NCBI GenBank assembly: GCA_026416125.1
Contig: JAOAFT010000015.1
Location: forward strand, 1 to 49,195
Source: Bacteroidota bacterium
GTDB lineage: Bacteria; Bacteroidota; Ignavibacteria; UBA10030
Reading direction: 5' to 3'
DNA length: 49,195 bases
Positions 1 to 49,195 of this stretch are shown piece after piece. The translations under genes and the position numbers were made by a program. A model generated the notes under the pieces. That model was not told where the DNA came from, did not search any database, and saw nothing but the letters and a program-made list of their open reading frames with translations. How positions within the stretch are numbered: the stretch's first letter is position 1; each line of letters opens with the position of its first letter.

Positions 1-567
1 ATTGAGAAGAGAGCAATATCATCATCTGCTGTTTTGATTGTAGAATATTGAGAATTTTCAAGTTCAAATTCTTTTTTTAGCAACTCAATAAATTTATCCT
101 CTCCAATTTTTTTTATAGAAGGGAATTTTTCTGGAGCTGGTATCCTATCTTTTATATCTTTTAAAGATGGTCTGGCAAAATCTTCAAAAGTTGGTTGGTT
201 ATCGTTCAATTTAAGATTACCACCAAAAGTGTTATCAAACTCGAGGGCAGCTTTTCCTGGATTATCATCAAGTGGAATAACGGTGCAACGACAATTCCAA
301 TCGTTCGGTGGATAGATTTTATCCCAGATAGGGTCATCAGCACGAAAGACTTTGCCGTGTAAAGCACGATGAGATGGACGGGTATTGCTATCGAGCACTG
401 CATTATACATCCAGTAGGGACGGTCTTGGATATTATCCATCATTGCTTTGTAGTGCCCAGCAGCATAGGCAACGTCGATGTTCGTACGATAGATGGTACG
501 CAATCGCCATGGTGAACCGAGCAGGACTTCTTTTTCCGGATCAACATCCGCGGGGAGTGGTATATCC
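1..567 (-). pseudogene. MuF-like phage minor head protein, C-terminal part (partial at both ends)
   Basis: Read on the minus strand this segment is open throughout and carries the hallmark end of the SPP1 gp7 / Mu gpF minor-head (MuF) domain: [20 protein letters not shown], then [14 protein letters not shown]. MuF proteins help build the capsid and are packaged with the DNA. After this comes a linker ([15 protein letters not shown], then FEDFARP) that runs off the left window edge. The same linker recurs on the plus strand at 2736-3298, where it leads into a PBECR-like nuclease domain, so this copy probably had a toxin tail too (inference). The N-terminal half is missing: at 567 the frame passes into a CRISPR repeat and then into a tape-measure gene. 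Family call from motifs is firm; functionality is doubtful. Confidence 0.8.
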
Positions 568-599
568 GTCGCGCCCCACACGGGCGCGTGGATTGAAAC
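568..599 (+). repeat. single type I-C CRISPR repeat unit, no array
   Basis: This 32-base unit starts GTCGCGCCCC, has a short inverted core and ends GTGGATTGAAAC, which is the classic form of type I-C (Cas5d/Cas8c) repeats. No second unit occurs 30-40 bases away on either side, and no cas genes are in the window. It lies precisely where a MuF gene (left) meets a tape-measure gene (right). Translated on the minus strand it gives [12 protein letters not shown], in frame with both phage fragments. Confidence 0.8.
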
Positions 600-1957
600 T
601 GTGCTTTTGATCTCTCGTTCAAGCTTGGTAATAGAGAGTTGGGTGTTTGCCTTTTCCCACTCGAGCTGTGCGCGGGTCATTGTTTTCACGCGCTCAGCAA
701 GATCGTCGAGTCCGATGGCGAGGCGGTAGCCGGCAACGCGTTGTGCATCGAGTTGCTTGGTGATTTCATCTTGACGGTTCTTATATGCAATCGCCACACC
801 AACGATAGCTGCCAGAGCACCCACTATCCCCAGTGTGACCAGTTGCAGTGTTGAGAATGCGAGTGTCAGTTTCCCAACGGTGAGCACGAGGCCTTCACCA
901 GCAACTGTCACGACCCGGAACGATGAGAGCACCCCCGTTGTGAGGCTTGCTGATGCAAGGAGCGACGATGCCTGCATTGCAACCAGCGCCGCAGCAAGTG
1001 CACCAATGGAGAGCGTGAGACTTGTCACCAGAGGATTGCCGGAGCGAATTGTTGAGAGGAACGTTGTGAGACCCGTGAGCACAGCACCAATGATATAGGG
1101 AGTGTACCCCCACTGTGTGTTGATGAAGGCAAACGCAAGACCAAGCGATGTTACAGCCTATAGCTGCTACTTTTACTGGTTCTGGTAAAGCCTGAAGCCA
1201 TAGAAAAGCATCCCTCAAGAGAGAGAAACGGAGTTAGTCCATTTTTCACTATATCACCGAACGTTTGCTTCAGATCATTCATAGCTGCTTCGTATTTCCG
1301 AAGAGAGCCAGCTGCTGTATTGGCGAATGCTATAGCCTGACCGCCAACAGCGCGTTGGAGTTGTTCGATGATGGAAACCATGCCACGGTTCTTAATATCG
1401 GCTTCGTCGAGATTTTTAATATAGCGTCCTAACATCCCGGTGTTGCCACCAAAGGCATCGGCAACAACACGGACGGCGGAGTTGAGGTCGCCCTCCATCA
1501 GGGTTGCTAAATCCTGTGTTGCATTGATGGCATCTTTCAGTGCTTGTCCATGGAGCCCCATAGCAACGAGTTGACCAGCAATTGCAATCGTCGCATCGTC
1601 ATCAATGCCGGTGGCTTCCTGGCGTGCTGCAGCGTATGCTCGAATCTCATTCACGAGGGCTTCTGTGTAGAGTCCCTGATTTTTCAGAGCTTGGATCAGC
1701 TTTGCGCTTGCAGCATCGGCTGCATTACTCTCCCGAATCCATGCGCCATACGTCGAGTGGAGTGCAGCAAGGATAGTACTCAGTCCCTGCAGTCGAAACC
1801 CGATCTTCGTTGCAAGGTCATCGAACGTCAGTAACGCTCCATTTGTAGCCTTGACACTCCCGCCAAGATTGTGTACTTTCGTAGTAAGCTGGTCAACAAT
1901 CTGCGCCGCATCACCGGCTGTGAGTTTAATAACAAGTTGTAGAGTGTTTTCAGGCAT
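600..1957 (-). pseudogene. phage tail tape-measure protein, frameshifted and truncated
   Basis: The gene starts at 1957 (MPENTLQLVIKLTAGDAAQI) and encodes a long helical protein with a 'GGNTGMLGRYIKNLDEAD' region typical of tape-measure N-terminal domains, a hydrophobic stretch (about 900-750 on the minus strand) and a charged coiled-coil end ([20 protein letters not shown]). Tape-measure proteins set tail length and occupy the tail lumen. Two lesions break it. Near 1215 the reading shifts, as if one CT unit were lost from a CT repeat. Near 1160 it shifts again through one extra base. Restoring both gives a continuous protein through PVKVAAIG then [17 protein letters not shown]. The C-terminus is replaced at 600 by the CRISPR repeat and MuF sequence. 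It is non-functional as read, unless the shifts are sequencing errors. Confidence 0.75.
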
Positions 1958-1962
1958 TGATA

Positions 1963-2199
1963 ATGGCAGATGAAATTACAGTTATCGTGAAATTTGAAGT
2001 TGAAAACACGCAACGTCCCAAACAACTTCCCTCGCGTTTTGTGTTCCTGTTCTTCTGGGGTTTGATAGGGATCGTTCTTTTGCTCCTTTTTCCGTATGCA
2101 AAAGATTTCTTTGGCATACTTTTCTTACTCCATCTCTTTCTCTTCTTTATTATCTACCCTGCTCTTGCAGAACACGATCGCTCGTTACACCGTTGTTAG
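1963..2199 (+). CDS. small two-helix membrane protein, unknown
   Basis: This plus-strand frame of about 78 residues lies between two minus-strand phage genes. It has a charged N-terminus (MADEITVIVKFEVENTQRPK) followed by two hydrophobic segments around residues 27-48 and 51-70, and ends in a short polar tail. No family is recognised. The opposite strand here has no convincing frame, which argues that this is the coding one. Its start lies close to the divergent tape-measure start at 1957. It could be a phage accessory (lysis- or exclusion-type) membrane protein, but this is only a guess. Confidence 0.4.
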   Translation: MADEITVIVKFEVENTQRPKQLPSRFVFLFFWGLIGIVLLLLFPYAKDFFGILFLLHLFLFFIIYPALAEHDRSLHRC

Positions 2200-2663
2200 C
2201 TGTGTTGTAATCCAATCGACCCGTTTCAAGTAGAGCGCCATGTACACATCTTCTTCCAGCATCTCAAAGATTTTTGGTATTTCACACACCGATCCACTCA
2301 AGCGATACGCGATAAGCGTATAGACATCGCAGTGTGGTTCTATAACGATTGCGGTTGTGTTGGATTTATTGAGATGTTGTTCATACTCATCGAGCTCTGC
2401 ATGGAGCGCTGCGAAGTGTTGCTCAAGGCGCTCTGACGCAATAAAAAATCCTGCAGGACCTCTGCCTGCACATCTTCGGTGATTTCGAGCATCGTGGCAG
2501 CGTGATCATCAATCATTCGTTCGTACCACTTCTCTGCATCTGCCGGCGTCAGGATGGTTGCCAGGAAGCGTGCGAATGTATTGTCTTTATAAGGATTATG
2601 GTGTCGAGTTCGATACTCATGTTGATTAAGTTGGTTACACGTTGTTGGGTTGGCAATTCGCAT
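2185..2663 (-). CDS. putative phage tail assembly chaperone, made with a -1 frameshift
   Basis: The zero frame begins near 2663 (MRIANPTTCNQLNQ; start uncertain, no clear ribosome site), runs through FARFLATILTPADAEKWYER and ITEDVQAEVLQDFL, and stops at about 2340. A -1 shift at the heptamer T TTT TTA continues as IASERLEQHFAALHAELDEY and ends TLIAYRLSGS..DVYMALYLKRVDWITTQLTTV with a stop at 2185. The -1 extension is the more protein-like of the two tails, and its short helical end resembles tail chaperone C-termini. Position supports the call: in tailed phages the G/GT-type chaperones lie directly upstream of the tape-measure gene, which here starts at 1957, and they classically use -1 frameshifting. 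Alternatively this is another decay indel. Confidence 0.5.
2442..2448 (-). other. candidate -1 ribosomal slippery heptamer (T TTT TTA)
   Basis: On the minus strand the zero-frame codons read GAT TTT TTA TTG, so the heptamer has the X XXY YYZ phasing needed for simultaneous -1 slippage. U UUU UUA is a well-known efficient slippery sequence. Reading after the slip is open for about 85 codons. Confidence 0.5.
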
Positions 2664-2735
2664 TAATGTTTCAGGGATTTTCAACAATGAGCGAGCACGA
2701 TTGGTTCGATAACTCCGTCTCGCAAGGGGTAAGAT

Positions 2736-3298
2736 TATAATCCCGGGAAAGCTGCATTGGAGTTCGATACTACGTTCGGTGGCACTCTTAAATTGAATGA
2801 TAACCAACCAACTTTTAAGGATTTTGCCAGACCATCAGTAAAAGATGTTTCGATACGTGCACACGCACCAAAGAAATTTCCTTCTATAAAGGAAATCGGG
2901 GAAGAAAATTTTCTCAAACTTTTCATGAAAGAATTTGACCTTGAAGATACTGAATATTCAATTGTCAAAACAGCGGACGAAGATATTGCTCTTTTCTCAA
3001 TTGACAGATTAAACCATATTCTTGAAAAAAAGGATGGGCGAGAACGGTTTGCATCATATATCAAACCAACTCTTCAAAACCCTTTCGAAGTCTGGCTCTC
3101 TGAATATATCAATGAGAAGGGCAATATTGAATTACGGAAAAGCTATATCGGACTCTTCCACGATAATACAACAAAAGAAGATATATTCGTTGTCCTCAGA
3201 CAGGAAAAAGATTCTTTATCTTTTGGAATGCTTTCGAGCGTGATAGAAACAGAATTGATAAATTAAGAAAAGGTTATCTAAAATATTGGAAGAAATGA
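2736..3298 (+). pseudogene. orphan MuF C-terminal tail with PBECR-like nuclease toxin domain, frameshifted
   Basis: The frame opens after a TAA stop with [15 protein letters not shown] and matches, residue for residue along about 80 positions, the linker of the MuF protein on the minus strand at 1-260. It lacks any MuF domain. It then continues into a compact domain with ERFASYIKPTLQNPFEVWL, a YIGLFHD strand and FVVLRQEKD. This pattern (TL..P.E.WL then a strand and a late aromatic segment) fits the phage-Barnase-EndoU-ColicinE5/D-RelE (PBECR) nucleases found fused to MuF proteins. At 3224 one T appears missing: the shifted frame gives WNAFERDRNRIDKLRKGYLKYWKK and a stop at 3298, the expected family ending, whereas the unshifted frame ends at 3266. 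Homology is inferred from memory of the family. Confidence 0.6.
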
Positions 3299-3313
3299 CT
3301 CCCTCTATTCTCA

Positions 3314-3368
3314 GGTTCCGTGCCCTGGAGGGAACCGCTTTCAGTTATCGCCACGGAGCCACTGAAAG
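3314..3368 (+). other. overlapping inverted repeats able to form a pseudoknot or alternative hairpins
   Basis: Arm GGTTCCGTG (3314-3322) can pair with CACGGAGCC (3352-3360) with one G-U pair. Arm CTTTCAGT (3338-3345), inside that loop, is perfectly complementary to ACTGAAAG (3361-3368), directly after the first stem. A small CCC/GGG hairpin (3323-3332) lies between them. No known RNA family was recognised. It sits between the prophage remnant and the tRNA-Val promoter. Confidence 0.4.
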
Positions 3369-3417
3369 GTCGGTAAAATAAAATAGGTGAAAGTTATTTT
3401 TATGTCAATCCCTTACC

Positions 3418-3446
3418 TTGTTTTTCACTGTTTTTTTCGCTATACT
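3418..3446 (+). promoter_or_regulatory. promoter of tRNA-Val
   Basis: TTGTTT (3418-3423) and TATACT (3441-3446) are separated by 17 bases, a housekeeping-sigma arrangement. The predicted start at about 3453 lies 13 bases before the mature tRNA 5' end. Confidence 0.55.
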
Positions 3447-3465
3447 TAACACTGATTGTTTACTT

Positions 3466-3539
<74 letters not shown>

Positions 3540-3577
3540 CGCACAGTAACTCGTATGACCGGATGAGTAATGGAATG

Positions 3578-3604
3578 AAATCGGACAGAGTTCCGATTTT
3601 TTTT
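3578..3604 (+). terminator. intrinsic terminator after tRNA-Val, just before thrS
   Basis: AAATCGGA (3578-3585) pairs with TCCGATTT (3592-3599) over a six-base loop and runs into an unbroken T tract to 3604. It stands only 10 bases before the thrS start codon, so it may act as a read-through attenuator for thrS. Confidence 0.8.
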
Positions 3605-3614
3605 ATCACAACGC

Positions 3615-5555
3615 ATGGACACAGTACGGATAACATTTCCTGATGGGATATCGAAAGACTACCCTCGTGGAGTAACAGGCAGAGCAATTGCAGAGGGGAT
3701 TAGTAAAGGACTTGCTAAAGAAGCACTTGCGATAGAAGTCAATGGTGAGGTGTGGGATCTTACTCGACCAATTCAAACCGATGCGACTGTAAAAATTTTA
3801 AAATGGTCCGATGAAGGTGGGCGCAATGCATTTTGGCACAGTTCGGCGCACCTCATGGCAGAGGCTGTGGAAGCTTTGTTCCCTGGCGCTAAGTTTGGTG
3901 TTGGTCCTGCTATTGAAACTGGCTTTTACTATGATATTGATCTTGGTGGTCACACTCTCACAAAAGAAGATCTGGAAAAGATTGAGCAAAAGATGTACGA
4001 GCTTGCTGCACTCGATGCCCCTTTTATCCGAGAAGAGGTTCCATGGGAAAAAGCCGTTGCATACTTTCAACAGAAAGGTGATCAATACAAACTTGAATTA
4101 CTTAATGATCTGAAAGGGCAAACGATAAGTCTCTATCATCACGGGAACTTTACGGATCTTTGCTACGGTCCACACATACCGTCAACGGGAAAGATTAAAG
4201 CAATCAAATTACTTAGCTTAGCAGGAGCATATTGGCGGGGCAATGAGAAAAACAAAATGCTCCAGCGCATTTATGGTGTAACGTTCCCAACGAAAAAAGA
4301 ATTAGATGAGCATCTCTTTCGATTAGAGGAAGCAAAGCGACGCGATCATCGAAAACTCGGTCAAGAACTCGAGCTCTTTATGATTACACCCACTGTGGGC
4401 GCTGGATTACCAATCTGGTTACCGAAAGGAGCGATGATTCGAGAGATACTCATTGAGTTTTTACGAGAAGAACAACGGAAACGAGGGTATCATATCGTTG
4501 TCACACCACACATAGGAAATCTTGAACTCTATAAAACGTCGGGGCACTATCCTTACTATAAGGATTCGCAATTTCCCCCTATTGTACTCGAAGAAGGGGA
4601 AGCGTACCTCCTCAAACCGATGAACTGTCCCCATCACCACCAAATTTACATGGCGAAGCCTCGTTCGTATCGAGATTTACCACTGCGGCTAGCTGAGTTT
4701 GGCACAGTGTATCGTTACGAACAATCTGGTGAGATGAATGGATTAATTCGAGTACGAGGGTTTACACAGGATGATTCCCACATTTACTGTACTCATGAGC
4801 AGTTAAAGGATGAGGTAAAAGCAGTTGTCCAATTGACACAGTTAGTGTTTGAAACGTTTGGAATGGATGTATCGACACGACTATCATACCGCGATGACAA
4901 GAACGTTGATAAGTATGGTGGGCAAAGTGAAATGTGGGAACGGGCACAACGTGAAATTCGAGAAGTCGCTGATGAAATGAACTTGCGGTACTTCATTGCC
5001 CTTGGAGAAGCATCGTTCTATGGGCCAAAGATTGACTTCATGGTGAAAGATGCACTCCAGCGAACTTGGCAGCTTGGAACTGTCCAGGTTGATTATGTGA
5101 TGCCAGAGCGATTTCAGCTTGAGTACGTTGGAAGCGATGGACAGCGTCATAGGCCAGTAATCATTCATCGGGCACCGTTTGGATCGCTTGAACGGTTCGT
5201 TGGTATTTTAATTGAGCATTTTGCCGGCGAGTTTCCACTCTGGCTTGCACCAATTCAAACAGTTGTGTTGCCAATTACTGATGCTGTGAATGACTATGCA
5301 CGTGACATTACCCAAACACTCTTCAATGCTGGAATTCGTGTTGAACTTGATACTAGAAATGAGAAGATAGGGTACAAAATACGCGAGTGGGAACTACAGA
5401 AAGTACCAACGATGCTTGTTATTGGAGAGAAGGAGAAGACGAACAAACTTGTAGCGCTTCGTATCCACCGCAAGGGTGATCAAGGTACAATGACACTTGA
5501 ACAATTTTTGAATATGATGCAGAATACTATAACAACAAAATCACTCACAATGTAG
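3615..5555 (+). CDS. thrS: threonyl-tRNA synthetase
   Basis: This enzyme charges tRNA-Thr with threonine in the cytoplasm and edits mischarged serine. At 646 residues it has the full bacterial length. Domains are a TGS domain (1-62), the editing/SAD domain with the HxxxH metal motif H75-SSA-H79 and the DLCYGPHIPSTG loop, then the class II catalytic core. The core holds the zinc-binding Cys in MNCPHHHQIY (near 338), motif 2 RYEQSGEMNGLIRVRGFTQDD and motif 3 HRAPFGSLERF. A C-terminal anticodon-binding domain follows from about 545. The start at 3615 fits the TGS N-terminus but has no Shine-Dalgarno site and follows a terminator by 10 bases. Its stop overlaps the ribosome site of infC, so the two are probably co-transcribed. 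Confidence 0.97.
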   Translation: MDTVRITFPDGISKDYPRGVTGRAIAEGISKGLAKEALAIEVNGEVWDLTRPIQTDATVKILKWSDEGGRNAFWHSSAHLMAEAVEALFPGAKFGVGPAIETGFYYDIDLGGHTLTKEDLEKIEQKMYELAALDAPFIREEVPWEKAVAYFQQKGDQYKLELLNDLKGQTISLYHHGNFTDLCYGPHIPSTGKIKAIKLLSLAGAYWRGNEKNKMLQRIYGVTFPTKKELDEHLFRLEEAKRRDHRKLGQELELFMITPTVGAGLPIWLPKGAMIREILIEFLREEQRKRGYHIVVTPHIGNLELYKTSGHYPYYKDSQFPPIVLEEGEAYLLKPMNCPHHHQIYMAKPRSYRDLPLRLAEFGTVYRYEQSGEMNGLIRVRGFTQDDSHIYCTHEQLKDEVKAVVQLTQLVFETFGMDVSTRLSYRDDKNVDKYGGQSEMWERAQREIREVADEMNLRYFIALGEASFYGPKIDFMVKDALQRTWQLGTVQVDYVMPERFQLEYVGSDGQRHRPVIIHRAPFGSLERFVGILIEHFAGEFPLWLAPIQTVVLPITDAVNDYARDITQTLFNAGIRVELDTRNEKIGYKIREWELQKVPTMLVIGEKEKTNKLVALRIHRKGDQGTMTLEQFLNMMQNTITTKSLTM

Positions 5556-5570
5556 GAGAGATGTACTATT
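5554..5570 (+). promoter_or_regulatory. infC ribosome site with AUU start codon
   Basis: AGGAGAG (5554-5560) overlaps the thrS stop codon and is followed after seven bases by ATT (5568-5570). In this frame an in-frame TAG lies at 5553-5555 and the first ATG is only at 5655, in the middle of the conserved IF3 N-domain. No ATG, GTG or TTG lies in between. An AUU start is the known self-regulatory feature of bacterial infC. Confidence 0.85.
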
Positions 5571-6119
5571 AAGCAGGAACGTGTACGCATCAACGCGGAA
5601 ATTAAAGCCCCGTCAATCCGCGTAATCAACGAGGAAGGGCAGCAGTTAGGTATTATGTCGGTGCACGAAGCATTGAAGATTGCAAACGAACAAGGACTCG
5701 ATCTGATTGAGATAGTTCCCAATGCCAATCCTCCAGTATGTAAAATTATGGATTATGGGAAGTATCGGTATGAGCAATCGAAGCGGGAAAAGATTCAGAA
5801 GAAGCACCAACATGTGACCCACGTGAAGGAAATTCGGTTTCATCCAAACACGGATACGCATGATTTTGAATTCAAGACTCGCCATGCGCGCGAGTTTATA
5901 TTGAACGGTGATAAAGTGAAAGCAACGGTAATATTTAAAGGTCGAGAAATTACATACCAGGATCAAGGGAAAGAGTTGCTTGACCGTTTTGCAGAAAAAC
6001 TATCTGACATTGCTCGCATTGAACAAGAAGCGACAATGGAAGGGCGACAGATGGTTGCTATCTTTGTTCCTGATAAGAAGAAAAAGCCATCAGAACCAAA
6101 ACAATCAAAAGAAGGGTAA
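5568..6119 (+). CDS. infC: translation initiation factor IF-3
   Basis: IF-3 binds the 30S subunit, blocks premature joining of 50S and checks the start codon and initiator tRNA. Starting at the AUU codon gives 183 residues, the usual length. The N-domain contains RINAEIKAPSIRVINEEG and IMSVHEALKIANEQGLDLIEI, then VCKIMDYGKYRYEQ. A lysine-rich linker (about 80-95) and the C-domain (VKEIRFHPNTDTHDFEFKTR, then GREITYQDQG) follow. Beginning at the first ATG (5655) would delete 29 conserved residues. It heads the standard infC-rpmI-rplT-pheS-pheT order. In E. coli, IF-3 rejects its own AUU codon and so represses itself; the same is expected here. Confidence 0.96.
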   Translation: MKQERVRINAEIKAPSIRVINEEGQQLGIMSVHEALKIANEQGLDLIEIVPNANPPVCKIMDYGKYRYEQSKREKIQKKHQHVTHVKEIRFHPNTDTHDFEFKTRHAREFILNGDKVKATVIFKGREITYQDQGKELLDRFAEKLSDIARIEQEATMEGRQMVAIFVPDKKKKPSEPKQSKEG

Positions 6120-6125
6120 AGATCT

Positions 6126-6320
6126 ATGCCAAAAATGAAGACTCGTCGCCGGGCGGTAAAAACGTACAAAATTACTGCAACCGGTAAAATTAAACGACGG
6201 AAGGCGTATCGAAGCCACATTCTTACAAGCAAATCATCGAAACGAAAACGTCAACTCCGGAAACCAACGTTAGTTGACAAAACAGAAGTGCGAAAAGTAA
6301 AACAATTTCTCTTAGCGTAG
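6126..6320 (+). CDS. rpmI: 50S ribosomal protein L35
   Basis: A 64-residue, very basic protein with the L35 signature [20 protein letters not shown] at the N-terminus and the [17 protein letters not shown] core. It is a structural component of the large ribosomal subunit. It follows infC by six bases, with GAAGGG as ribosome site nine bases before the ATG, and precedes rplT. Confidence 0.96.
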
Positions 6321-6342
6321 GTTATGAAGAAAGGGATACACT

Positions 6343-6690
6343 ATGCCACGTTCACAAAATAAAGTGGCGTCCCACCGTCGTCGAAAAAAAATCCTTGAGC
6401 AGGCAAAAGGATACTGGGGCGCCCGAAGTAAAGTCTATACAATTGCCAAGCACCATGTTGAAAAAGCCGGACTCCACGCATACCGTCATCGGAGAACAAA
6501 GAAGCGTGAGTTCCGTCAACTCTGGATTGCTCGTATCAATGCCGCTGCTCGAATGCATGGTATTACATACTCCAAACTCATTGCAGCATTGAATGCAAAG
6601 AATATTGGTATTAACAGGAAGGTGCTAGCAGATTTAGCAGCCAATAATCCACAGGCTTTTGCTGATGTTGTTAAATTTGCTGTAGCGTAA
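6343..6690 (+). CDS. rplT: 50S ribosomal protein L20
   Basis: A 115-residue protein with the L20 signature: MPRSQNKVASHRRRKKILEQ, AKGYWGARSKVYTIAKHHVEKA, then RRTKKREFRQLWIARINAA. L20 is an early assembly protein of the large subunit and in several bacteria represses its own operon. The ribosome site AAAGGGA precedes the ATG. A large nested inverted repeat begins at the base after its stop codon. Confidence 0.97.
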   Translation: MPRSQNKVASHRRRKKILEQAKGYWGARSKVYTIAKHHVEKAGLHAYRHRRTKKREFRQLWIARINAAARMHGITYSKLIAALNAKNIGINRKVLADLAANNPQAFADVVKFAVA

Positions 6691-6799
6691 AATCTTCTTA
6701 TTTCTGTTTTTGGATTGACCAGCATACGCAAGGGGCACAACATTGCAAGCACGCTGGTCAATCCTCTCTTTTGATATCAGAAGTAAGAAGATTTTTTCT
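6691..6799 (+). terminator. nested inverted repeats ending in a T tract, after rplT
   Basis: The outer arms AATCTTCTTATTTCT (6691-6705) and AGAAGTAAGAAGATT (6779-6793) pair over 15 positions with one G-U. The inner arms GGATTGACCAGC (6712-6723) and GCTGGTCAATCC (6753-6764) pair perfectly over 12, with a GCAA/TTGC hairpin in the loop. A run of T follows at 6794. This can end the infC-rpmI-rplT transcript or attenuate pheST. Confidence 0.6.
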
Positions 6800-6845
6800 T
6801 TGAAGGCATTTCATCAACGTATATAGACATCAGAATGGTGGAAAC

Positions 6846-7856
6846 ATGGAAGAAGTAGCACAACGAATACGGGAAGAATTCCTCGAGGCTCTTCAACAAG
6901 TGCAAACACTTCAGGAACTAGAAAATGTTCGAGTTCAATTCCTAGCTCGTAGTGGGCGTATACCTCAGCTTTTTGATTTACTGAAAACGGTGCCGCATGA
7001 GCAGAAACCGTGCCTCGGTCGAATTCTCAATGAACTTCGTTCATTTGCGCAAGAACGCTTTGATGAACGCAAGCGTGTCCTTGAACAAAGTGTTTATCAA
7101 CGTGGGGAATCACTTGATGTTACACTTCCTGGGCGTCCGAAACCATTGGGTACGAAACATCCAGTAACGCAGGTAATGGAAGAGATAAAAAGAATATTCA
7201 TCGGAATGGGATTTTCCGTTGAGTCCGGGCCGGAAATTGAAAGTGATTGGTACAACTTTGAAGCATTGAATTTTCCAGCAGATCATCCTGCGCGTGATAT
7301 GCAAGACACTATTTTTATAGCAGAGAAAATACTTCTTCGAACACATACCTCCCCAGTACAAATTCGTGTTATGCAAAAGCAAGCACCACCTGTCCGTGCT
7401 ATCATGCCTGGATGGACATATCGAAACGAAGCAACAAGTGCAAGAAGTCTCGTTGCTTTTCACCAAATAGAGGGACTCTTTGTTGATCGACGCGTTACCT
7501 TTGCCGAGCTCAAGGGAACGCTCGTAGCGTTCGCGAAGCAATTCTATGGAAACTCCATTCAGTATCGATTTAGACCAAGTTTCTTCCCATTTACAGAACC
7601 GAGTGCTGAAATGGATATTACCTGCTACATATGCGGTGGAAAAGGGTGCCGCATTTGTAAGTATTCTGGATGGTTAGAGATTTGTGGTGCCGGCATGGTA
7701 CATCCAAATGTGTTTAGGTCAGCTGGGTACGATCCAGAAAGAGTTACAGGGTTTGCATTTGGTATGGGTATTGAGCGTATTGCGCTCTTGCGGTACAACA
7801 TTGATGATATCAGGATTCTCTACGAAAACGATGTTCGATTCCTCAAGCAATTCTAA
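6846..7856 (+). CDS. pheS: phenylalanyl-tRNA synthetase alpha chain
   Basis: This is the catalytic subunit of the heterotetrameric enzyme that charges tRNA-Phe. It has 336 residues, normal for bacterial PheS. The N-terminal coiled coil (1-85) binds tRNA. The class II core begins near 95 with LDVTLPGRPKPLGTKHPVTQ and includes the FxxMGF element (FIGMGFSVESGPEIESDWYN), motif 2 (YRNEATSARS), SAEMDITCYICGG and motif 3 GFAFGMGIERIALLRY. A CxxC..CxxC cluster (CYICGGKGCRIC) is present, as in many PheS proteins. GGTGGAAAC lies just before the ATG. pheT follows after 13 bases. Confidence 0.97.
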   Translation: MEEVAQRIREEFLEALQQVQTLQELENVRVQFLARSGRIPQLFDLLKTVPHEQKPCLGRILNELRSFAQERFDERKRVLEQSVYQRGESLDVTLPGRPKPLGTKHPVTQVMEEIKRIFIGMGFSVESGPEIESDWYNFEALNFPADHPARDMQDTIFIAEKILLRTHTSPVQIRVMQKQAPPVRAIMPGWTYRNEATSARSLVAFHQIEGLFVDRRVTFAELKGTLVAFAKQFYGNSIQYRFRPSFFPFTEPSAEMDITCYICGGKGCRICKYSGWLEICGAGMVHPNVFRSAGYDPERVTGFAFGMGIERIALLRYNIDDIRILYENDVRFLKQF

Positions 7857-7869
7857 GTAGGGGTACGCG

Positions 7870-10290
7870 ATGAAAGTATCACATCGTTGGTTGCAATCGT
7901 TTGTACAGTTTCGATTTACTCCTCAACAGTTTGTTGAAAAACTTTCGATGCTTGGACTCGAAGTAGAAAGTTACGAGGATCAAGCACAAAAGTTCGATAA
8001 ATTTGTTGTTGGTGAAGTACTCGAAACGACGAAACACCCACATGCCGATCGGTTGACACTCTGTAAGGTTGCTGTAGGCACAGAAGTGCTCGACATAGTT
8101 TGTGGAGCACCAAATGTTGCAAAAGGACAAAAAGTGCCAGTAGCACTCGTAGGAGCTGTTGTTCCACGGAATCAGCACAGTGAGAATGGAACACCACTAA
8201 CAATTGAGCGAGTGAAAATTCGAGGTGTTGAATCCAACGGAATGATTTGCTCGGAGTATGAGCTCGGGATCGGTGATAATCGTTCAGGTATTCTCGTACT
8301 CGATCAACGGGCTAAGGTTGGTACGCCCCTTGCTCACTATCTAAGGCGTACAGATATCATTTACGACATTGGCATTACCCCGAATCGTGGTGATTGTTTG
8401 AGTCATATTGGGATAGCTCGAGAAATTAGTGCACTTGTTCAGAAACATTTAAAACTACCCACCATTTCGATAACAGAAAGTACGGCATCAGTAAAAAAGT
8501 TCACAACGGTAACTGTTGAGGATGTCCAACGATGTCCACGATACTGCGCTCGTGTTGTACGGAATGTTACACTGGGACCATCGCCACAGTGGATGCAAGA
8601 TCGATTAGTTGCTCTTGGAATTCGACCAATCAATAACATTGTAGATATAACGAACTACGTCCTGTTAGAAACAGGTCACCCACTTCACGCATTCGATTAC
8701 GATAAGCTTGCGGGACACAGAATTGTTGTTCGTACTGCAACAGAAGGTGAAAAATTCGTAACGCTGGATGGAAAAGAACGAGTGCTAACAGCCGATACAT
8801 TGATAATCTGTGATGCTGAACGTCCTATAGCCATAGCAGGGGTTATGGGAGGGGCAAATACGGAGATTTCTGAGACAACACGAAATGTACTTATTGAAAG
8901 TGCATACTTTGATCCATCGTGCATTCGTCGTACGTCGAAACATTTAGGTCTCTCAACAGAAGCCTCATACCGATTTGAACGAAATGCTGACATTGAAATG
9001 ACTGTGTATGCACTCAATCGAGCTGCGCAACTTATCCAAGAGATTGCAGGGGGTGAAGTACTCAGAGGAATGATCGATGTTTATCCTAAGAAACGAAAAC
9101 CCCATACAGTTCGTGTTCGAGTTCAACGAGTCAATGATTGTATTGGTACAAGTCTTTCGAAAAGTGAGATTTCGTCACTCCTCAAACGATTACACTTTAC
9201 AGTACAATCACGTACGTCACAAGAACTTAGTGTAACAGTTCCTTCATACCGGAATGATATTCGTGAGGAAATTGATATTATTGAAGAAGTTGCACGATTG
9301 TATGGGTACAACAATGTACCAACTGAACGCTATTCATCAATTGACTTTACAGCAACAACCCGGAATGATGTTTTTGAAGATGAACTTCGGAATTACCTTT
9401 GCGGTGCTGGATTCAATGAAATTCTCACTATCAGTTTACAAGATGAAGCAACGGCACGGCTCGCTGGTGGCGAACCGATAAGAGTACTTAACGCTGTTAG
9501 TGCAGGTATGGAAGTCTTGAGGACGAGCCTGATTCCAGGAGCATTGAAAGTTGTTGTCCATAATCAAAATCACGGAACATTGGATGTACGGCTCTTTGAA
9601 ATAGGGACAGTATTTTCAAAACGTTCAGGAGGCTCACCGACAGACCTCGCGAGTTACCATGAAGAGCAACATCTTCTCCTTGTTCTTGGTGGAGCAGTTG
9701 CACCTCTTGCGTATGGCGTCCAACACCGGAAGGTCGATTTCTTCGATATAAAGGGTGAAGTTGAAGCACTCCTTAGGAAGTTTAACCTTGACAAGTATCG
9801 TTTTATTTATTATGATACTCACAGCCCATTGCTTTCGCCGTGTATTGGTGTAGAAATCGGTGGGACACGGGCAGGGCTCTTTGGCAAAGTAAGGAGAGAA
9901 GTCGCAACAGCATTGGGAATTGATGAGCCAGTGTTTGTATGCGAGCTTGTGGTCGATGTACTTCACCGGTACTGGGGTGTGGAGAAAAAGTTTACTCCAC
10001 TGCCAAAATTTCCGAATGTATATCGAGATGTAGCGATTGTGGTAGACCAATCAGTACCCCATGCAGTTGTTGAGGAAGGAATTCGATCAGCAGGAACTCC
10101 TCTTCTCCAAGCGATAATGCTATTCGATGTGTATACGGGAGAACAAGTAGGGCCTGGGAAGAAGAGTCTTGCATACTCGCTGGAATTTCGATCACTCGAC
10201 CATACACTTACCGATGCAGAGGTTGACGATGCTGTTGAAACAATTTTAAGGGCTGTTCACCAGAAGTGTGGTGGAGTTTTACGTCGGTAG
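7870..10290 (+). CDS. pheT: phenylalanyl-tRNA synthetase beta chain
   Basis: The large subunit of phenylalanyl-tRNA synthetase contributes tRNA binding and editing. It has 806 residues, the family length. Visible domains in order are an OB-fold tRNA-binding domain (about 40-150, with HPHADRLTLCKVAVG and ICSEYELGIG), the B3/B4 editing domain (INNIVDITNYVLLETGHPLHAFD), the B5 domain (near 405-475) and a degenerate class II core. The C-terminal ferredoxin-like anticodon-binding domain starts at FPNVYRDVAIVVDQ. AGGGG stands six bases before the ATG. It forms an operon with pheS. Confidence 0.97.
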   Translation: MKVSHRWLQSFVQFRFTPQQFVEKLSMLGLEVESYEDQAQKFDKFVVGEVLETTKHPHADRLTLCKVAVGTEVLDIVCGAPNVAKGQKVPVALVGAVVPRNQHSENGTPLTIERVKIRGVESNGMICSEYELGIGDNRSGILVLDQRAKVGTPLAHYLRRTDIIYDIGITPNRGDCLSHIGIAREISALVQKHLKLPTISITESTASVKKFTTVTVEDVQRCPRYCARVVRNVTLGPSPQWMQDRLVALGIRPINNIVDITNYVLLETGHPLHAFDYDKLAGHRIVVRTATEGEKFVTLDGKERVLTADTLIICDAERPIAIAGVMGGANTEISETTRNVLIESAYFDPSCIRRTSKHLGLSTEASYRFERNADIEMTVYALNRAAQLIQEIAGGEVLRGMIDVYPKKRKPHTVRVRVQRVNDCIGTSLSKSEISSLLKRLHFTVQSRTSQELSVTVPSYRNDIREEIDIIEEVARLYGYNNVPTERYSSIDFTATTRNDVFEDELRNYLCGAGFNEILTISLQDEATARLAGGEPIRVLNAVSAGMEVLRTSLIPGALKVVVHNQNHGTLDVRLFEIGTVFSKRSGGSPTDLASYHEEQHLLLVLGGAVAPLAYGVQHRKVDFFDIKGEVEALLRKFNLDKYRFIYYDTHSPLLSPCIGVEIGGTRAGLFGKVRREVATALGIDEPVFVCELVVDVLHRYWGVEKKFTPLPKFPNVYRDVAIVVDQSVPHAVVEEGIRSAGTPLLQAIMLFDVYTGEQVGPGKKSLAYSLEFRSLDHTLTDAEVDDAVETILRAVHQKCGGVLRR

Positions 10291-10338
10291 CGTACACGTG
10301 CGTGTACTGCGAAAACTCATCAAAAAAGGAGTATAACC

Positions 10339-10680
10339 GTGCCTGAGCAGCACGAGGTCGTTGAGTTGAGCCAACGACGTACAATACAAGAGATCGAAGA
10401 GTCGCTCCAGCGTTTATGGGAAAAGGCTCATGCTGTCTCGGAAGTAGTTGTGCGGTTAAAGAATGAGAATCGAGAACTTCGAGTTCAGAACGCTGCTCTG
10501 CGAGAACAGGTGCAACAACGAGAGCGAGAACTTGAAGTAAAGATTCGAGAAATAGAATCGTTGCGTGCACAAATCAGAGAAGTCCAGTACAACGAGAGTG
10601 CTCTTATATCAAAGGAGGAAAAAGAAGAGCTCAAAAGTAAATTAAGAGAATTGATTGCAAAAATTAATTCACACTTATGA
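10339..10680 (+). CDS. coiled-coil protein, ZapB-like
   Basis: This 113-residue protein is almost entirely heptad-patterned and charged (VVVRLKNENRELRVQNAALR through IREIESLRAQIREVQ), with a short N-terminal segment. The GTG start is supported by AGGAG at the right distance. It lies between pheT and zapA, the position where many Bacteroidota encode a short coiled-coil cell-division protein. ZapB-type proteins bridge ZapA-bound FtsZ rings (family knowledge). The ZapB assignment rests on length, coiled coil and the neighbouring zapA rather than on a specific motif. Confidence 0.65.
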   Translation: MPEQHEVVELSQRRTIQEIEESLQRLWEKAHAVSEVVVRLKNENRELRVQNAALREQVQQRERELEVKIREIESLRAQIREVQYNESALISKEEKEELKSKLRELIAKINSHL

Positions 10681-10716
10681 TGCTGATGGACGCGGCATCG
10701 TTGTTTGGAGAAAATC

Positions 10717-11052
10717 TTGATAGTTAACGTAACAGTAGATAGCTTAATGAACGGGAAAAGCATTCGCGTAAAAATATTTGGAAATGAGTATCCCCTTCGT
10801 GGAGAAAGTGAGGAATTTACACGGCAAGTTGCTGAGTATGTGGATGCAATGATTACAAGAAATCATTCAAAGCTCCCGGAGCAACCGCCGTTGACAATTG
10901 CTGTGCTTTCTGCCTTGAATATTACAGAAGATTTACTGAAAGAACGTGAAGCTCGGGCGTTAGAACTTGAGCGGTTAGAACTTGAGATCGAGAAATTAAC
11001 CAATTACCTTGATAATTGTTTAGTTCTCGGAGATCAGGATCAAAGCTCCTAA
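10717..11052 (+). CDS. zapA: cell division protein ZapA
   Basis: ZapA binds and bundles FtsZ protofilaments at mid-cell. The core reads KSIRVKIFGNEYPLRGESEE, then YVDAMITRN, then LTIAVLSALNITEDLLKERE and a C-terminal coiled coil, the typical ZapA layout. The start is uncertain. TTG at 10717 has GGAG six bases upstream and gives about 111 residues; ATG at 10747 gives 101 residues and begins just before the conserved part; TTG at 10705 is also open. A 6S-like RNA follows, an arrangement also known in proteobacteria. Confidence 0.85.
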   Translation: MIVNVTVDSLMNGKSIRVKIFGNEYPLRGESEEFTRQVAEYVDAMITRNHSKLPEQPPLTIAVLSALNITEDLLKEREARALELERLELEIEKLTNYLDNCLVLGDQDQSS

Positions 11053-11089
11053 TACTGTTATGTTCTTTGGAAAGTTTGTAGTTCGTGTG

Positions 11090-11341
11090 ATGCCGCACCA
11101 TCAGCCATAGTTAAACCATGTTATATAGAACCTGACACCCATATAATATGGGAATCTGGCTCGTGAGCGTGGAGCGCATGCCATCTCAATGGACGGAAGT
11201 CCAATGAGCCCAGCGATGATCCTCAGTGGAATGCTGAGGGGAGCGGGCAATGGAAGTGTGAAATGCTCAGGCAGATACCCACTGTATTTGTTTTGAGGTT
11301 CTACAAATACATTTAATTGTGGCGATGTGTGCGGCTTTTTT
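11090..11341 (+). ncRNA. ssrS: 6S-like regulatory RNA
   Basis: About 250 bases fold into one long interrupted hairpin. Closing arms GCCGCACCATC (11092-11102) and GATGTGTGCGGC (11324-11335) pair with one bulge. They continue directly as GCCATAGTTAAA (11104-11115) with TTTAATTGTGGC (11312-11323). TAGAACCT (11126-11133) pairs with AGGTTCTA (11296-11303), then ATCTG with CAGAT. Two inner hairpins are CCTCAG/CTGAGG (11221-11239) and GGAC-GGAA-GTCC (11191-11202). Six T residues follow the last arm, giving a terminator. 6S RNA mimics an open promoter and binds RNA polymerase. The long duplex with internal loops and the zapA neighbour support the call; length is above the usual 180-200. The ends are approximate. 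Confidence 0.65.
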
Positions 11342-11370
11342 ATTGAATTCTTTGAAGACGAGGTAGATAT

Positions 11371-12933
11371 ATGGACGCGTACATATTAATACTCATTGGC
11401 GCTGCATTAGCAGGCGTCGGATTTTTCCTTGGATGGTTCGTCAATGCTCGAATTGGGCAGAACAAAATCCTTTCCGCTGAAGAGAGAGCGAAAAAGATTC
11501 TCGAAGATGCTGAGAAAGAAGCATCAGCTCTTAAACGTGAAAAGATGTTGGAAGTTAAAGATGAATGGTATAAAAAGAAAAAAGAATTCGAAGCGGACAT
11601 GCAAGTCCGAAAAAACAAACTTCAAGCTTATGAAAAGCAGCTTTCAAATCGTGAGGAAAATCTCGAACGGAAACTCGATATCCTTTTGAAAAAAGAAACG
11701 GCACTTCAAGCGTTTGAAAAAGAATTGGCTGAACGGCAACAAAAACTCGGAGAACGAGAGAAAGAGCTTGAAAAAATAATCGAGGAACAAACGGTACGAC
11801 TTGAACGACTCTCAGGAATAAGTCGAGAGGAAGCAAAGAAAGTACTCCATCAAAGTCTCATTGAAGAAGTAAAATCAGAAGCGCTTCAACTATTAAAGGA
11901 TACACGCGATACAGCACGTGCTGAAGCAAAGAAAGAGGCACAAAAAATTATTATTCAGGCTATTCAACGCACAGCTGTGGACTTTACTCTTGAAACCACA
12001 GTAAGCGTACTGAATGTTGGAAGTGATGAGATGAAGGGCCGTATCATTGGTCGTGAAGGGCGTAACATCCGTGCTTTCGAAGCAGCAACCGGTGTCGATG
12101 TTATTGTGGATGACACACCGGAAGCAGTCATCCTTTCAGGATTCGATCCTTTTCGGCGCGAAGTTGCTCGTGTTGCACTTGAACGCCTTATTGCTGATGG
12201 ACGAATCCATCCAGCCCGTATTGAAGAAGTAGTAGAAAAAGTCCGGCAAGAACTCGAGGAGGATCTCATTCACACCGGAGAAAACACACTCCTCGAGGTT
12301 GGTCTCCATTCTGCACATCTTGAAATCATTAAGCACATTGGAAAAATGAAGTATCGTTCAAGTTACGGTCAAAATTTACTCCAGCATAGCATTGAAGTTG
12401 CATATCTCACTGGAATCATGGCAGCTGAACTTCGATTAGATCCATTACTTGCAAAACGTGCTGGGTTGCTCCATGATATTGGTAAAACGCTCGAAAAAAA
12501 CATTGAAGGACCCCATGCACTCTTAGGATATGAACTCTGTAAGAAGTACGATGAGCATCCTATCATTTGCAATGCAGTTGGTTCCCACCACGACGATATC
12601 CCAATGGAACATCCTATTGCTGCACTTGTACAAGCTGCCGATGCCATTAGTGGTGCTCGTCCTGGTGCCAGGAGGGAGTCTGTTGAGGAGTACATCAAGA
12701 GGCTCGAAAAACTCGAATCGATTGCAAAATCGTTCCCCGGTGTCGTTACAACGTATGCTATTCAAGCAGGGCGCGAAGTTAGGGTAATTGTGAACTACGA
12801 ACGTCTGGATGATGCTGCTGCCGATCAACTCGCGCACGACATTGCACGTCGGATTGAGCAGGAAATGGAATATCCCGGGCAAATTAAAGTGGTTGTAGTC
12901 CGTGAGTTCAGAGCGACTGCTATTGCAAAGTGA
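11371..12933 (+). CDS. rny: ribonuclease Y
   Basis: A membrane-anchored endoribonuclease that starts mRNA decay. It has 520 residues, typical for RNase Y. An N-terminal transmembrane helix (about 4-24, LILIGAALAGVGFFLGWFV) is followed by a long coiled coil (30-190), a KH RNA-binding domain (GRIIGREGRNIRAFEAATGV, near 223) and an HD domain with HSIEVAYLTG and AGLLHDIGK, where the HD pair binds metal. It then has HPIICNAVGSHHDDIP and the C-terminal RNase Y domain. It follows the 6S-like RNA and precedes a probable promoter region. Confidence 0.96.
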   Translation: MDAYILILIGAALAGVGFFLGWFVNARIGQNKILSAEERAKKILEDAEKEASALKREKMLEVKDEWYKKKKEFEADMQVRKNKLQAYEKQLSNREENLERKLDILLKKETALQAFEKELAERQQKLGEREKELEKIIEEQTVRLERLSGISREEAKKVLHQSLIEEVKSEALQLLKDTRDTARAEAKKEAQKIIIQAIQRTAVDFTLETTVSVLNVGSDEMKGRIIGREGRNIRAFEAATGVDVIVDDTPEAVILSGFDPFRREVARVALERLIADGRIHPARIEEVVEKVRQELEEDLIHTGENTLLEVGLHSAHLEIIKHIGKMKYRSSYGQNLLQHSIEVAYLTGIMAAELRLDPLLAKRAGLLHDIGKTLEKNIEGPHALLGYELCKKYDEHPIICNAVGSHHDDIPMEHPIAALVQAADAISGARPGARRESVEEYIKRLEKLESIAKSFPGVVTTYAIQAGREVRVIVNYERLDDAAADQLAHDIARRIEQEMEYPGQIKVVVVREFRATAIAK

Positions 12934-13060
12934 AAGATCAATAACCATCGTTCAGTTTCGGTAGCGTAATGAGGAGGAACTGCTGCTCAACAGCACCTCT
13001 AAAAGTTCTTTACTTTTTCTGTATATTAGGAGTACAGAAAGGAAAAAGGACACAAGGGGT

Positions 13061-16045
13061 GTGAGTACCATACGGTCAATATTCGAAAGTGAGACAACAG
13101 GTGTGCGCATCCAGGATTTTCAGAAACTTATGCGCTACAAAGTACGTGATATTCTCCTCGTTGCGAGTCTTTACGACTATTACCTTTTCGAAGAAGATGG
13201 ACGTCTCTATGAACTCATTCGTCAAGAATTTCAAGCGCTTAACCTTAGTCACCCACCAGAAATAACACATGTTACAAGCGGCGCAGAAGCTATACAGCTC
13301 CTCATCTCGGGGGAACACTTCGATCTTGTTATAACAACACTCCATATGGAAGATATGCATGTTGTTCAGTTTGCAGAGCAAGCTCGTGCAGCAGGTGTGT
13401 CAATCCCAATAGTACTACTCGCATACGATAGTCGTGAACGAAAAGAATTAATGGAACGATACAACACTGCTGTGTTTGAGCGAATTTTCGTGTGGCATGG
13501 GGATTATCGCTTGATTGTTGCTATTATTAAGTACATCGAAGATAAGATGAACGTCGAGAACGACGTTGCTACCGTCGGGGTTCAGTGTATCATTCTCGTT
13601 GAAGATAGTGTGTCCTTCTACTCATCGTATCTTCCACTGCTTTACACTGAAATATTTATTCAATCACGGCGACTTATTGCCGAAGGTGTAAATTTAACGC
13701 ATAAATTTCTTCGTATGCGTGCCCGACCAAAAATTCTTCTTTGTTCAACGTATGAGGAAGCATGGGCATACTTCGAAAAGTATGAAGAGTACATTCTTGG
13801 AGTAATTTCAGACATTGATTTTATTCGGGAAGGGAAAAAGAATCCGAATGCTGGTGTAGATTTCGCTCATGCTGTAAAGAGCCGCAAAGATGATATCCCT
13901 GTTCTCCTTCAATCGAGTAATGAATCAGCTCGCGAAATTGCCAAACGAATTGGTGTTCACTTTCTCCATAAGCGCTCACCAACATTGCTCCACGATCTGA
14001 GTGCATTTGTAAAGCAGCACTTCGGATTTGGTGACTTTGTTTTTCGTATGCCAGATGGTACAGAAGTTGGTCGTGCCTCGAATCTCCAGGAGCTTGAAGA
14101 GTATCTCAAGAAAGTTCCAGATGCCTGTATTCAGTACCATGCTGAACGTAACCATTTTTCAAACTGGTTGAAGGCACGGACTGAGTTTTGGCTTGCTCAT
14201 AAGTTACGACCCCGGAAAGTCTCCGATTTCCCCTCCATTGATGCACTGCGGTATGATCTCATCGATGCTATCAAACGCTACAAGGAAGAACGCCAACGGG
14301 GTATAATGACTGAATTTTCAAAAGCAACGTTTGATCCAACAGTAAGCTTTGCACGAATTGGTACAGGTTCTATTGGTGGTAAAGCTCGTGGTCTTGGGTT
14401 CCTCAACACACTCATTAACACATATAACTTACAGAGAAAATTTGATGGTGTTGAGATTACCGTACCATCGGCAGTAGTAATTGCAACTGATGTCTTCGAA
14501 CGATTTCTCAACGAGAATAATCTCACGAATATTTTTGTTGAGCAACTTCCTGATGAGGTTATTATTCAGAAGTTTCTCGATGCACCGTACTTCCCTCCGG
14601 ATGTTGAGCACAAGCTTCGAGATTTCCTCGAGCTCATGCGTGTCCCATTAGCTGTTCGATCATCGAGTTTACTGGAAGATTCCCAGTACCAACCGTTCGC
14701 TGGTGTGTACCACACGTATATGATTCCCAACAATCATCCTGATAGTAACGTACGATTAAAAGAACTAATTGAGAGCATCAAGCTTGTGTATGCTTCCACC
14801 TATTTCCAACGTGCACGTGAGTATATGAAAGCAACACCATATCACCTCGAAGAAGAACGGATGGCTGTCATTGTTCAACGGATGGTTGGTATGCAACACG
14901 AAGAACGTTTTTATCCAGAGTTTGCAGGTGTTGCAAAGTCATACAATTTTTACCCCCTTCCTCCCCAGAAGCCAAACGATGGGATTGTACAGGTAGCGGT
15001 AGGGTTAGGGTACACTGTCGTGGAAGGAAGGAATTCAGTTCGGTTTTGTCCAAAGTATCCTCGTCATCTTGTGCAATTTGCAACAACACGGAGTGCCATT
15101 CAAAATTCTCAACAAGAATTCCTAGCACTCGATGTCACGGCGTCGTTTAGTTACGAGCACTATGAGACCCCTGATGTTCTACTCAAACACTACGATGTTT
15201 CTGTTGCTGAACGTGATGGTGTGTTGTCCAATGTTGTTTCTACCTTTGTCCCAGAAGAGGATGCAATTTACGATGGTTGTTCACGAGAGGGAAGGCGATT
15301 AGTGACGTTTGCACCGATGCTTAAACAACATCTTTTTCCGTTACCAGAAATTGCAACAACGATTCTTGAAATAGGATCTTGGGGAATGGGAACCCAGGTA
15401 GAGCTTGAATTTGCAGTATCGAAACACCCGCGGAATAAAGACCTTTATGAATTTGCACTCCTTCAAATTCGTCCATTAGTACTGAGTCCAGAATCTGAGA
15501 GTATACACATCGAAGTACCTAATGAGTCGGCTTTGTTCTGTAGAAGTCACCAAGTACTCGGGAATGGTGTATACAGAGACGTGTATGATCTCATTGTCGT
15601 TAATCCACGTACATTTGAACGATCTAAAACAAAGATGACCGCAGCAGAAGTTTCATACCTGAACAAAAAGTTACACACAATGAAGCGCCCGTATATTTTA
15701 GTTGGTTTTGGACGATGGGGGAGTCTTGACCCTTGGCTTGGAATTCCTGTTACGTGGGACCAAATTGCTGGTGTTTCTGTTATTGTCGAATGTGGTTTTG
15801 CTGACATTGATGTTACTCCTTCACAGGGCTCGCACTTCTTTCAAAATATTACATCGTTCCGTGTTGGGTACTTTACAATTAATGGGCAAACGGGGGAAGG
15901 GTTTGTGGATTGGAAGTGGTTGGAGACACAGCAGAGTTCCGAGGAGTTGCAGTACGTTACCCACTATCACTTTGAAAAACCTCTTGTGGTAAAAATAAAC
16001 AGTCAGGAAAGTATTGGAGTTATTTTAAAACCAGAGAAAGGATAA
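13061..16045 (+). CDS. two receiver-like domains fused to a PEP-synthase/PPDK-type nucleotide-binding domain
   Basis: A 994-residue protein beginning at GTG, with AAGGGG just upstream. Residues about 28-160 look like a response-regulator receiver (ILLVASLYDYYLFEE, DLVITTLHMEDM, PIVLLAYDS). Residues about 173-320 form a second one (IILVEDSVSFY, GVISDIDF, IPVLLQSSN). From about 425 comes the N-terminal ATP-grasp part of PEP synthase / pyruvate phosphate dikinase: IGTGSIGGKARGLGF, then AVRSSSLLEDSQYQPFAGVY (near 532) and MAVIVQRMVG. The phosphohistidine swivel domain and the C-terminal PEP-binding barrel are absent. It therefore cannot run the full pyruvate-to-PEP reaction by itself; a signalling kinase-like role is inference. 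aguB follows after three bases. Confidence 0.75.
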   Translation: MSTIRSIFESETTGVRIQDFQKLMRYKVRDILLVASLYDYYLFEEDGRLYELIRQEFQALNLSHPPEITHVTSGAEAIQLLISGEHFDLVITTLHMEDMHVVQFAEQARAAGVSIPIVLLAYDSRERKELMERYNTAVFERIFVWHGDYRLIVAIIKYIEDKMNVENDVATVGVQCIILVEDSVSFYSSYLPLLYTEIFIQSRRLIAEGVNLTHKFLRMRARPKILLCSTYEEAWAYFEKYEEYILGVISDIDFIREGKKNPNAGVDFAHAVKSRKDDIPVLLQSSNESAREIAKRIGVHFLHKRSPTLLHDLSAFVKQHFGFGDFVFRMPDGTEVGRASNLQELEEYLKKVPDACIQYHAERNHFSNWLKARTEFWLAHKLRPRKVSDFPSIDALRYDLIDAIKRYKEERQRGIMTEFSKATFDPTVSFARIGTGSIGGKARGLGFLNTLINTYNLQRKFDGVEITVPSAVVIATDVFERFLNENNLTNIFVEQLPDEVIIQKFLDAPYFPPDVEHKLRDFLELMRVPLAVRSSSLLEDSQYQPFAGVYHTYMIPNNHPDSNVRLKELIESIKLVYASTYFQRAREYMKATPYHLEEERMAVIVQRMVGMQHEERFYPEFAGVAKSYNFYPLPPQKPNDGIVQVAVGLGYTVVEGRNSVRFCPKYPRHLVQFATTRSAIQNSQQEFLALDVTASFSYEHYETPDVLLKHYDVSVAERDGVLSNVVSTFVPEEDAIYDGCSREGRRLVTFAPMLKQHLFPLPEIATTILEIGSWGMGTQVELEFAVSKHPRNKDLYEFALLQIRPLVLSPESESIHIEVPNESALFCRSHQVLGNGVYRDVYDLIVVNPRTFERSKTKMTAAEVSYLNKKLHTMKRPYILVGFGRWGSLDPWLGIPVTWDQIAGVSVIVECGFADIDVTPSQGSHFFQNITSFRVGYFTINGQTGEGFVDWKWLETQQSSEELQYVTHYHFEKPLVVKINSQESIGVILKPEKG

Positions 16046-16048
16046 TCC

Positions 16049-16936
16049 ATGAGCTTCCGTAATCTCTCTCTTGGGTATGTTCAGATGCGGTGTGAAAGTG
16101 ATGTTGAAAGAAATATTTCGAAAGCGATTGATGGGATAATAACTGCTGCTCGCAAAGGTGCCCACATCGTTTGCTTACAAGAACTCTTTTCAACGCTCTA
16201 TTTCTGTGTAACAGAAGACTATGAACCTTTCAGGCTTGCAGAACCAGTCCCTGGTCCTACAACAGAACGGTTACAAGCAGTGGCGAAGGAGTATAATGTA
16301 GTACTCATAGCATCCCTCTTTGAAAAACGAGCGGAGGGCCTCTACCACAATACTGCTGCTGTTATCGATGCTGATGGAACCTACCGGGGCAAGTATAGGA
16401 AAATGCATATTCCCGATGACCCATCGTTCTACGAGAAGTTTTACTTTATTCCTGGTGACCTTGGTTTTCCTGTTTTTCAAACACGGGTAGGAAGAATAGG
16501 CGTCTTAATCTGTTGGGATCAGTGGTTTCCGGAAGCAGCTCGGATTGCAGCGTTAAAAGGTGCTGAAATCCTTTTCTATCCCACTGCCATAGGATGGGCG
16601 GATGGCGAGCGCGAGGATGTGAAAACGAAACAAGCCGATGCATGGCAAACAATTCAACGTGCCCATGCTATAGCGAATGGTATTCCTATTGTTGCTGTTA
16701 ACAGAGTTGGACATGAAGGAAATCTAACGTTCTGGGGTCAATCATTCGTTGCTGATACATTTGGTGAGATTCTCTATAAATCGCCTTGCGATCAAGAGGA
16801 TATTGCTATTGTGACTATCGATCTCGATCGTACTCAATCCACCCGTGTGCACTGGCCGTTTTTCCGTGATCGACGAATCGATGCATACCATGACATTCTC
16901 AAACGATTTGTTGATGAGGAGCGATCAACACGATGA
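16049..16936 (+). CDS. aguB: N-carbamoylputrescine amidase
   Basis: This nitrilase-superfamily enzyme hydrolyses N-carbamoylputrescine to putrescine, CO2 and ammonia. It has 295 residues, the family length. The Glu-Lys-Cys triad is visible: E45 in CLQELFSTLYF, the lysine in KYRKMHIPDDPSFYEKFYF and the cysteine in GVLICWDQWFPEAAR. The WFPEAARIAALKGAEILFYPTA and VNRVGHEG elements match the AguB branch. Its stop overlaps the start of aguA by four bases, so the two steps of the agmatine route are translationally coupled. Confidence 0.93.
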   Translation: MSFRNLSLGYVQMRCESDVERNISKAIDGIITAARKGAHIVCLQELFSTLYFCVTEDYEPFRLAEPVPGPTTERLQAVAKEYNVVLIASLFEKRAEGLYHNTAAVIDADGTYRGKYRKMHIPDDPSFYEKFYFIPGDLGFPVFQTRVGRIGVLICWDQWFPEAARIAALKGAEILFYPTAIGWADGEREDVKTKQADAWQTIQRAHAIANGIPIVAVNRVGHEGNLTFWGQSFVADTFGEILYKSPCDQEDIAIVTIDLDRTQSTRVHWPFFRDRRIDAYHDILKRFVDEERSTR

Positions 16937-18000
16937 TTCGAGTGAACGGAACACCAAAACAATTAGGTTATCGATTTCCTGCTGAATGGGAACCTCAAGC
17001 AGCGACGTGGCTTTCGTGGGCCCACAAAGAAGAGTCATGGCCTGGAAAATTTGAACCGATTCCATATATCTACACCAACATTGTTCGTACTATTGCACAA
17101 TTCCAGCATGTACACATTAATGTAGTAGATCAGGCAATGTACGATGATGTTATGACGAGGTTAACAAAAGCTCATGTACCACGTGATCGATTCACACTCC
17201 ACCTCATTCCAACGAATGACGCTTGGTGTAGAGACCACGGACCAGCATTTGTGGTGAATCCGAATGCAGAGTATCCTCTTGCAATCGTTGATTGGAACTA
17301 CAATGCATGGGGCGGTAAATATCCTCCGTACGATTTAGATGATGTTGTACCAACACGCATTGCTGAAGAACGAAATCTCCCTGTATTTTACCCAGGAATC
17401 ATTATGGAAGGAGGAGCAATAGATGTTAATGGTGATGGATGCTTACTAACAACGAAAGCATGTCTTCTCAATCCAAATAGAAATCCACACTTGTCACAGC
17501 AAGACATTGAGGTATATTTGAAAGAGTACTATGGACAAGAGAAAATATTGTGGCTCGAAAATGGTATTGTTGGTGATGATACCGATGGACACGTTGATGA
17601 TCTTGCGCGTTTTGTTAACCCAACAACTATTGTTGTTGTCGTTGAAGACGATCCCAAGGATGAAAACTATGAAATCCTTCAAGAAAATCTTCGGATTCTT
17701 CGTACGATGACAGACAAACATGGAAACCCATTTCGGATTGTTGAACTCCCAATGCCTCATCCACTGTTCTACGATGGTCAGCGGCTACCAGCGAGTTATG
17801 CAAACTTCCTTATTGGAAATGGTTTTGTACTAGTCCCAACATTTCAAGATAAAAACGATCTAAAAGCTCTTACAATTCTTCAAAACGAATTTCCTACGAG
17901 GAAAGTAATAGGTATCGATTGCATTGATTTAGTGTGGGGATTGGGGACACTTCACTGTATTAGTCAACAAGAACCAGCTGTGATACACTTTCATATGTAG
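16933..18000 (+). CDS. aguA: agmatine deiminase
   Basis: This enzyme converts agmatine to N-carbamoylputrescine and ammonia, the step before AguB. It has 355 residues. The guanidine-group-modifying fold motifs are present: WLSWAHKEESWPG, NDAWCRDHGPAFVVN, the EGGAIDVNGDG loop, DDTDGHVDDLARFV and the C-terminal catalytic cysteine at 342 in GLGTLHCISQQEP. With aguB it makes putrescine from decarboxylated arginine. An arginine biosynthesis cluster lies further along the window on the other strand. Confidence 0.94.
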   Translation: MIRVNGTPKQLGYRFPAEWEPQAATWLSWAHKEESWPGKFEPIPYIYTNIVRTIAQFQHVHINVVDQAMYDDVMTRLTKAHVPRDRFTLHLIPTNDAWCRDHGPAFVVNPNAEYPLAIVDWNYNAWGGKYPPYDLDDVVPTRIAEERNLPVFYPGIIMEGGAIDVNGDGCLLTTKACLLNPNRNPHLSQQDIEVYLKEYYGQEKILWLENGIVGDDTDGHVDDLARFVNPTTIVVVVEDDPKDENYEILQENLRILRTMTDKHGNPFRIVELPMPHPLFYDGQRLPASYANFLIGNGFVLVPTFQDKNDLKALTILQNEFPTRKVIGIDCIDLVWGLGTLHCISQQEPAVIHFHM

Positions 18001-18011
18001 AGGAGATGCTA

Positions 18012-18380
18012 ATGGCAGACAAACCATACGTTGTAGAATATTACTATAAAGTCCGATGGGGGAGTGTTGATGAGTTTCTCCGACTCTATCGGAAGAATCA
18101 CTACCCTGTTTTGAAGCGACAAATTGCACTTGGGCGTATTCTTTCTGTTACTGCTGATCGCCCTCGATTTCATGGTACAGAAGATGGTCGGTGGGATCTC
18201 CGTGTAACAATTGTGTGGAAAAGTATCCAGTGCCTCGACGATGAGTTTGACGAGAGTGTACTTGCCCAAGAATTATTTCCTGACCAAGAGACGTTTAAGA
18301 GAGAAGAGCAACGACGTTTTGAGCTGCTCCTTGCCCACTGGGATGTTCCAATTGAAGAAGTAGTTTTAGAAGCTGAGTAA
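18012..18380 (+). CDS. conserved small protein of unknown function
   Basis: About 122 residues, with an alternating strand/helix pattern (YVVEYYYKVRWGSVDEFLRL, then HYPVLKRQIALGRILSV, WDLRVTIVWKS). This recalls the dimeric ferredoxin-like EthD/NIPSNAP-type folds, but no specific family is recognised. AGGAG at 18001-18005 stands six bases from ATG 18012, which is preferred to ATG 18006. It is within the plus-strand run between aguA and a glycosyltransferase. Acidic C-terminus, no signal peptide or membrane segment, so probably cytoplasmic. Confidence 0.7.
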   Translation: MADKPYVVEYYYKVRWGSVDEFLRLYRKNHYPVLKRQIALGRILSVTADRPRFHGTEDGRWDLRVTIVWKSIQCLDDEFDESVLAQELFPDQETFKREEQRRFELLLAHWDVPIEEVVLEAE

Positions 18381-18382
18381 AT

Positions 18383-19447
18383 ATGGGCATGGTTCCTTAT
18401 ACGAAAGCACAACGACTACCAGATGATGCTCACATCCTTATTGTACGTACAGATCGTGTAGGCGATCTTGTTCTTACACTTCCAATGATCGACAGCGTGA
18501 AAGAAACATACCCTCAAGCTCACGTTTCGATGCTTGTGCAGTCGTACACGAAGAACCTAGTTGAAAATGACCAGAATGTTACGTCTGTACTTACGTACGA
18601 TGGTTTTAAGAACATCGGATCGTTTTGTTCGTTCGTACGTACGCTGAAAGAAAAGAACTTTACAGCAGCTGTAGTTGCATACCCACGATTTCTGGTTGCT
18701 TTGGCACTCTGGTATGCTCGGGTTCCAGTACGCGTTGGTACGGGGTATCGATGGTATTCATTTCTCTTCAACAGAAAAGTATACGAGCACAGGAAACGAG
18801 TGCAAAAACATGAGGCAGAATATAATCTATCCTTATTGCAAGCAATCGGTTGTCAGATGCCAGAGGTTCTTCGGTGTGTATTGAAGCTTACAGAGGAAGA
18901 AGAGCGAAAAGGTGCAATAGTACGGGAATCACTAGGAATTCGATCACAGGAAGTGTTAATTGTACTTCACCCGGGGAGTGGAGGGTCCGCAAGAGATTGG
19001 AAAAAAGAACGATTTGGTGAACTCGCTCGTGTGTTACTGCAACGGAAGTATCGCGTTGTTATTAGTGGAACGGAAAGAGAAAAAGAGTTAGTTTCCTATG
19101 TAGCACAACACGCTGGGGCAGAATGCCTCCAGTTCATAAGTACACTTTCGTTGCGAGAATTTGCTGCATTTCTCAAAACAGCTCAGTGTGTAGTGGCAAA
19201 TTCGACTGGACCTTTACACCTCGCTGCAGCTGTTGGTACACCGGTGGTTGGTTTCTATCCACCTGTAAAAGTGATGAGCCCGGTACGGTGGGGTCCACTT
19301 ACACTTAAGAAAAGAATCTTTGTACCCGATCCATCCCGGTGTTCTCGATGTAATGGTAGAATGTGTCGGGGAAATGATTGTATGGATCAAATTGAGGTTA
19401 ACGATGTTGTAACAGCTGTAGGAGAACTGTTGAAGGATGATATATAA
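18383..19447 (+). CDS. glycosyltransferase family 9 (heptosyltransferase-like)
   Basis: A 354-residue protein with the GT9 layout. The N-terminal motif is LIVRTDRVGDLVLTLPMIDS, the central HPGSGGSARDWKKERFGELA is the ADP-heptose-binding region, and VVANSTGPLHLAAAVGTPVVG follows. GT9 enzymes add heptose or related sugars to the inner core of lipopolysaccharide on the cytoplasmic face of the inner membrane. The C-terminus has a four-cysteine cluster (CSRCNGRMCRGNDC), also seen in part of the family. The acceptor cannot be told from the sequence. Its 3' end overlaps the next gene by 11 bases. Confidence 0.88.
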   Translation: MGMVPYTKAQRLPDDAHILIVRTDRVGDLVLTLPMIDSVKETYPQAHVSMLVQSYTKNLVENDQNVTSVLTYDGFKNIGSFCSFVRTLKEKNFTAAVVAYPRFLVALALWYARVPVRVGTGYRWYSFLFNRKVYEHRKRVQKHEAEYNLSLLQAIGCQMPEVLRCVLKLTEEEERKGAIVRESLGIRSQEVLIVLHPGSGGSARDWKKERFGELARVLLQRKYRVVISGTEREKELVSYVAQHAGAECLQFISTLSLREFAAFLKTAQCVVANSTGPLHLAAAVGTPVVGFYPPVKVMSPVRWGPLTLKKRIFVPDPSRCSRCNGRMCRGNDCMDQIEVNDVVTAVGELLKDDI

Positions 19448-20267
19448 TGTGAAAATCACCGTGCCGATCACACGTTGTAGTTTCGTTTTGCTTGTTTGTA
19501 TAGGGCTCTGGAATTCACGTCTGTTTCCACAATCTCCTGTAACACCTGCAGAAAGTCTCCGTGTTATTCAACACAGTGCTTTCGAGGTAGGGGAACGACT
19601 TGTATTCGATGTAAAATACAGTTTCATTGTGGCAGGAGAAGCAGTGTTTCGTATTTCGGAGATGAGTGAATACAATGGTCGCCAGTGTTATCGTGTAGAA
19701 TTTACCGTGCAATCGACTCCAACGTTTTCATGGATCTATAAGGTCGATGATTGGTACGAGTCACTCATCGATAAGAATGGTATATTCCCCTGGCGTTTTA
19801 AACAGCGACTCCGCGAAGGGAAGTATAGGAATGATTTCGAAGCACGGTTTGATCAGGTAAACCATGTTGCGTACACAGAGAAAGGACAATATCGCATTCC
19901 ACCGTATGTATACGATGCAGTTTCTGCGTTTTACTATGTTCGGACACTTGATTTTTCAAAGAGTCGACCAGGGGAGAGAATTATTCTCCACAATTTCTAT
20001 AAAGATTCGACATACACACTCGCTGTAAAGTTTTTAGGACATCAGCAAATATCAATTGCAGCAGGGAAGTTTAACACACTTGTTATTGAACCACTCATGC
20101 AAGAAGGAGGGCTCTTCAAAAGTGAGGGTCGTATTATTATTTGGCTTACGAATGATACAAAAAAGATTCCTGTAAAAGTGAGCACGAAGGTTCTTGTTGG
20201 GTCAATCGATGCTGAATTAAGGGAATATACTGGAGTAGTGGGACCAATAAGGGCAAAAGTAGAATGA
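19437..20267 (+). CDS. DUF3108-type exported protein
   Basis: A 276-residue protein with a signal peptide (hydrophobic segment CSFVLLVCIGLWNSRLF) followed by the DUF3108 pattern: FEVGERLVFDVKYSFIVAGEA, then YRVEFTVQSTPTFSWIYKVDDW and WRFKQRLREGKYRND. The family forms a beta-rich envelope protein whose function is not established. It sits between a heptosyltransferase and a DHS-like gene. The start overlaps the GT9 gene, which suggests coupled translation. Confidence 0.8.
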   Translation: MIYNVKITVPITRCSFVLLVCIGLWNSRLFPQSPVTPAESLRVIQHSAFEVGERLVFDVKYSFIVAGEAVFRISEMSEYNGRQCYRVEFTVQSTPTFSWIYKVDDWYESLIDKNGIFPWRFKQRLREGKYRNDFEARFDQVNHVAYTEKGQYRIPPYVYDAVSAFYYVRTLDFSKSRPGERIILHNFYKDSTYTLAVKFLGHQQISIAAGKFNTLVIEPLMQEGGLFKSEGRIIIWLTNDTKKIPVKVSTKVLVGSIDAELREYTGVVGPIRAKVE

Positions 20268-20281
20268 GGTGTAGTTATACA

Positions 20282-21235
20282 ATGGCAAAGTACACTAAAG
20301 CAAGTTTGGATAATGTATGGACATATTCTATCGAAGAACGGAAAAGTAAAGTACGGCCAAATGAATTTGCAAAACCAATTCGATCTGGGAAAATACCAGT
20401 TTCTGAATTTCTCGATTCGCTTCCAAATATTCTCATGGGAGAGCAGTTTCGCATATTAGTTGATGATATCATTAAGGCGCGAAAGAAGAAAAAGCCAGTA
20501 ATTTTAATGATGGGGGCGCACGTTGTAAAGGTAGGATGTAGCCCACTCATTATTGATCTTCTCAAACGGAATGTACTTACTCACATAGCAATGAACAGTG
20601 CGGCAGCTATTCACGACGTGGAACTAGCTATCTGGGGGCACACATCGGAGGATGTAGCATCAGCAATTCTCGATGGCTCATTTGGTATGGCTCGTGAAAC
20701 AGGAGAATTTATTAATGGCAAGATACTCGAAGGAGTTACGAATTCAGATGCTGGATATGGGGAGGTTTTAGGGCGGGCAATTTGCGAAGCAAAAGGGAAA
20801 TACCGACGATATAGTATTTTGGCAACATGTTACGAACTTGGCATCCCGGTTACTGTTCACGCAGCTATTGGTACTGATATCGTTCATCAGCAGCCATCAA
20901 TGGATGGCTCGGCGACAGGTGAATTAACATTTCGTGATTTTCGTGTGTTAATTAATTCTGTAAAAGATTTGCAGCACAATGGTGTTGTATTGAATGTTGG
21001 TTCTGCTGTTATATTGCCAGAAGTGTTTTTGAAAGCCCTTACAGTTGCTCGAAATCTTAACTACCCAGCACGTGGGTTTACAACTGCAACGTTCGATATG
21101 AATCGTCACTACCGACCATTTGTCAACGTTGTGCAACGACCAACACAAGATGGTGGGAAAGGGTTTTACTTTGTTGGTCACCATGAAATTCTCTTTCCTC
21201 TCTTAGCAGCAAGTATCATTTCAAGGATGAAGTAG
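20282..21235 (+). CDS. bacterial deoxyhypusine-synthase-family protein
   Basis: About 317 residues from ATG 20282 (an earlier ATG at 20264 overlaps the previous stop). Family motifs are PVILMMGAHVVKVGCSPLII, MNSAAAIHDVELAIWGHTSED, VTVHAAIGTDIVHQQPS and NVGSAVILPEVFLKAL. True deoxyhypusine synthases use NAD and spermidine to modify eIF5A, which bacteria lack. Bacterial relatives are thought to act in polyamine chemistry such as homospermidine formation (family knowledge, substrate not shown here). The lysine used as imine carrier in the eukaryotic enzyme cannot be placed with certainty; the GGKGFYFVGHHE segment is a candidate. The aguA and aguB genes lie 2-4 kb upstream in the same run. Confidence 0.85.
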   Translation: MAKYTKASLDNVWTYSIEERKSKVRPNEFAKPIRSGKIPVSEFLDSLPNILMGEQFRILVDDIIKARKKKKPVILMMGAHVVKVGCSPLIIDLLKRNVLTHIAMNSAAAIHDVELAIWGHTSEDVASAILDGSFGMARETGEFINGKILEGVTNSDAGYGEVLGRAICEAKGKYRRYSILATCYELGIPVTVHAAIGTDIVHQQPSMDGSATGELTFRDFRVLINSVKDLQHNGVVLNVGSAVILPEVFLKALTVARNLNYPARGFTTATFDMNRHYRPFVNVVQRPTQDGGKGFYFVGHHEILFPLLAASIISRMK

Positions 21236-21236
21236 T

Positions 21237-22181
21237 ATGGACGAATTCAAGAATAATGAGCACCAGGAGGTACTCCACAATGGACGAGTACCGTTTGTTG
21301 AACGGTATAGAATCCACCCCTTATTATTTGCGGGATTGGTCCTCTGTAGTATTTTTATTCTCTATCAGGTTGGTGGTGGTTTACTTTCGTTTGTCATTTC
21401 AGAAATATTGCAGAAACCACTCCTCCACGTTTCTGTTCTCCGGTGGTCTGCAGTTATTGGTCAGGTATTCTTTATTTTTGTTCCAACAATAGCCTTAGCA
21501 AAGCTCCTGACATTAACGTTCAAAGATGTTTTCCGTTTGCGCATTCCTACTTTGAAGGAATCGACATTTGCTCTGCTCTCAATGCTTGTCCTACAGTGGT
21601 TGTTCGACGTTTACAAGGAATTACAGAACCTTATTCCTATTCCAGTTTACATTGAGGAGTTACTCCGCCCATGGAAACAAATGATTCTTGAAATGACGAA
21701 AACCATTGCACAGGCCCACTCAATACCAGAGCTCTTCTTAGTGTTGCTTGTTGTTGCTGTCATGCCCTCGATTATTGAAGAATGTTTGTTCCGTGGACTG
21801 GTTCAGCGCACCTTCGAATATGTTTTTTCACCATTTGTGGCTGCAGTTTTTTCGGGGGCGCTCTTTGGTGTTTTCCACCTCAATCCGTTCGATCTTGTAC
21901 CACTTGTTGGAATTGGTATTTTTCTTGCTCTTCTCAGGTACCGATCACAAACAATCGTTCTTCCAATTGTTGCTCATTTTCTCAATAATGCAGTTGCGAT
22001 TTTTGCACTCTACATGGGATATGATGAAGAAACATCATCACTTGCTTCTAGTTTAGGAACCTATGGAATTCCTTTCCTTCTTCTCTATTTACTATTGGTA
22101 GGGATGATATTCATTATTGCTTTTCGTTTGTACTTAAAATCGACAACTACAATTCAACAAAGTTCCTCACTGTACGAGTAG
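21237..22181 (+). CDS. CPBP-family intramembrane glutamic protease
   Basis: A 314-residue multi-pass membrane protein with about eight hydrophobic segments. The Rce1/CAAX-protease-like motifs are present: EECLFRGLVQ (EExxxR), FGVFHLNPFD (FxxxH) and a late HFLNN. These residues form the active site in the membrane. In bacteria the family serves in bacteriocin self-immunity and protein processing; the substrate here is unknown. It starts immediately after the DHS-like gene, followed by cdsA. Confidence 0.87.
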   Translation: MDEFKNNEHQEVLHNGRVPFVERYRIHPLLFAGLVLCSIFILYQVGGGLLSFVISEILQKPLLHVSVLRWSAVIGQVFFIFVPTIALAKLLTLTFKDVFRLRIPTLKESTFALLSMLVLQWLFDVYKELQNLIPIPVYIEELLRPWKQMILEMTKTIAQAHSIPELFLVLLVVAVMPSIIEECLFRGLVQRTFEYVFSPFVAAVFSGALFGVFHLNPFDLVPLVGIGIFLALLRYRSQTIVLPIVAHFLNNAVAIFALYMGYDEETSSLASSLGTYGIPFLLLYLLLVGMIFIIAFRLYLKSTTTIQQSSSLYE

Positions 22182-22202
22182 TAATGGAAAAGAGATCCTG
22201 CT

Positions 22203-23150
22203 ATGTCACAATTTGAAAAACTAACATCTCGTAGTATTGTTGCAATACTGGGAATACCATGTATACTGTGGTTAACACTTGCTGGAAGCTACTACTTTTG
22301 GATACTTATTACACTCATTTCATCCTTAACATTGTATGAATTTTATGAGCTCACCGAACAAAAGGGAGCAGTTCCATACAAGTGGTTAGGAATTCTTGGT
22401 GGTATATGCATTACCACTGTTTTTATCTACGAACGGCTTCAACTTGATATCTATAAATATTTCGCTGATCATGGCATTCACCTTGCAATGTTCTCACTGC
22501 ATCAACTCTTTACTGTAACGGTCATAGTTCTTTTACTTATCACACTCATTATTGAACTTTTTCGACAACAAGGATCTCCGATTCTCAATGTAACTGCAAC
22601 ACTAGGTGGTATGATGATTGTTTCTCTTTCTTTTGGAACACTCATTTTTACACGTGAATTGTTCCCCTCTGGATTCCCAGTCTATAAATTTTTTTCTACG
22701 GCGTTCCCCTCCGATGAGCAACTTCTTCAGATAGATCGATGGGGAGGGTATACCGTTGCAGCAGTGTTTGTTTCAATATGGATGTGTGACACGGCAGCGT
22801 ACTTTGGAGGGTCTCGCTTTGGGAAACACAAGCTCTTTGAGCGGGTGAGTCCAAAGAAAAGTTGGGAAGGAGCACTTTTGGGATTTATTTTTGCTGTTAT
22901 TACAATGGTAAGTGCTAAAGCGCTTTTTCTCGAGTACTTGAGTACCATCCATGCAGTTATTCTTGGAGTACTCATTGGTATTTTCGGTCAGATTGGTGAT
23001 TTGATTGAATCGCGGTTTAAACGCGATGCGGGTGTAAAAGATTCATCGTCTCTTCTTCCAGGACACGGTGGTGTGTACGATCGATTTGATAGTTTGGTAT
23101 TCATTTCGCCAATTGTGTATCTTTATATAGATTTCATTGTGCTTTCATAA
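22203..23150 (+). CDS. cdsA: phosphatidate cytidylyltransferase
   Basis: CdsA makes CDP-diacylglycerol from phosphatidic acid and CTP, the entry to phospholipid synthesis. The 315-residue protein has about eight membrane segments. It ends with the CdsA signature: KDSSSLLPGHGGVYDRFDSL preceded by GQIGDLIESRFKRDAGVKD. DTAAYFGGSRFGKHKLFERVSPKKSWEG is the usual upstream part. It starts 20 bases after the CPBP gene and belongs to the same plus-strand run. Confidence 0.95.
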   Translation: MSQFEKLTSRSIVAILGIPCILWLTLAGSYYFWILITLISSLTLYEFYELTEQKGAVPYKWLGILGGICITTVFIYERLQLDIYKYFADHGIHLAMFSLHQLFTVTVIVLLLITLIIELFRQQGSPILNVTATLGGMMIVSLSFGTLIFTRELFPSGFPVYKFFSTAFPSDEQLLQIDRWGGYTVAAVFVSIWMCDTAAYFGGSRFGKHKLFERVSPKKSWEGALLGFIFAVITMVSAKALFLEYLSTIHAVILGVLIGIFGQIGDLIESRFKRDAGVKDSSSLLPGHGGVYDRFDSLVFISPIVYLYIDFIVLS

Positions 23151-23165
23151 GCTGGATACCAACGA

Positions 23166-24482
23166 ATGGTTCGTAAAACGAAAGTGTGTGTTATAACATT
23201 GGGATGTCCGAAGAACACGGTCGATTCAGAACATCTCCTTGCGCAATTAGATACTAGTACCTACGAAATTCTCCCAGAACCAGATGATGCAGAAATTGTT
23301 GTTATTAATACGTGTGGGTTCATTCAAGATGCAAAAGAGGAATCCATCGATACAATTCTTGAGGCAGTTGAACGAAAACGAGAAGGTTGTTTGAAACGTG
23401 TCATTGTAATGGGTTGTCTCTCACAGCGTTATCGTACCGAACTCCAATACGAGATACCAGAAGTTGATGCATACTTTGGAACTGAAGAACTTCCCGATGT
23501 AGTACGATTTTTGAAGGTTGACTATAAACCTGAATTGAGGTGTGAACGCTACATAACAACACCCAAGCACTTCGCATACTTGAAAATTTCCGAAGGGTGT
23601 AACCATCCTTGTTCGTTCTGTGCTATTCCTCTCATTCGTGGAAAGTATCGTTCAGTCCCACGGGAAATAGTTGTACACGAAGCACGTCGATTGGCAGAGA
23701 AAGGTGTCAAGGAATTAATTCTCATTGCCCAAGATACAACGTCCTATGGAATTGATTTATATGGAACACGAGAACTCCCATCGTTAGTTCGCGAATTGAA
23801 TATGATTGATGGAATAGAGTGGATCCGACTCTTGTATACATATCCTGGGCAATTTCCCTTAGAGCTTATTGATGTTTTCCATTCTTGTGATAAACTCTGT
23901 CACTACCTCGATATTCCCATACAACACATTTCAGATTCTGTATTACGCTCGATGCAACGTGGGATTTCAGCACGTGCGACGAAGGAACTTCTCTACAAAT
24001 TGAAAACCGAAATACCAGATATTGCACTACGAACAACACTTATGGTCGGCTACCCTACCGAAACTAATGATGATTTTCAACAGTTGTACGATTTTGTTGG
24101 TGAAATGCAGTTCCATCGTCTTGGTGTGTTTACATACTCCCAAGAAGAAGGTACCACTGCATACGAACTAGGTGATCCTATCCCACAGGAAGTTAAAAAT
24201 CAACGGCACGATGCACTCATGATTCTGCAGCGTGAAATCTCTTTACGTCGAAATGAAACCCTTGTTGGAACGCAAGTACGTATAATGATCGATGAAGTTA
24301 ACAAAGGGTACGCCATTGGACGAACATCGTGGGATGCTCCGGAAATAGATCAAGAAGTGATGCTCTACAGTACTTCGTTACCAACTGTTGGTTCAATTAT
24401 ACCAGTCAAAATTGTTTCAGCAGCTGAATATGATCTTGAAGCCAGATTGATCGAAAAGTCATCTGAGGATACTATACTATGA
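23166..24482 (+). CDS. rimO: ribosomal protein S12 methylthiotransferase
   Basis: RimO is a radical-SAM enzyme that adds a methylthio group to a conserved aspartate of ribosomal protein S12. It has 438 residues. The N-terminal MTTase domain has VITLGCPKNTVDSEHLLAQL with NTCGF and MGCLSQRY supplying the other cluster cysteines. The radical SAM triad is in EGCNHPCSFCAIPLIRGKYR, and a C-terminal TRAM domain (about 370-435) follows. Start at ATG 23166. Its end overlaps the next start by four bases. Confidence 0.95.
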   Translation: MVRKTKVCVITLGCPKNTVDSEHLLAQLDTSTYEILPEPDDAEIVVINTCGFIQDAKEESIDTILEAVERKREGCLKRVIVMGCLSQRYRTELQYEIPEVDAYFGTEELPDVVRFLKVDYKPELRCERYITTPKHFAYLKISEGCNHPCSFCAIPLIRGKYRSVPREIVVHEARRLAEKGVKELILIAQDTTSYGIDLYGTRELPSLVRELNMIDGIEWIRLLYTYPGQFPLELIDVFHSCDKLCHYLDIPIQHISDSVLRSMQRGISARATKELLYKLKTEIPDIALRTTLMVGYPTETNDDFQQLYDFVGEMQFHRLGVFTYSQEEGTTAYELGDPIPQEVKNQRHDALMILQREISLRRNETLVGTQVRIMIDEVNKGYAIGRTSWDAPEIDQEVMLYSTSLPTVGSIIPVKIVSAAEYDLEARLIEKSSEDTIL

Positions 24483-25774
24483 CATCCATGTACTTGCAGC
24501 GTACACTTGCAGTGTGTATTGTTCTCAACATCCTAGTTTCATACTCTAATGTAGCTGCGCAAACTATGAAACAACTTGGGACAATGCAGGTGTTTGTCGA
24601 TATGCTCTGTTTTGAGTCCGATGTACAAGGCCACACTTCAGCAAATATCTACGTGCAAATTCCCTACTCTGAAGTGACGTTTGTTAAAACAGGAGAGCAG
24701 TACACAGCCAATGTAGATATTGTCATTACCATTGAAGATTCAACACCTAGACCGTGGTCAACGAGTAAACGGATAACAATTGAAGCAGAAGATTTTTCCC
24801 AAACTGTATCACCACGGAGAACAGTGGTTCAACAATTCACAACGGATATTAAGCCGGGTGAGTATACAATGGTAATTACAGTAACTGATGTTGAACCGAA
24901 GAAGAGCGTAAAGCTCGATCGAAAAATACATATTCCTGATTTTACAACTATGCCAGTGAGCATGAGCAATATAATGCTTGTTCAACGTGCATCGACAGAT
25001 GAAGGGCGAGTGAATGTTGTCCCCAATTTCAGTGGTAAGTACCTCCAAGGAGAAGGACCACTCATTATTTTCTTCGAAATTTACACTTCACTCAATATTG
25101 ATTCGCTCATGCTTGTTGCAACATTAATGACGGATAAGGAAAAAGAAGTTGCTCGTTTTACTCGAATCCAAGCAATCGATGGGCATCGTACACAAGTCCT
25201 GTGGTCACTCGATGGAAGTTCACTCAGTGTTTCTCGTGCAAAGGTAAAAGTTGATCTCATAGGGTGTGGTATTGACAGCCTTCGTATTCCACGGGTGTCG
25301 ACCTCAAGATCATTTACAGTTCATATGCGTGGTCTGCCACTTACAGTAACTGATATTACAAAAGCTATTGAGCAGCTACGATACATTGCCCGCGATAACG
25401 AGCTTGATGAAATGCGAAATGCTCCAACAGAAGAGGAGAAACGTCGACTATTCTTTGAATTCTGGAAACGACGTGATCCAGATCCAAGTACTCCACGCAA
25501 TGAGTTGATGGAAGAATATTACGACCGTGTCGCTTATGCAAATCATAATTTTACCCGATTCATGGAAGGATGGATGACAGATATGGGAATGGTGTACATC
25601 CAATTTGGGCCACCAGACAACATTGAGCGACATCCGTTCGAATCGGATTCGAAGCCGTATGAAATATGGTACTACTACAAACTAAATCGTGAGTTTGTCT
25701 TCGTTGATGAAACCGGATTTGGTGACTATCGGTTACAGTACCCACTTCGCGATTTGTGGGGACGTATACGCTAA
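24479..25774 (+). CDS. GWxTD-domain exported protein
   Basis: A 431-residue protein with a signal peptide (LAVCIVLNILVSYSNVAAQ). Its C-terminal third carries the GWxTD domain: FFEFWKRRDPDPSTPRNELM, then FMEGWMTDMGMVYIQFGPPD and YEIWYYYKLNREFVFVDETG. The middle region is beta-rich. GWxTD proteins are characteristic of the FCB and related groups and their role is unknown. The position directly before an Omp85 protein suggests an envelope function. The start overlaps rimO by four bases. Confidence 0.88.
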   Translation: MTSMYLQRTLAVCIVLNILVSYSNVAAQTMKQLGTMQVFVDMLCFESDVQGHTSANIYVQIPYSEVTFVKTGEQYTANVDIVITIEDSTPRPWSTSKRITIEAEDFSQTVSPRRTVVQQFTTDIKPGEYTMVITVTDVEPKKSVKLDRKIHIPDFTTMPVSMSNIMLVQRASTDEGRVNVVPNFSGKYLQGEGPLIIFFEIYTSLNIDSLMLVATLMTDKEKEVARFTRIQAIDGHRTQVLWSLDGSSLSVSRAKVKVDLIGCGIDSLRIPRVSTSRSFTVHMRGLPLTVTDITKAIEQLRYIARDNELDEMRNAPTEEEKRRLFFEFWKRRDPDPSTPRNELMEEYYDRVAYANHNFTRFMEGWMTDMGMVYIQFGPPDNIERHPFESDSKPYEIWYYYKLNREFVFVDETGFGDYRLQYPLRDLWGRIR

Positions 25775-25836
25775 TGGTGAACACAAAATGCTTCTCAGAT
25801 AACAACAATTCTATGATCTCACTGTGAGAAGATACT

Positions 25837-27624
25837 GTGTCATGTCTCCTACAAATAGTTGCTTATGTTGTACTTTGTAGTTGTTTAAGTTCTTCCCCTC
25901 TTTATGCACAGTCTCCTACACATTACCGAATACGTTCAATTGCATGTACTGGAAACCATGCCATTTCTACAAATCGAATTCTCCAAACGTTGGCAATCGA
26001 GGAAGATCGGCTGTATACAGAACAGGAACTCAAAAGAGCAGGGGCTCGAGTTGTTAATCTTTATAGCACAGAAGGATACCTAGATGCCTACATTGATTCG
26101 CTTGTATTTGATATCGATACAACATCTCAAGTTGTTGATATTCGATACTACTTATCAGAGGGCAAACAATCGATTGTTAACTCATTACATGTAAAAGGGG
26201 ATAGTCTTTTTACAGCGGATGAACTCACACTGACAATGTCAACAGGAGAAGGATCTCCGTTCAATCCTACACAATTAGAAAACGATATTCAAACACTCTT
26301 ACATCGTTGTGATCAAAAAGGGTATCCGTTTGCTACCCTTGTTATTGAACAACTCGAACGACATGAACATGAGAATGAATATCGATGGAATATTGTACTA
26401 AATATCAACAAACAACAGCGTGTACGGCTTTCAGAAGTAAAGTTCGAGGGTTTAAAGACAACTAGGGAAGAGATAGCATTCAGAGAGACGAGGCTTCAAC
26501 CTGGTCAGTACTATACTTCACAAGTACCACCGGTTGTAAAAAAGCGGTTGGAACGATTACGAGTATTTCGTTCAGTTTCTACTCCTGAACTTTATGTAAA
26601 AGGGAGTCCTGAACAACAGCCAGACTTGAATGGGGGGCTCAAAATAGCAGTGACAGAGGGTAACACTATAGTTTTCGATGGTATGATCGGGTATCTCCCT
26701 GCCTTGCCGAACCAGAGTAAGGGAACGATTGTAGGTCTTCTCTCGTTGCAGTTTAGAAATCTTTTTGGTACAGCGCGTTCACTTTCGACACGTTGGTACC
26801 GTGAACGAGCACACACACAAGAAGTAGAAGTAACGTATTCAGAACCATGGCTACTTTCATATCCCATCAATAGCACTATTGGAATAACACAACGCCGTCA
26901 CGATTCTACGTACATACGGAATTCATACACAGGTGTAGTAGAGTATATGGTTTCTGAAGAATTTTCTGTAGGACTTGTACTTTCCGGAGTATATACTCAT
27001 GCAATTGAAGGTTACGGTAAACGAGTAATGCCTTCAAGCTCATCAGTATCGATTGGTGCATCAGTGAAGTACGATACAAGAAACTCTGTGCACACTCCAA
27101 CAGAAGGAATTCTCTATAGCACACAGTACTCTACTGGTACGCAATGGCAAACAGCTTTTGGTACAAATCCATCCCGAAAAAATACAACACAACGTCTTCA
27201 CTTTGATTGTGAGTGGTATATCCTCGTTGCACATCGTCAGATTCTTGTATTGGACGCGCACATTCGAGCTCTCTATACATCGTTTAGTACCATTAGTGAT
27301 TTGTTTTTATTTGGTGGAACAACATCGCTCCGCGGATACCGAGAGGGACAGTTTGCAGGTTCTAGAATAGCATGGTTGAATTCTGAGTATCGTTATCTTG
27401 TAGCACCCCGATCGTATTTCTTCGTATTTTCTAATGTTGGATACTATTTTTCTCCTCGTAATGATGCGTTCAATATGTATGAACAGAGTGGTTATCCAAT
27501 TGGCTATGGCGTCGGTGTTCGTATGGAAACAACGCTTGGATTCCTTGGTGTTAGCATTGCGTTTGGAAAAGGCGATACATTCAGTACTGCCAAACTCCAT
27601 GTGAGAGTGAGCAATGAACTTTAA
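25837..27624 (+). CDS. Omp85/BamA-family outer-membrane protein
   Basis: A 595-residue protein with a signal peptide ending in LSSSPLYAQ, POTRA-like repeats over about residues 30-270, and a C-terminal Omp85 beta-barrel. The barrel includes LFLFGGTTSLRGYREGQFAG, the family's conserved loop-six type RGY motif, and ends with alternating hydrophobic residues. The family inserts proteins or lipids into, or secretes across, the outer membrane. It is shorter than a standard BamA, with about three POTRAs, so it is more likely a BamA/TamA paralogue. GTG start at 25837 with only a weak GAGAAG site. The previous gene encodes a GWxTD protein. Confidence 0.87.
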   Translation: MSCLLQIVAYVVLCSCLSSSPLYAQSPTHYRIRSIACTGNHAISTNRILQTLAIEEDRLYTEQELKRAGARVVNLYSTEGYLDAYIDSLVFDIDTTSQVVDIRYYLSEGKQSIVNSLHVKGDSLFTADELTLTMSTGEGSPFNPTQLENDIQTLLHRCDQKGYPFATLVIEQLERHEHENEYRWNIVLNINKQQRVRLSEVKFEGLKTTREEIAFRETRLQPGQYYTSQVPPVVKKRLERLRVFRSVSTPELYVKGSPEQQPDLNGGLKIAVTEGNTIVFDGMIGYLPALPNQSKGTIVGLLSLQFRNLFGTARSLSTRWYRERAHTQEVEVTYSEPWLLSYPINSTIGITQRRHDSTYIRNSYTGVVEYMVSEEFSVGLVLSGVYTHAIEGYGKRVMPSSSSVSIGASVKYDTRNSVHTPTEGILYSTQYSTGTQWQTAFGTNPSRKNTTQRLHFDCEWYILVAHRQILVLDAHIRALYTSFSTISDLFLFGGTTSLRGYREGQFAGSRIAWLNSEYRYLVAPRSYFFVFSNVGYYFSPRNDAFNMYEQSGYPIGYGVGVRMETTLGFLGVSIAFGKGDTFSTAKLHVRVSNEL

Positions 27625-28462
27625 ACTTCTCCGTGCCTACTTTCAGCTTGTCCGACCTGTGAATGTGCTGTTCACATTTGTTGCTGTAAGTATTGCTGGG
27701 TGGCTTGCGGGAGCAACATGGGGTGATATTCGACTGATTTTCATTGGTGGGGTTTGTGCAGCTTCTGTGGTAGCTGGTGCGAATGCACTTAATGATTACT
27801 TCGATATTGAGATCGATCGTATCAATAAACCTCAAAGACCATTGCCATTGGGAACACTTTCTTTAGAGCAGGCAAAACGATTATGGTTTATCCTTTCTCT
27901 CACAGCAATGTTCACAAGTATTCTTCTCCCCATAGCAAGTACTATAATTGTTGTATTCGCTATCGGAACACTTTATCTCTATTCAAAGTACTGGAAGAAA
28001 ACAGTTCTTATTGGAAATACGATCGTTGCACTCCTAACGGGTTTAACATTCATTTTTGGTGGTAGCATGCTAGGAAATTACAAAGGTGTGTGGATTCCTG
28101 CACTGTTCGCCTTCTTATCAAATTTTGCACGTGAACTTGTAAAGGATATTGAAGATATCAAAGGAGATTATGAGTATGGTGCAATAACACTTCCAGTACG
28201 TTACGGTGTACTGTCATCACGTATCCTTATTACGTTTACAATACTTGTTATACTAGTACTTTCCTATCTTGTCGTGAATGCAAAGGTGTACAGTTGGTTT
28301 TTTGCACTCTGCGTTATAGCTGCTAATCTTCTTTTTTGTATTGGATGTATCCGTGTGTGGCAATACACTGATGAGCGGACAATGAATACTGTTAGCGTGG
28401 TAATAAAAGTGGGAATGGGAATAGGAATGCTTGGAATTCTTGGAGGATCTCTTCAGATATGA
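27614..28462 (+). CDS. UbiA-family prenyltransferase
   Basis: A 282-residue membrane protein with about eight to nine hydrophobic segments and the two UbiA aspartate motifs: NALNDYFDIEIDRINKPQRP and ELVKDIEDIKGDYEYG. These bind the Mg-diphosphate of the prenyl donor. The second motif and overall pattern resemble geranylgeranylglycerol-phosphate or chlorophyll/heme-type transferases, so substrate cannot be fixed; a quinone or lipid role is plausible. It overlaps the Omp85 gene by 11 bases and rnhB by four. Confidence 0.9.
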   Translation: MNFKLLRAYFQLVRPVNVLFTFVAVSIAGWLAGATWGDIRLIFIGGVCAASVVAGANALNDYFDIEIDRINKPQRPLPLGTLSLEQAKRLWFILSLTAMFTSILLPIASTIIVVFAIGTLYLYSKYWKKTVLIGNTIVALLTGLTFIFGGSMLGNYKGVWIPALFAFLSNFARELVKDIEDIKGDYEYGAITLPVRYGVLSSRILITFTILVILVLSYLVVNAKVYSWFFALCVIAANLLFCIGCIRVWQYTDERTMNTVSVVIKVGMGIGMLGILGGSLQI

Positions 28463-29076
28463 ATCTAGTTTCACTTACGCATGAACGGTTTCTGTGGGAT
28501 CTTGGAATAACGAACGTTGTAGGAGTGGATGAAGCAGGAAGGGGGCCACTTGCTGGACCTGTAGTTGCAGCTGCTGTTGTATTTCCCCCTGAAACATGGA
28601 TTGATGGAGTTAACGATTCGAAAAAACTAACCGAAAAAAAACGAGAGGAGTTATATTCACGTATTTATGAACAGGCTCTTGCTGTCGGTATTGGTATTGT
28701 TGATCATTCTACGATTGATGAGATTAATATTATGAATGCTACCTATAGAGCTATGCACGAAGCACTTGAGAAGTTAACTGTACCACCAGAGTTTGTGTTA
28801 GTCGATGGAAATAGTTTCACTCATCCTACCCTTGTTTACAAAACAATCATCGATGGAGACGCTCTTTCATTCACTATAGCTGCTGCATCCATCGTTGCCA
28901 AAGTAACTCGTGATCGAATTATGCGTGAGTACGATATTCTGTACCCACGCTATGGATTTGCTAAACATAAAGGGTACGGAACGCGAGCCCACCGTGAAGC
29001 AATAACTCGTTATGGTCTTTGTGATATCCACAGGAGGAGTTTTTGTGTTGAATTTTTGAATGATTGTGGAAAGTAA
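28459..29076 (+). CDS. rnhB: ribonuclease HII
   Basis: RNase HII removes ribonucleotides from DNA and RNA from hybrids. The 205-residue protein has NVVGVDEAGRGPLAGPVVAA with the first catalytic Asp-Glu pair, then NDSKKLTEKKRE, FVLVDGNS (third acidic residue) and AAASIVAKVTRDRIM. The end RYGFAKHKGYGTRAHREAI is typical. It closes the plus-strand run and converges with argH, leaving six bases between the stops, so no terminator is visible there. Confidence 0.96.
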   Translation: MNLVSLTHERFLWDLGITNVVGVDEAGRGPLAGPVVAAAVVFPPETWIDGVNDSKKLTEKKREELYSRIYEQALAVGIGIVDHSTIDEINIMNATYRAMHEALEKLTVPPEFVLVDGNSFTHPTLVYKTIIDGDALSFTIAAASIVAKVTRDRIMREYDILYPRYGFAKHKGYGTRAHREAITRYGLCDIHRRSFCVEFLNDCGK

Positions 29077-29082
29077 ATCTCT

Positions 29083-30474
29083 CTACACCTTCCGTTTCTG
29101 CAGGACCCTTGTCCAGTGTACGATTTGTTTTTTTACCTCATGGGGATTAGTGCTTCCAGCAGATCGTTTGCTATGGACACTCGATTCAGGCAAAATAACG
29201 TCAAATACATCTGTGTCGAATTTTGGGCTAAAAAGTCGTAGTGTTTCAAGGTCAAGGTTCCCAAAGTACATTTTGTGTTCAATGCAGTGTTGGACAATTT
29301 TTCCAGTAATTTCGTGTGCTTCTCGGAATGGTACTCCCTTTTTGACAAGGTAATCAGCCATATCGGTTGCAGTAAGAAAATCATTTAATAATGATTCTCG
29401 AATAACGTGTGGCTTGAATGTTGTATGAACTAGGATGTGAGCGAAGATAAAAAGGCACTCACGTGTGGTTGTGAATGCTTCAAAGAGAGCATGTTTGTCC
29501 TCTTGCATATCGCGGTTGTAGGCAAGAGGGAGTGCTTTCATCATTGTGAGGAGTTCAATAAGCGCGCCGTATACTCTCCCTGTTTTTCCACGGACGAGTT
29601 CTGCCATATCGGGGTTTTTCTTCTGTGGCATAATGCTACTACCCGTTGTGTATGCATCGCTGATTTCGGCAAATCCAAATTCTTTTGTTGTCCAGAGCAC
29701 AAGTTCTTCAGCAAACCGGCTCAAATGCATCATTATAATACTACATGTGCTGACAAACTCAATGAGACTATCGCGGTCACTTACTGCATCAATGCTGTTT
29801 TCAACAATTCCATCAAATCCAAGTTTCTTTGCGACCATGTTTCGGTCGATTGGGAAGGGAGTTCCCGCAAACGCTGCAGCACCAAGAGGTGACTTGTTTG
29901 CACGTTGAGCACACTGGTTCAGTCGTTCGTAATCACGCTCAAACATCCACATGTACGCAAGAAGGTGGTGAGAGAGAAGTACTGGTTGTGCTCGCTGCGT
30001 ATGAGTATACCCAGGCATTACAATATCGATATGCCGTTCAGCTTTGTAGAGGAGTACACGCTGGAGGTTTGTTATGAGTTTCATAAGTTCATAAATTGCA
30101 CGCCTAAGAAAGAGCCGTTCGTCAAGTGCTATTTGGTCGTTTCGACTTCGGGCGGTATGGAGTTTTCCAGCAAGTGAACCGATTTTTTGTGTTAAGCGAT
30201 GCTCAATAGCAGAATGAATATCTTCATAGATATTTGTTGGTACAAATTTGCCAGTTTCGATTTCCTTGAGGATAGCTTTCAGTGCTGTTCGAATGCGTCG
30301 CGCCTCTGTTGCTGTAAGTATTTTACATGCAGCAAGCATTTCTACATGTGCAATGCTCCCTGCAATATCTTCTATATAAAGGTGCTTGTCGAGATCGATC
30401 GAGGTCGAAAACTGGAGAGCAATTTCTGAGAGTTGTTGTTTAAATCGTCCACCCCATAATGTTTGTCGTGCCAT
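29083..30474 (-). CDS. argH: argininosuccinate lyase
   Basis: ArgH splits argininosuccinate to arginine and fumarate, the last step of arginine synthesis. It has 463 residues, the normal length. The fumarase/aspartase superfamily signature GSSIMPQKKNPDMAELVRGK is present, with the N-terminal WGGRFKQQLS, LHTARSRNDQIALDERLF and MPGYTHTQRAQPVLLSHHL. It is the last gene of the minus-strand arginine group, 104 bases after the amidase gene, and is separated from argG by a transferase and an amidase. Confidence 0.97.
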   Translation of the reverse strand: MARQTLWGGRFKQQLSEIALQFSTSIDLDKHLYIEDIAGSIAHVEMLAACKILTATEARRIRTALKAILKEIETGKFVPTNIYEDIHSAIEHRLTQKIGSLAGKLHTARSRNDQIALDERLFLRRAIYELMKLITNLQRVLLYKAERHIDIVMPGYTHTQRAQPVLLSHHLLAYMWMFERDYERLNQCAQRANKSPLGAAAFAGTPFPIDRNMVAKKLGFDGIVENSIDAVSDRDSLIEFVSTCSIIMMHLSRFAEELVLWTTKEFGFAEISDAYTTGSSIMPQKKNPDMAELVRGKTGRVYGALIELLTMMKALPLAYNRDMQEDKHALFEAFTTTRECLFIFAHILVHTTFKPHVIRESLLNDFLTATDMADYLVKKGVPFREAHEITGKIVQHCIEHKMYFGNLDLETLRLFSPKFDTDVFDVILPESSVHSKRSAGSTNPHEVKKQIVHWTRVLQKRKV

Positions 30475-30577
30475 AGCTAATGCCCTAAAGTACAGTTGTC
30501 TTCATAGTTCTTTTGCGCTCTATGTGTAATGTACAAAGAAAACCACGACACTGCAAAATATCGTCTAGTGAAACTCT

Positions 30578-32386
30578 TCAACGCTGGTCACTCGCGAGTT
30601 TAATGTACTCTTCAATACCAATGGCAAGTTGTTTAACGAGTGTCTGTCGAAAATCATCTTGGAGAAGAAGCATTTCTTCTTCGGGATGTGAGAGAAATGC
30701 TGTTTCGATAAGGATGTTTGGTACTTGTGTAAGAGCGTTGAGAAGAAAGTTAAAATTGCCAATAACACCATAAGGTTGAAGACCCGTTGAAAGAAGTTTT
30801 TGAAATACAATGTCTGCGAGTGGTTTAAAGCCAATATGTTTGTAATACACGCTCGTTCCTCGTATTGCTAAAGGATCAGATGCATCACCACAAGAATTGC
30901 AGTGGATACTGAGGAGAAGCTGGGCATTTGACCGTACAATTGGCTCGATACGTTCTGCTGTTGGAATATGCTGATCGCCAGTGCGAGTAACAATGACAGT
31001 TGCACCTTTTGCTGTAAGCTCTTTTTGAAGTTCGGTTACAAGAGCAAGGGTAATATCTTTTTCGAAAACACCAGTTGCTCCAACCGCACCATGATTTTCA
31101 GTCCCACCGTGGCCAGCATCGAGAGCAATGGTAAGCGCACTCAGCGGCATGCTTTTCGATTTCACAACAGGTGGTCGAGCAACTCGTATGCGTAGTGTTG
31201 TACCGCTATACTCAATGTCATATCCCCAATGGTAATTGCTTCGAAGTGATACGGTAAGTAGAACATGGTTATCTTCCACTTGTGTACAGGTTATGGAAGC
31301 AATTCCTTTTACTGAAGGTCCATGTGCAATCCATGTATTGTTGGTTGTTGCTCCCCAAATGTGAATGAGGATAGCCATTGGTTGCAATGATTGTTCGCTT
31401 GTTATAGGTAGCTTTGTGTCAAGGTTGACAGTAATGAGGTCGTGTGTGCTATTTCCTGTTGTTGTAATTGATCCAACATTCGATTGTGGAAATGGGGTAG
31501 AAGCAGGGAGAAGCTTTACATTTTCAATAGGGACCCAAGCAGTGAACGAATTAGCAAGTCGTACTCGGTAAAAGTTCCCGACTTTCCCCGTGATAATAAT
31601 GCGAGTCCCTTCGTGGAGAAAGCCATACTTTTCACCACCAAGCCTAGTAGTACTTATTCCTGCATTCAGCGGAACACGTTTACCTACAATCTCAGCAACG
31701 CGTGGTAATTCTGTTGTGTAAAACGATATTCGTCCTTTCGACTGAGCTTTTTCTTTGTTCCAGAATCCTTTGACGAGGTAAACAGTAAGTGGCGTTTCTG
31801 ACGTTCGATCTGTTGGTTGCACTGTATACCGGCCAATGTACATACCAGAGGGAGTTCCATCCCGGCTTGGTAGTTCCATCATAGGAATATCGGACGCAAC
31901 ACCTGGGATATCGAAATATGCTTCCCACCCTGGACTTGCTTTCATTTTTACCTCTAACACATCCCCGGTAGTGAGCCAGAGATCAGTTGAAGGTTCAATC
32001 GATGTTTCGTCTATTATAAGTGTATCGTGTGGGAGAGGAGACGGTGGTTCTGGTCTGATAATGGTGTACTCTTTCCACAGAGAATCACCACGCTGAGAGA
32101 TGGTGGTAAAACGGAGTGTATTTCTTCCCTGTTGAATTGATACTACACCTGCAAATGCACCTGTGGGGTACACATTCACTGGTTTTGAGTTCACAAACAC
32201 TTTTGCTGAAGGATGTGTACGACCTCCGAACCGAATACGAGCGTTGTTCCAAAGGAGTGAATCGTTTTCAGGAAATTGGATACGTAGGAAAAGAGAATCA
32301 GGGACTGGAGGAAGAAGACTAAAGTGCTGTCCGTTCGTAAGCAGTGTGATTGAAAGAAAACTGGTAATGTAGAGTATTGTTCTCAT
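30578..32386 (-). CDS. N-acetylmuramoyl-L-alanine amidase with SH3-like domain
   Basis: A secreted cell-wall amidase that cleaves the bond between MurNAc and the peptide stem. The preferred start (32386) gives MRTILYITSFLSITLLTNGQ, a clear signal peptide; an in-frame TTG at 32425 would add 13 residues. After beta-rich N-terminal domains comes an SH3b-like segment (GEKYGFLHEGTRIIITGKVG). The catalytic Amidase_3 domain (about 410-595) has zinc ligands in LDAGHGGTENHGAVG and SIHCN, and the catalytic Glu in LIETAFLSHPEEE. It resembles AmiC-type enzymes with about 600 residues. It is embedded among arginine genes with no functional link evident. Confidence 0.9.
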   Translation of the reverse strand: MRTILYITSFLSITLLTNGQHFSLLPPVPDSLFLRIQFPENDSLLWNNARIRFGGRTHPSAKVFVNSKPVNVYPTGAFAGVVSIQQGRNTLRFTTISQRGDSLWKEYTIIRPEPPSPLPHDTLIIDETSIEPSTDLWLTTGDVLEVKMKASPGWEAYFDIPGVASDIPMMELPSRDGTPSGMYIGRYTVQPTDRTSETPLTVYLVKGFWNKEKAQSKGRISFYTTELPRVAEIVGKRVPLNAGISTTRLGGEKYGFLHEGTRIIITGKVGNFYRVRLANSFTAWVPIENVKLLPASTPFPQSNVGSITTTGNSTHDLITVNLDTKLPITSEQSLQPMAILIHIWGATTNNTWIAHGPSVKGIASITCTQVEDNHVLLTVSLRSNYHWGYDIEYSGTTLRIRVARPPVVKSKSMPLSALTIALDAGHGGTENHGAVGATGVFEKDITLALVTELQKELTAKGATVIVTRTGDQHIPTAERIEPIVRSNAQLLLSIHCNSCGDASDPLAIRGTSVYYKHIGFKPLADIVFQKLLSTGLQPYGVIGNFNFLLNALTQVPNILIETAFLSHPEEEMLLLQDDFRQTLVKQLAIGIEEYIKLASDQR

Positions 32387-32427
32387 ACACCTTAGTAATA
32401 TATTACTTGACAGAATGAAATTCAAAA

Positions 32428-33216
32428 CTAACAGATTGAGATTTTAAAGTCATCGAGTGTAAAGAGTTTTTGGGGCTCATAAATGTGATAGTATGGTACT
32501 TGGTAGAGAAAGCTTGGCCAAAGTGTAAATGTACTAGGCGGTCCAAGGAGGTAATGACATCGCCCCATGAGTTTATGGTCGAGATAGTACGGCAACTGTG
32601 AAAATACGTATGGAACATCAAAGTGGAGCTGATCGAGAATGGATACATCATCCGTGAAGATGAGAATAAATGGTGCTTTTGCGTGTTTGAGAGTAAAGAA
32701 ATAGTGAACCAATTGTTTGTAAAGTTCAAGAGGATAAAAATACTTTCCACCTTGCCACTTTTGGTAATCTTTCCTACGAATATGAAGTCCAAGGATACAA
32801 TCGTAGGAGGTGAGTTGGTTGCACAGATATTCAAAGCGGGGGGAGGTTTTGTGTGTTTCGTACTTTCGCAAAAGTTCTGAGCGATACTGTTGGAGCGTTG
32901 TGTACTCACGGAAGTACCAACCACCAACAAAAAGGAGAGAATGTTTATGTGATTGGAGAATAGTTTTATATTCTTCGATTTTTGATTCGTCGTCAAATGA
33001 TATAAATCGACACTTTATCTGGGGATAGTGCACTTTCTGTAAAGATAAATAGAAGATGGCGTGTGTATAGTTATACTTCAGTGGATAGTGGTGAGCCATT
33101 GATAGGAGGGTTGCGTTGAAGTAAGGAATTCCATGGTATGCACAAAATGCTTCTAAATGTGCATTTTGAATAAGTCGATTCGTATGGTTGCCGTAGGCTT
33201 TGATAAGGATAATCAT
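32428..33216 (-). CDS. GT11-like (fucosyltransferase-fold) glycosyltransferase
   Basis: A 262-residue protein starting MIILIKAYGNHTNRLIQNAH, similar to the N-terminal GDP-binding start of alpha-1,2-fucosyltransferases (GT11), which have a G.GN...Q pattern. It contains LGLHIRRKDYQKWQGGKYFY, matching the HxRRxDY nucleotide-sugar motif of fucosyltransferases, and LIFTDD with a later LLGPPSTFTLWPSFL, the usual S-T-F segment. Donor and acceptor are not known. It lies between argG and the amidase and 40 bases before the latter, so it may decorate a surface polymer. Confidence 0.72.
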   Translation of the reverse strand: MIILIKAYGNHTNRLIQNAHLEAFCAYHGIPYFNATLLSMAHHYPLKYNYTHAIFYLSLQKVHYPQIKCRFISFDDESKIEEYKTILQSHKHSLLFVGGWYFREYTTLQQYRSELLRKYETHKTSPRFEYLCNQLTSYDCILGLHIRRKDYQKWQGGKYFYPLELYKQLVHYFFTLKHAKAPFILIFTDDVSILDQLHFDVPYVFSQLPYYLDHKLMGRCHYLLGPPSTFTLWPSFLYQVPYYHIYEPQKLFTLDDFKISIC

Positions 33217-33273
33217 TCTTCTCTACCTTTTTGAATATAAAGTAGAGTTTCGATGAAAGAACATTGTGTAAGC

Positions 33274-33298
33274 AAGCCCGGCACAATGTGCCGGGCTT
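33274..33298. terminator. strong palindromic hairpin after argG
   Basis: AAGCCCGGCACA and TGTGCCGGGCTT form a nearly perfect 12-base inverted repeat around one central base. It stands just after the argG stop (33305 on the minus strand) and 58 bases before the transferase start. There is no long T tract on the minus side, so it may act as a partial terminator or mRNA-stabilising stem. Confidence 0.65.
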
Positions 33299-33304
33299 AT
33301 AACC

Positions 33305-34519
33305 CTATTCCTTCGAGCGTAGATGTTTATTTACTCTATAAAAAGTTTTAACTGGAAGTCCATAAATTTTGATGAAACCTTCACTTGCTTTGTGATCGAA
33401 CTGGTCGTCGGCTGAATAGGTGGCAAGTTTTGTATCGTATAAGGAATATGGTGATGTACGTCCTGCAATTTCAATCGATCCTTTGTAGAGTTTTAATTTA
33501 ACTGTTCCCGTGACAACCTTCTGTGTTTCATTGACAAACGCATCGAGTGCAGTACGGAGTGGAGAGAACCATAGTCCATTGTAAACAAGATCAGCATAAT
33601 CGTGTGCAACTTTGGTTTTATAGTGAGCGGTATCTTTATCTAATGTCAATCGTTCTAATTCACGGTGTGCAAAGTGAAGTACGACAGCACCTGGTGCTTC
33701 GTAGATTTCTCTGGATTTAATGCCAACAAGCCTATTTTCAACGAGGTCAAGACGGCCAACTCCATTTTTTCCAGCAACGGTGTTCACATAATCAATAAGG
33801 TCGATACCGTTCATTTTCTTACCGTCGACTGCAACAGGGATACCTTCTTTGAAATCAATGGTAATGTAGGTTGGTTTGTTCGGTGCACGGAGTGGAGATA
33901 CTGTACGTTGATAGGCATCTTCTGGAGGTTCAGCCATGGGATCTTCGAGAATACCACATTCGATAGAGGTTCCCCATATATTTTCATCGATAGAATAGGG
34001 GCTTTTCTTCGTTGCAACTACGGGTATTCCATGTTTTTCGCAGTATGCAATTTCTTCTTCACGTGATTTGAATTCCCACTCTCGTACAGGAGCAATAATC
34101 CGGAGATCTGGCGCAAGTGCAGCAACAGATACTTCGAATCGTACTTGATCATTTCCCTTACCTGTACAACCATGGGCAACAGCCGTGCATTTTTCTTTCC
34201 TCGCAACGTCAACGAGTGCTTTTGCTAGTAAGGGACGGCCGATCGAAGTTGCCATCGGGTATGTGTGTTCGTACACTGCACCAGCTTTGAGTACAGGCCA
34301 GAGGTAGTGTTCGACGAATTCTTTGCGGAGATCGACAATGTATGCTTTCACAGCTCCTGATTTTAGTGCTTTTTCTCGTACTCCAGCAATTTCCTTCTTT
34401 TGTCCTAAGTTCCCAGTAACGGTTATAACCTCGGCGTTGTATTTTTCCTGAAGCCACTTTACAATGACGGAGGTATCAAGTCCTCCCGAATATGCTACCG
34501 CTATGCGTTCTTTTTTCAC
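33305..34519 (-). CDS. argG: argininosuccinate synthase
   Basis: ArgG joins citrulline and aspartate using ATP to give argininosuccinate. It has 404 residues. The PP-loop motif [20 protein letters not shown] is at the N-terminus, followed by [19 protein letters not shown] and [20 protein letters not shown], all typical. The GTG start has AAGGAGAG upstream, a good ribosome site. It follows the Smr gene by 51 bases and is followed by a strong palindrome. Confidence 0.97.
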
Positions 34520-34570
34520 GGTTTTCTCTCCTTTATTCTATCGTACATATTATATTAACATAACAATGAA

Positions 34571-34918
34571 TTACCGAATCCATAGTACAGTGATTCCAGC
34601 ATTTGCCATGCCTAAGTCGATGTCGTGGATTTGTCCGCATTGAGCTCGCATTTTCTGAACGATTGGATTGAAGAGTGAGTACTCTTCGCCGGCAATACAT
34701 GCTTTTATTCGATGTCGGTTTCGATATGCCCAATTTTGGACAACTGATTTTAGAACAGCAGGTTTGTCTGGTGATCCAATGCCGTGGATGACTTTTATTA
34801 CACGTAAATATGTCGAATTTCGTACCATCTGTACAGCTTCAAACAAAACTTGCTCAGCCACGTGGCTAACAAGGGGAGGATGTGCGATGTCAATTGTATA
34901 GATATACGTTGTGGTCAT
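34571..34918 (-). CDS. stand-alone Smr-domain protein
   Basis: A 115-residue protein with the Smr (MutS2 C-terminal) pattern: an N-terminal DIAHPPLVSHVAEQVLFEAV stretch, then LRVIKVIHGIGSPDKPAVLK with the HGxG motif, and RIKACIAGEEYSLFNP. Smr domains bind or nick nucleic acid. Small single-domain versions exist, but the usual location is the end of MutS2. This one lies between argR and argG, starting three bases after the argR stop. A link to arginine metabolism is not known, and the role is unassigned. Confidence 0.75.
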   Translation of the reverse strand: MTTTYIYTIDIAHPPLVSHVAEQVLFEAVQMVRNSTYLRVIKVIHGIGSPDKPAVLKSVVQNWAYRNRHRIKACIAGEEYSLFNPIVQKMRAQCGQIHDIDLGMANAGITVLWIR

Positions 34919-34921
34919 GCG

Positions 34922-35380
34922 TTACACTTTAGATTTTGCTTTGAGAATTAAGTGTTGGAGAGCTTCAATTGCATCTCGGATTTTTTTCACCGATCGAGGT
35001 AGTATAAAAATTGTGTTATCGCCAGCAAGAGTTCCAAGAATTGAAGGAATGTTGAGTTGGTCAATAATTTCCGCAACACCCTGGGCACGACCTGGAAGTG
35101 TTTTAACAACGATCATTACTTCGTTGGCGGTAATGCTTTCAATTTCGAGGCTTATGAGTTTTGTTAACCGTTGCTCCTCTGTTGTAGGGTTTAGTAGATA
35201 TCGTGCTCCGTCTGGGGAGTTTACCCACACAACGCCTAGCTCTTTCATGTCGCGGGAGAGGGTTGCTTGGGTTGTACGGAAACCAATTTTTCTGAGTTCC
35301 TTTGCTAGTTCTAGTTGTGTTGTAATGGTATTGTTTGCAAGTATTTGCTTGATCGCAGCATGACGTTTCAACTTATCCAT
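34922..35380 (-). CDS. argR: arginine repressor ArgR
   Basis: ArgR is a hexameric, arginine-dependent repressor binding ARG boxes. It has 152 residues. The N-terminal winged helix includes AIKQILANNTITTQLELAKE, then TQATLSRDMKELGVVWV. The C-terminal oligomerisation and arginine-binding domain ends with ILGTLAGDNTIFILPRSVKK, equivalent to the GTIAGDDT motif. The gene sits inside the operon it probably controls, two bases after argB. Tandem ARG-box-like palindromes precede argC. Confidence 0.95.
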   Translation of the reverse strand: MDKLKRHAAIKQILANNTITTQLELAKELRKIGFRTTQATLSRDMKELGVVWVNSPDGARYLLNPTTEEQRLTKLISLEIESITANEVMIVVKTLPGRAQGVAEIIDQLNIPSILGTLAGDNTIFILPRSVKKIRDAIEALQHLILKAKSKV

Positions 35381-35382
35381 CG

Positions 35383-36258
35383 CTATCCACCTATATCGTC
35401 AGGTATCATTTGTGTACCAATTCCTTCATCTGTAAAAATTTCAAGGAGGAGAGAATGTTTCACCCTCCCATCGACAATATGTACTTTATGGACTCCAGCA
35501 GCGAGTGTATCGAATGCTGATCGTACTTTTGGAATCATACCGCCAGTTATTGCTCCCTCCGCTATGAGTTTTTCAGCGTACGTAAGTGTTAGTGTTGAAA
35601 TCCGTTCGTTGTTAACCATTACCCCTTCGATATCACTCAAGTACACAAGTTTTTCAGCTTTGAGTGCAGAGGCAACAGCACTTGCTGCAAGATCGGCATT
35701 GACATTGAGAATGACATTCTCATCACTTGCAGCAAGAGGAGCAATCACGGGCATCATACCATTTCTGAGAAGAAGTTCCAAGAACTCTACATTAACTGCG
35801 GTGATGATACCCACGAGTCCGAGGTCAATACCATCGGTGGACGATCGAACAGCTTTAAGGAGCATGTTATCGACGCCACACAGCCCAATAGCATTTCCAC
35901 TGAATGTGTTGATGAGGTTGACAATTTGCTTATTCAACTTACCTGCAAGAACCATTAGGACAACATTGACCATTGCTTCATCGGTGTATCGTTGTCCATT
36001 GACAAACCGAGTTTCAAGATTGAGAGCAGTTGCCACCTCAGTAATTTCTTTTCCTCCACCATGCACAATAACGATATTAATACCAATTTTCCGAAGGATT
36101 GTAACATCCTGGGCAAAGGTGGTTTTCAAGTCTTCGTTCGTCATTGCTGCACCACCGTACTTAATGACGAACGTTTTCCCTTCGTACTTTTGAATATAGG
36201 GGAGTGCTTCAATAAGTACTTCTTCTTTTGTTTGGTAATCGATGTTCAATGGTGTCAT
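35383..36258 (-). CDS. argB: acetylglutamate kinase
   Basis: ArgB phosphorylates N-acetylglutamate. The 291-residue protein has the amino-acid-kinase fold with FVIKYGGAAMTNEDLKTTFA, INIVIVHGGGKEI (substrate-binding Gly run), ETRFVNGQRYTDEAMVNVVL and ILNVNADLAASAVASALKAE. It may be feedback-inhibited by arginine, as N-terminal extension forms are, but this cannot be told by eye. It lies 14 bases after argJ and two before argR. Confidence 0.96.
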   Translation of the reverse strand: MTPLNIDYQTKEEVLIEALPYIQKYEGKTFVIKYGGAAMTNEDLKTTFAQDVTILRKIGINIVIVHGGGKEITEVATALNLETRFVNGQRYTDEAMVNVVLMVLAGKLNKQIVNLINTFSGNAIGLCGVDNMLLKAVRSSTDGIDLGLVGIITAVNVEFLELLLRNGMMPVIAPLAASDENVILNVNADLAASAVASALKAEKLVYLSDIEGVMVNNERISTLTLTYAEKLIAEGAITGGMIPKVRSAFDTLAAGVHKVHIVDGRVKHSLLLEIFTDEGIGTQMIPDDIGG

Positions 36259-36272
36259 TGTGTTGCATCCTT

Positions 36273-37490
36273 TTATGAACGGTAACTAGCATTGATGTGA
36301 ATGTACTCTTTCGACAAATCGCAAGTGTAGAATGTTGCTGACTTGTTCCCTTGGTGCAGATCGATGGTAATAATGATGTGATCCTTGCATAGGACCTCTT
36401 TTGCTTTTTCTTCGTCGAGTACGATTGTATAGTTGGGAAGAAGGATGGGTATGTCACCGAAAGAAATTGAAACGTTTGCTGGATCAAAATCGATACCGGA
36501 ATACCCAACTGCACAGAGAATTCTTCCCCAGTTTGCATCGGCACCATGGATAGCTGTCTTGACGAGGTTTGAATTTGCAACTGCTCGTGCTGCTTGGACT
36601 GCCTCATCTTCAGTTCTTGCACCATTAACGACAATTTCAACAAGTTTTGTTGCTCCTTCACCGTCGCGAGCAATCATTTTCGCAAGCTTGATAAGTACGT
36701 ACTCAAGTGCTCGTTGGAATCGTGTGTATTCTGGAGAGCCAAGAGCTATAGGAGTATTCTTTGCGTACCCATTTGCCATAACAACTGCCATGTCGTTTGT
36801 ACTTGTGTCGCCATCGACAGTGAGTCTATTGAATGAACGGTTATTTGCGTAGGTAAGTGCGGTACGAAGTGCTTCAGGTGTAATGACTGCATCTGTCGTA
36901 ATAAATGCAAGCATCGTTGCCATATTGGGTGCAATCATTCCGGAACCTTTAGCGATTCCTCCAATTGTAATTGTTGACGTACCCTCAGTATATTGAATAG
37001 CTATTTCTTTTGGGAAAGTATCTGTTGTCATAATTGCTTCAGCGGCATCCCTATTCCCTGTCGCACTAAGCTGAGGTGCAAGTTCAAATATACCCGCGAT
37101 TATTTTTTCCATCGGGAGGTATTGACCGATAACACCTGTTGATGAGACAAGTACGTGTTCTTGGGGTACATCCAGTGCTCTAGCAGTTGTAGCAACCATT
37201 TCCCATGCATCGCGTAAACCGCGTTCTCCCGTGCAGGCATTGGCATTTCCACTGTTGACAACGATTGCTGAGCAAAGGTGGTTGTTTGCGAGCTGTTGTT
37301 TATCGACAAGGATAGGAGCAGCTTGTGTTTTATTGCATGTGAATACTGCAGCGGTAACTGCAGGTGAGAGAGAACGAATGAGTGCGAGGTCCTTTTTAAC
37401 TTTTCGAATCCCACAGAAAATACCTCCAGCAACAAATCCACTGGCTGCCGTAATACTTCCACTACATTCTTCGAAGAACTGTTCGTCCAT
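36273..37490 (-). CDS. argJ: glutamate N-acetyltransferase (ornithine acetyltransferase)
   Basis: ArgJ moves the acetyl group from acetylornithine to glutamate, making the pathway cyclic. Some ArgJ also use acetyl-CoA for the first step. It has 405 residues. The autocleavage site is visible in GSGMIAPNMATMLAFITTDA (cleavage before the Thr of ATML). Substrate-binding regions include SSTGVIGQYLPMEK and VDGDTSTNDM. It overlaps argC by one base (TAATG), showing translational coupling. Many Bacteroidota lack argJ and use succinylated intermediates, so this is a linear/cyclic acetyl route. Confidence 0.96.
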   Translation of the reverse strand: MDEQFFEECSGSITAASGFVAGGIFCGIRKVKKDLALIRSLSPAVTAAVFTCNKTQAAPILVDKQQLANNHLCSAIVVNSGNANACTGERGLRDAWEMVATTARALDVPQEHVLVSSTGVIGQYLPMEKIIAGIFELAPQLSATGNRDAAEAIMTTDTFPKEIAIQYTEGTSTITIGGIAKGSGMIAPNMATMLAFITTDAVITPEALRTALTYANNRSFNRLTVDGDTSTNDMAVVMANGYAKNTPIALGSPEYTRFQRALEYVLIKLAKMIARDGEGATKLVEIVVNGARTEDEAVQAARAVANSNLVKTAIHGADANWGRILCAVGYSGIDFDPANVSISFGDIPILLPNYTIVLDEEKAKEVLCKDHIIITIDLHQGNKSATFYTCDLSKEYIHINASYRS

Positions 37491-38512
37491 TACAGTAATC
37501 CCTCCGTTTCGGGAAGATCGAACATAAGGTTCATATTCTGGACTGCTTGACCAGCTGCACCTTTTACGAGATTGTCAATTGCCGATGTGATGATAAGACG
37601 ATTTGACTCTGGTATAATTGTAAAACAGATGTCAATAAAATTTGTATGTACGACGTGTTTGAGCTCAGGGATATGTGTTGCAGAGTATCGGATGAAGGGT
37701 GCATTCTTATAGTATGCGTTGTAAACCGCAGTAATACTCTCCACGGTAAGGTGTTCTGTTCCGGTACAAGTAATTGTTGAATAGATACCTCGTGTTATTG
37801 GTAAAAGGTGAGGAACAAATAGGACCTGTACTTGAGTGTTTCCAATTCGCTCGAGAATTGATTGTATTTCAGGGATGTGCTGGTGAACACCAACTTTGTA
37901 TGCTTTAACTGAATCGTTGACTTCACAGAAGGAGTACTCTAGGGATGAAGTGCGCCCAGCCCCAGAAACACCGGAGAGTGAGTTAGCAACGATCGTCGAA
38001 GGGTCAATTAACCTCTCTCGCACCAAAGGGGCAAGTGGAAGAATGATGCTTGTTGGGTAGCACCCTGGGTTTGCTACAAGAGTTGCTGAACGGATCTCAT
38101 TCGAAAACCATTCAGGTAAGCCAAATACTGCTTGGTGAAGTGCTTCGTGAGCGGTGTGATCGCGCTTATAGTACTTCCGATACAGTTCCGTGTTCTTAAG
38201 TCTGAAATCACCACCGAGATCGATGACACGTTTTCCTGCGTTGAGAAGTTGTGGTACGAGTGATAGTGCTTCACCCGAGGGGAGAGCAATGAATACAATG
38301 TCGCTCTGGTTTACTTTTTCAACGGAAAAAGAATCGAGTGGAATTGAACAACGGGTCCGAAATTCAGGCGCAACTTCATCAAATCTTTTCCCCGCAGAAG
38401 TATTAGCAAAGAGCTTGTCAATGGTTACTTTTGAGTGTTTGAGTAGAATGTTTACGAGTTCGATACCTGAGTATCCTGATGCACCTATAATTGATACATG
38501 TATAGCTTTCAT
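37490..38512 (-). CDS. argC: N-acetyl-gamma-glutamyl-phosphate reductase
   Basis: ArgC reduces N-acetylglutamyl-phosphate with NADPH. From ATG 38512 it has 340 residues and starts MKAIHVSIIGASGYSGIELV, the dinucleotide-binding GxxGxxG motif. The active-site cysteine is in VANPGCYPTSIILPLAPL. GGAG stands five bases before this ATG; the longer frame to 38569 crosses the operator region and is unlikely. It opens the operon argC-argJ-argB-argR. argD and argF are not in the window. Confidence 0.96.
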   Translation of the reverse strand: MKAIHVSIIGASGYSGIELVNILLKHSKVTIDKLFANTSAGKRFDEVAPEFRTRCSIPLDSFSVEKVNQSDIVFIALPSGEALSLVPQLLNAGKRVIDLGGDFRLKNTELYRKYYKRDHTAHEALHQAVFGLPEWFSNEIRSATLVANPGCYPTSIILPLAPLVRERLIDPSTIVANSLSGVSGAGRTSSLEYSFCEVNDSVKAYKVGVHQHIPEIQSILERIGNTQVQVLFVPHLLPITRGIYSTITCTGTEHLTVESITAVYNAYYKNAPFIRYSATHIPELKHVVHTNFIDICFTIIPESNRLIITSAIDNLVKGAAGQAVQNMNLMFDLPETEGLL

Positions 38513-38532
38513 CGTAACTCCATAATTTTTAT

Positions 38533-38570
38533 TGTGCATAAATATGCAATAATATTCATAATTATGCAAA
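38533..38570 (-). promoter_or_regulatory. tandem ARG boxes upstream of argC
   Basis: Two 14-base near-palindromes, TGCATAAATATGCA (38535-38548, perfect) and TTCATAATTATGCA (38555-38568), lie with centres 20 bases apart. This matches the paired 18-base ARG boxes, spaced by 2-3 bases, of ArgR-regulated promoters. They lie 20-60 bases before the argC start. On the minus strand a TATTAT hexamer lies in the spacer, so ArgR binding would block the promoter. ArgR is encoded three genes downstream. Confidence 0.75.
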
Positions 38571-38689
38571 TCGATTATTACTATTAAATAAATGTAATCA
38601 TTGGAGATCTATTGAAGATAAGAAGGAATGGTAGGGATACTATTTGACTGACAAATGCGTACGAAGTTTAAGGAACTTATCGGAAATGT

Positions 38690-40090
38690 TTACTTAAACT
38701 TGTACGAAGATTCTGGCACTTGAACAGAATCGGGAACAGGAGGAGGCAGGAGTTGTTGTGCGTTTTCAAGTCCATCCCCAGTAACGTTGTAAACTGATAG
38801 TAAGGAACCAGTAAAACCATGTACTTCGATGGATCGTACCACAGTGTTCTTGATATTTGCTAAAAATATTCCTTTTTGGCATGTCCCACGAATATGTTCT
38901 AAATGTAGTCCGTCGAGTGGCTTTTCTGGGTGAATTGAAGTGGCGTCAACGAGCAGTGGTACGTTGCATACGTTGATGGTAGTGAATTTAAAATTCCTAG
39001 CTGTTGGTATTCCGTCATATCCTGGTACTGGATGTTGGTCTTGCAAACCGCTTGTAAGCAAATTGATTCGGAGAAATCCAGTATGCATGTTTTTTACAGT
39101 AAGGTGTTCAGCTGAAATGTTTTCAATGAATGAGCCCCGACCAAGACGACTTTTGATATAAAGAGCATAGGTTTTTGTGTCTGTAAATGTGCAGTGGTCA
39201 ATTCGTACATTGCGAATTCCTCCTGAGGTTTCACTCCCAATGCCAATGCATGCAAAGAGAGTATCAGTGAAAGTACAGTTTGTAATGTGTACATTTTCTG
39301 TTGGTCGAGCAAGGAGATAGCCTTCCATTCCTCGTCCGGACTTAAGGGCAATACAATCGTCTCCAGTGTTAAACGTACAATTGTCGATTTCTACATTTTT
39401 GCATGAATCGATATCGATGCCGTCACTATTTCCACCAGTACTTCGGATTGTCAATCCTGTAATTCGAACGTTTTCACAGTATGTTGGGTGAATACACCAC
39501 ATCCGCGTATACTCAGCGGAAAATCCTTCAAGGTGTATGTTGGTACAATTGATGAACTCAATAAGCGCAGGATGACGGTACGGATATTGTTGTGTGGGTC
39601 TTCCACCAAGTGCAGGGTTACCAATGATAGTTCCTTGACCACAAATCCCAAGGTTCGTAGCATCAATTGCATAGAGGAGAGCAGTGTGTCCTTCGATCCA
39701 TTTCCCTTCCCATCGTACTTGCATGAGTGGATAATCGATAAACGATGCTGTGCCAACCAAGGTCGCACCATCATCAAGATGAAGAAAAACATTCGACCGT
39801 AGTTGCAGTGCACCTGTACGATACGTGCCTTTTGGCACTTTGACTATTCCTCCGCCAAGAACATGACATCGATTAATTGTTGCCTGAAGAGCATGTGTAT
39901 CGATTGTAGAGCCATTTCCTGTTGCGCCGTAGTCGCGTACGTTGAAAATGGTACCATTAAATTTTGGGCGTTGAAGATTCTTCAGTTCTTTGGTTTTTCT
40001 CCGACATGGAGTTATAATGGTACCTAGAAGAGGTACTGTAAGGATAAAATTCATTGTTTGAGTGAGGAAGGTTCGACGTGAATATTTCAT
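38690..40090 (-). CDS. glycoside hydrolase family 28 (polygalacturonase-like), Tat-exported
   Basis: A 466-residue protein with a twin-arginine signal (MKYSRRTFLTQ) and the GH28 beta-helix opening FNVRDYGATGNGSTIDTHAL. The catalytic carboxylate motifs are present as GNSDGIDIDSCKNVEIDNC (the NTD-type Asp) and GDDCIALKSG. The basic motif is in ALYIKSRLGRGSFIENI. The segment that normally holds the GHG histidine reads LFACIGIGSETSGG, so the usual histidine is not evident. It overlaps the CE15 gene by four bases, indicating a plant-cell-wall polysaccharide module. Pectin or galacturonan is the presumed substrate. Confidence 0.86.
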   Translation of the reverse strand: MKYSRRTFLTQTMNFILTVPLLGTIITPCRRKTKELKNLQRPKFNGTIFNVRDYGATGNGSTIDTHALQATINRCHVLGGGIVKVPKGTYRTGALQLRSNVFLHLDDGATLVGTASFIDYPLMQVRWEGKWIEGHTALLYAIDATNLGICGQGTIIGNPALGGRPTQQYPYRHPALIEFINCTNIHLEGFSAEYTRMWCIHPTYCENVRITGLTIRSTGGNSDGIDIDSCKNVEIDNCTFNTGDDCIALKSGRGMEGYLLARPTENVHITNCTFTDTLFACIGIGSETSGGIRNVRIDHCTFTDTKTYALYIKSRLGRGSFIENISAEHLTVKNMHTGFLRINLLTSGLQDQHPVPGYDGIPTARNFKFTTINVCNVPLLVDATSIHPEKPLDGLHLEHIRGTCQKGIFLANIKNTVVRSIEVHGFTGSLLSVYNVTGDGLENAQQLLPPPVPDSVQVPESSYKFK

Positions 40091-41346
40091 AGAAACCTTT
40101 TCATGTACTCAATGTATACATCCCAATCAGTTGGAGCTGGACCGTGTCCACCGTTGTGCATATAGTACCCTAGTGGTAACAAGTATTTCCGATCATCAGC
40201 TTGAGGTGGAGTGGTTCCAACAGGACCACTTTTTCCATAAAGTCGATATACTGGTTCTGCTGCTACTGCAGCGAGAAATTCTCCTTTTGGATCTGACCAG
40301 TAATCTGTTTTACCTGTTACTAAGAGGAGAGGACGTGGAGCAATCAATGCGAGAAGTATGTGAGCATCGAAGGGAAGTTTTTCTACGCTGTCTGCATATC
40401 GATGGTATGTTTCAGTAAACCAATAGAAGTAGCGTGAAGAATCGGTAATGTGTTTGATGGTTTCCCCAAAATTGCGTCGTGTTAGTGCAGCACCACCTTC
40501 ACCAGAGCAACAGGCAATGATCATAGAGAAACGTGGATCGCGTGCACCTGTCCAGAGCACGGTCTTTCCAAGGCGTGACACACCGTGGAGTGCAATACGT
40601 TTAGCATCAATGTCAGCGTCACGTTCGAAGTAATCCATTACTCGACTTATCCCCCACGACCATGCAGCAATCGATCCCCACGTGTACTGTGTTGTATCGA
40701 AGTACCCACGAATGCCGTAACGATATCCGCTTTTAAAATCAGGTTCAATGTCACCGTAGTAAAGTGTTGCAAACCCAAATCCGGCTTCTAAAAATTTTTT
40801 GACATTAATCGTTGGAAAACGATCGTTCGGAACGGCTGGTACTTTCTTGCCGTCGCGAGTCCAGAAGAAGCCACTCCGGATTCCGCTATCGGCAACAGTA
40901 ATACAGTTTGGAACGAAGCTTACATTAAGAAACAGAGGCACCGGTTTCTTTGTTGAAGTTGGAATGTAAATGAGAATATCAACCGTGTGATTGGAAGATG
41001 TTTCTGTGAGTGTAATTGTAATTTGTTTGCGGTATGCAAGTCCATTGAACACATTGGTTCCTGAATCTGTAACATTGTACTGCAGCGAGGTGGGCAACGA
41101 TGGGGCTTTACCGAATTGAATTTCTTCGATGAGTGATAAGAGTTCTGTCCGATGTTGTTCCCATGCATCGATTGTTGTAATCCGTTGGCGCGATGACAAA
41201 AATAACGGATCAGGAAGTGTGTATACGCCAACAGAATCTTCGTTGTAATTTACAGGAAAACCGGCAGAAACGGTTGGCTGTGCCGGGACTTGTAAATAGA
41301 TGGTAGTTAGAATTACTATAGGGAGGAGTGAAATTCGTCGCTTCAT
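40087..41346 (-). CDS. carbohydrate esterase family 15 (glucuronoyl esterase-like)
   Basis: A 419-residue secreted protein (signal MKRRISLLPIVILTTIYLQV). CE15 enzymes cleave esters between lignin and glucuronic acid on xylan. The alpha/beta hydrolase triad is visible: the nucleophile serine in ALHGVSRLGKTVLWTGARD (the family GxSRxGK motif), an acidic residue in CCSGEGGAALTRRNFGE and the histidine in MHNGGHGPAPTDWD. APRPLLLVTGKTDYWSDPKGE is also typical. It is co-transcribed with the downstream GH28 (ATGA overlap). Confidence 0.87.
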   Translation of the reverse strand: MKRRISLLPIVILTTIYLQVPAQPTVSAGFPVNYNEDSVGVYTLPDPLFLSSRQRITTIDAWEQHRTELLSLIEEIQFGKAPSLPTSLQYNVTDSGTNVFNGLAYRKQITITLTETSSNHTVDILIYIPTSTKKPVPLFLNVSFVPNCITVADSGIRSGFFWTRDGKKVPAVPNDRFPTINVKKFLEAGFGFATLYYGDIEPDFKSGYRYGIRGYFDTTQYTWGSIAAWSWGISRVMDYFERDADIDAKRIALHGVSRLGKTVLWTGARDPRFSMIIACCSGEGGAALTRRNFGETIKHITDSSRYFYWFTETYHRYADSVEKLPFDAHILLALIAPRPLLLVTGKTDYWSDPKGEFLAAVAAEPVYRLYGKSGPVGTTPPQADDRKYLLPLGYYMHNGGHGPAPTDWDVYIEYMKRFL

Positions 41347-41403
41347 TGGGGTTGTCCTCTTAAAACAATTCAGAATATCATTTCTGATCTCACCGTGAAA
41401 AAA

Positions 41404-41427
41404 AGTGTTTCACTGGTATGACCAGTG
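41404..41427 (-). terminator. hairpin after the DUF1634 gene
   Basis: CACTGGT (41411-41417) and ACCAGTG (41421-41427) form a perfect seven-base stem with loop ATG. On the minus strand the stem is followed within six bases by a run of seven T. It lies immediately after the DUF1634 stop at 41433 and before the CE15 gene, so it should end the exporter transcript. Confidence 0.6.
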
Positions 41428-41432
41428 CCATT

Positions 41433-41792
41433 TTACGGAATAAAGAGAGCATATACAATTTCAATGAGTAAGAGTAAGAAAACAATTAATGTAATACTAA
41501 CGAAACGTCGATCGTTCTCTTTCATGAATCCAATACACGCAATAAGTACCCGTGCAAGTGGTGTGAAGCAGAGAAGAACGATTCCGCTGAAAAGAAAATT
41601 CTGTGGAGCGAATGGTTCACTGCGGAGGTGAGAAGCGAAAGTGGAAAATGTGAGGGGAGTCATTTCGTGTACTACCTGCTGTTGTAGTGCCACACCAATT
41701 AGTCCAATCGCAATGAGGACGGCGCTCAACCAGATACCGAAACGCAACGTTATGCTCATCCATCGTTCGAGAATATATCCATTCCTATCCAT
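41433..41792 (-). CDS. DUF1634 membrane protein
   Basis: A 119-residue protein with three hydrophobic segments (about 17-36, 66-88 and 96-117) and a short basic N-terminus. This is the DUF1634 pattern, with FGIWLSAVLIAIGLI and LLCFTPLARVLIACIGFMKE. The family nearly always follows a TauE/SafE permease gene, as here (three bases after it), and is thought to be its partner. No catalytic motif is known. Confidence 0.82.
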   Translation of the reverse strand: MDRNGYILERWMSITLRFGIWLSAVLIAIGLIGVALQQQVVHEMTPLTFSTFASHLRSEPFAPQNFLFSGIVLLCFTPLARVLIACIGFMKENDRRFVSITLIVFLLLLIEIVYALFIP

Positions 41793-41795
41793 TGG

Positions 41796-42608
41796 TTACC
41801 CTTTCTTGAAATAGAGTTGTACAGCGATGAACAGCATAACAAACGCAAAGAGAAGGGTGAGGAATCGTGTCGATATTTTTTTTCCAAGTGCAATGCCGCA
41901 GAGTGAACCAAAGAGAACACCCAGTGCAGAAACACTGGTAATAAAGGGATGCACATGGCCATGCGCAATGTAGAGGAAGGCACTTGCAGCTGCAGTTACA
42001 CCAATCATAAAATTGCTCGTTGCAGTTGCTACCTTCATCGGAATTCGGGAGGCAATATGCATTGCAGGGACTTTAAAAATTCCTCCTCCAATACCGAGAA
42101 GTCCAGAAATGTTCCCGGCAACGAATGAAACAATGAGAGAAGTTGGGAGATGAACAACACTGTATGGAATTTCTTGTTGTATCGCAGGATCGAAGTAGGT
42201 TGCACGAAGAACACCAGTCGTTACTGGTGTGTCGGTACTGTTTTTTGCTATGGCACGGTAAAACATAATTCCAGCAACGATGAGTAATAATGCCGAAAAC
42301 AATTTGGCGAGGAAGGAAGCGGAAAGGAGGTTGCTCGTGTATCCGCCGAGTAATGCACCGGCAACGGTTGTAATTTCAAGTACCATTGCAAGGCGAGTGT
42401 GCACGAATTTCCGTTCGAGGTTGAGAGATGCACCAGCACTCGACGTTGCGATAACTGCAACAATACTGGTTGCAATTGCTACATGTATCGGGACATCGAG
42501 CACAAGTGTAAGGAAAGGAATCAGGAGAAATCCACCTCCTAATCCCAGCATTGAACCAAAGACACCAGCAACAAATCCGCCAAGGAGTAAGGAAAAAAAA
42601 TAAAGCAT
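41796..42608 (-). CDS. TauE/SafE-family sulfite/anion exporter
   Basis: An eight-helix permease of about 270 residues from ATG 42608 (MLYFFSLLLGGFVAGVFGSM). The longer frame to 42746 has an N-terminal extension not found in the family. The two signature repeats are GSMLGLGGGFLLIPFLTLVL and SGLLGIGGGIFKVPAM. The family exports sulfite, sulfoacetate or related organic anions. It forms a pair with DUF1634. It is divergent from the peptide cassette, with 248 bases between the two starts. Confidence 0.88.
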   Translation of the reverse strand: MLYFFSLLLGGFVAGVFGSMLGLGGGFLLIPFLTLVLDVPIHVAIATSIVAVIATSSAGASLNLERKFVHTRLAMVLEITTVAGALLGGYTSNLLSASFLAKLFSALLLIVAGIMFYRAIAKNSTDTPVTTGVLRATYFDPAIQQEIPYSVVHLPTSLIVSFVAGNISGLLGIGGGIFKVPAMHIASRIPMKVATATSNFMIGVTAAASAFLYIAHGHVHPFITSVSALGVLFGSLCGIALGKKISTRFLTLLFAFVMLFIAVQLYFKKG

Positions 42609-42762
42609 TTCTTTACAAAGTTTTTGGTAGTGTAATGAAAAGATAGGAGTAGAGCAAGTTAAAAAGACCCCACGCATTCTCCAGAAACGTAATGATGAAC
42701 TCACCACATTGTAAAGAGAACGATAGTAGGATTGAAAGTTCTTCAATGCTGAAATAAAGTAC

Positions 42763-42789
42763 TTGACAATATATATATATATATATATT
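42763..42789 (+). promoter_or_regulatory. promoter with (AT)10 spacer, candidate phase-variable
   Basis: A perfect -35 hexamer TTGACA (42763-42768) is followed at once by ten AT units (42769-42788). The only -10-like hexamer, TATATT (42784-42789), lies at a 15-base spacing. One added AT unit would give the optimal 17. Slippage of the tract would thus change promoter strength, as is known for the hifA/hifB (TA)n promoter of Haemophilus. It stands 68 bases before the peptide gene. Confidence 0.6.
42769..42788. repeat. (AT)10 dinucleotide microsatellite
   Basis: Ten uninterrupted AT units occupy the promoter spacer before the six-cysteine peptide gene. I noticed no other long dinucleotide tract elsewhere in the window. 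Confidence 0.95.
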
Positions 42790-42856
42790 GCACTTGGCTA
42801 GCCACAATAATAACTACAATAACAATTACCACAAATAATTTTATAAGGAGGTTTCT

Positions 42857-43042
42857 ATGAAAAAAGTATTTCAAGTTGTTGCAATTGTTGTAATGTTTTC
42901 TGTAATTATACCTGACATTATTGAGGCAAAACCAGCTTCTTGTATATCGGCCTTTGTCCGATGTCGTGAGTTGTGTGGTGGAGGATGGTTCGGTGAGGGA
43001 TGTTCAGTTGGCTGCGGAATTGGTTACCTCCTGTGTTCGTAA
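42857..43042 (+). CDS. secreted six-cysteine glycine-rich peptide (unrecognised family)
   Basis: A 61-residue precursor. A KK start and hydrophobic core form a signal peptide with probable cleavage after A24 (IIEA/KPAS). The mature 37 residues hold six cysteines (29, 36, 40, 49, 53, 60) and many glycines (CGGGWFGEGC, GCGIGY), and an even cysteine count fits three disulfides or thioether links. The ribosome site AAGGAGG, five bases before the ATG, is the strongest seen in the window. A strong terminator follows. It heads a set with a thioredoxin-like membrane protein and an ABC exporter, so a bacteriocin-like or signalling peptide is plausible (inference). No known family was recognised. Confidence 0.75.
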   Translation: MKKVFQVVAIVVMFSVIIPDIIEAKPASCISAFVRCRELCGGGWFGEGCSVGCGIGYLLCS

Positions 43043-43053
43043 GTGAAATCGAT

Positions 43054-43106
43054 TGCCCCTTTGAGACTAGTACGTTATGGGTTGTTATTCCTCAAAGGGG
43101 CATTTT
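43054..43106 (+). terminator. terminator between peptide gene and beta-propeller gene
   Basis: TGCCCCTTTGAG (43054-43065) and CTCAAAGGGGCA (43091-43102) form a perfect 12-base stem with a 25-base loop, followed by TTTTAT. Partial read-through would yield abundant peptide mRNA and lower expression of the downstream genes. Confidence 0.75.
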
Positions 43107-43126
43107 ATCACCGCTAGGTAAAGAAT

Positions 43127-44092
43127 ATGAACTGTCAACGAAGTCGTGTGTTAATTACTGTTCTTATCATTGTATTGCCTAATATTTTTCTTCGTGCTCA
43201 AACAGCAGAAACAAGAGCCTTTATTGCGAAGGCAGTGAAGAGTATCGGCGATACACTATTTTATGGGGTAACAGATTTCGATTTTATGCCAGATGGATCA
43301 CTCATCGTGTGTGATCGATTGGATTACAAGGTAAAGCTTGTTTCCAGAAGTGGAAAATTAGTACGGGAGGTAGGACAACGGGGCACTGCCCTCGGTGAAT
43401 TTCGCACAGGACCTCTTTTCTTAGCTGTAGGGAAATCCCAGATTGCAGTTGCAGAATATTCGTCACCGCGCGTTCAACTTTTTACGCACGCTTTACAGCC
43501 AATTCGTGAATTTAGAGTCAAGGGATTTGTAATGGGACTGAAGTATGACAATGGTGGCTGTTTGTGGATAGGTACCCATGGAGGGTTGCGCGAGTATACG
43601 AAAATGATAGCTTTTGACGAAAATGGGAATACTAAACAAGAGATTTCATTAAAAAGTTCAAGTAATAACATTTTTGAGAATCTCTATTACTTTACAATTT
43701 ATAAAGACACTGTGTATGTTGCCTATGCCTATCAGAACATTATAGAACGGTATTATGGAACAGATTATACGGCGTATCGATTGTCATTTTTTCCAGCGAA
43801 ACCGAAGTACACAATCGTTGAAAAGGAAAACAACACTGCATTTCCTGAAGAAGAATTAATCTATAGCCTCGCAATAGATCAACGAGGACTTCTCTATATT
43901 TTGGGTGGTGATTGTGCTTTCAATCCATTTCAAGATGTTTTTATTGTGATGTCGAATGGTAAGATAGCCGCACTTCTTACATTACCAGAGAAATCGAAAA
44001 AGATTGCACTTGATAAAGAGGGTTACTTGTGGAGCCTTGAACGTAATAGGACGGTTCTAACAAGATACTCTGTCTCTGCTCCTAAAAAGTAG
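43127..44092 (+). CDS. exported 6-bladed beta-propeller (NHL-like) protein
   Basis: A 321-residue protein with a signal peptide (VLITVLIIVLPNIFLRAQ). It has repeated propeller strands of the form DFDFMPDGSLIVCDRLDYKV, FLAVGKSQIAVAEYSSPRVQ and LKYDNGGCLWIGTHGGLREY, spaced about 45 residues apart. This matches 6-bladed NHL-type propellers common in Bacteroidota, where they occur near small Cys-containing exported peptides. A role as binding partner or maturation factor for the peptide is inference. It is followed after 12 bases by the MauE-thioredoxin gene. Confidence 0.72.
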   Translation: MNCQRSRVLITVLIIVLPNIFLRAQTAETRAFIAKAVKSIGDTLFYGVTDFDFMPDGSLIVCDRLDYKVKLVSRSGKLVREVGQRGTALGEFRTGPLFLAVGKSQIAVAEYSSPRVQLFTHALQPIREFRVKGFVMGLKYDNGGCLWIGTHGGLREYTKMIAFDENGNTKQEISLKSSSNNIFENLYYFTIYKDTVYVAYAYQNIIERYYGTDYTAYRLSFFPAKPKYTIVEKENNTAFPEEELIYSLAIDQRGLLYILGGDCAFNPFQDVFIVMSNGKIAALLTLPEKSKKIALDKEGYLWSLERNRTVLTRYSVSAPKK

Positions 44093-44104
44093 GAAAAGGA
44101 TCCG

Positions 44105-45046
44105 ATGGAAACAAATAATCAAGATAGTAAAATTATTGATGCATTAATTTCGGTGATTCTCCAATCTGTTGGGGTTGTGTGTCTGCTGATAGCGATTTCT
44201 ACGTTTGTTGAGTTCTCAGCATTTACCTTTTTCATTGCAAGTACGCTACACATTTCTTCAACTCTAGCAATGGTGGTTGGTAGTCTTATTCTTGTAGTTG
44301 AATTCGCAGGGGGTGTAATTCTATGCTTGCGTAAATATTCATTCCTTTTTTTGGTTACTTTACTATGTACTTTTGGCTTTTTGTTAATACTCTCCTTTTT
44401 AAATCATGTTAATCGGACTTTATTGGCTAACCTCAGTCTTGGTTTTATCTACCGCTTTTTTTCAAATGAACAAATGTTTATTCTTCAATTAGGTATTATT
44501 GGTGTTCTTGTTTTATTCGGTGCAAGGAGAAGCAAGAATATAAAAACACTTCTCATCAATTTTGGCATGGTTGTTCTTTTGTCACTAGCTCTTGTACGGG
44601 AATACCGCTATCGTTCACCGCAACTGCTGGAGCACACTAAATCCCTTTCTAGAGTACTTAATAACCTCCAAAGTGACAAGCAGCTGAAGAGTACGAGAGC
44701 AGTTATCATTTTTTTGCAATACAATGATTTCAATTGTCCCCCGTGCATGGAAAATATTTATGAAACAAGTTTTCGAATAGCTTCAGAACTTCAATCGCAG
44801 CATTCGACGCAGGTAATGGTTTTCATGCGTGAAGACGAAGTGATGTTCAATCAAACGCGGGTTGATCATTGGAAAAGTGTGAATAATTATCCGTTTGCAG
44901 TAACGTGGTTACCCGATTCATTGTTTACGAGACTTGGTTTGCAGAAAAGCAGTATTGTTATTCTCGAAGATCGTCAAATATTATTACAGGAAAAATTCCC
45001 ATTGAATGCTAGTGACATAAATAAAGTAGTAACGTTTCTCCGGTGA
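44105..45046 (+). CDS. MauE/DoxX-like membrane protein fused to thioredoxin-like domain
   Basis: A 313-residue protein. The first half has about five hydrophobic helices (ILQSVGVVCLLIAISTFVEF, LAMVVGSLILVVEFAGGVIL and others), resembling the MauE/DoxX electron-transfer fold. From about 200 comes a thioredoxin-like domain with CPPC at 211-214 (FLQYNDFNCPPCMENIYE). MauE with a thioredoxin partner forms disulfides in the cysteine-rich methylamine dehydrogenase small subunit (known system). Here a fused version next to a six-cysteine peptide suggests it oxidises or isomerises that peptide. It overlaps the ABC ATPase gene by four bases. Confidence 0.7.
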   Translation: METNNQDSKIIDALISVILQSVGVVCLLIAISTFVEFSAFTFFIASTLHISSTLAMVVGSLILVVEFAGGVILCLRKYSFLFLVTLLCTFGFLLILSFLNHVNRTLLANLSLGFIYRFFSNEQMFILQLGIIGVLVLFGARRSKNIKTLLINFGMVVLLSLALVREYRYRSPQLLEHTKSLSRVLNNLQSDKQLKSTRAVIIFLQYNDFNCPPCMENIYETSFRIASELQSQHSTQVMVFMREDEVMFNQTRVDHWKSVNNYPFAVTWLPDSLFTRLGLQKSSIVILEDRQILLQEKFPLNASDINKVVTFLR

Positions 45047-45957
45047 TTACAATGTTAGAATATATAATTAAAATCGACGCCCTCTCGAAAATTTATCGAA
45101 AAGATGTATTTGATAAGCAGCCAGTTGCAGCACTTAACAATGTGTCGCTCAGCTTTTATCAGGGTGAAATTGTCGCAGTGCTGGGAGTGAATGGAGCCGG
45201 GAAAACAACACTTACGAAGTGTATGTTGCAGCTTGTACGTCCAACGAGTGGAAAGGTATTGTTCAATGAACATGTTTTGAATAGAAAGAAAAGTAGCATC
45301 GGTTATTTACCAGAACATTTTCGAGTTCCACCGTATTGTACTGCCAGAGGTGTGTTACATACGCTTGGACTTATGAGTGGTATGGAGAGAAGTGAACTCA
45401 ACAAGCGTATCGAGCTTGTTCTTCAGCTTGTTGGTTTGGATGATCGAAGAAATTCTTTTGTAAAAGAGTACTCTAAAGGGATGATAGTACGGCTAGGGAT
45501 TGCGCAGGCGATACTGCACAATCCCCAACTCCTCTTCTTAGATGAACCGACAGATGCACTTGATCCACTTGGGAAAATTATGGTGCGGAATCTCTTACGA
45601 GATCTTTCGAATCAGGGAGTTACGATTGTTGTAAATTCACATTTACTAACAGAAATAGAGCTGATTGCACATCGAGCGGTCATCTTGCATAAAGGGAACG
45701 TTATAAGGGAAGGGAACATAGGTGATCTCCTTGCTGGACAAGCAGGATTTTTCCTTCAACTCTCATCATATATCGAAATGCCACCGCCATACTCGTGTTC
45801 GTACAATGGGAAAGTATGGATTTGTGAAGTACAGTCAACACAAGAGTTACAACAAGCTTTAGATATTTTGCGTGGTAAGGGGGTTACTCCCCTCAATGTC
45901 ATACCAAAGCGAACAACACTGGAAGATCTATTCATTCGAACAATAGAGGAACAATGA
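45043..45957 (+). CDS. ABC transporter ATP-binding protein
   Basis: A 304-residue ATPase with Walker A (GVNGAGKTTLTKCM), Q-loop region, signature YSKGMIVRLGIAQAI (normally LSGGQ, here YSKGM as in several ABC-2 exporters), Walker B LLFLDEPTDALDP and the switch histidine in NSHLL. The last 75 residues are an extra beta-rich domain. It drives the adjacent permease. Overlapping starts and stops with both neighbours show an operon. Confidence 0.92.
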   Translation: MITMLEYIIKIDALSKIYRKDVFDKQPVAALNNVSLSFYQGEIVAVLGVNGAGKTTLTKCMLQLVRPTSGKVLFNEHVLNRKKSSIGYLPEHFRVPPYCTARGVLHTLGLMSGMERSELNKRIELVLQLVGLDDRRNSFVKEYSKGMIVRLGIAQAILHNPQLLFLDEPTDALDPLGKIMVRNLLRDLSNQGVTIVVNSHLLTEIELIAHRAVILHKGNVIREGNIGDLLAGQAGFFLQLSSYIEMPPPYSCSYNGKVWICEVQSTQELQQALDILRGKGVTPLNVIPKRTTLEDLFIRTIEEQ

Positions 45958-46739
45958 AACAACTATCGTTATTTACCACAACATTTCAAAAAGTAATTCA
46001 TCAGCCAGCAATTATATTGCTTATCGTTGTGGAATGTGCGCTTCTACTCATACTTCTTTTTGCAGTGCAATGTGAGTATGATAATGGTATGCTTGTATCA
46101 ATACATGTGTTTGGTAAGTCGCATGACATGGATTTAACGGCTATACTTTTACTTGATACATTAATAAAATTTTTATGGAACGTTATTATGTTCCTCCTTG
46201 TACTAGGAACTGCAGGATTGTTTGCTGAATTCTTTACTGATCCCTTACTTTCAATTTACATAACGAAAGGATTTCCCCGATACCATTTGGTATTAAGTTA
46301 CTACCTATCGGTTGTTTTTACTATTGCAATTCTTCAGGGAGTATTTGCTTTAGCAATGAGTATAACATTATATCTCAAAACTGGATCGTATTTTGGGTAT
46401 TTTTTCATTTCGGTACTCTTGAGCTCTCTCGCGATAGTCTCATTACTTGTTTCGGTTAGTTCTCTTGTTTCTGTATTCTTTGAAAAACCGACTGTTTCAC
46501 TTGTGGTTGTTCTTGTTGTGTACTTTGTCCAACCTTTATTATCTTTCGGGTATGATCGTGCATCAACTGCTGTGAACATATTTCTTCTCCTATTACCGCC
46601 AATCTCGCAAGTAAACAATGCGTTTTTTAAGACCTTGCAAAGTGAGTCGTCAATACAATTTCCAATAATAGTATTCCTCTACATATTTTTCGTTCTGAGT
46701 TGTACTCTGTTCTATTTTCAGAAAAAAGATATTGTATAA
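45954..46739 (+). CDS. ABC-2-type permease
   Basis: A 261-residue integral membrane protein with six hydrophobic segments and a cytoplasmic N-terminus (MKQLSLFTTTFQKVI). The layout is that of ABC-2 permeases: a first helix, a loop with FGKSHDMDLTAILLLDTLIK, and a cluster of four to five C-terminal helices. It starts inside the ATPase stop codon (ATGA). Together they should export or detoxify a peptide or lipid-like substrate; the cassette peptide is the obvious candidate. Confidence 0.82.
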   Translation: MKQLSLFTTTFQKVIHQPAIILLIVVECALLLILLFAVQCEYDNGMLVSIHVFGKSHDMDLTAILLLDTLIKFLWNVIMFLLVLGTAGLFAEFFTDPLLSIYITKGFPRYHLVLSYYLSVVFTIAILQGVFALAMSITLYLKTGSYFGYFFISVLLSSLAIVSLLVSVSSLVSVFFEKPTVSLVVVLVVYFVQPLLSFGYDRASTAVNIFLLLLPPISQVNNAFFKTLQSESSIQFPIIVFLYIFFVLSCTLFYFQKKDIV

Positions 46740-46744
46740 TAACT

Positions 46745-47494
46745 ATGTGCTCTGAAAATATAAATACAAGGGAGAATGCTGCGTGGTGGGAATATTATTT
46801 CTACCCCATCCCTTCTGTGAAAGAAGAAATTACGGTCTCTAGATTCTCCTCTCAAGTAACTGTAGTAATACTCTTTGGATACTTTTGTCTCTTGTGGCTT
46901 TCTAATTATATTGTTATGACAAATGTACCGTTTATGGAGTATCTATTCTCGCTTGAAGAAAAATACGGTACGATGTCAGAAGAATCATTAGAGATGACAA
47001 GAGTAGGTTTCACGTATTTGCATGAACATACATGGCTTGGAATACTTTTTACTGGTTATATGACACTAAAAACATTGGTAATCGTTGGTACGATGATGGT
47101 TGTAGCTGCGTTAAGTACATTCAGATACCGTACCGCAAAGAGTATCATTCATATTCAGCAAGTTCTGTATTGGGGTGCGTTGTCGACATTACCTTTGGTA
47201 ATTGGCAGTGTACTCTATGCGATTTTGCGAGTATTGATGGTTCTCGATATGACGTCGTTGAGTGCTGCACTCGCATTTCCCTATTCTGCTCGCCGTGGAG
47301 TGCTCTTTGAGTTTGTTAACTCGTTTGATCTCTTCACTGTGTGGTTTATTGTATTGTTTGCTTCACGTCTTGCGAAACTCTTACATGACGATTTCCTCAC
47401 AGTATTTACGTACTTGATCGTAGCACATATACTTGCTGTTGCTATAAGTTTCCTTCTCAGAGTTGATAGTATTTTGAGCTTATTCCTAAAGTGA
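46745..47494 (+). CDS. polytopic membrane protein (Yip1-like pattern)
   Basis: About 249 residues from ATG 46745 (an in-frame TTG at 46700 would overlap the permease). The soluble N-terminus has WWEYYFYPIPSVKEEI, then five hydrophobic segments. Four-to-five-helix proteins with a pattern of this kind, including Yip1-type proteins, are frequent last genes of ABC operons in Bacteroidota. The specific family is not certain. It may be an immunity or accessory membrane factor (inference). Confidence 0.6.
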   Translation: MCSENINTRENAAWWEYYFYPIPSVKEEITVSRFSSQVTVVILFGYFCLLWLSNYIVMTNVPFMEYLFSLEEKYGTMSEESLEMTRVGFTYLHEHTWLGILFTGYMTLKTLVIVGTMMVVAALSTFRYRTAKSIIHIQQVLYWGALSTLPLVIGSVLYAILRVLMVLDMTSLSAALAFPYSARRGVLFEFVNSFDLFTVWFIVLFASRLAKLLHDDFLTVFTYLIVAHILAVAISFLLRVDSILSLFLK

Positions 47495-47610
47495 ATGTTG
47501 TGTTTTAGAGTAAACGAAACTATAAGAAAGAATAGTCCTTACTATTTAAGTTTAGTACATAACAATACACATTCCTGCTTCTCATCATCTTCTTTCGTAT
47601 CTTACCATCG

Positions 47611-48537
47611 ATGAAACATCGCGCACCATACAACCGAACTATAACGCTCACAGAGAAAGAACGAAAGCGTTTTCTGTCGCAAATCGATCGACTCACTACA
47701 CCGAGCGCAGTTGGCAATGTACTCAACAAAGTATTCTGCCAGGATATGATGGAAGCAGTAGTTTTGTTACCAGAGAACTTTGTGGATCTCCTTATTCTCG
47801 ATCCACCGTACAATTTGAGCAAAAGGTACAATTCTCATCAATTTCGAAGGATGGACGAGTATGAGTATGAGCAGTGGATGGAGCAATGGTTCGTTCCACT
47901 TTTGCGCTTACTCAAACCAACATCGTCGGTTTACATATGTAGTGAGTGGCAAACGTCGGGTATCATACAGCGAGTGTGTGAGCGATACTTGAAGGTACGA
48001 AATCGAATTACCTGGGAGCGAGAGAAAGGGCGTGGTGCGAGAAAAAACTGGAAAAATGCTTCTGAGGATATATGGTTTTGCACTGTGTCAGACGAGTACA
48101 CATTCAACGTCGATGCGGTGAAGCTGAAACGGAGAGTACTAGCTCCATACCGTACCGATGGGAAACCGAAGGACTGGCAGGAGCATGGGAAACAGAAATA
48201 TCGGTTCACGTATCCATCGAACCTATGGACTGATATTACAGTACCGTTTTGGTCGATGCCAGAAAACACTGACCATCCAACACAAAAATCTGAGAAGCTC
48301 GTTGCAAAACTCATCCTTGCAAGTACACGGGTTGGCGATGTTGTCCTCGATCCATTTCTGGGTTCTGGTACAACTGCAGTCGTTGCAAGGAAACTTGGTA
48401 GACATTTTGTTGGGATCGAGAAAGATGAAGAGTACTGTTGCTATGCACTCAAACGACTTGAATATGCACAGCATGACAAGCGAATTCAAGGTTACGAGGA
48501 TGGAGTTTTCTGGGAAAGGAATACAATAATTCGGTAG
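47611..48537 (+). CDS. site-specific DNA-methyltransferase (adenine type)
   Basis: A 308-residue beta-class amino-methyltransferase. The catalytic motif IV LLILDPPYNLSKRYNSHQF precedes the SAM-binding motif I VVLDPFLGSGTTAVVARKL, and motif X is GIEKDEEYCCYAL. The target-recognition region lies between them. DPPY points to N6-adenine or N4-cytosine activity. No restriction endonuclease gene is next to it, so it is an orphan methylase or part of a system outside the window. It could affect gene expression or act with the upstream phase-variable cassette, which is speculative. Confidence 0.88.
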   Translation: MKHRAPYNRTITLTEKERKRFLSQIDRLTTPSAVGNVLNKVFCQDMMEAVVLLPENFVDLLILDPPYNLSKRYNSHQFRRMDEYEYEQWMEQWFVPLLRLLKPTSSVYICSEWQTSGIIQRVCERYLKVRNRITWEREKGRGARKNWKNASEDIWFCTVSDEYTFNVDAVKLKRRVLAPYRTDGKPKDWQEHGKQKYRFTYPSNLWTDITVPFWSMPENTDHPTQKSEKLVAKLILASTRVGDVVLDPFLGSGTTAVVARKLGRHFVGIEKDEEYCCYALKRLEYAQHDKRIQGYEDGVFWERNTIIR

Positions 48538-48583
48538 ATGTTGGTACACTTCCAGGGCCTTGGTAGGGAGTGGATTTCTTTTA

Positions 48584-48600
48584 ATACAGAAGATCTGTAT
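48584..48600 (+). promoter_or_regulatory. 17-base palindrome upstream of umuD, possible operator
   Basis: ATACAGA-AGA-TCTGTAT is a perfect inverted repeat 60 bases before the umuD start. It overlaps a TATACT hexamer (48598-48603) that could be a -10 element. The position fits a LexA-type operator, but the sequence is not the proteobacterial CTGT-N8-ACAG box. Confidence 0.45.
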
Positions 48601-48659
48601 ACTTAGTAGTAGATGATGTAATAGTCCAACAGTGTAACGTAGAGTGATGGGAGCATCTC

Positions 48660-49109
48660 ATGTCGGCTTTACGTTTTTACTCGGGGCCAACGCTTGAACT
48701 TTTTTCTGCAGCAACGGAGGTGGAGCTTGCTTTGCCATTTCTCTCAGCAGAAATTAGTGCTGGATTTCCCTCTCCGGCACTCGATTTTGTTGAGTGTACA
48801 ATAGATCTCAATAAGCACCTTGTTAAACATCCTGCTACGACGTTCTATGGGCGTGTCAAAGGTGAATCGATGCGCGATGCCGGTATTAACGATGGGGATT
48901 TGCTTGTGATCGATCGGAGTCTTGAACCGCGTAACGGCAAAATTGCTGTGTGTTACATTGACGGGGAATTTACCTTGAAACGCATTAAAATTTCAAAAGG
49001 AGTAGTGTGGCTAATGCCTGCCAATCCCGAGTACGAACCGATCAAAGTGGACGAAGGAAATGAGCTCCTCATTTGGGGTATTGTCACACACGTGATAAAG
49101 ACACTATGA
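48660..49109 (+). CDS. umuD: UmuD-like SOS polymerase subunit (S24 peptidase)
   Basis: A 149-residue LexA-like self-cleaving protein. The cleavage site A34-G35 (ISAGFPSP) precedes the S24 peptidase fold with catalytic Ser70 in FYGRVKGESMRDAG and Lys107 in DGEFTLKRIK. Cleavage yields UmuD', which with UmuC forms the translesion polymerase V. The stop overlaps the umuC start (ATGA type), so they are coupled. Damage-induced expression is likely, with a palindrome upstream. Confidence 0.93.
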   Translation: MSALRFYSGPTLELFSAATEVELALPFLSAEISAGFPSPALDFVECTIDLNKHLVKHPATTFYGRVKGESMRDAGINDGDLLVIDRSLEPRNGKIAVCYIDGEFTLKRIKISKGVVWLMPANPEYEPIKVDEGNELLIWGIVTHVIKTL

Positions 49110-49195
49110 TGTATGCGCTTGTCGACTGCAATAACTTCTACGCTTCGTGTGAGCGAGTATTTCGTCCCGATCTTGTTGGGGAACCAGTTGTTGTC
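49106..49195 (+). CDS. umuC: UmuC-like Y-family DNA polymerase, 5' end only
   Basis: The first 30 codons read MMYALVDCNNFYASCERVFR then PDLVGEPVVV, the conserved start of UmuC with the metal-binding DCNNFYASCE motif. The gene is cut by the window end. The ATG at 49106 overlaps the umuD stop; ATG 49109 is an equally good start one codon later. It is the catalytic subunit of the translesion polymerase. Confidence 0.93.
   Translation, partial: MMYALVDCNNFYASCERVFRPDLVGEPVVV

What the first reader, a model, noticed from the sequence alone, without database searches (positions are those of the whole stretch)
42857..47494. Candidate new peptide system: six-cysteine exported peptide with propeller, MauE-thioredoxin fusion and ABC exporter
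Seen: a very strong ribosome site, a short signal-peptide precursor with a 37-residue Gly/Cys-rich product, a terminator, then five genes with tight or overlapping spacing among the last four. The MauE-thioredoxin fusion beside a cysteine-rich peptide recalls the mau system, in which MauE and a thioredoxin-like protein fold a disulfide-rich subunit partnered with a propeller protein. Inference: the peptide is oxidised or matured in the periplasm, presented by or bound to the propeller, and the ABC unit gives export or self-protection. No known family was recognised for the peptide.
Basis: partly seen in the sequence, partly recalled or inferred. Interest (0 to 1): 0.75.

Follow-up and report, generated by a model that had tools for sequence, protein, structure and literature searches.

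The report
Six-cysteine peptide with propeller and ABC transporter
A small bacterial protein that is exported and probably stapled into a helical hairpin by three disulfide bonds is always encoded next to a propeller-shaped partner, usually with a transporter; this looks like an undescribed peptide system, most likely a secreted toxin or signal with its own protection machinery.

Summary
The 61-residue six-Cys precursor (42857-43042) belongs to an unnamed peptide family found in many Bacteroidota-group genomes. Thirty peptides share a near-palindromic cysteine pattern, C-x6-C-x3-C-x(8-17)-C-x3-C-x6-C. Outer cysteines are kept, shifted or lost together, implying a nested three-disulfide alpha-hairpin. 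Every recognisable intact copy lies just upstream of a six-bladed NHL/DUF5128 propeller gene, including 17 loci found by peptide sequence alone. A strong, non-homologous hairpin usually separates the two genes, implying excess peptide. Most loci add a NosF/LanF-like ABC ATPase and ABC-2 permease. The MauE-thioredoxin part is lineage-restricted: absent in a second class, and in the window MauE has lost its CxC motif.

In two cassettes of a related genus the peptide has decayed while the propeller and ABC genes stay intact; this fits self-protection or reception better than a mau-like enzyme subunit.

Closest known kinds: NVEALA-peptide/propeller loci of Bacteroidia, shown here to share the peptide-propeller pairing, and, by architecture, lantibiotic LanA-LanI-LanFEG. 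Biological activity is untested.

The parts
42763..42788 (+). TTGACA followed by an (AT)10 tract, upstream of the peptide; candidate length-variable promoter spacer
   Evidence: Sequence; only run of ten AT repeats in the 2.41 Mb genome. Promoter role is inference.
42845..42851 (+). AAGGAGG ribosome-binding site of the peptide
   Evidence: Sequence
42857..43042 (+). Precursor of the six-Cys exported peptide; signal peptide about residues 1-24, mature about residues 25-61 (42929-43039)
   Evidence: AlphaFold helical hairpin H27-40 and H46-58, pLDDT 71
43054..43102 (+). Intercistronic terminator-like hairpin between peptide and propeller
   Evidence: 12-nt perfect arms; hairpins in the same place in most relatives, mean z -2.9
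43127..44092 (+). Exported NHL-type six-bladed beta-propeller (DUF5128-like), obligatory neighbour of the peptide
44105..45046 (+). MauE/DoxX-like membrane domain fused to a thioredoxin-like domain with CPPC at 44735-44746; MauE CxCFG motif lost here
45043..45957 (+). ABC ATPase of the NosF / LanF / ABCA type, intact Walker A, signature (YSKGM), Walker B and H-loop
45954..46739 (+). ABC-2 permease of the PF12679 kind
46745..47494 (+). Unnamed multi-span membrane protein found only with the ABC form of the cassette in the window's class

Best explanation
The cassette makes, matures and guards against (or receives) a small secreted peptide. Shown: a Sec-type precursor whose mature part carries a palindromic cysteine ladder, with an obligatory exported propeller partner and, in most loci, an ABC-2 transporter; a hairpin separates the peptide gene from the rest. 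Inferred: (1) the peptide crosses the inner membrane by Sec and folds in the periplasm into an alpha-hairpin held by nested disulfides C1-C6, C2-C5, C3-C4; (2) in the window's lineage the thioredoxin domain of the MauE-Trx fusion assists disulfide formation, elsewhere general Dsb enzymes do; (3) the hairpin lets the peptide be made in large excess over the other proteins; (4) the propeller binds the peptide outside the inner membrane; (5) the ABC unit with its extra membrane protein removes peptide from the inner membrane or drives its release from the propeller. On this reading the peptide is a bacteriocin-like toxin (less likely a pheromone), and propeller plus ABC play the parts that LanI and LanFEG play for lantibiotics.
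For: Peptide-propeller adjacency in all recognised intact loci, 17 of them found by peptide sequence alone; the 15 peptide-bearing genomes of the order all lie among 17 with the propeller (P about 7e-16). Cysteine spacing -7/-4/+4/+7 in 26 of 30 peptides, outer pair lost together in one and shifted together in two; AlphaFold helical hairpin whose only plausible PDB neighbour is a CX3C hairpin peptide, though weakly. Intercistronic hairpins with unrelated sequences, 18 of 27 at z <= -2. ABC ATPase matches LanF-type (155 bits) and NosF (E 7e-64) models; LanI binds and LanFEG expels the lantibiotic in producers (PMC5786555). Peptide decay with retention of propeller and ABC genes in G032 (L146) and in G042 cassette 1 (L074). 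Thioredoxin CXXC kept in every intact Trx copy of the peptide cassettes examined.
Against: No activity, binding or expression data. Net charge runs from +1 to -10, unlike cationic pore-formers. One clade (L035, L038, L040, L105, L106) has no ABC genes in the cassette. No exporter to the cell exterior is encoded. In G032 the thioredoxin part is also intact, so the genes retained are not only protection genes. Both decay cases come from one genus and from draft genomes. The LanF-model score is below its curated cut-off.
Confidence: 0.42

Rival explanations
1. Signalling or sensing peptide: the propeller is a receptor or carrier for a pheromone-like peptide, and the ABC unit clears or takes it up; no toxicity involved. 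This would be the ABC-equipped relative of the NVEALA-propeller loci of Bacteroidia.
For: NVEALA peptides lie just upstream of DUF5128/TolB-like propeller lipoproteins in G489 and G571, without an ABC; peptides are mostly neutral to acidic; reception could also outlive loss of the peptide.
Against: No sensor kinase or regulator is consistently adjacent; NVEALA function is itself unknown (no paper in the library).
Confidence: 0.25
2. The ABC plus propeller is a mechanotransmission or assembly device of the NosDFY kind, and the Cys peptide is a metal or cofactor chaperone for a partner enzyme.
For: NosF is the best full-length bacterial match to the ATPase profile (7o0y, E 7e-64); some permeases match PF12679; CX3C can bind copper in other proteins (own knowledge).
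Against: Outer cysteines change in pairs, as disulfides do; no metalloenzyme is consistently adjacent; a chaperone would not be expected to decay while its machinery stays.
Confidence: 0.12
3. The peptide is an envelope or surface component displayed by the propeller, and the ABC helps to place it.
For: High implied expression; Sec signal; propeller predicted outside the inner membrane, with a lipobox-like Cys in several relatives.
Against: Patchy distribution among close relatives (15 of 98 genomes in the order) and decay of the peptide with retention of the rest.
Confidence: 0.14
4. mau-like enzyme: a disulfide-rich catalytic subunit with a tryptophan-derived cofactor, paired with a propeller subunit.
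For: A MauE-like domain and a propeller are present.
Against: No conserved Trp in the peptides; MauE/Trx absent in a second class; NHL-type propeller; no MauG or dehydrogenase genes noticed in the loci examined.
Confidence: 0.03

Closest known systems
NVEALA peptides (PF14055) with DUF5128 / TolB-like six-bladed propellers in Bacteroidia
   Same: Small Sec-exported Cys-containing peptide encoded just upstream of a propeller of the same broad family
   Different: Unrelated peptide sequence and cysteine pattern; no ABC transporter in the NVEALA loci examined; function of NVEALA peptides unknown
Lantibiotic loci (lanA - hairpin - lanI - lanFEG)
   Same: Peptide gene first, extracytoplasmic peptide-side protein, ABC ATPase with membrane subunits (PMC5786555)
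   Different: No lanthionine enzymes or peptidase exporter; disulfides instead of thioethers; propeller instead of LanI; ATPase below the LanF-model cut-off
Plant alpha-hairpinin antimicrobial peptides
   Same: Core motif C-x3-C-x(4-20)-C-x3-C and helix-loop-helix (PMC11591084); weak fold match to VBP-8
   Different: Bacterial, outer cysteines at x6 rather than x3; probably convergent; activity unknown
NosDFY
   Same: NosF-like ATPase, PF12679-type permease, extracytoplasmic all-beta partner
   Different: NosD is a beta-helix (own knowledge); no nos structural genes noticed in the loci examined
mau (methylamine dehydrogenase) genes
   Same: MauE-type membrane domain near a thioredoxin-like domain and a propeller
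   Different: No TTQ-type subunit, MauE/Trx dispensable across the family, different propeller type

Membership tests
NVEALA (PF14055) | Match to the PF14055 profile | tested here: not met
   No hit for the window peptide at E <= 1; no match above threshold in G000
NVEALA (PF14055) | Propeller gene just downstream (feature observed here, not part of the Pfam definition) | tested here: met
alpha-hairpinin | C-x3-C-x(4-20)-C-x3-C core | tested here: met
   definition in PMC11591084
alpha-hairpinin | Published 6C form C-x3-C-x3-C-x(4-20)-C-x3-C-x3-C | tested here: not met
   Outer spacing is x6, not x3
alpha-hairpinin | Helix-loop-helix with cross-helix disulfides | tested here: inconclusive
   Helical hairpin at moderate confidence; weak fold match; bonds not observed
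alpha-hairpinin | Antimicrobial activity | not testable with these tools
   Needs a bench assay
LanFEG immunity ABC | ATPase above the curated TIGR03740 cut-off | tested here: not met
   155 bits against 310
LanFEG immunity ABC | Confers immunity to the peptide of its own locus | not testable with these tools
   Indirect support only: retention after peptide decay
NosDFY | NosF-like ATPase, full length | tested here: met
   7o0y, profile 19-297 of 301, E 7e-64
NosDFY | Beta-helix NosD partner | tested here: not met
   Partner is an NHL propeller
mau system | MauE domain | tested here: inconclusive
   Family match in 8 of 8, best 1.2e-20; window copy only E 0.25 and without CxC
mau system | Subunit with the conserved Trp pair that forms TTQ | tested here: not met
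DUF5128 six-bladed propeller (PF17170) | PF17170 above gathering score | tested here: inconclusive
   Met by L036, L045, L077 and L080 propellers, not by the window's own

The most novel reading that the evidence does not exclude
An undescribed class of interbacterial or signalling system in which a three-rung disulfide alpha-hairpin peptide is held by a dedicated NHL propeller and moved or cleared by a NosFY/LanFEG-like ABC, spanning at least two classes of Bacteroidota; together with NVEALA loci it would define a broad peptide-propeller partnership with exchangeable peptide families.
Probability: 0.35. Interest if true: 0.82.

Novelty: new variant of a known kind. Interest (0 to 1): 0.62.

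Why it matters
It joins a new exported peptide family to a partner, the propeller, without which no intact copy was found, and provides natural loci where the peptide is dead but the partner survives. That makes the unknown role of peptide-propeller loci, including NVEALA loci in gut Bacteroidia, directly testable by binding and growth assays, and offers a compact bacterial scaffold with a predicted three-disulfide helical hairpin.

Tried and rejected
NVEALA membership of the peptide: rejected. Pfam and NCBIfam for the peptide family: no credible match. PADLOC: only generic ATPase matches. The propeller alignment A2 was too divergent for the named-genome scan; three closer sequences worked but returned only two loci, Bacteroidia bacterium HBSIN02 and an Ignavibacteriae MAG. 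The 842-aa gene after the f6 cassettes was suspected to be a partner but is a UvrD helicase. PDB profile searches for permease and third membrane protein: none. Protein-level search for a peptide remnant in G032 was not significant; the DNA comparison with G042 was. Literature on NVEALA or on such cassettes: none found in the library. A G410 hit (E 6e-6, with an in-frame stop) lies beside no propeller and is taken as chance.
Full report
WHAT IS THERE. A 61-codon precursor (42857-43042) has a perfect AAGGAGG just upstream and six cysteines in the part after the signal peptide. A 12-bp perfect inverted repeat followed by a T-rich run lies at 43054-43102. Propeller (43127-44092), MauE-thioredoxin fusion (44105-45046), ABC ATPase (45043-45957), ABC-2 permease (45954-46739) and a further membrane protein (46745-47494) follow with gaps of 12, -4, -4 and 5 bases.

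THE PEPTIDE IS A CONSERVED FAMILY. Searching 80 related genomes with the peptide alone and with the MauE-Trx protein alone gave matches at the same contigs about 1.2 kb apart (G004, G030, G037, G050, G058, G071, G074). A profile of 11 peptides (A1) then found members by sequence alone in further genomes of the class and phylum, and an enlarged profile (A6, 21 peptides) in a second class and throughout the order (15 of 98 genomes). Because some seed peptides were chosen for their position, adjacency of the seeds is partly by construction; the 17 intact loci that were first found are free of that bias, and all 17 have a propeller immediately downstream on the same strand. The one hit at E below 1e-4 that does not (G410, 6e-6) contains a stop codon and is taken as chance.

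FOLD. Thirty peptides share C-x6-C-x3-C-x(8-17)-C-x3-C-x6-C; 26 have exactly the palindromic 7-4-n-4-7 spacing (one of these with a single extra residue in its second CX3C). Both outer cysteines are missing in L077 and both are displaced in L039 and L044; L046 is a 10-Cys variant. This pairing of changes argues for a C1-C6 disulfide, and the twin CX3C core for C2-C5 and C3-C4. AlphaFold with three sequences gives helices 27-40 and 46-58 (pLDDT 71). The only plausible fold match is the CX3C hairpin peptide VBP-8, at a non-significant E of 4.7, and weak profile matches in the PDB include the designed hairpin peptide Tk-hefu-11. The core meets the published alpha-hairpinin motif, but the outer cysteines do not follow its 6C form (PMC11591084). 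Homology to plant peptides is not claimed.

THE OBLIGATORY PARTNER. The propeller model (pLDDT 85) matches NHL propellers, and several relatives score above the PF17170 (DUF5128) threshold. In the order, the propeller profile finds 17 of 98 genomes, and all 15 peptide genomes are among them (hypergeometric P 7e-16). The two without a recognised peptide are G060, where the contig ends, and G032, discussed below.

ACCESSORY PARTS. The ABC genes follow in most loci of both classes. The MauE/Trx part occurs only in the window's class; loci L076-L081 and L108-L111 go straight from propeller to ATPase. One clade (L035, L038, L040, L105, L106) has MauE-Trx but no ABC genes in the cassette; the next gene there, where checked, is a UvrD helicase. 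In the window and in G037 the MauE domain has lost the CxCFG motif that the other aligned copies keep, while the thioredoxin CXXC is kept. So peptide plus propeller is the invariant unit, and redox and ABC parts are add-ons.

EXPRESSION LAYOUT. Stable hairpins lie between peptide and propeller genes in most loci with different sequences: 18 of 27 gaps have z <= -2 against dinucleotide shuffles, mean -2.9. This is the layout expected if peptide is made in excess over its partners (inference). In the window a TTGACA is followed by an (AT)10 tract, the only one in the genome; with two more bases the spacer to a TATATT would be 17, so length change could switch the promoter, which is speculation.

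LOSS OF THE PEPTIDE, RETENTION OF THE REST. In G042 (L074) a first cassette has a peptide whose leader is broken by a frameshift and a stop and a frameshifted thioredoxin gene, while propeller, ATPase, permease and third membrane protein are intact; a complete cassette follows it. In G032, of the same genus and at the same chromosomal place, the cassette has no peptide ORF; two colinear DNA segments resembling the G042 peptide remain (71% over 55 bp, E 7e-4, and a 13/14 match), with cysteine codons lost, while the five partner genes are intact, with dN/dS against G042 of about 0.11 to 0.36 (dS is large, so these are rough). Keeping propeller and ABC after losing the peptide is what immunity or reception predicts, and not what a subunit or chaperone role predicts. 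Limits: one genus, draft genomes, and the thioredoxin part is intact in G032.

CLOSEST KNOWN. NVEALA peptides of Bacteroidia were shown here to lie directly upstream of DUF5128/TolB-like propellers, without an ABC; the peptides are unrelated in sequence. The layout with a peptide gene, a hairpin, an extracytoplasmic protein and an ABC trio resembles lantibiotic loci, where LanI binds the peptide and LanFEG expels it (PMC5786555), but the ATPase is far below the LanF-type cut-off. NosF is the nearest full-length bacterial ATPase in the PDB. I therefore file it as a new variant of a peptide-propeller kind whose function is unknown, working most probably like a bacteriocin with self-protection (0.42), with signalling next (0.25).

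Noticed in passing
window 42763-42788: TTGACA followed by (AT)10, the only such run in the 2.41 Mb genome, directly upstream of the peptide gene; L077 has (AT)7 in a similar place. Possible phase-variable promoter.
   Followed up: partly
window 48660-49195; L080 9905-12009; L075 7950-8843: Error-prone (Y-family) DNA polymerase genes, with UmuD-like partners in two cases, lie close downstream of the cassette in three distant genomes. Could be coincidence or an SOS-linked setting.
   Followed up: no
L072 (G155) 4625-15683: Repeated cassettes: two MauE genes, LuxR-type regulator copies at 4625 and 12755, a second propeller, and two further unrelated Cys-rich peptides (10185-10415, 15504-15683), suggesting exchangeable peptide families with the same partners.
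   Followed up: partly
L045 (G042:C2) 11010-11264: A 12-Cys exported peptide next to a DUF5128 propeller with Trx, ABC ATPase and permease-like ORFs: another peptide type with the same partners.
   Followed up: no
L124 (G489:C2) 13835-14725 and L126-L127: NVEALA loci also carry a signal peptidase I (PF10502) and DUF1573 lipoproteins next to the propellers.
   Followed up: partly
L046 (G016) 2798-3160: Ten-Cys variant of the peptide with a longer tail, next to propeller, Trx, ATPase and permease.
   Followed up: partly
window 47611-48537: DNA methylase gene (PF01555, E 3e-43) immediately after the cassette.
   Followed up: no
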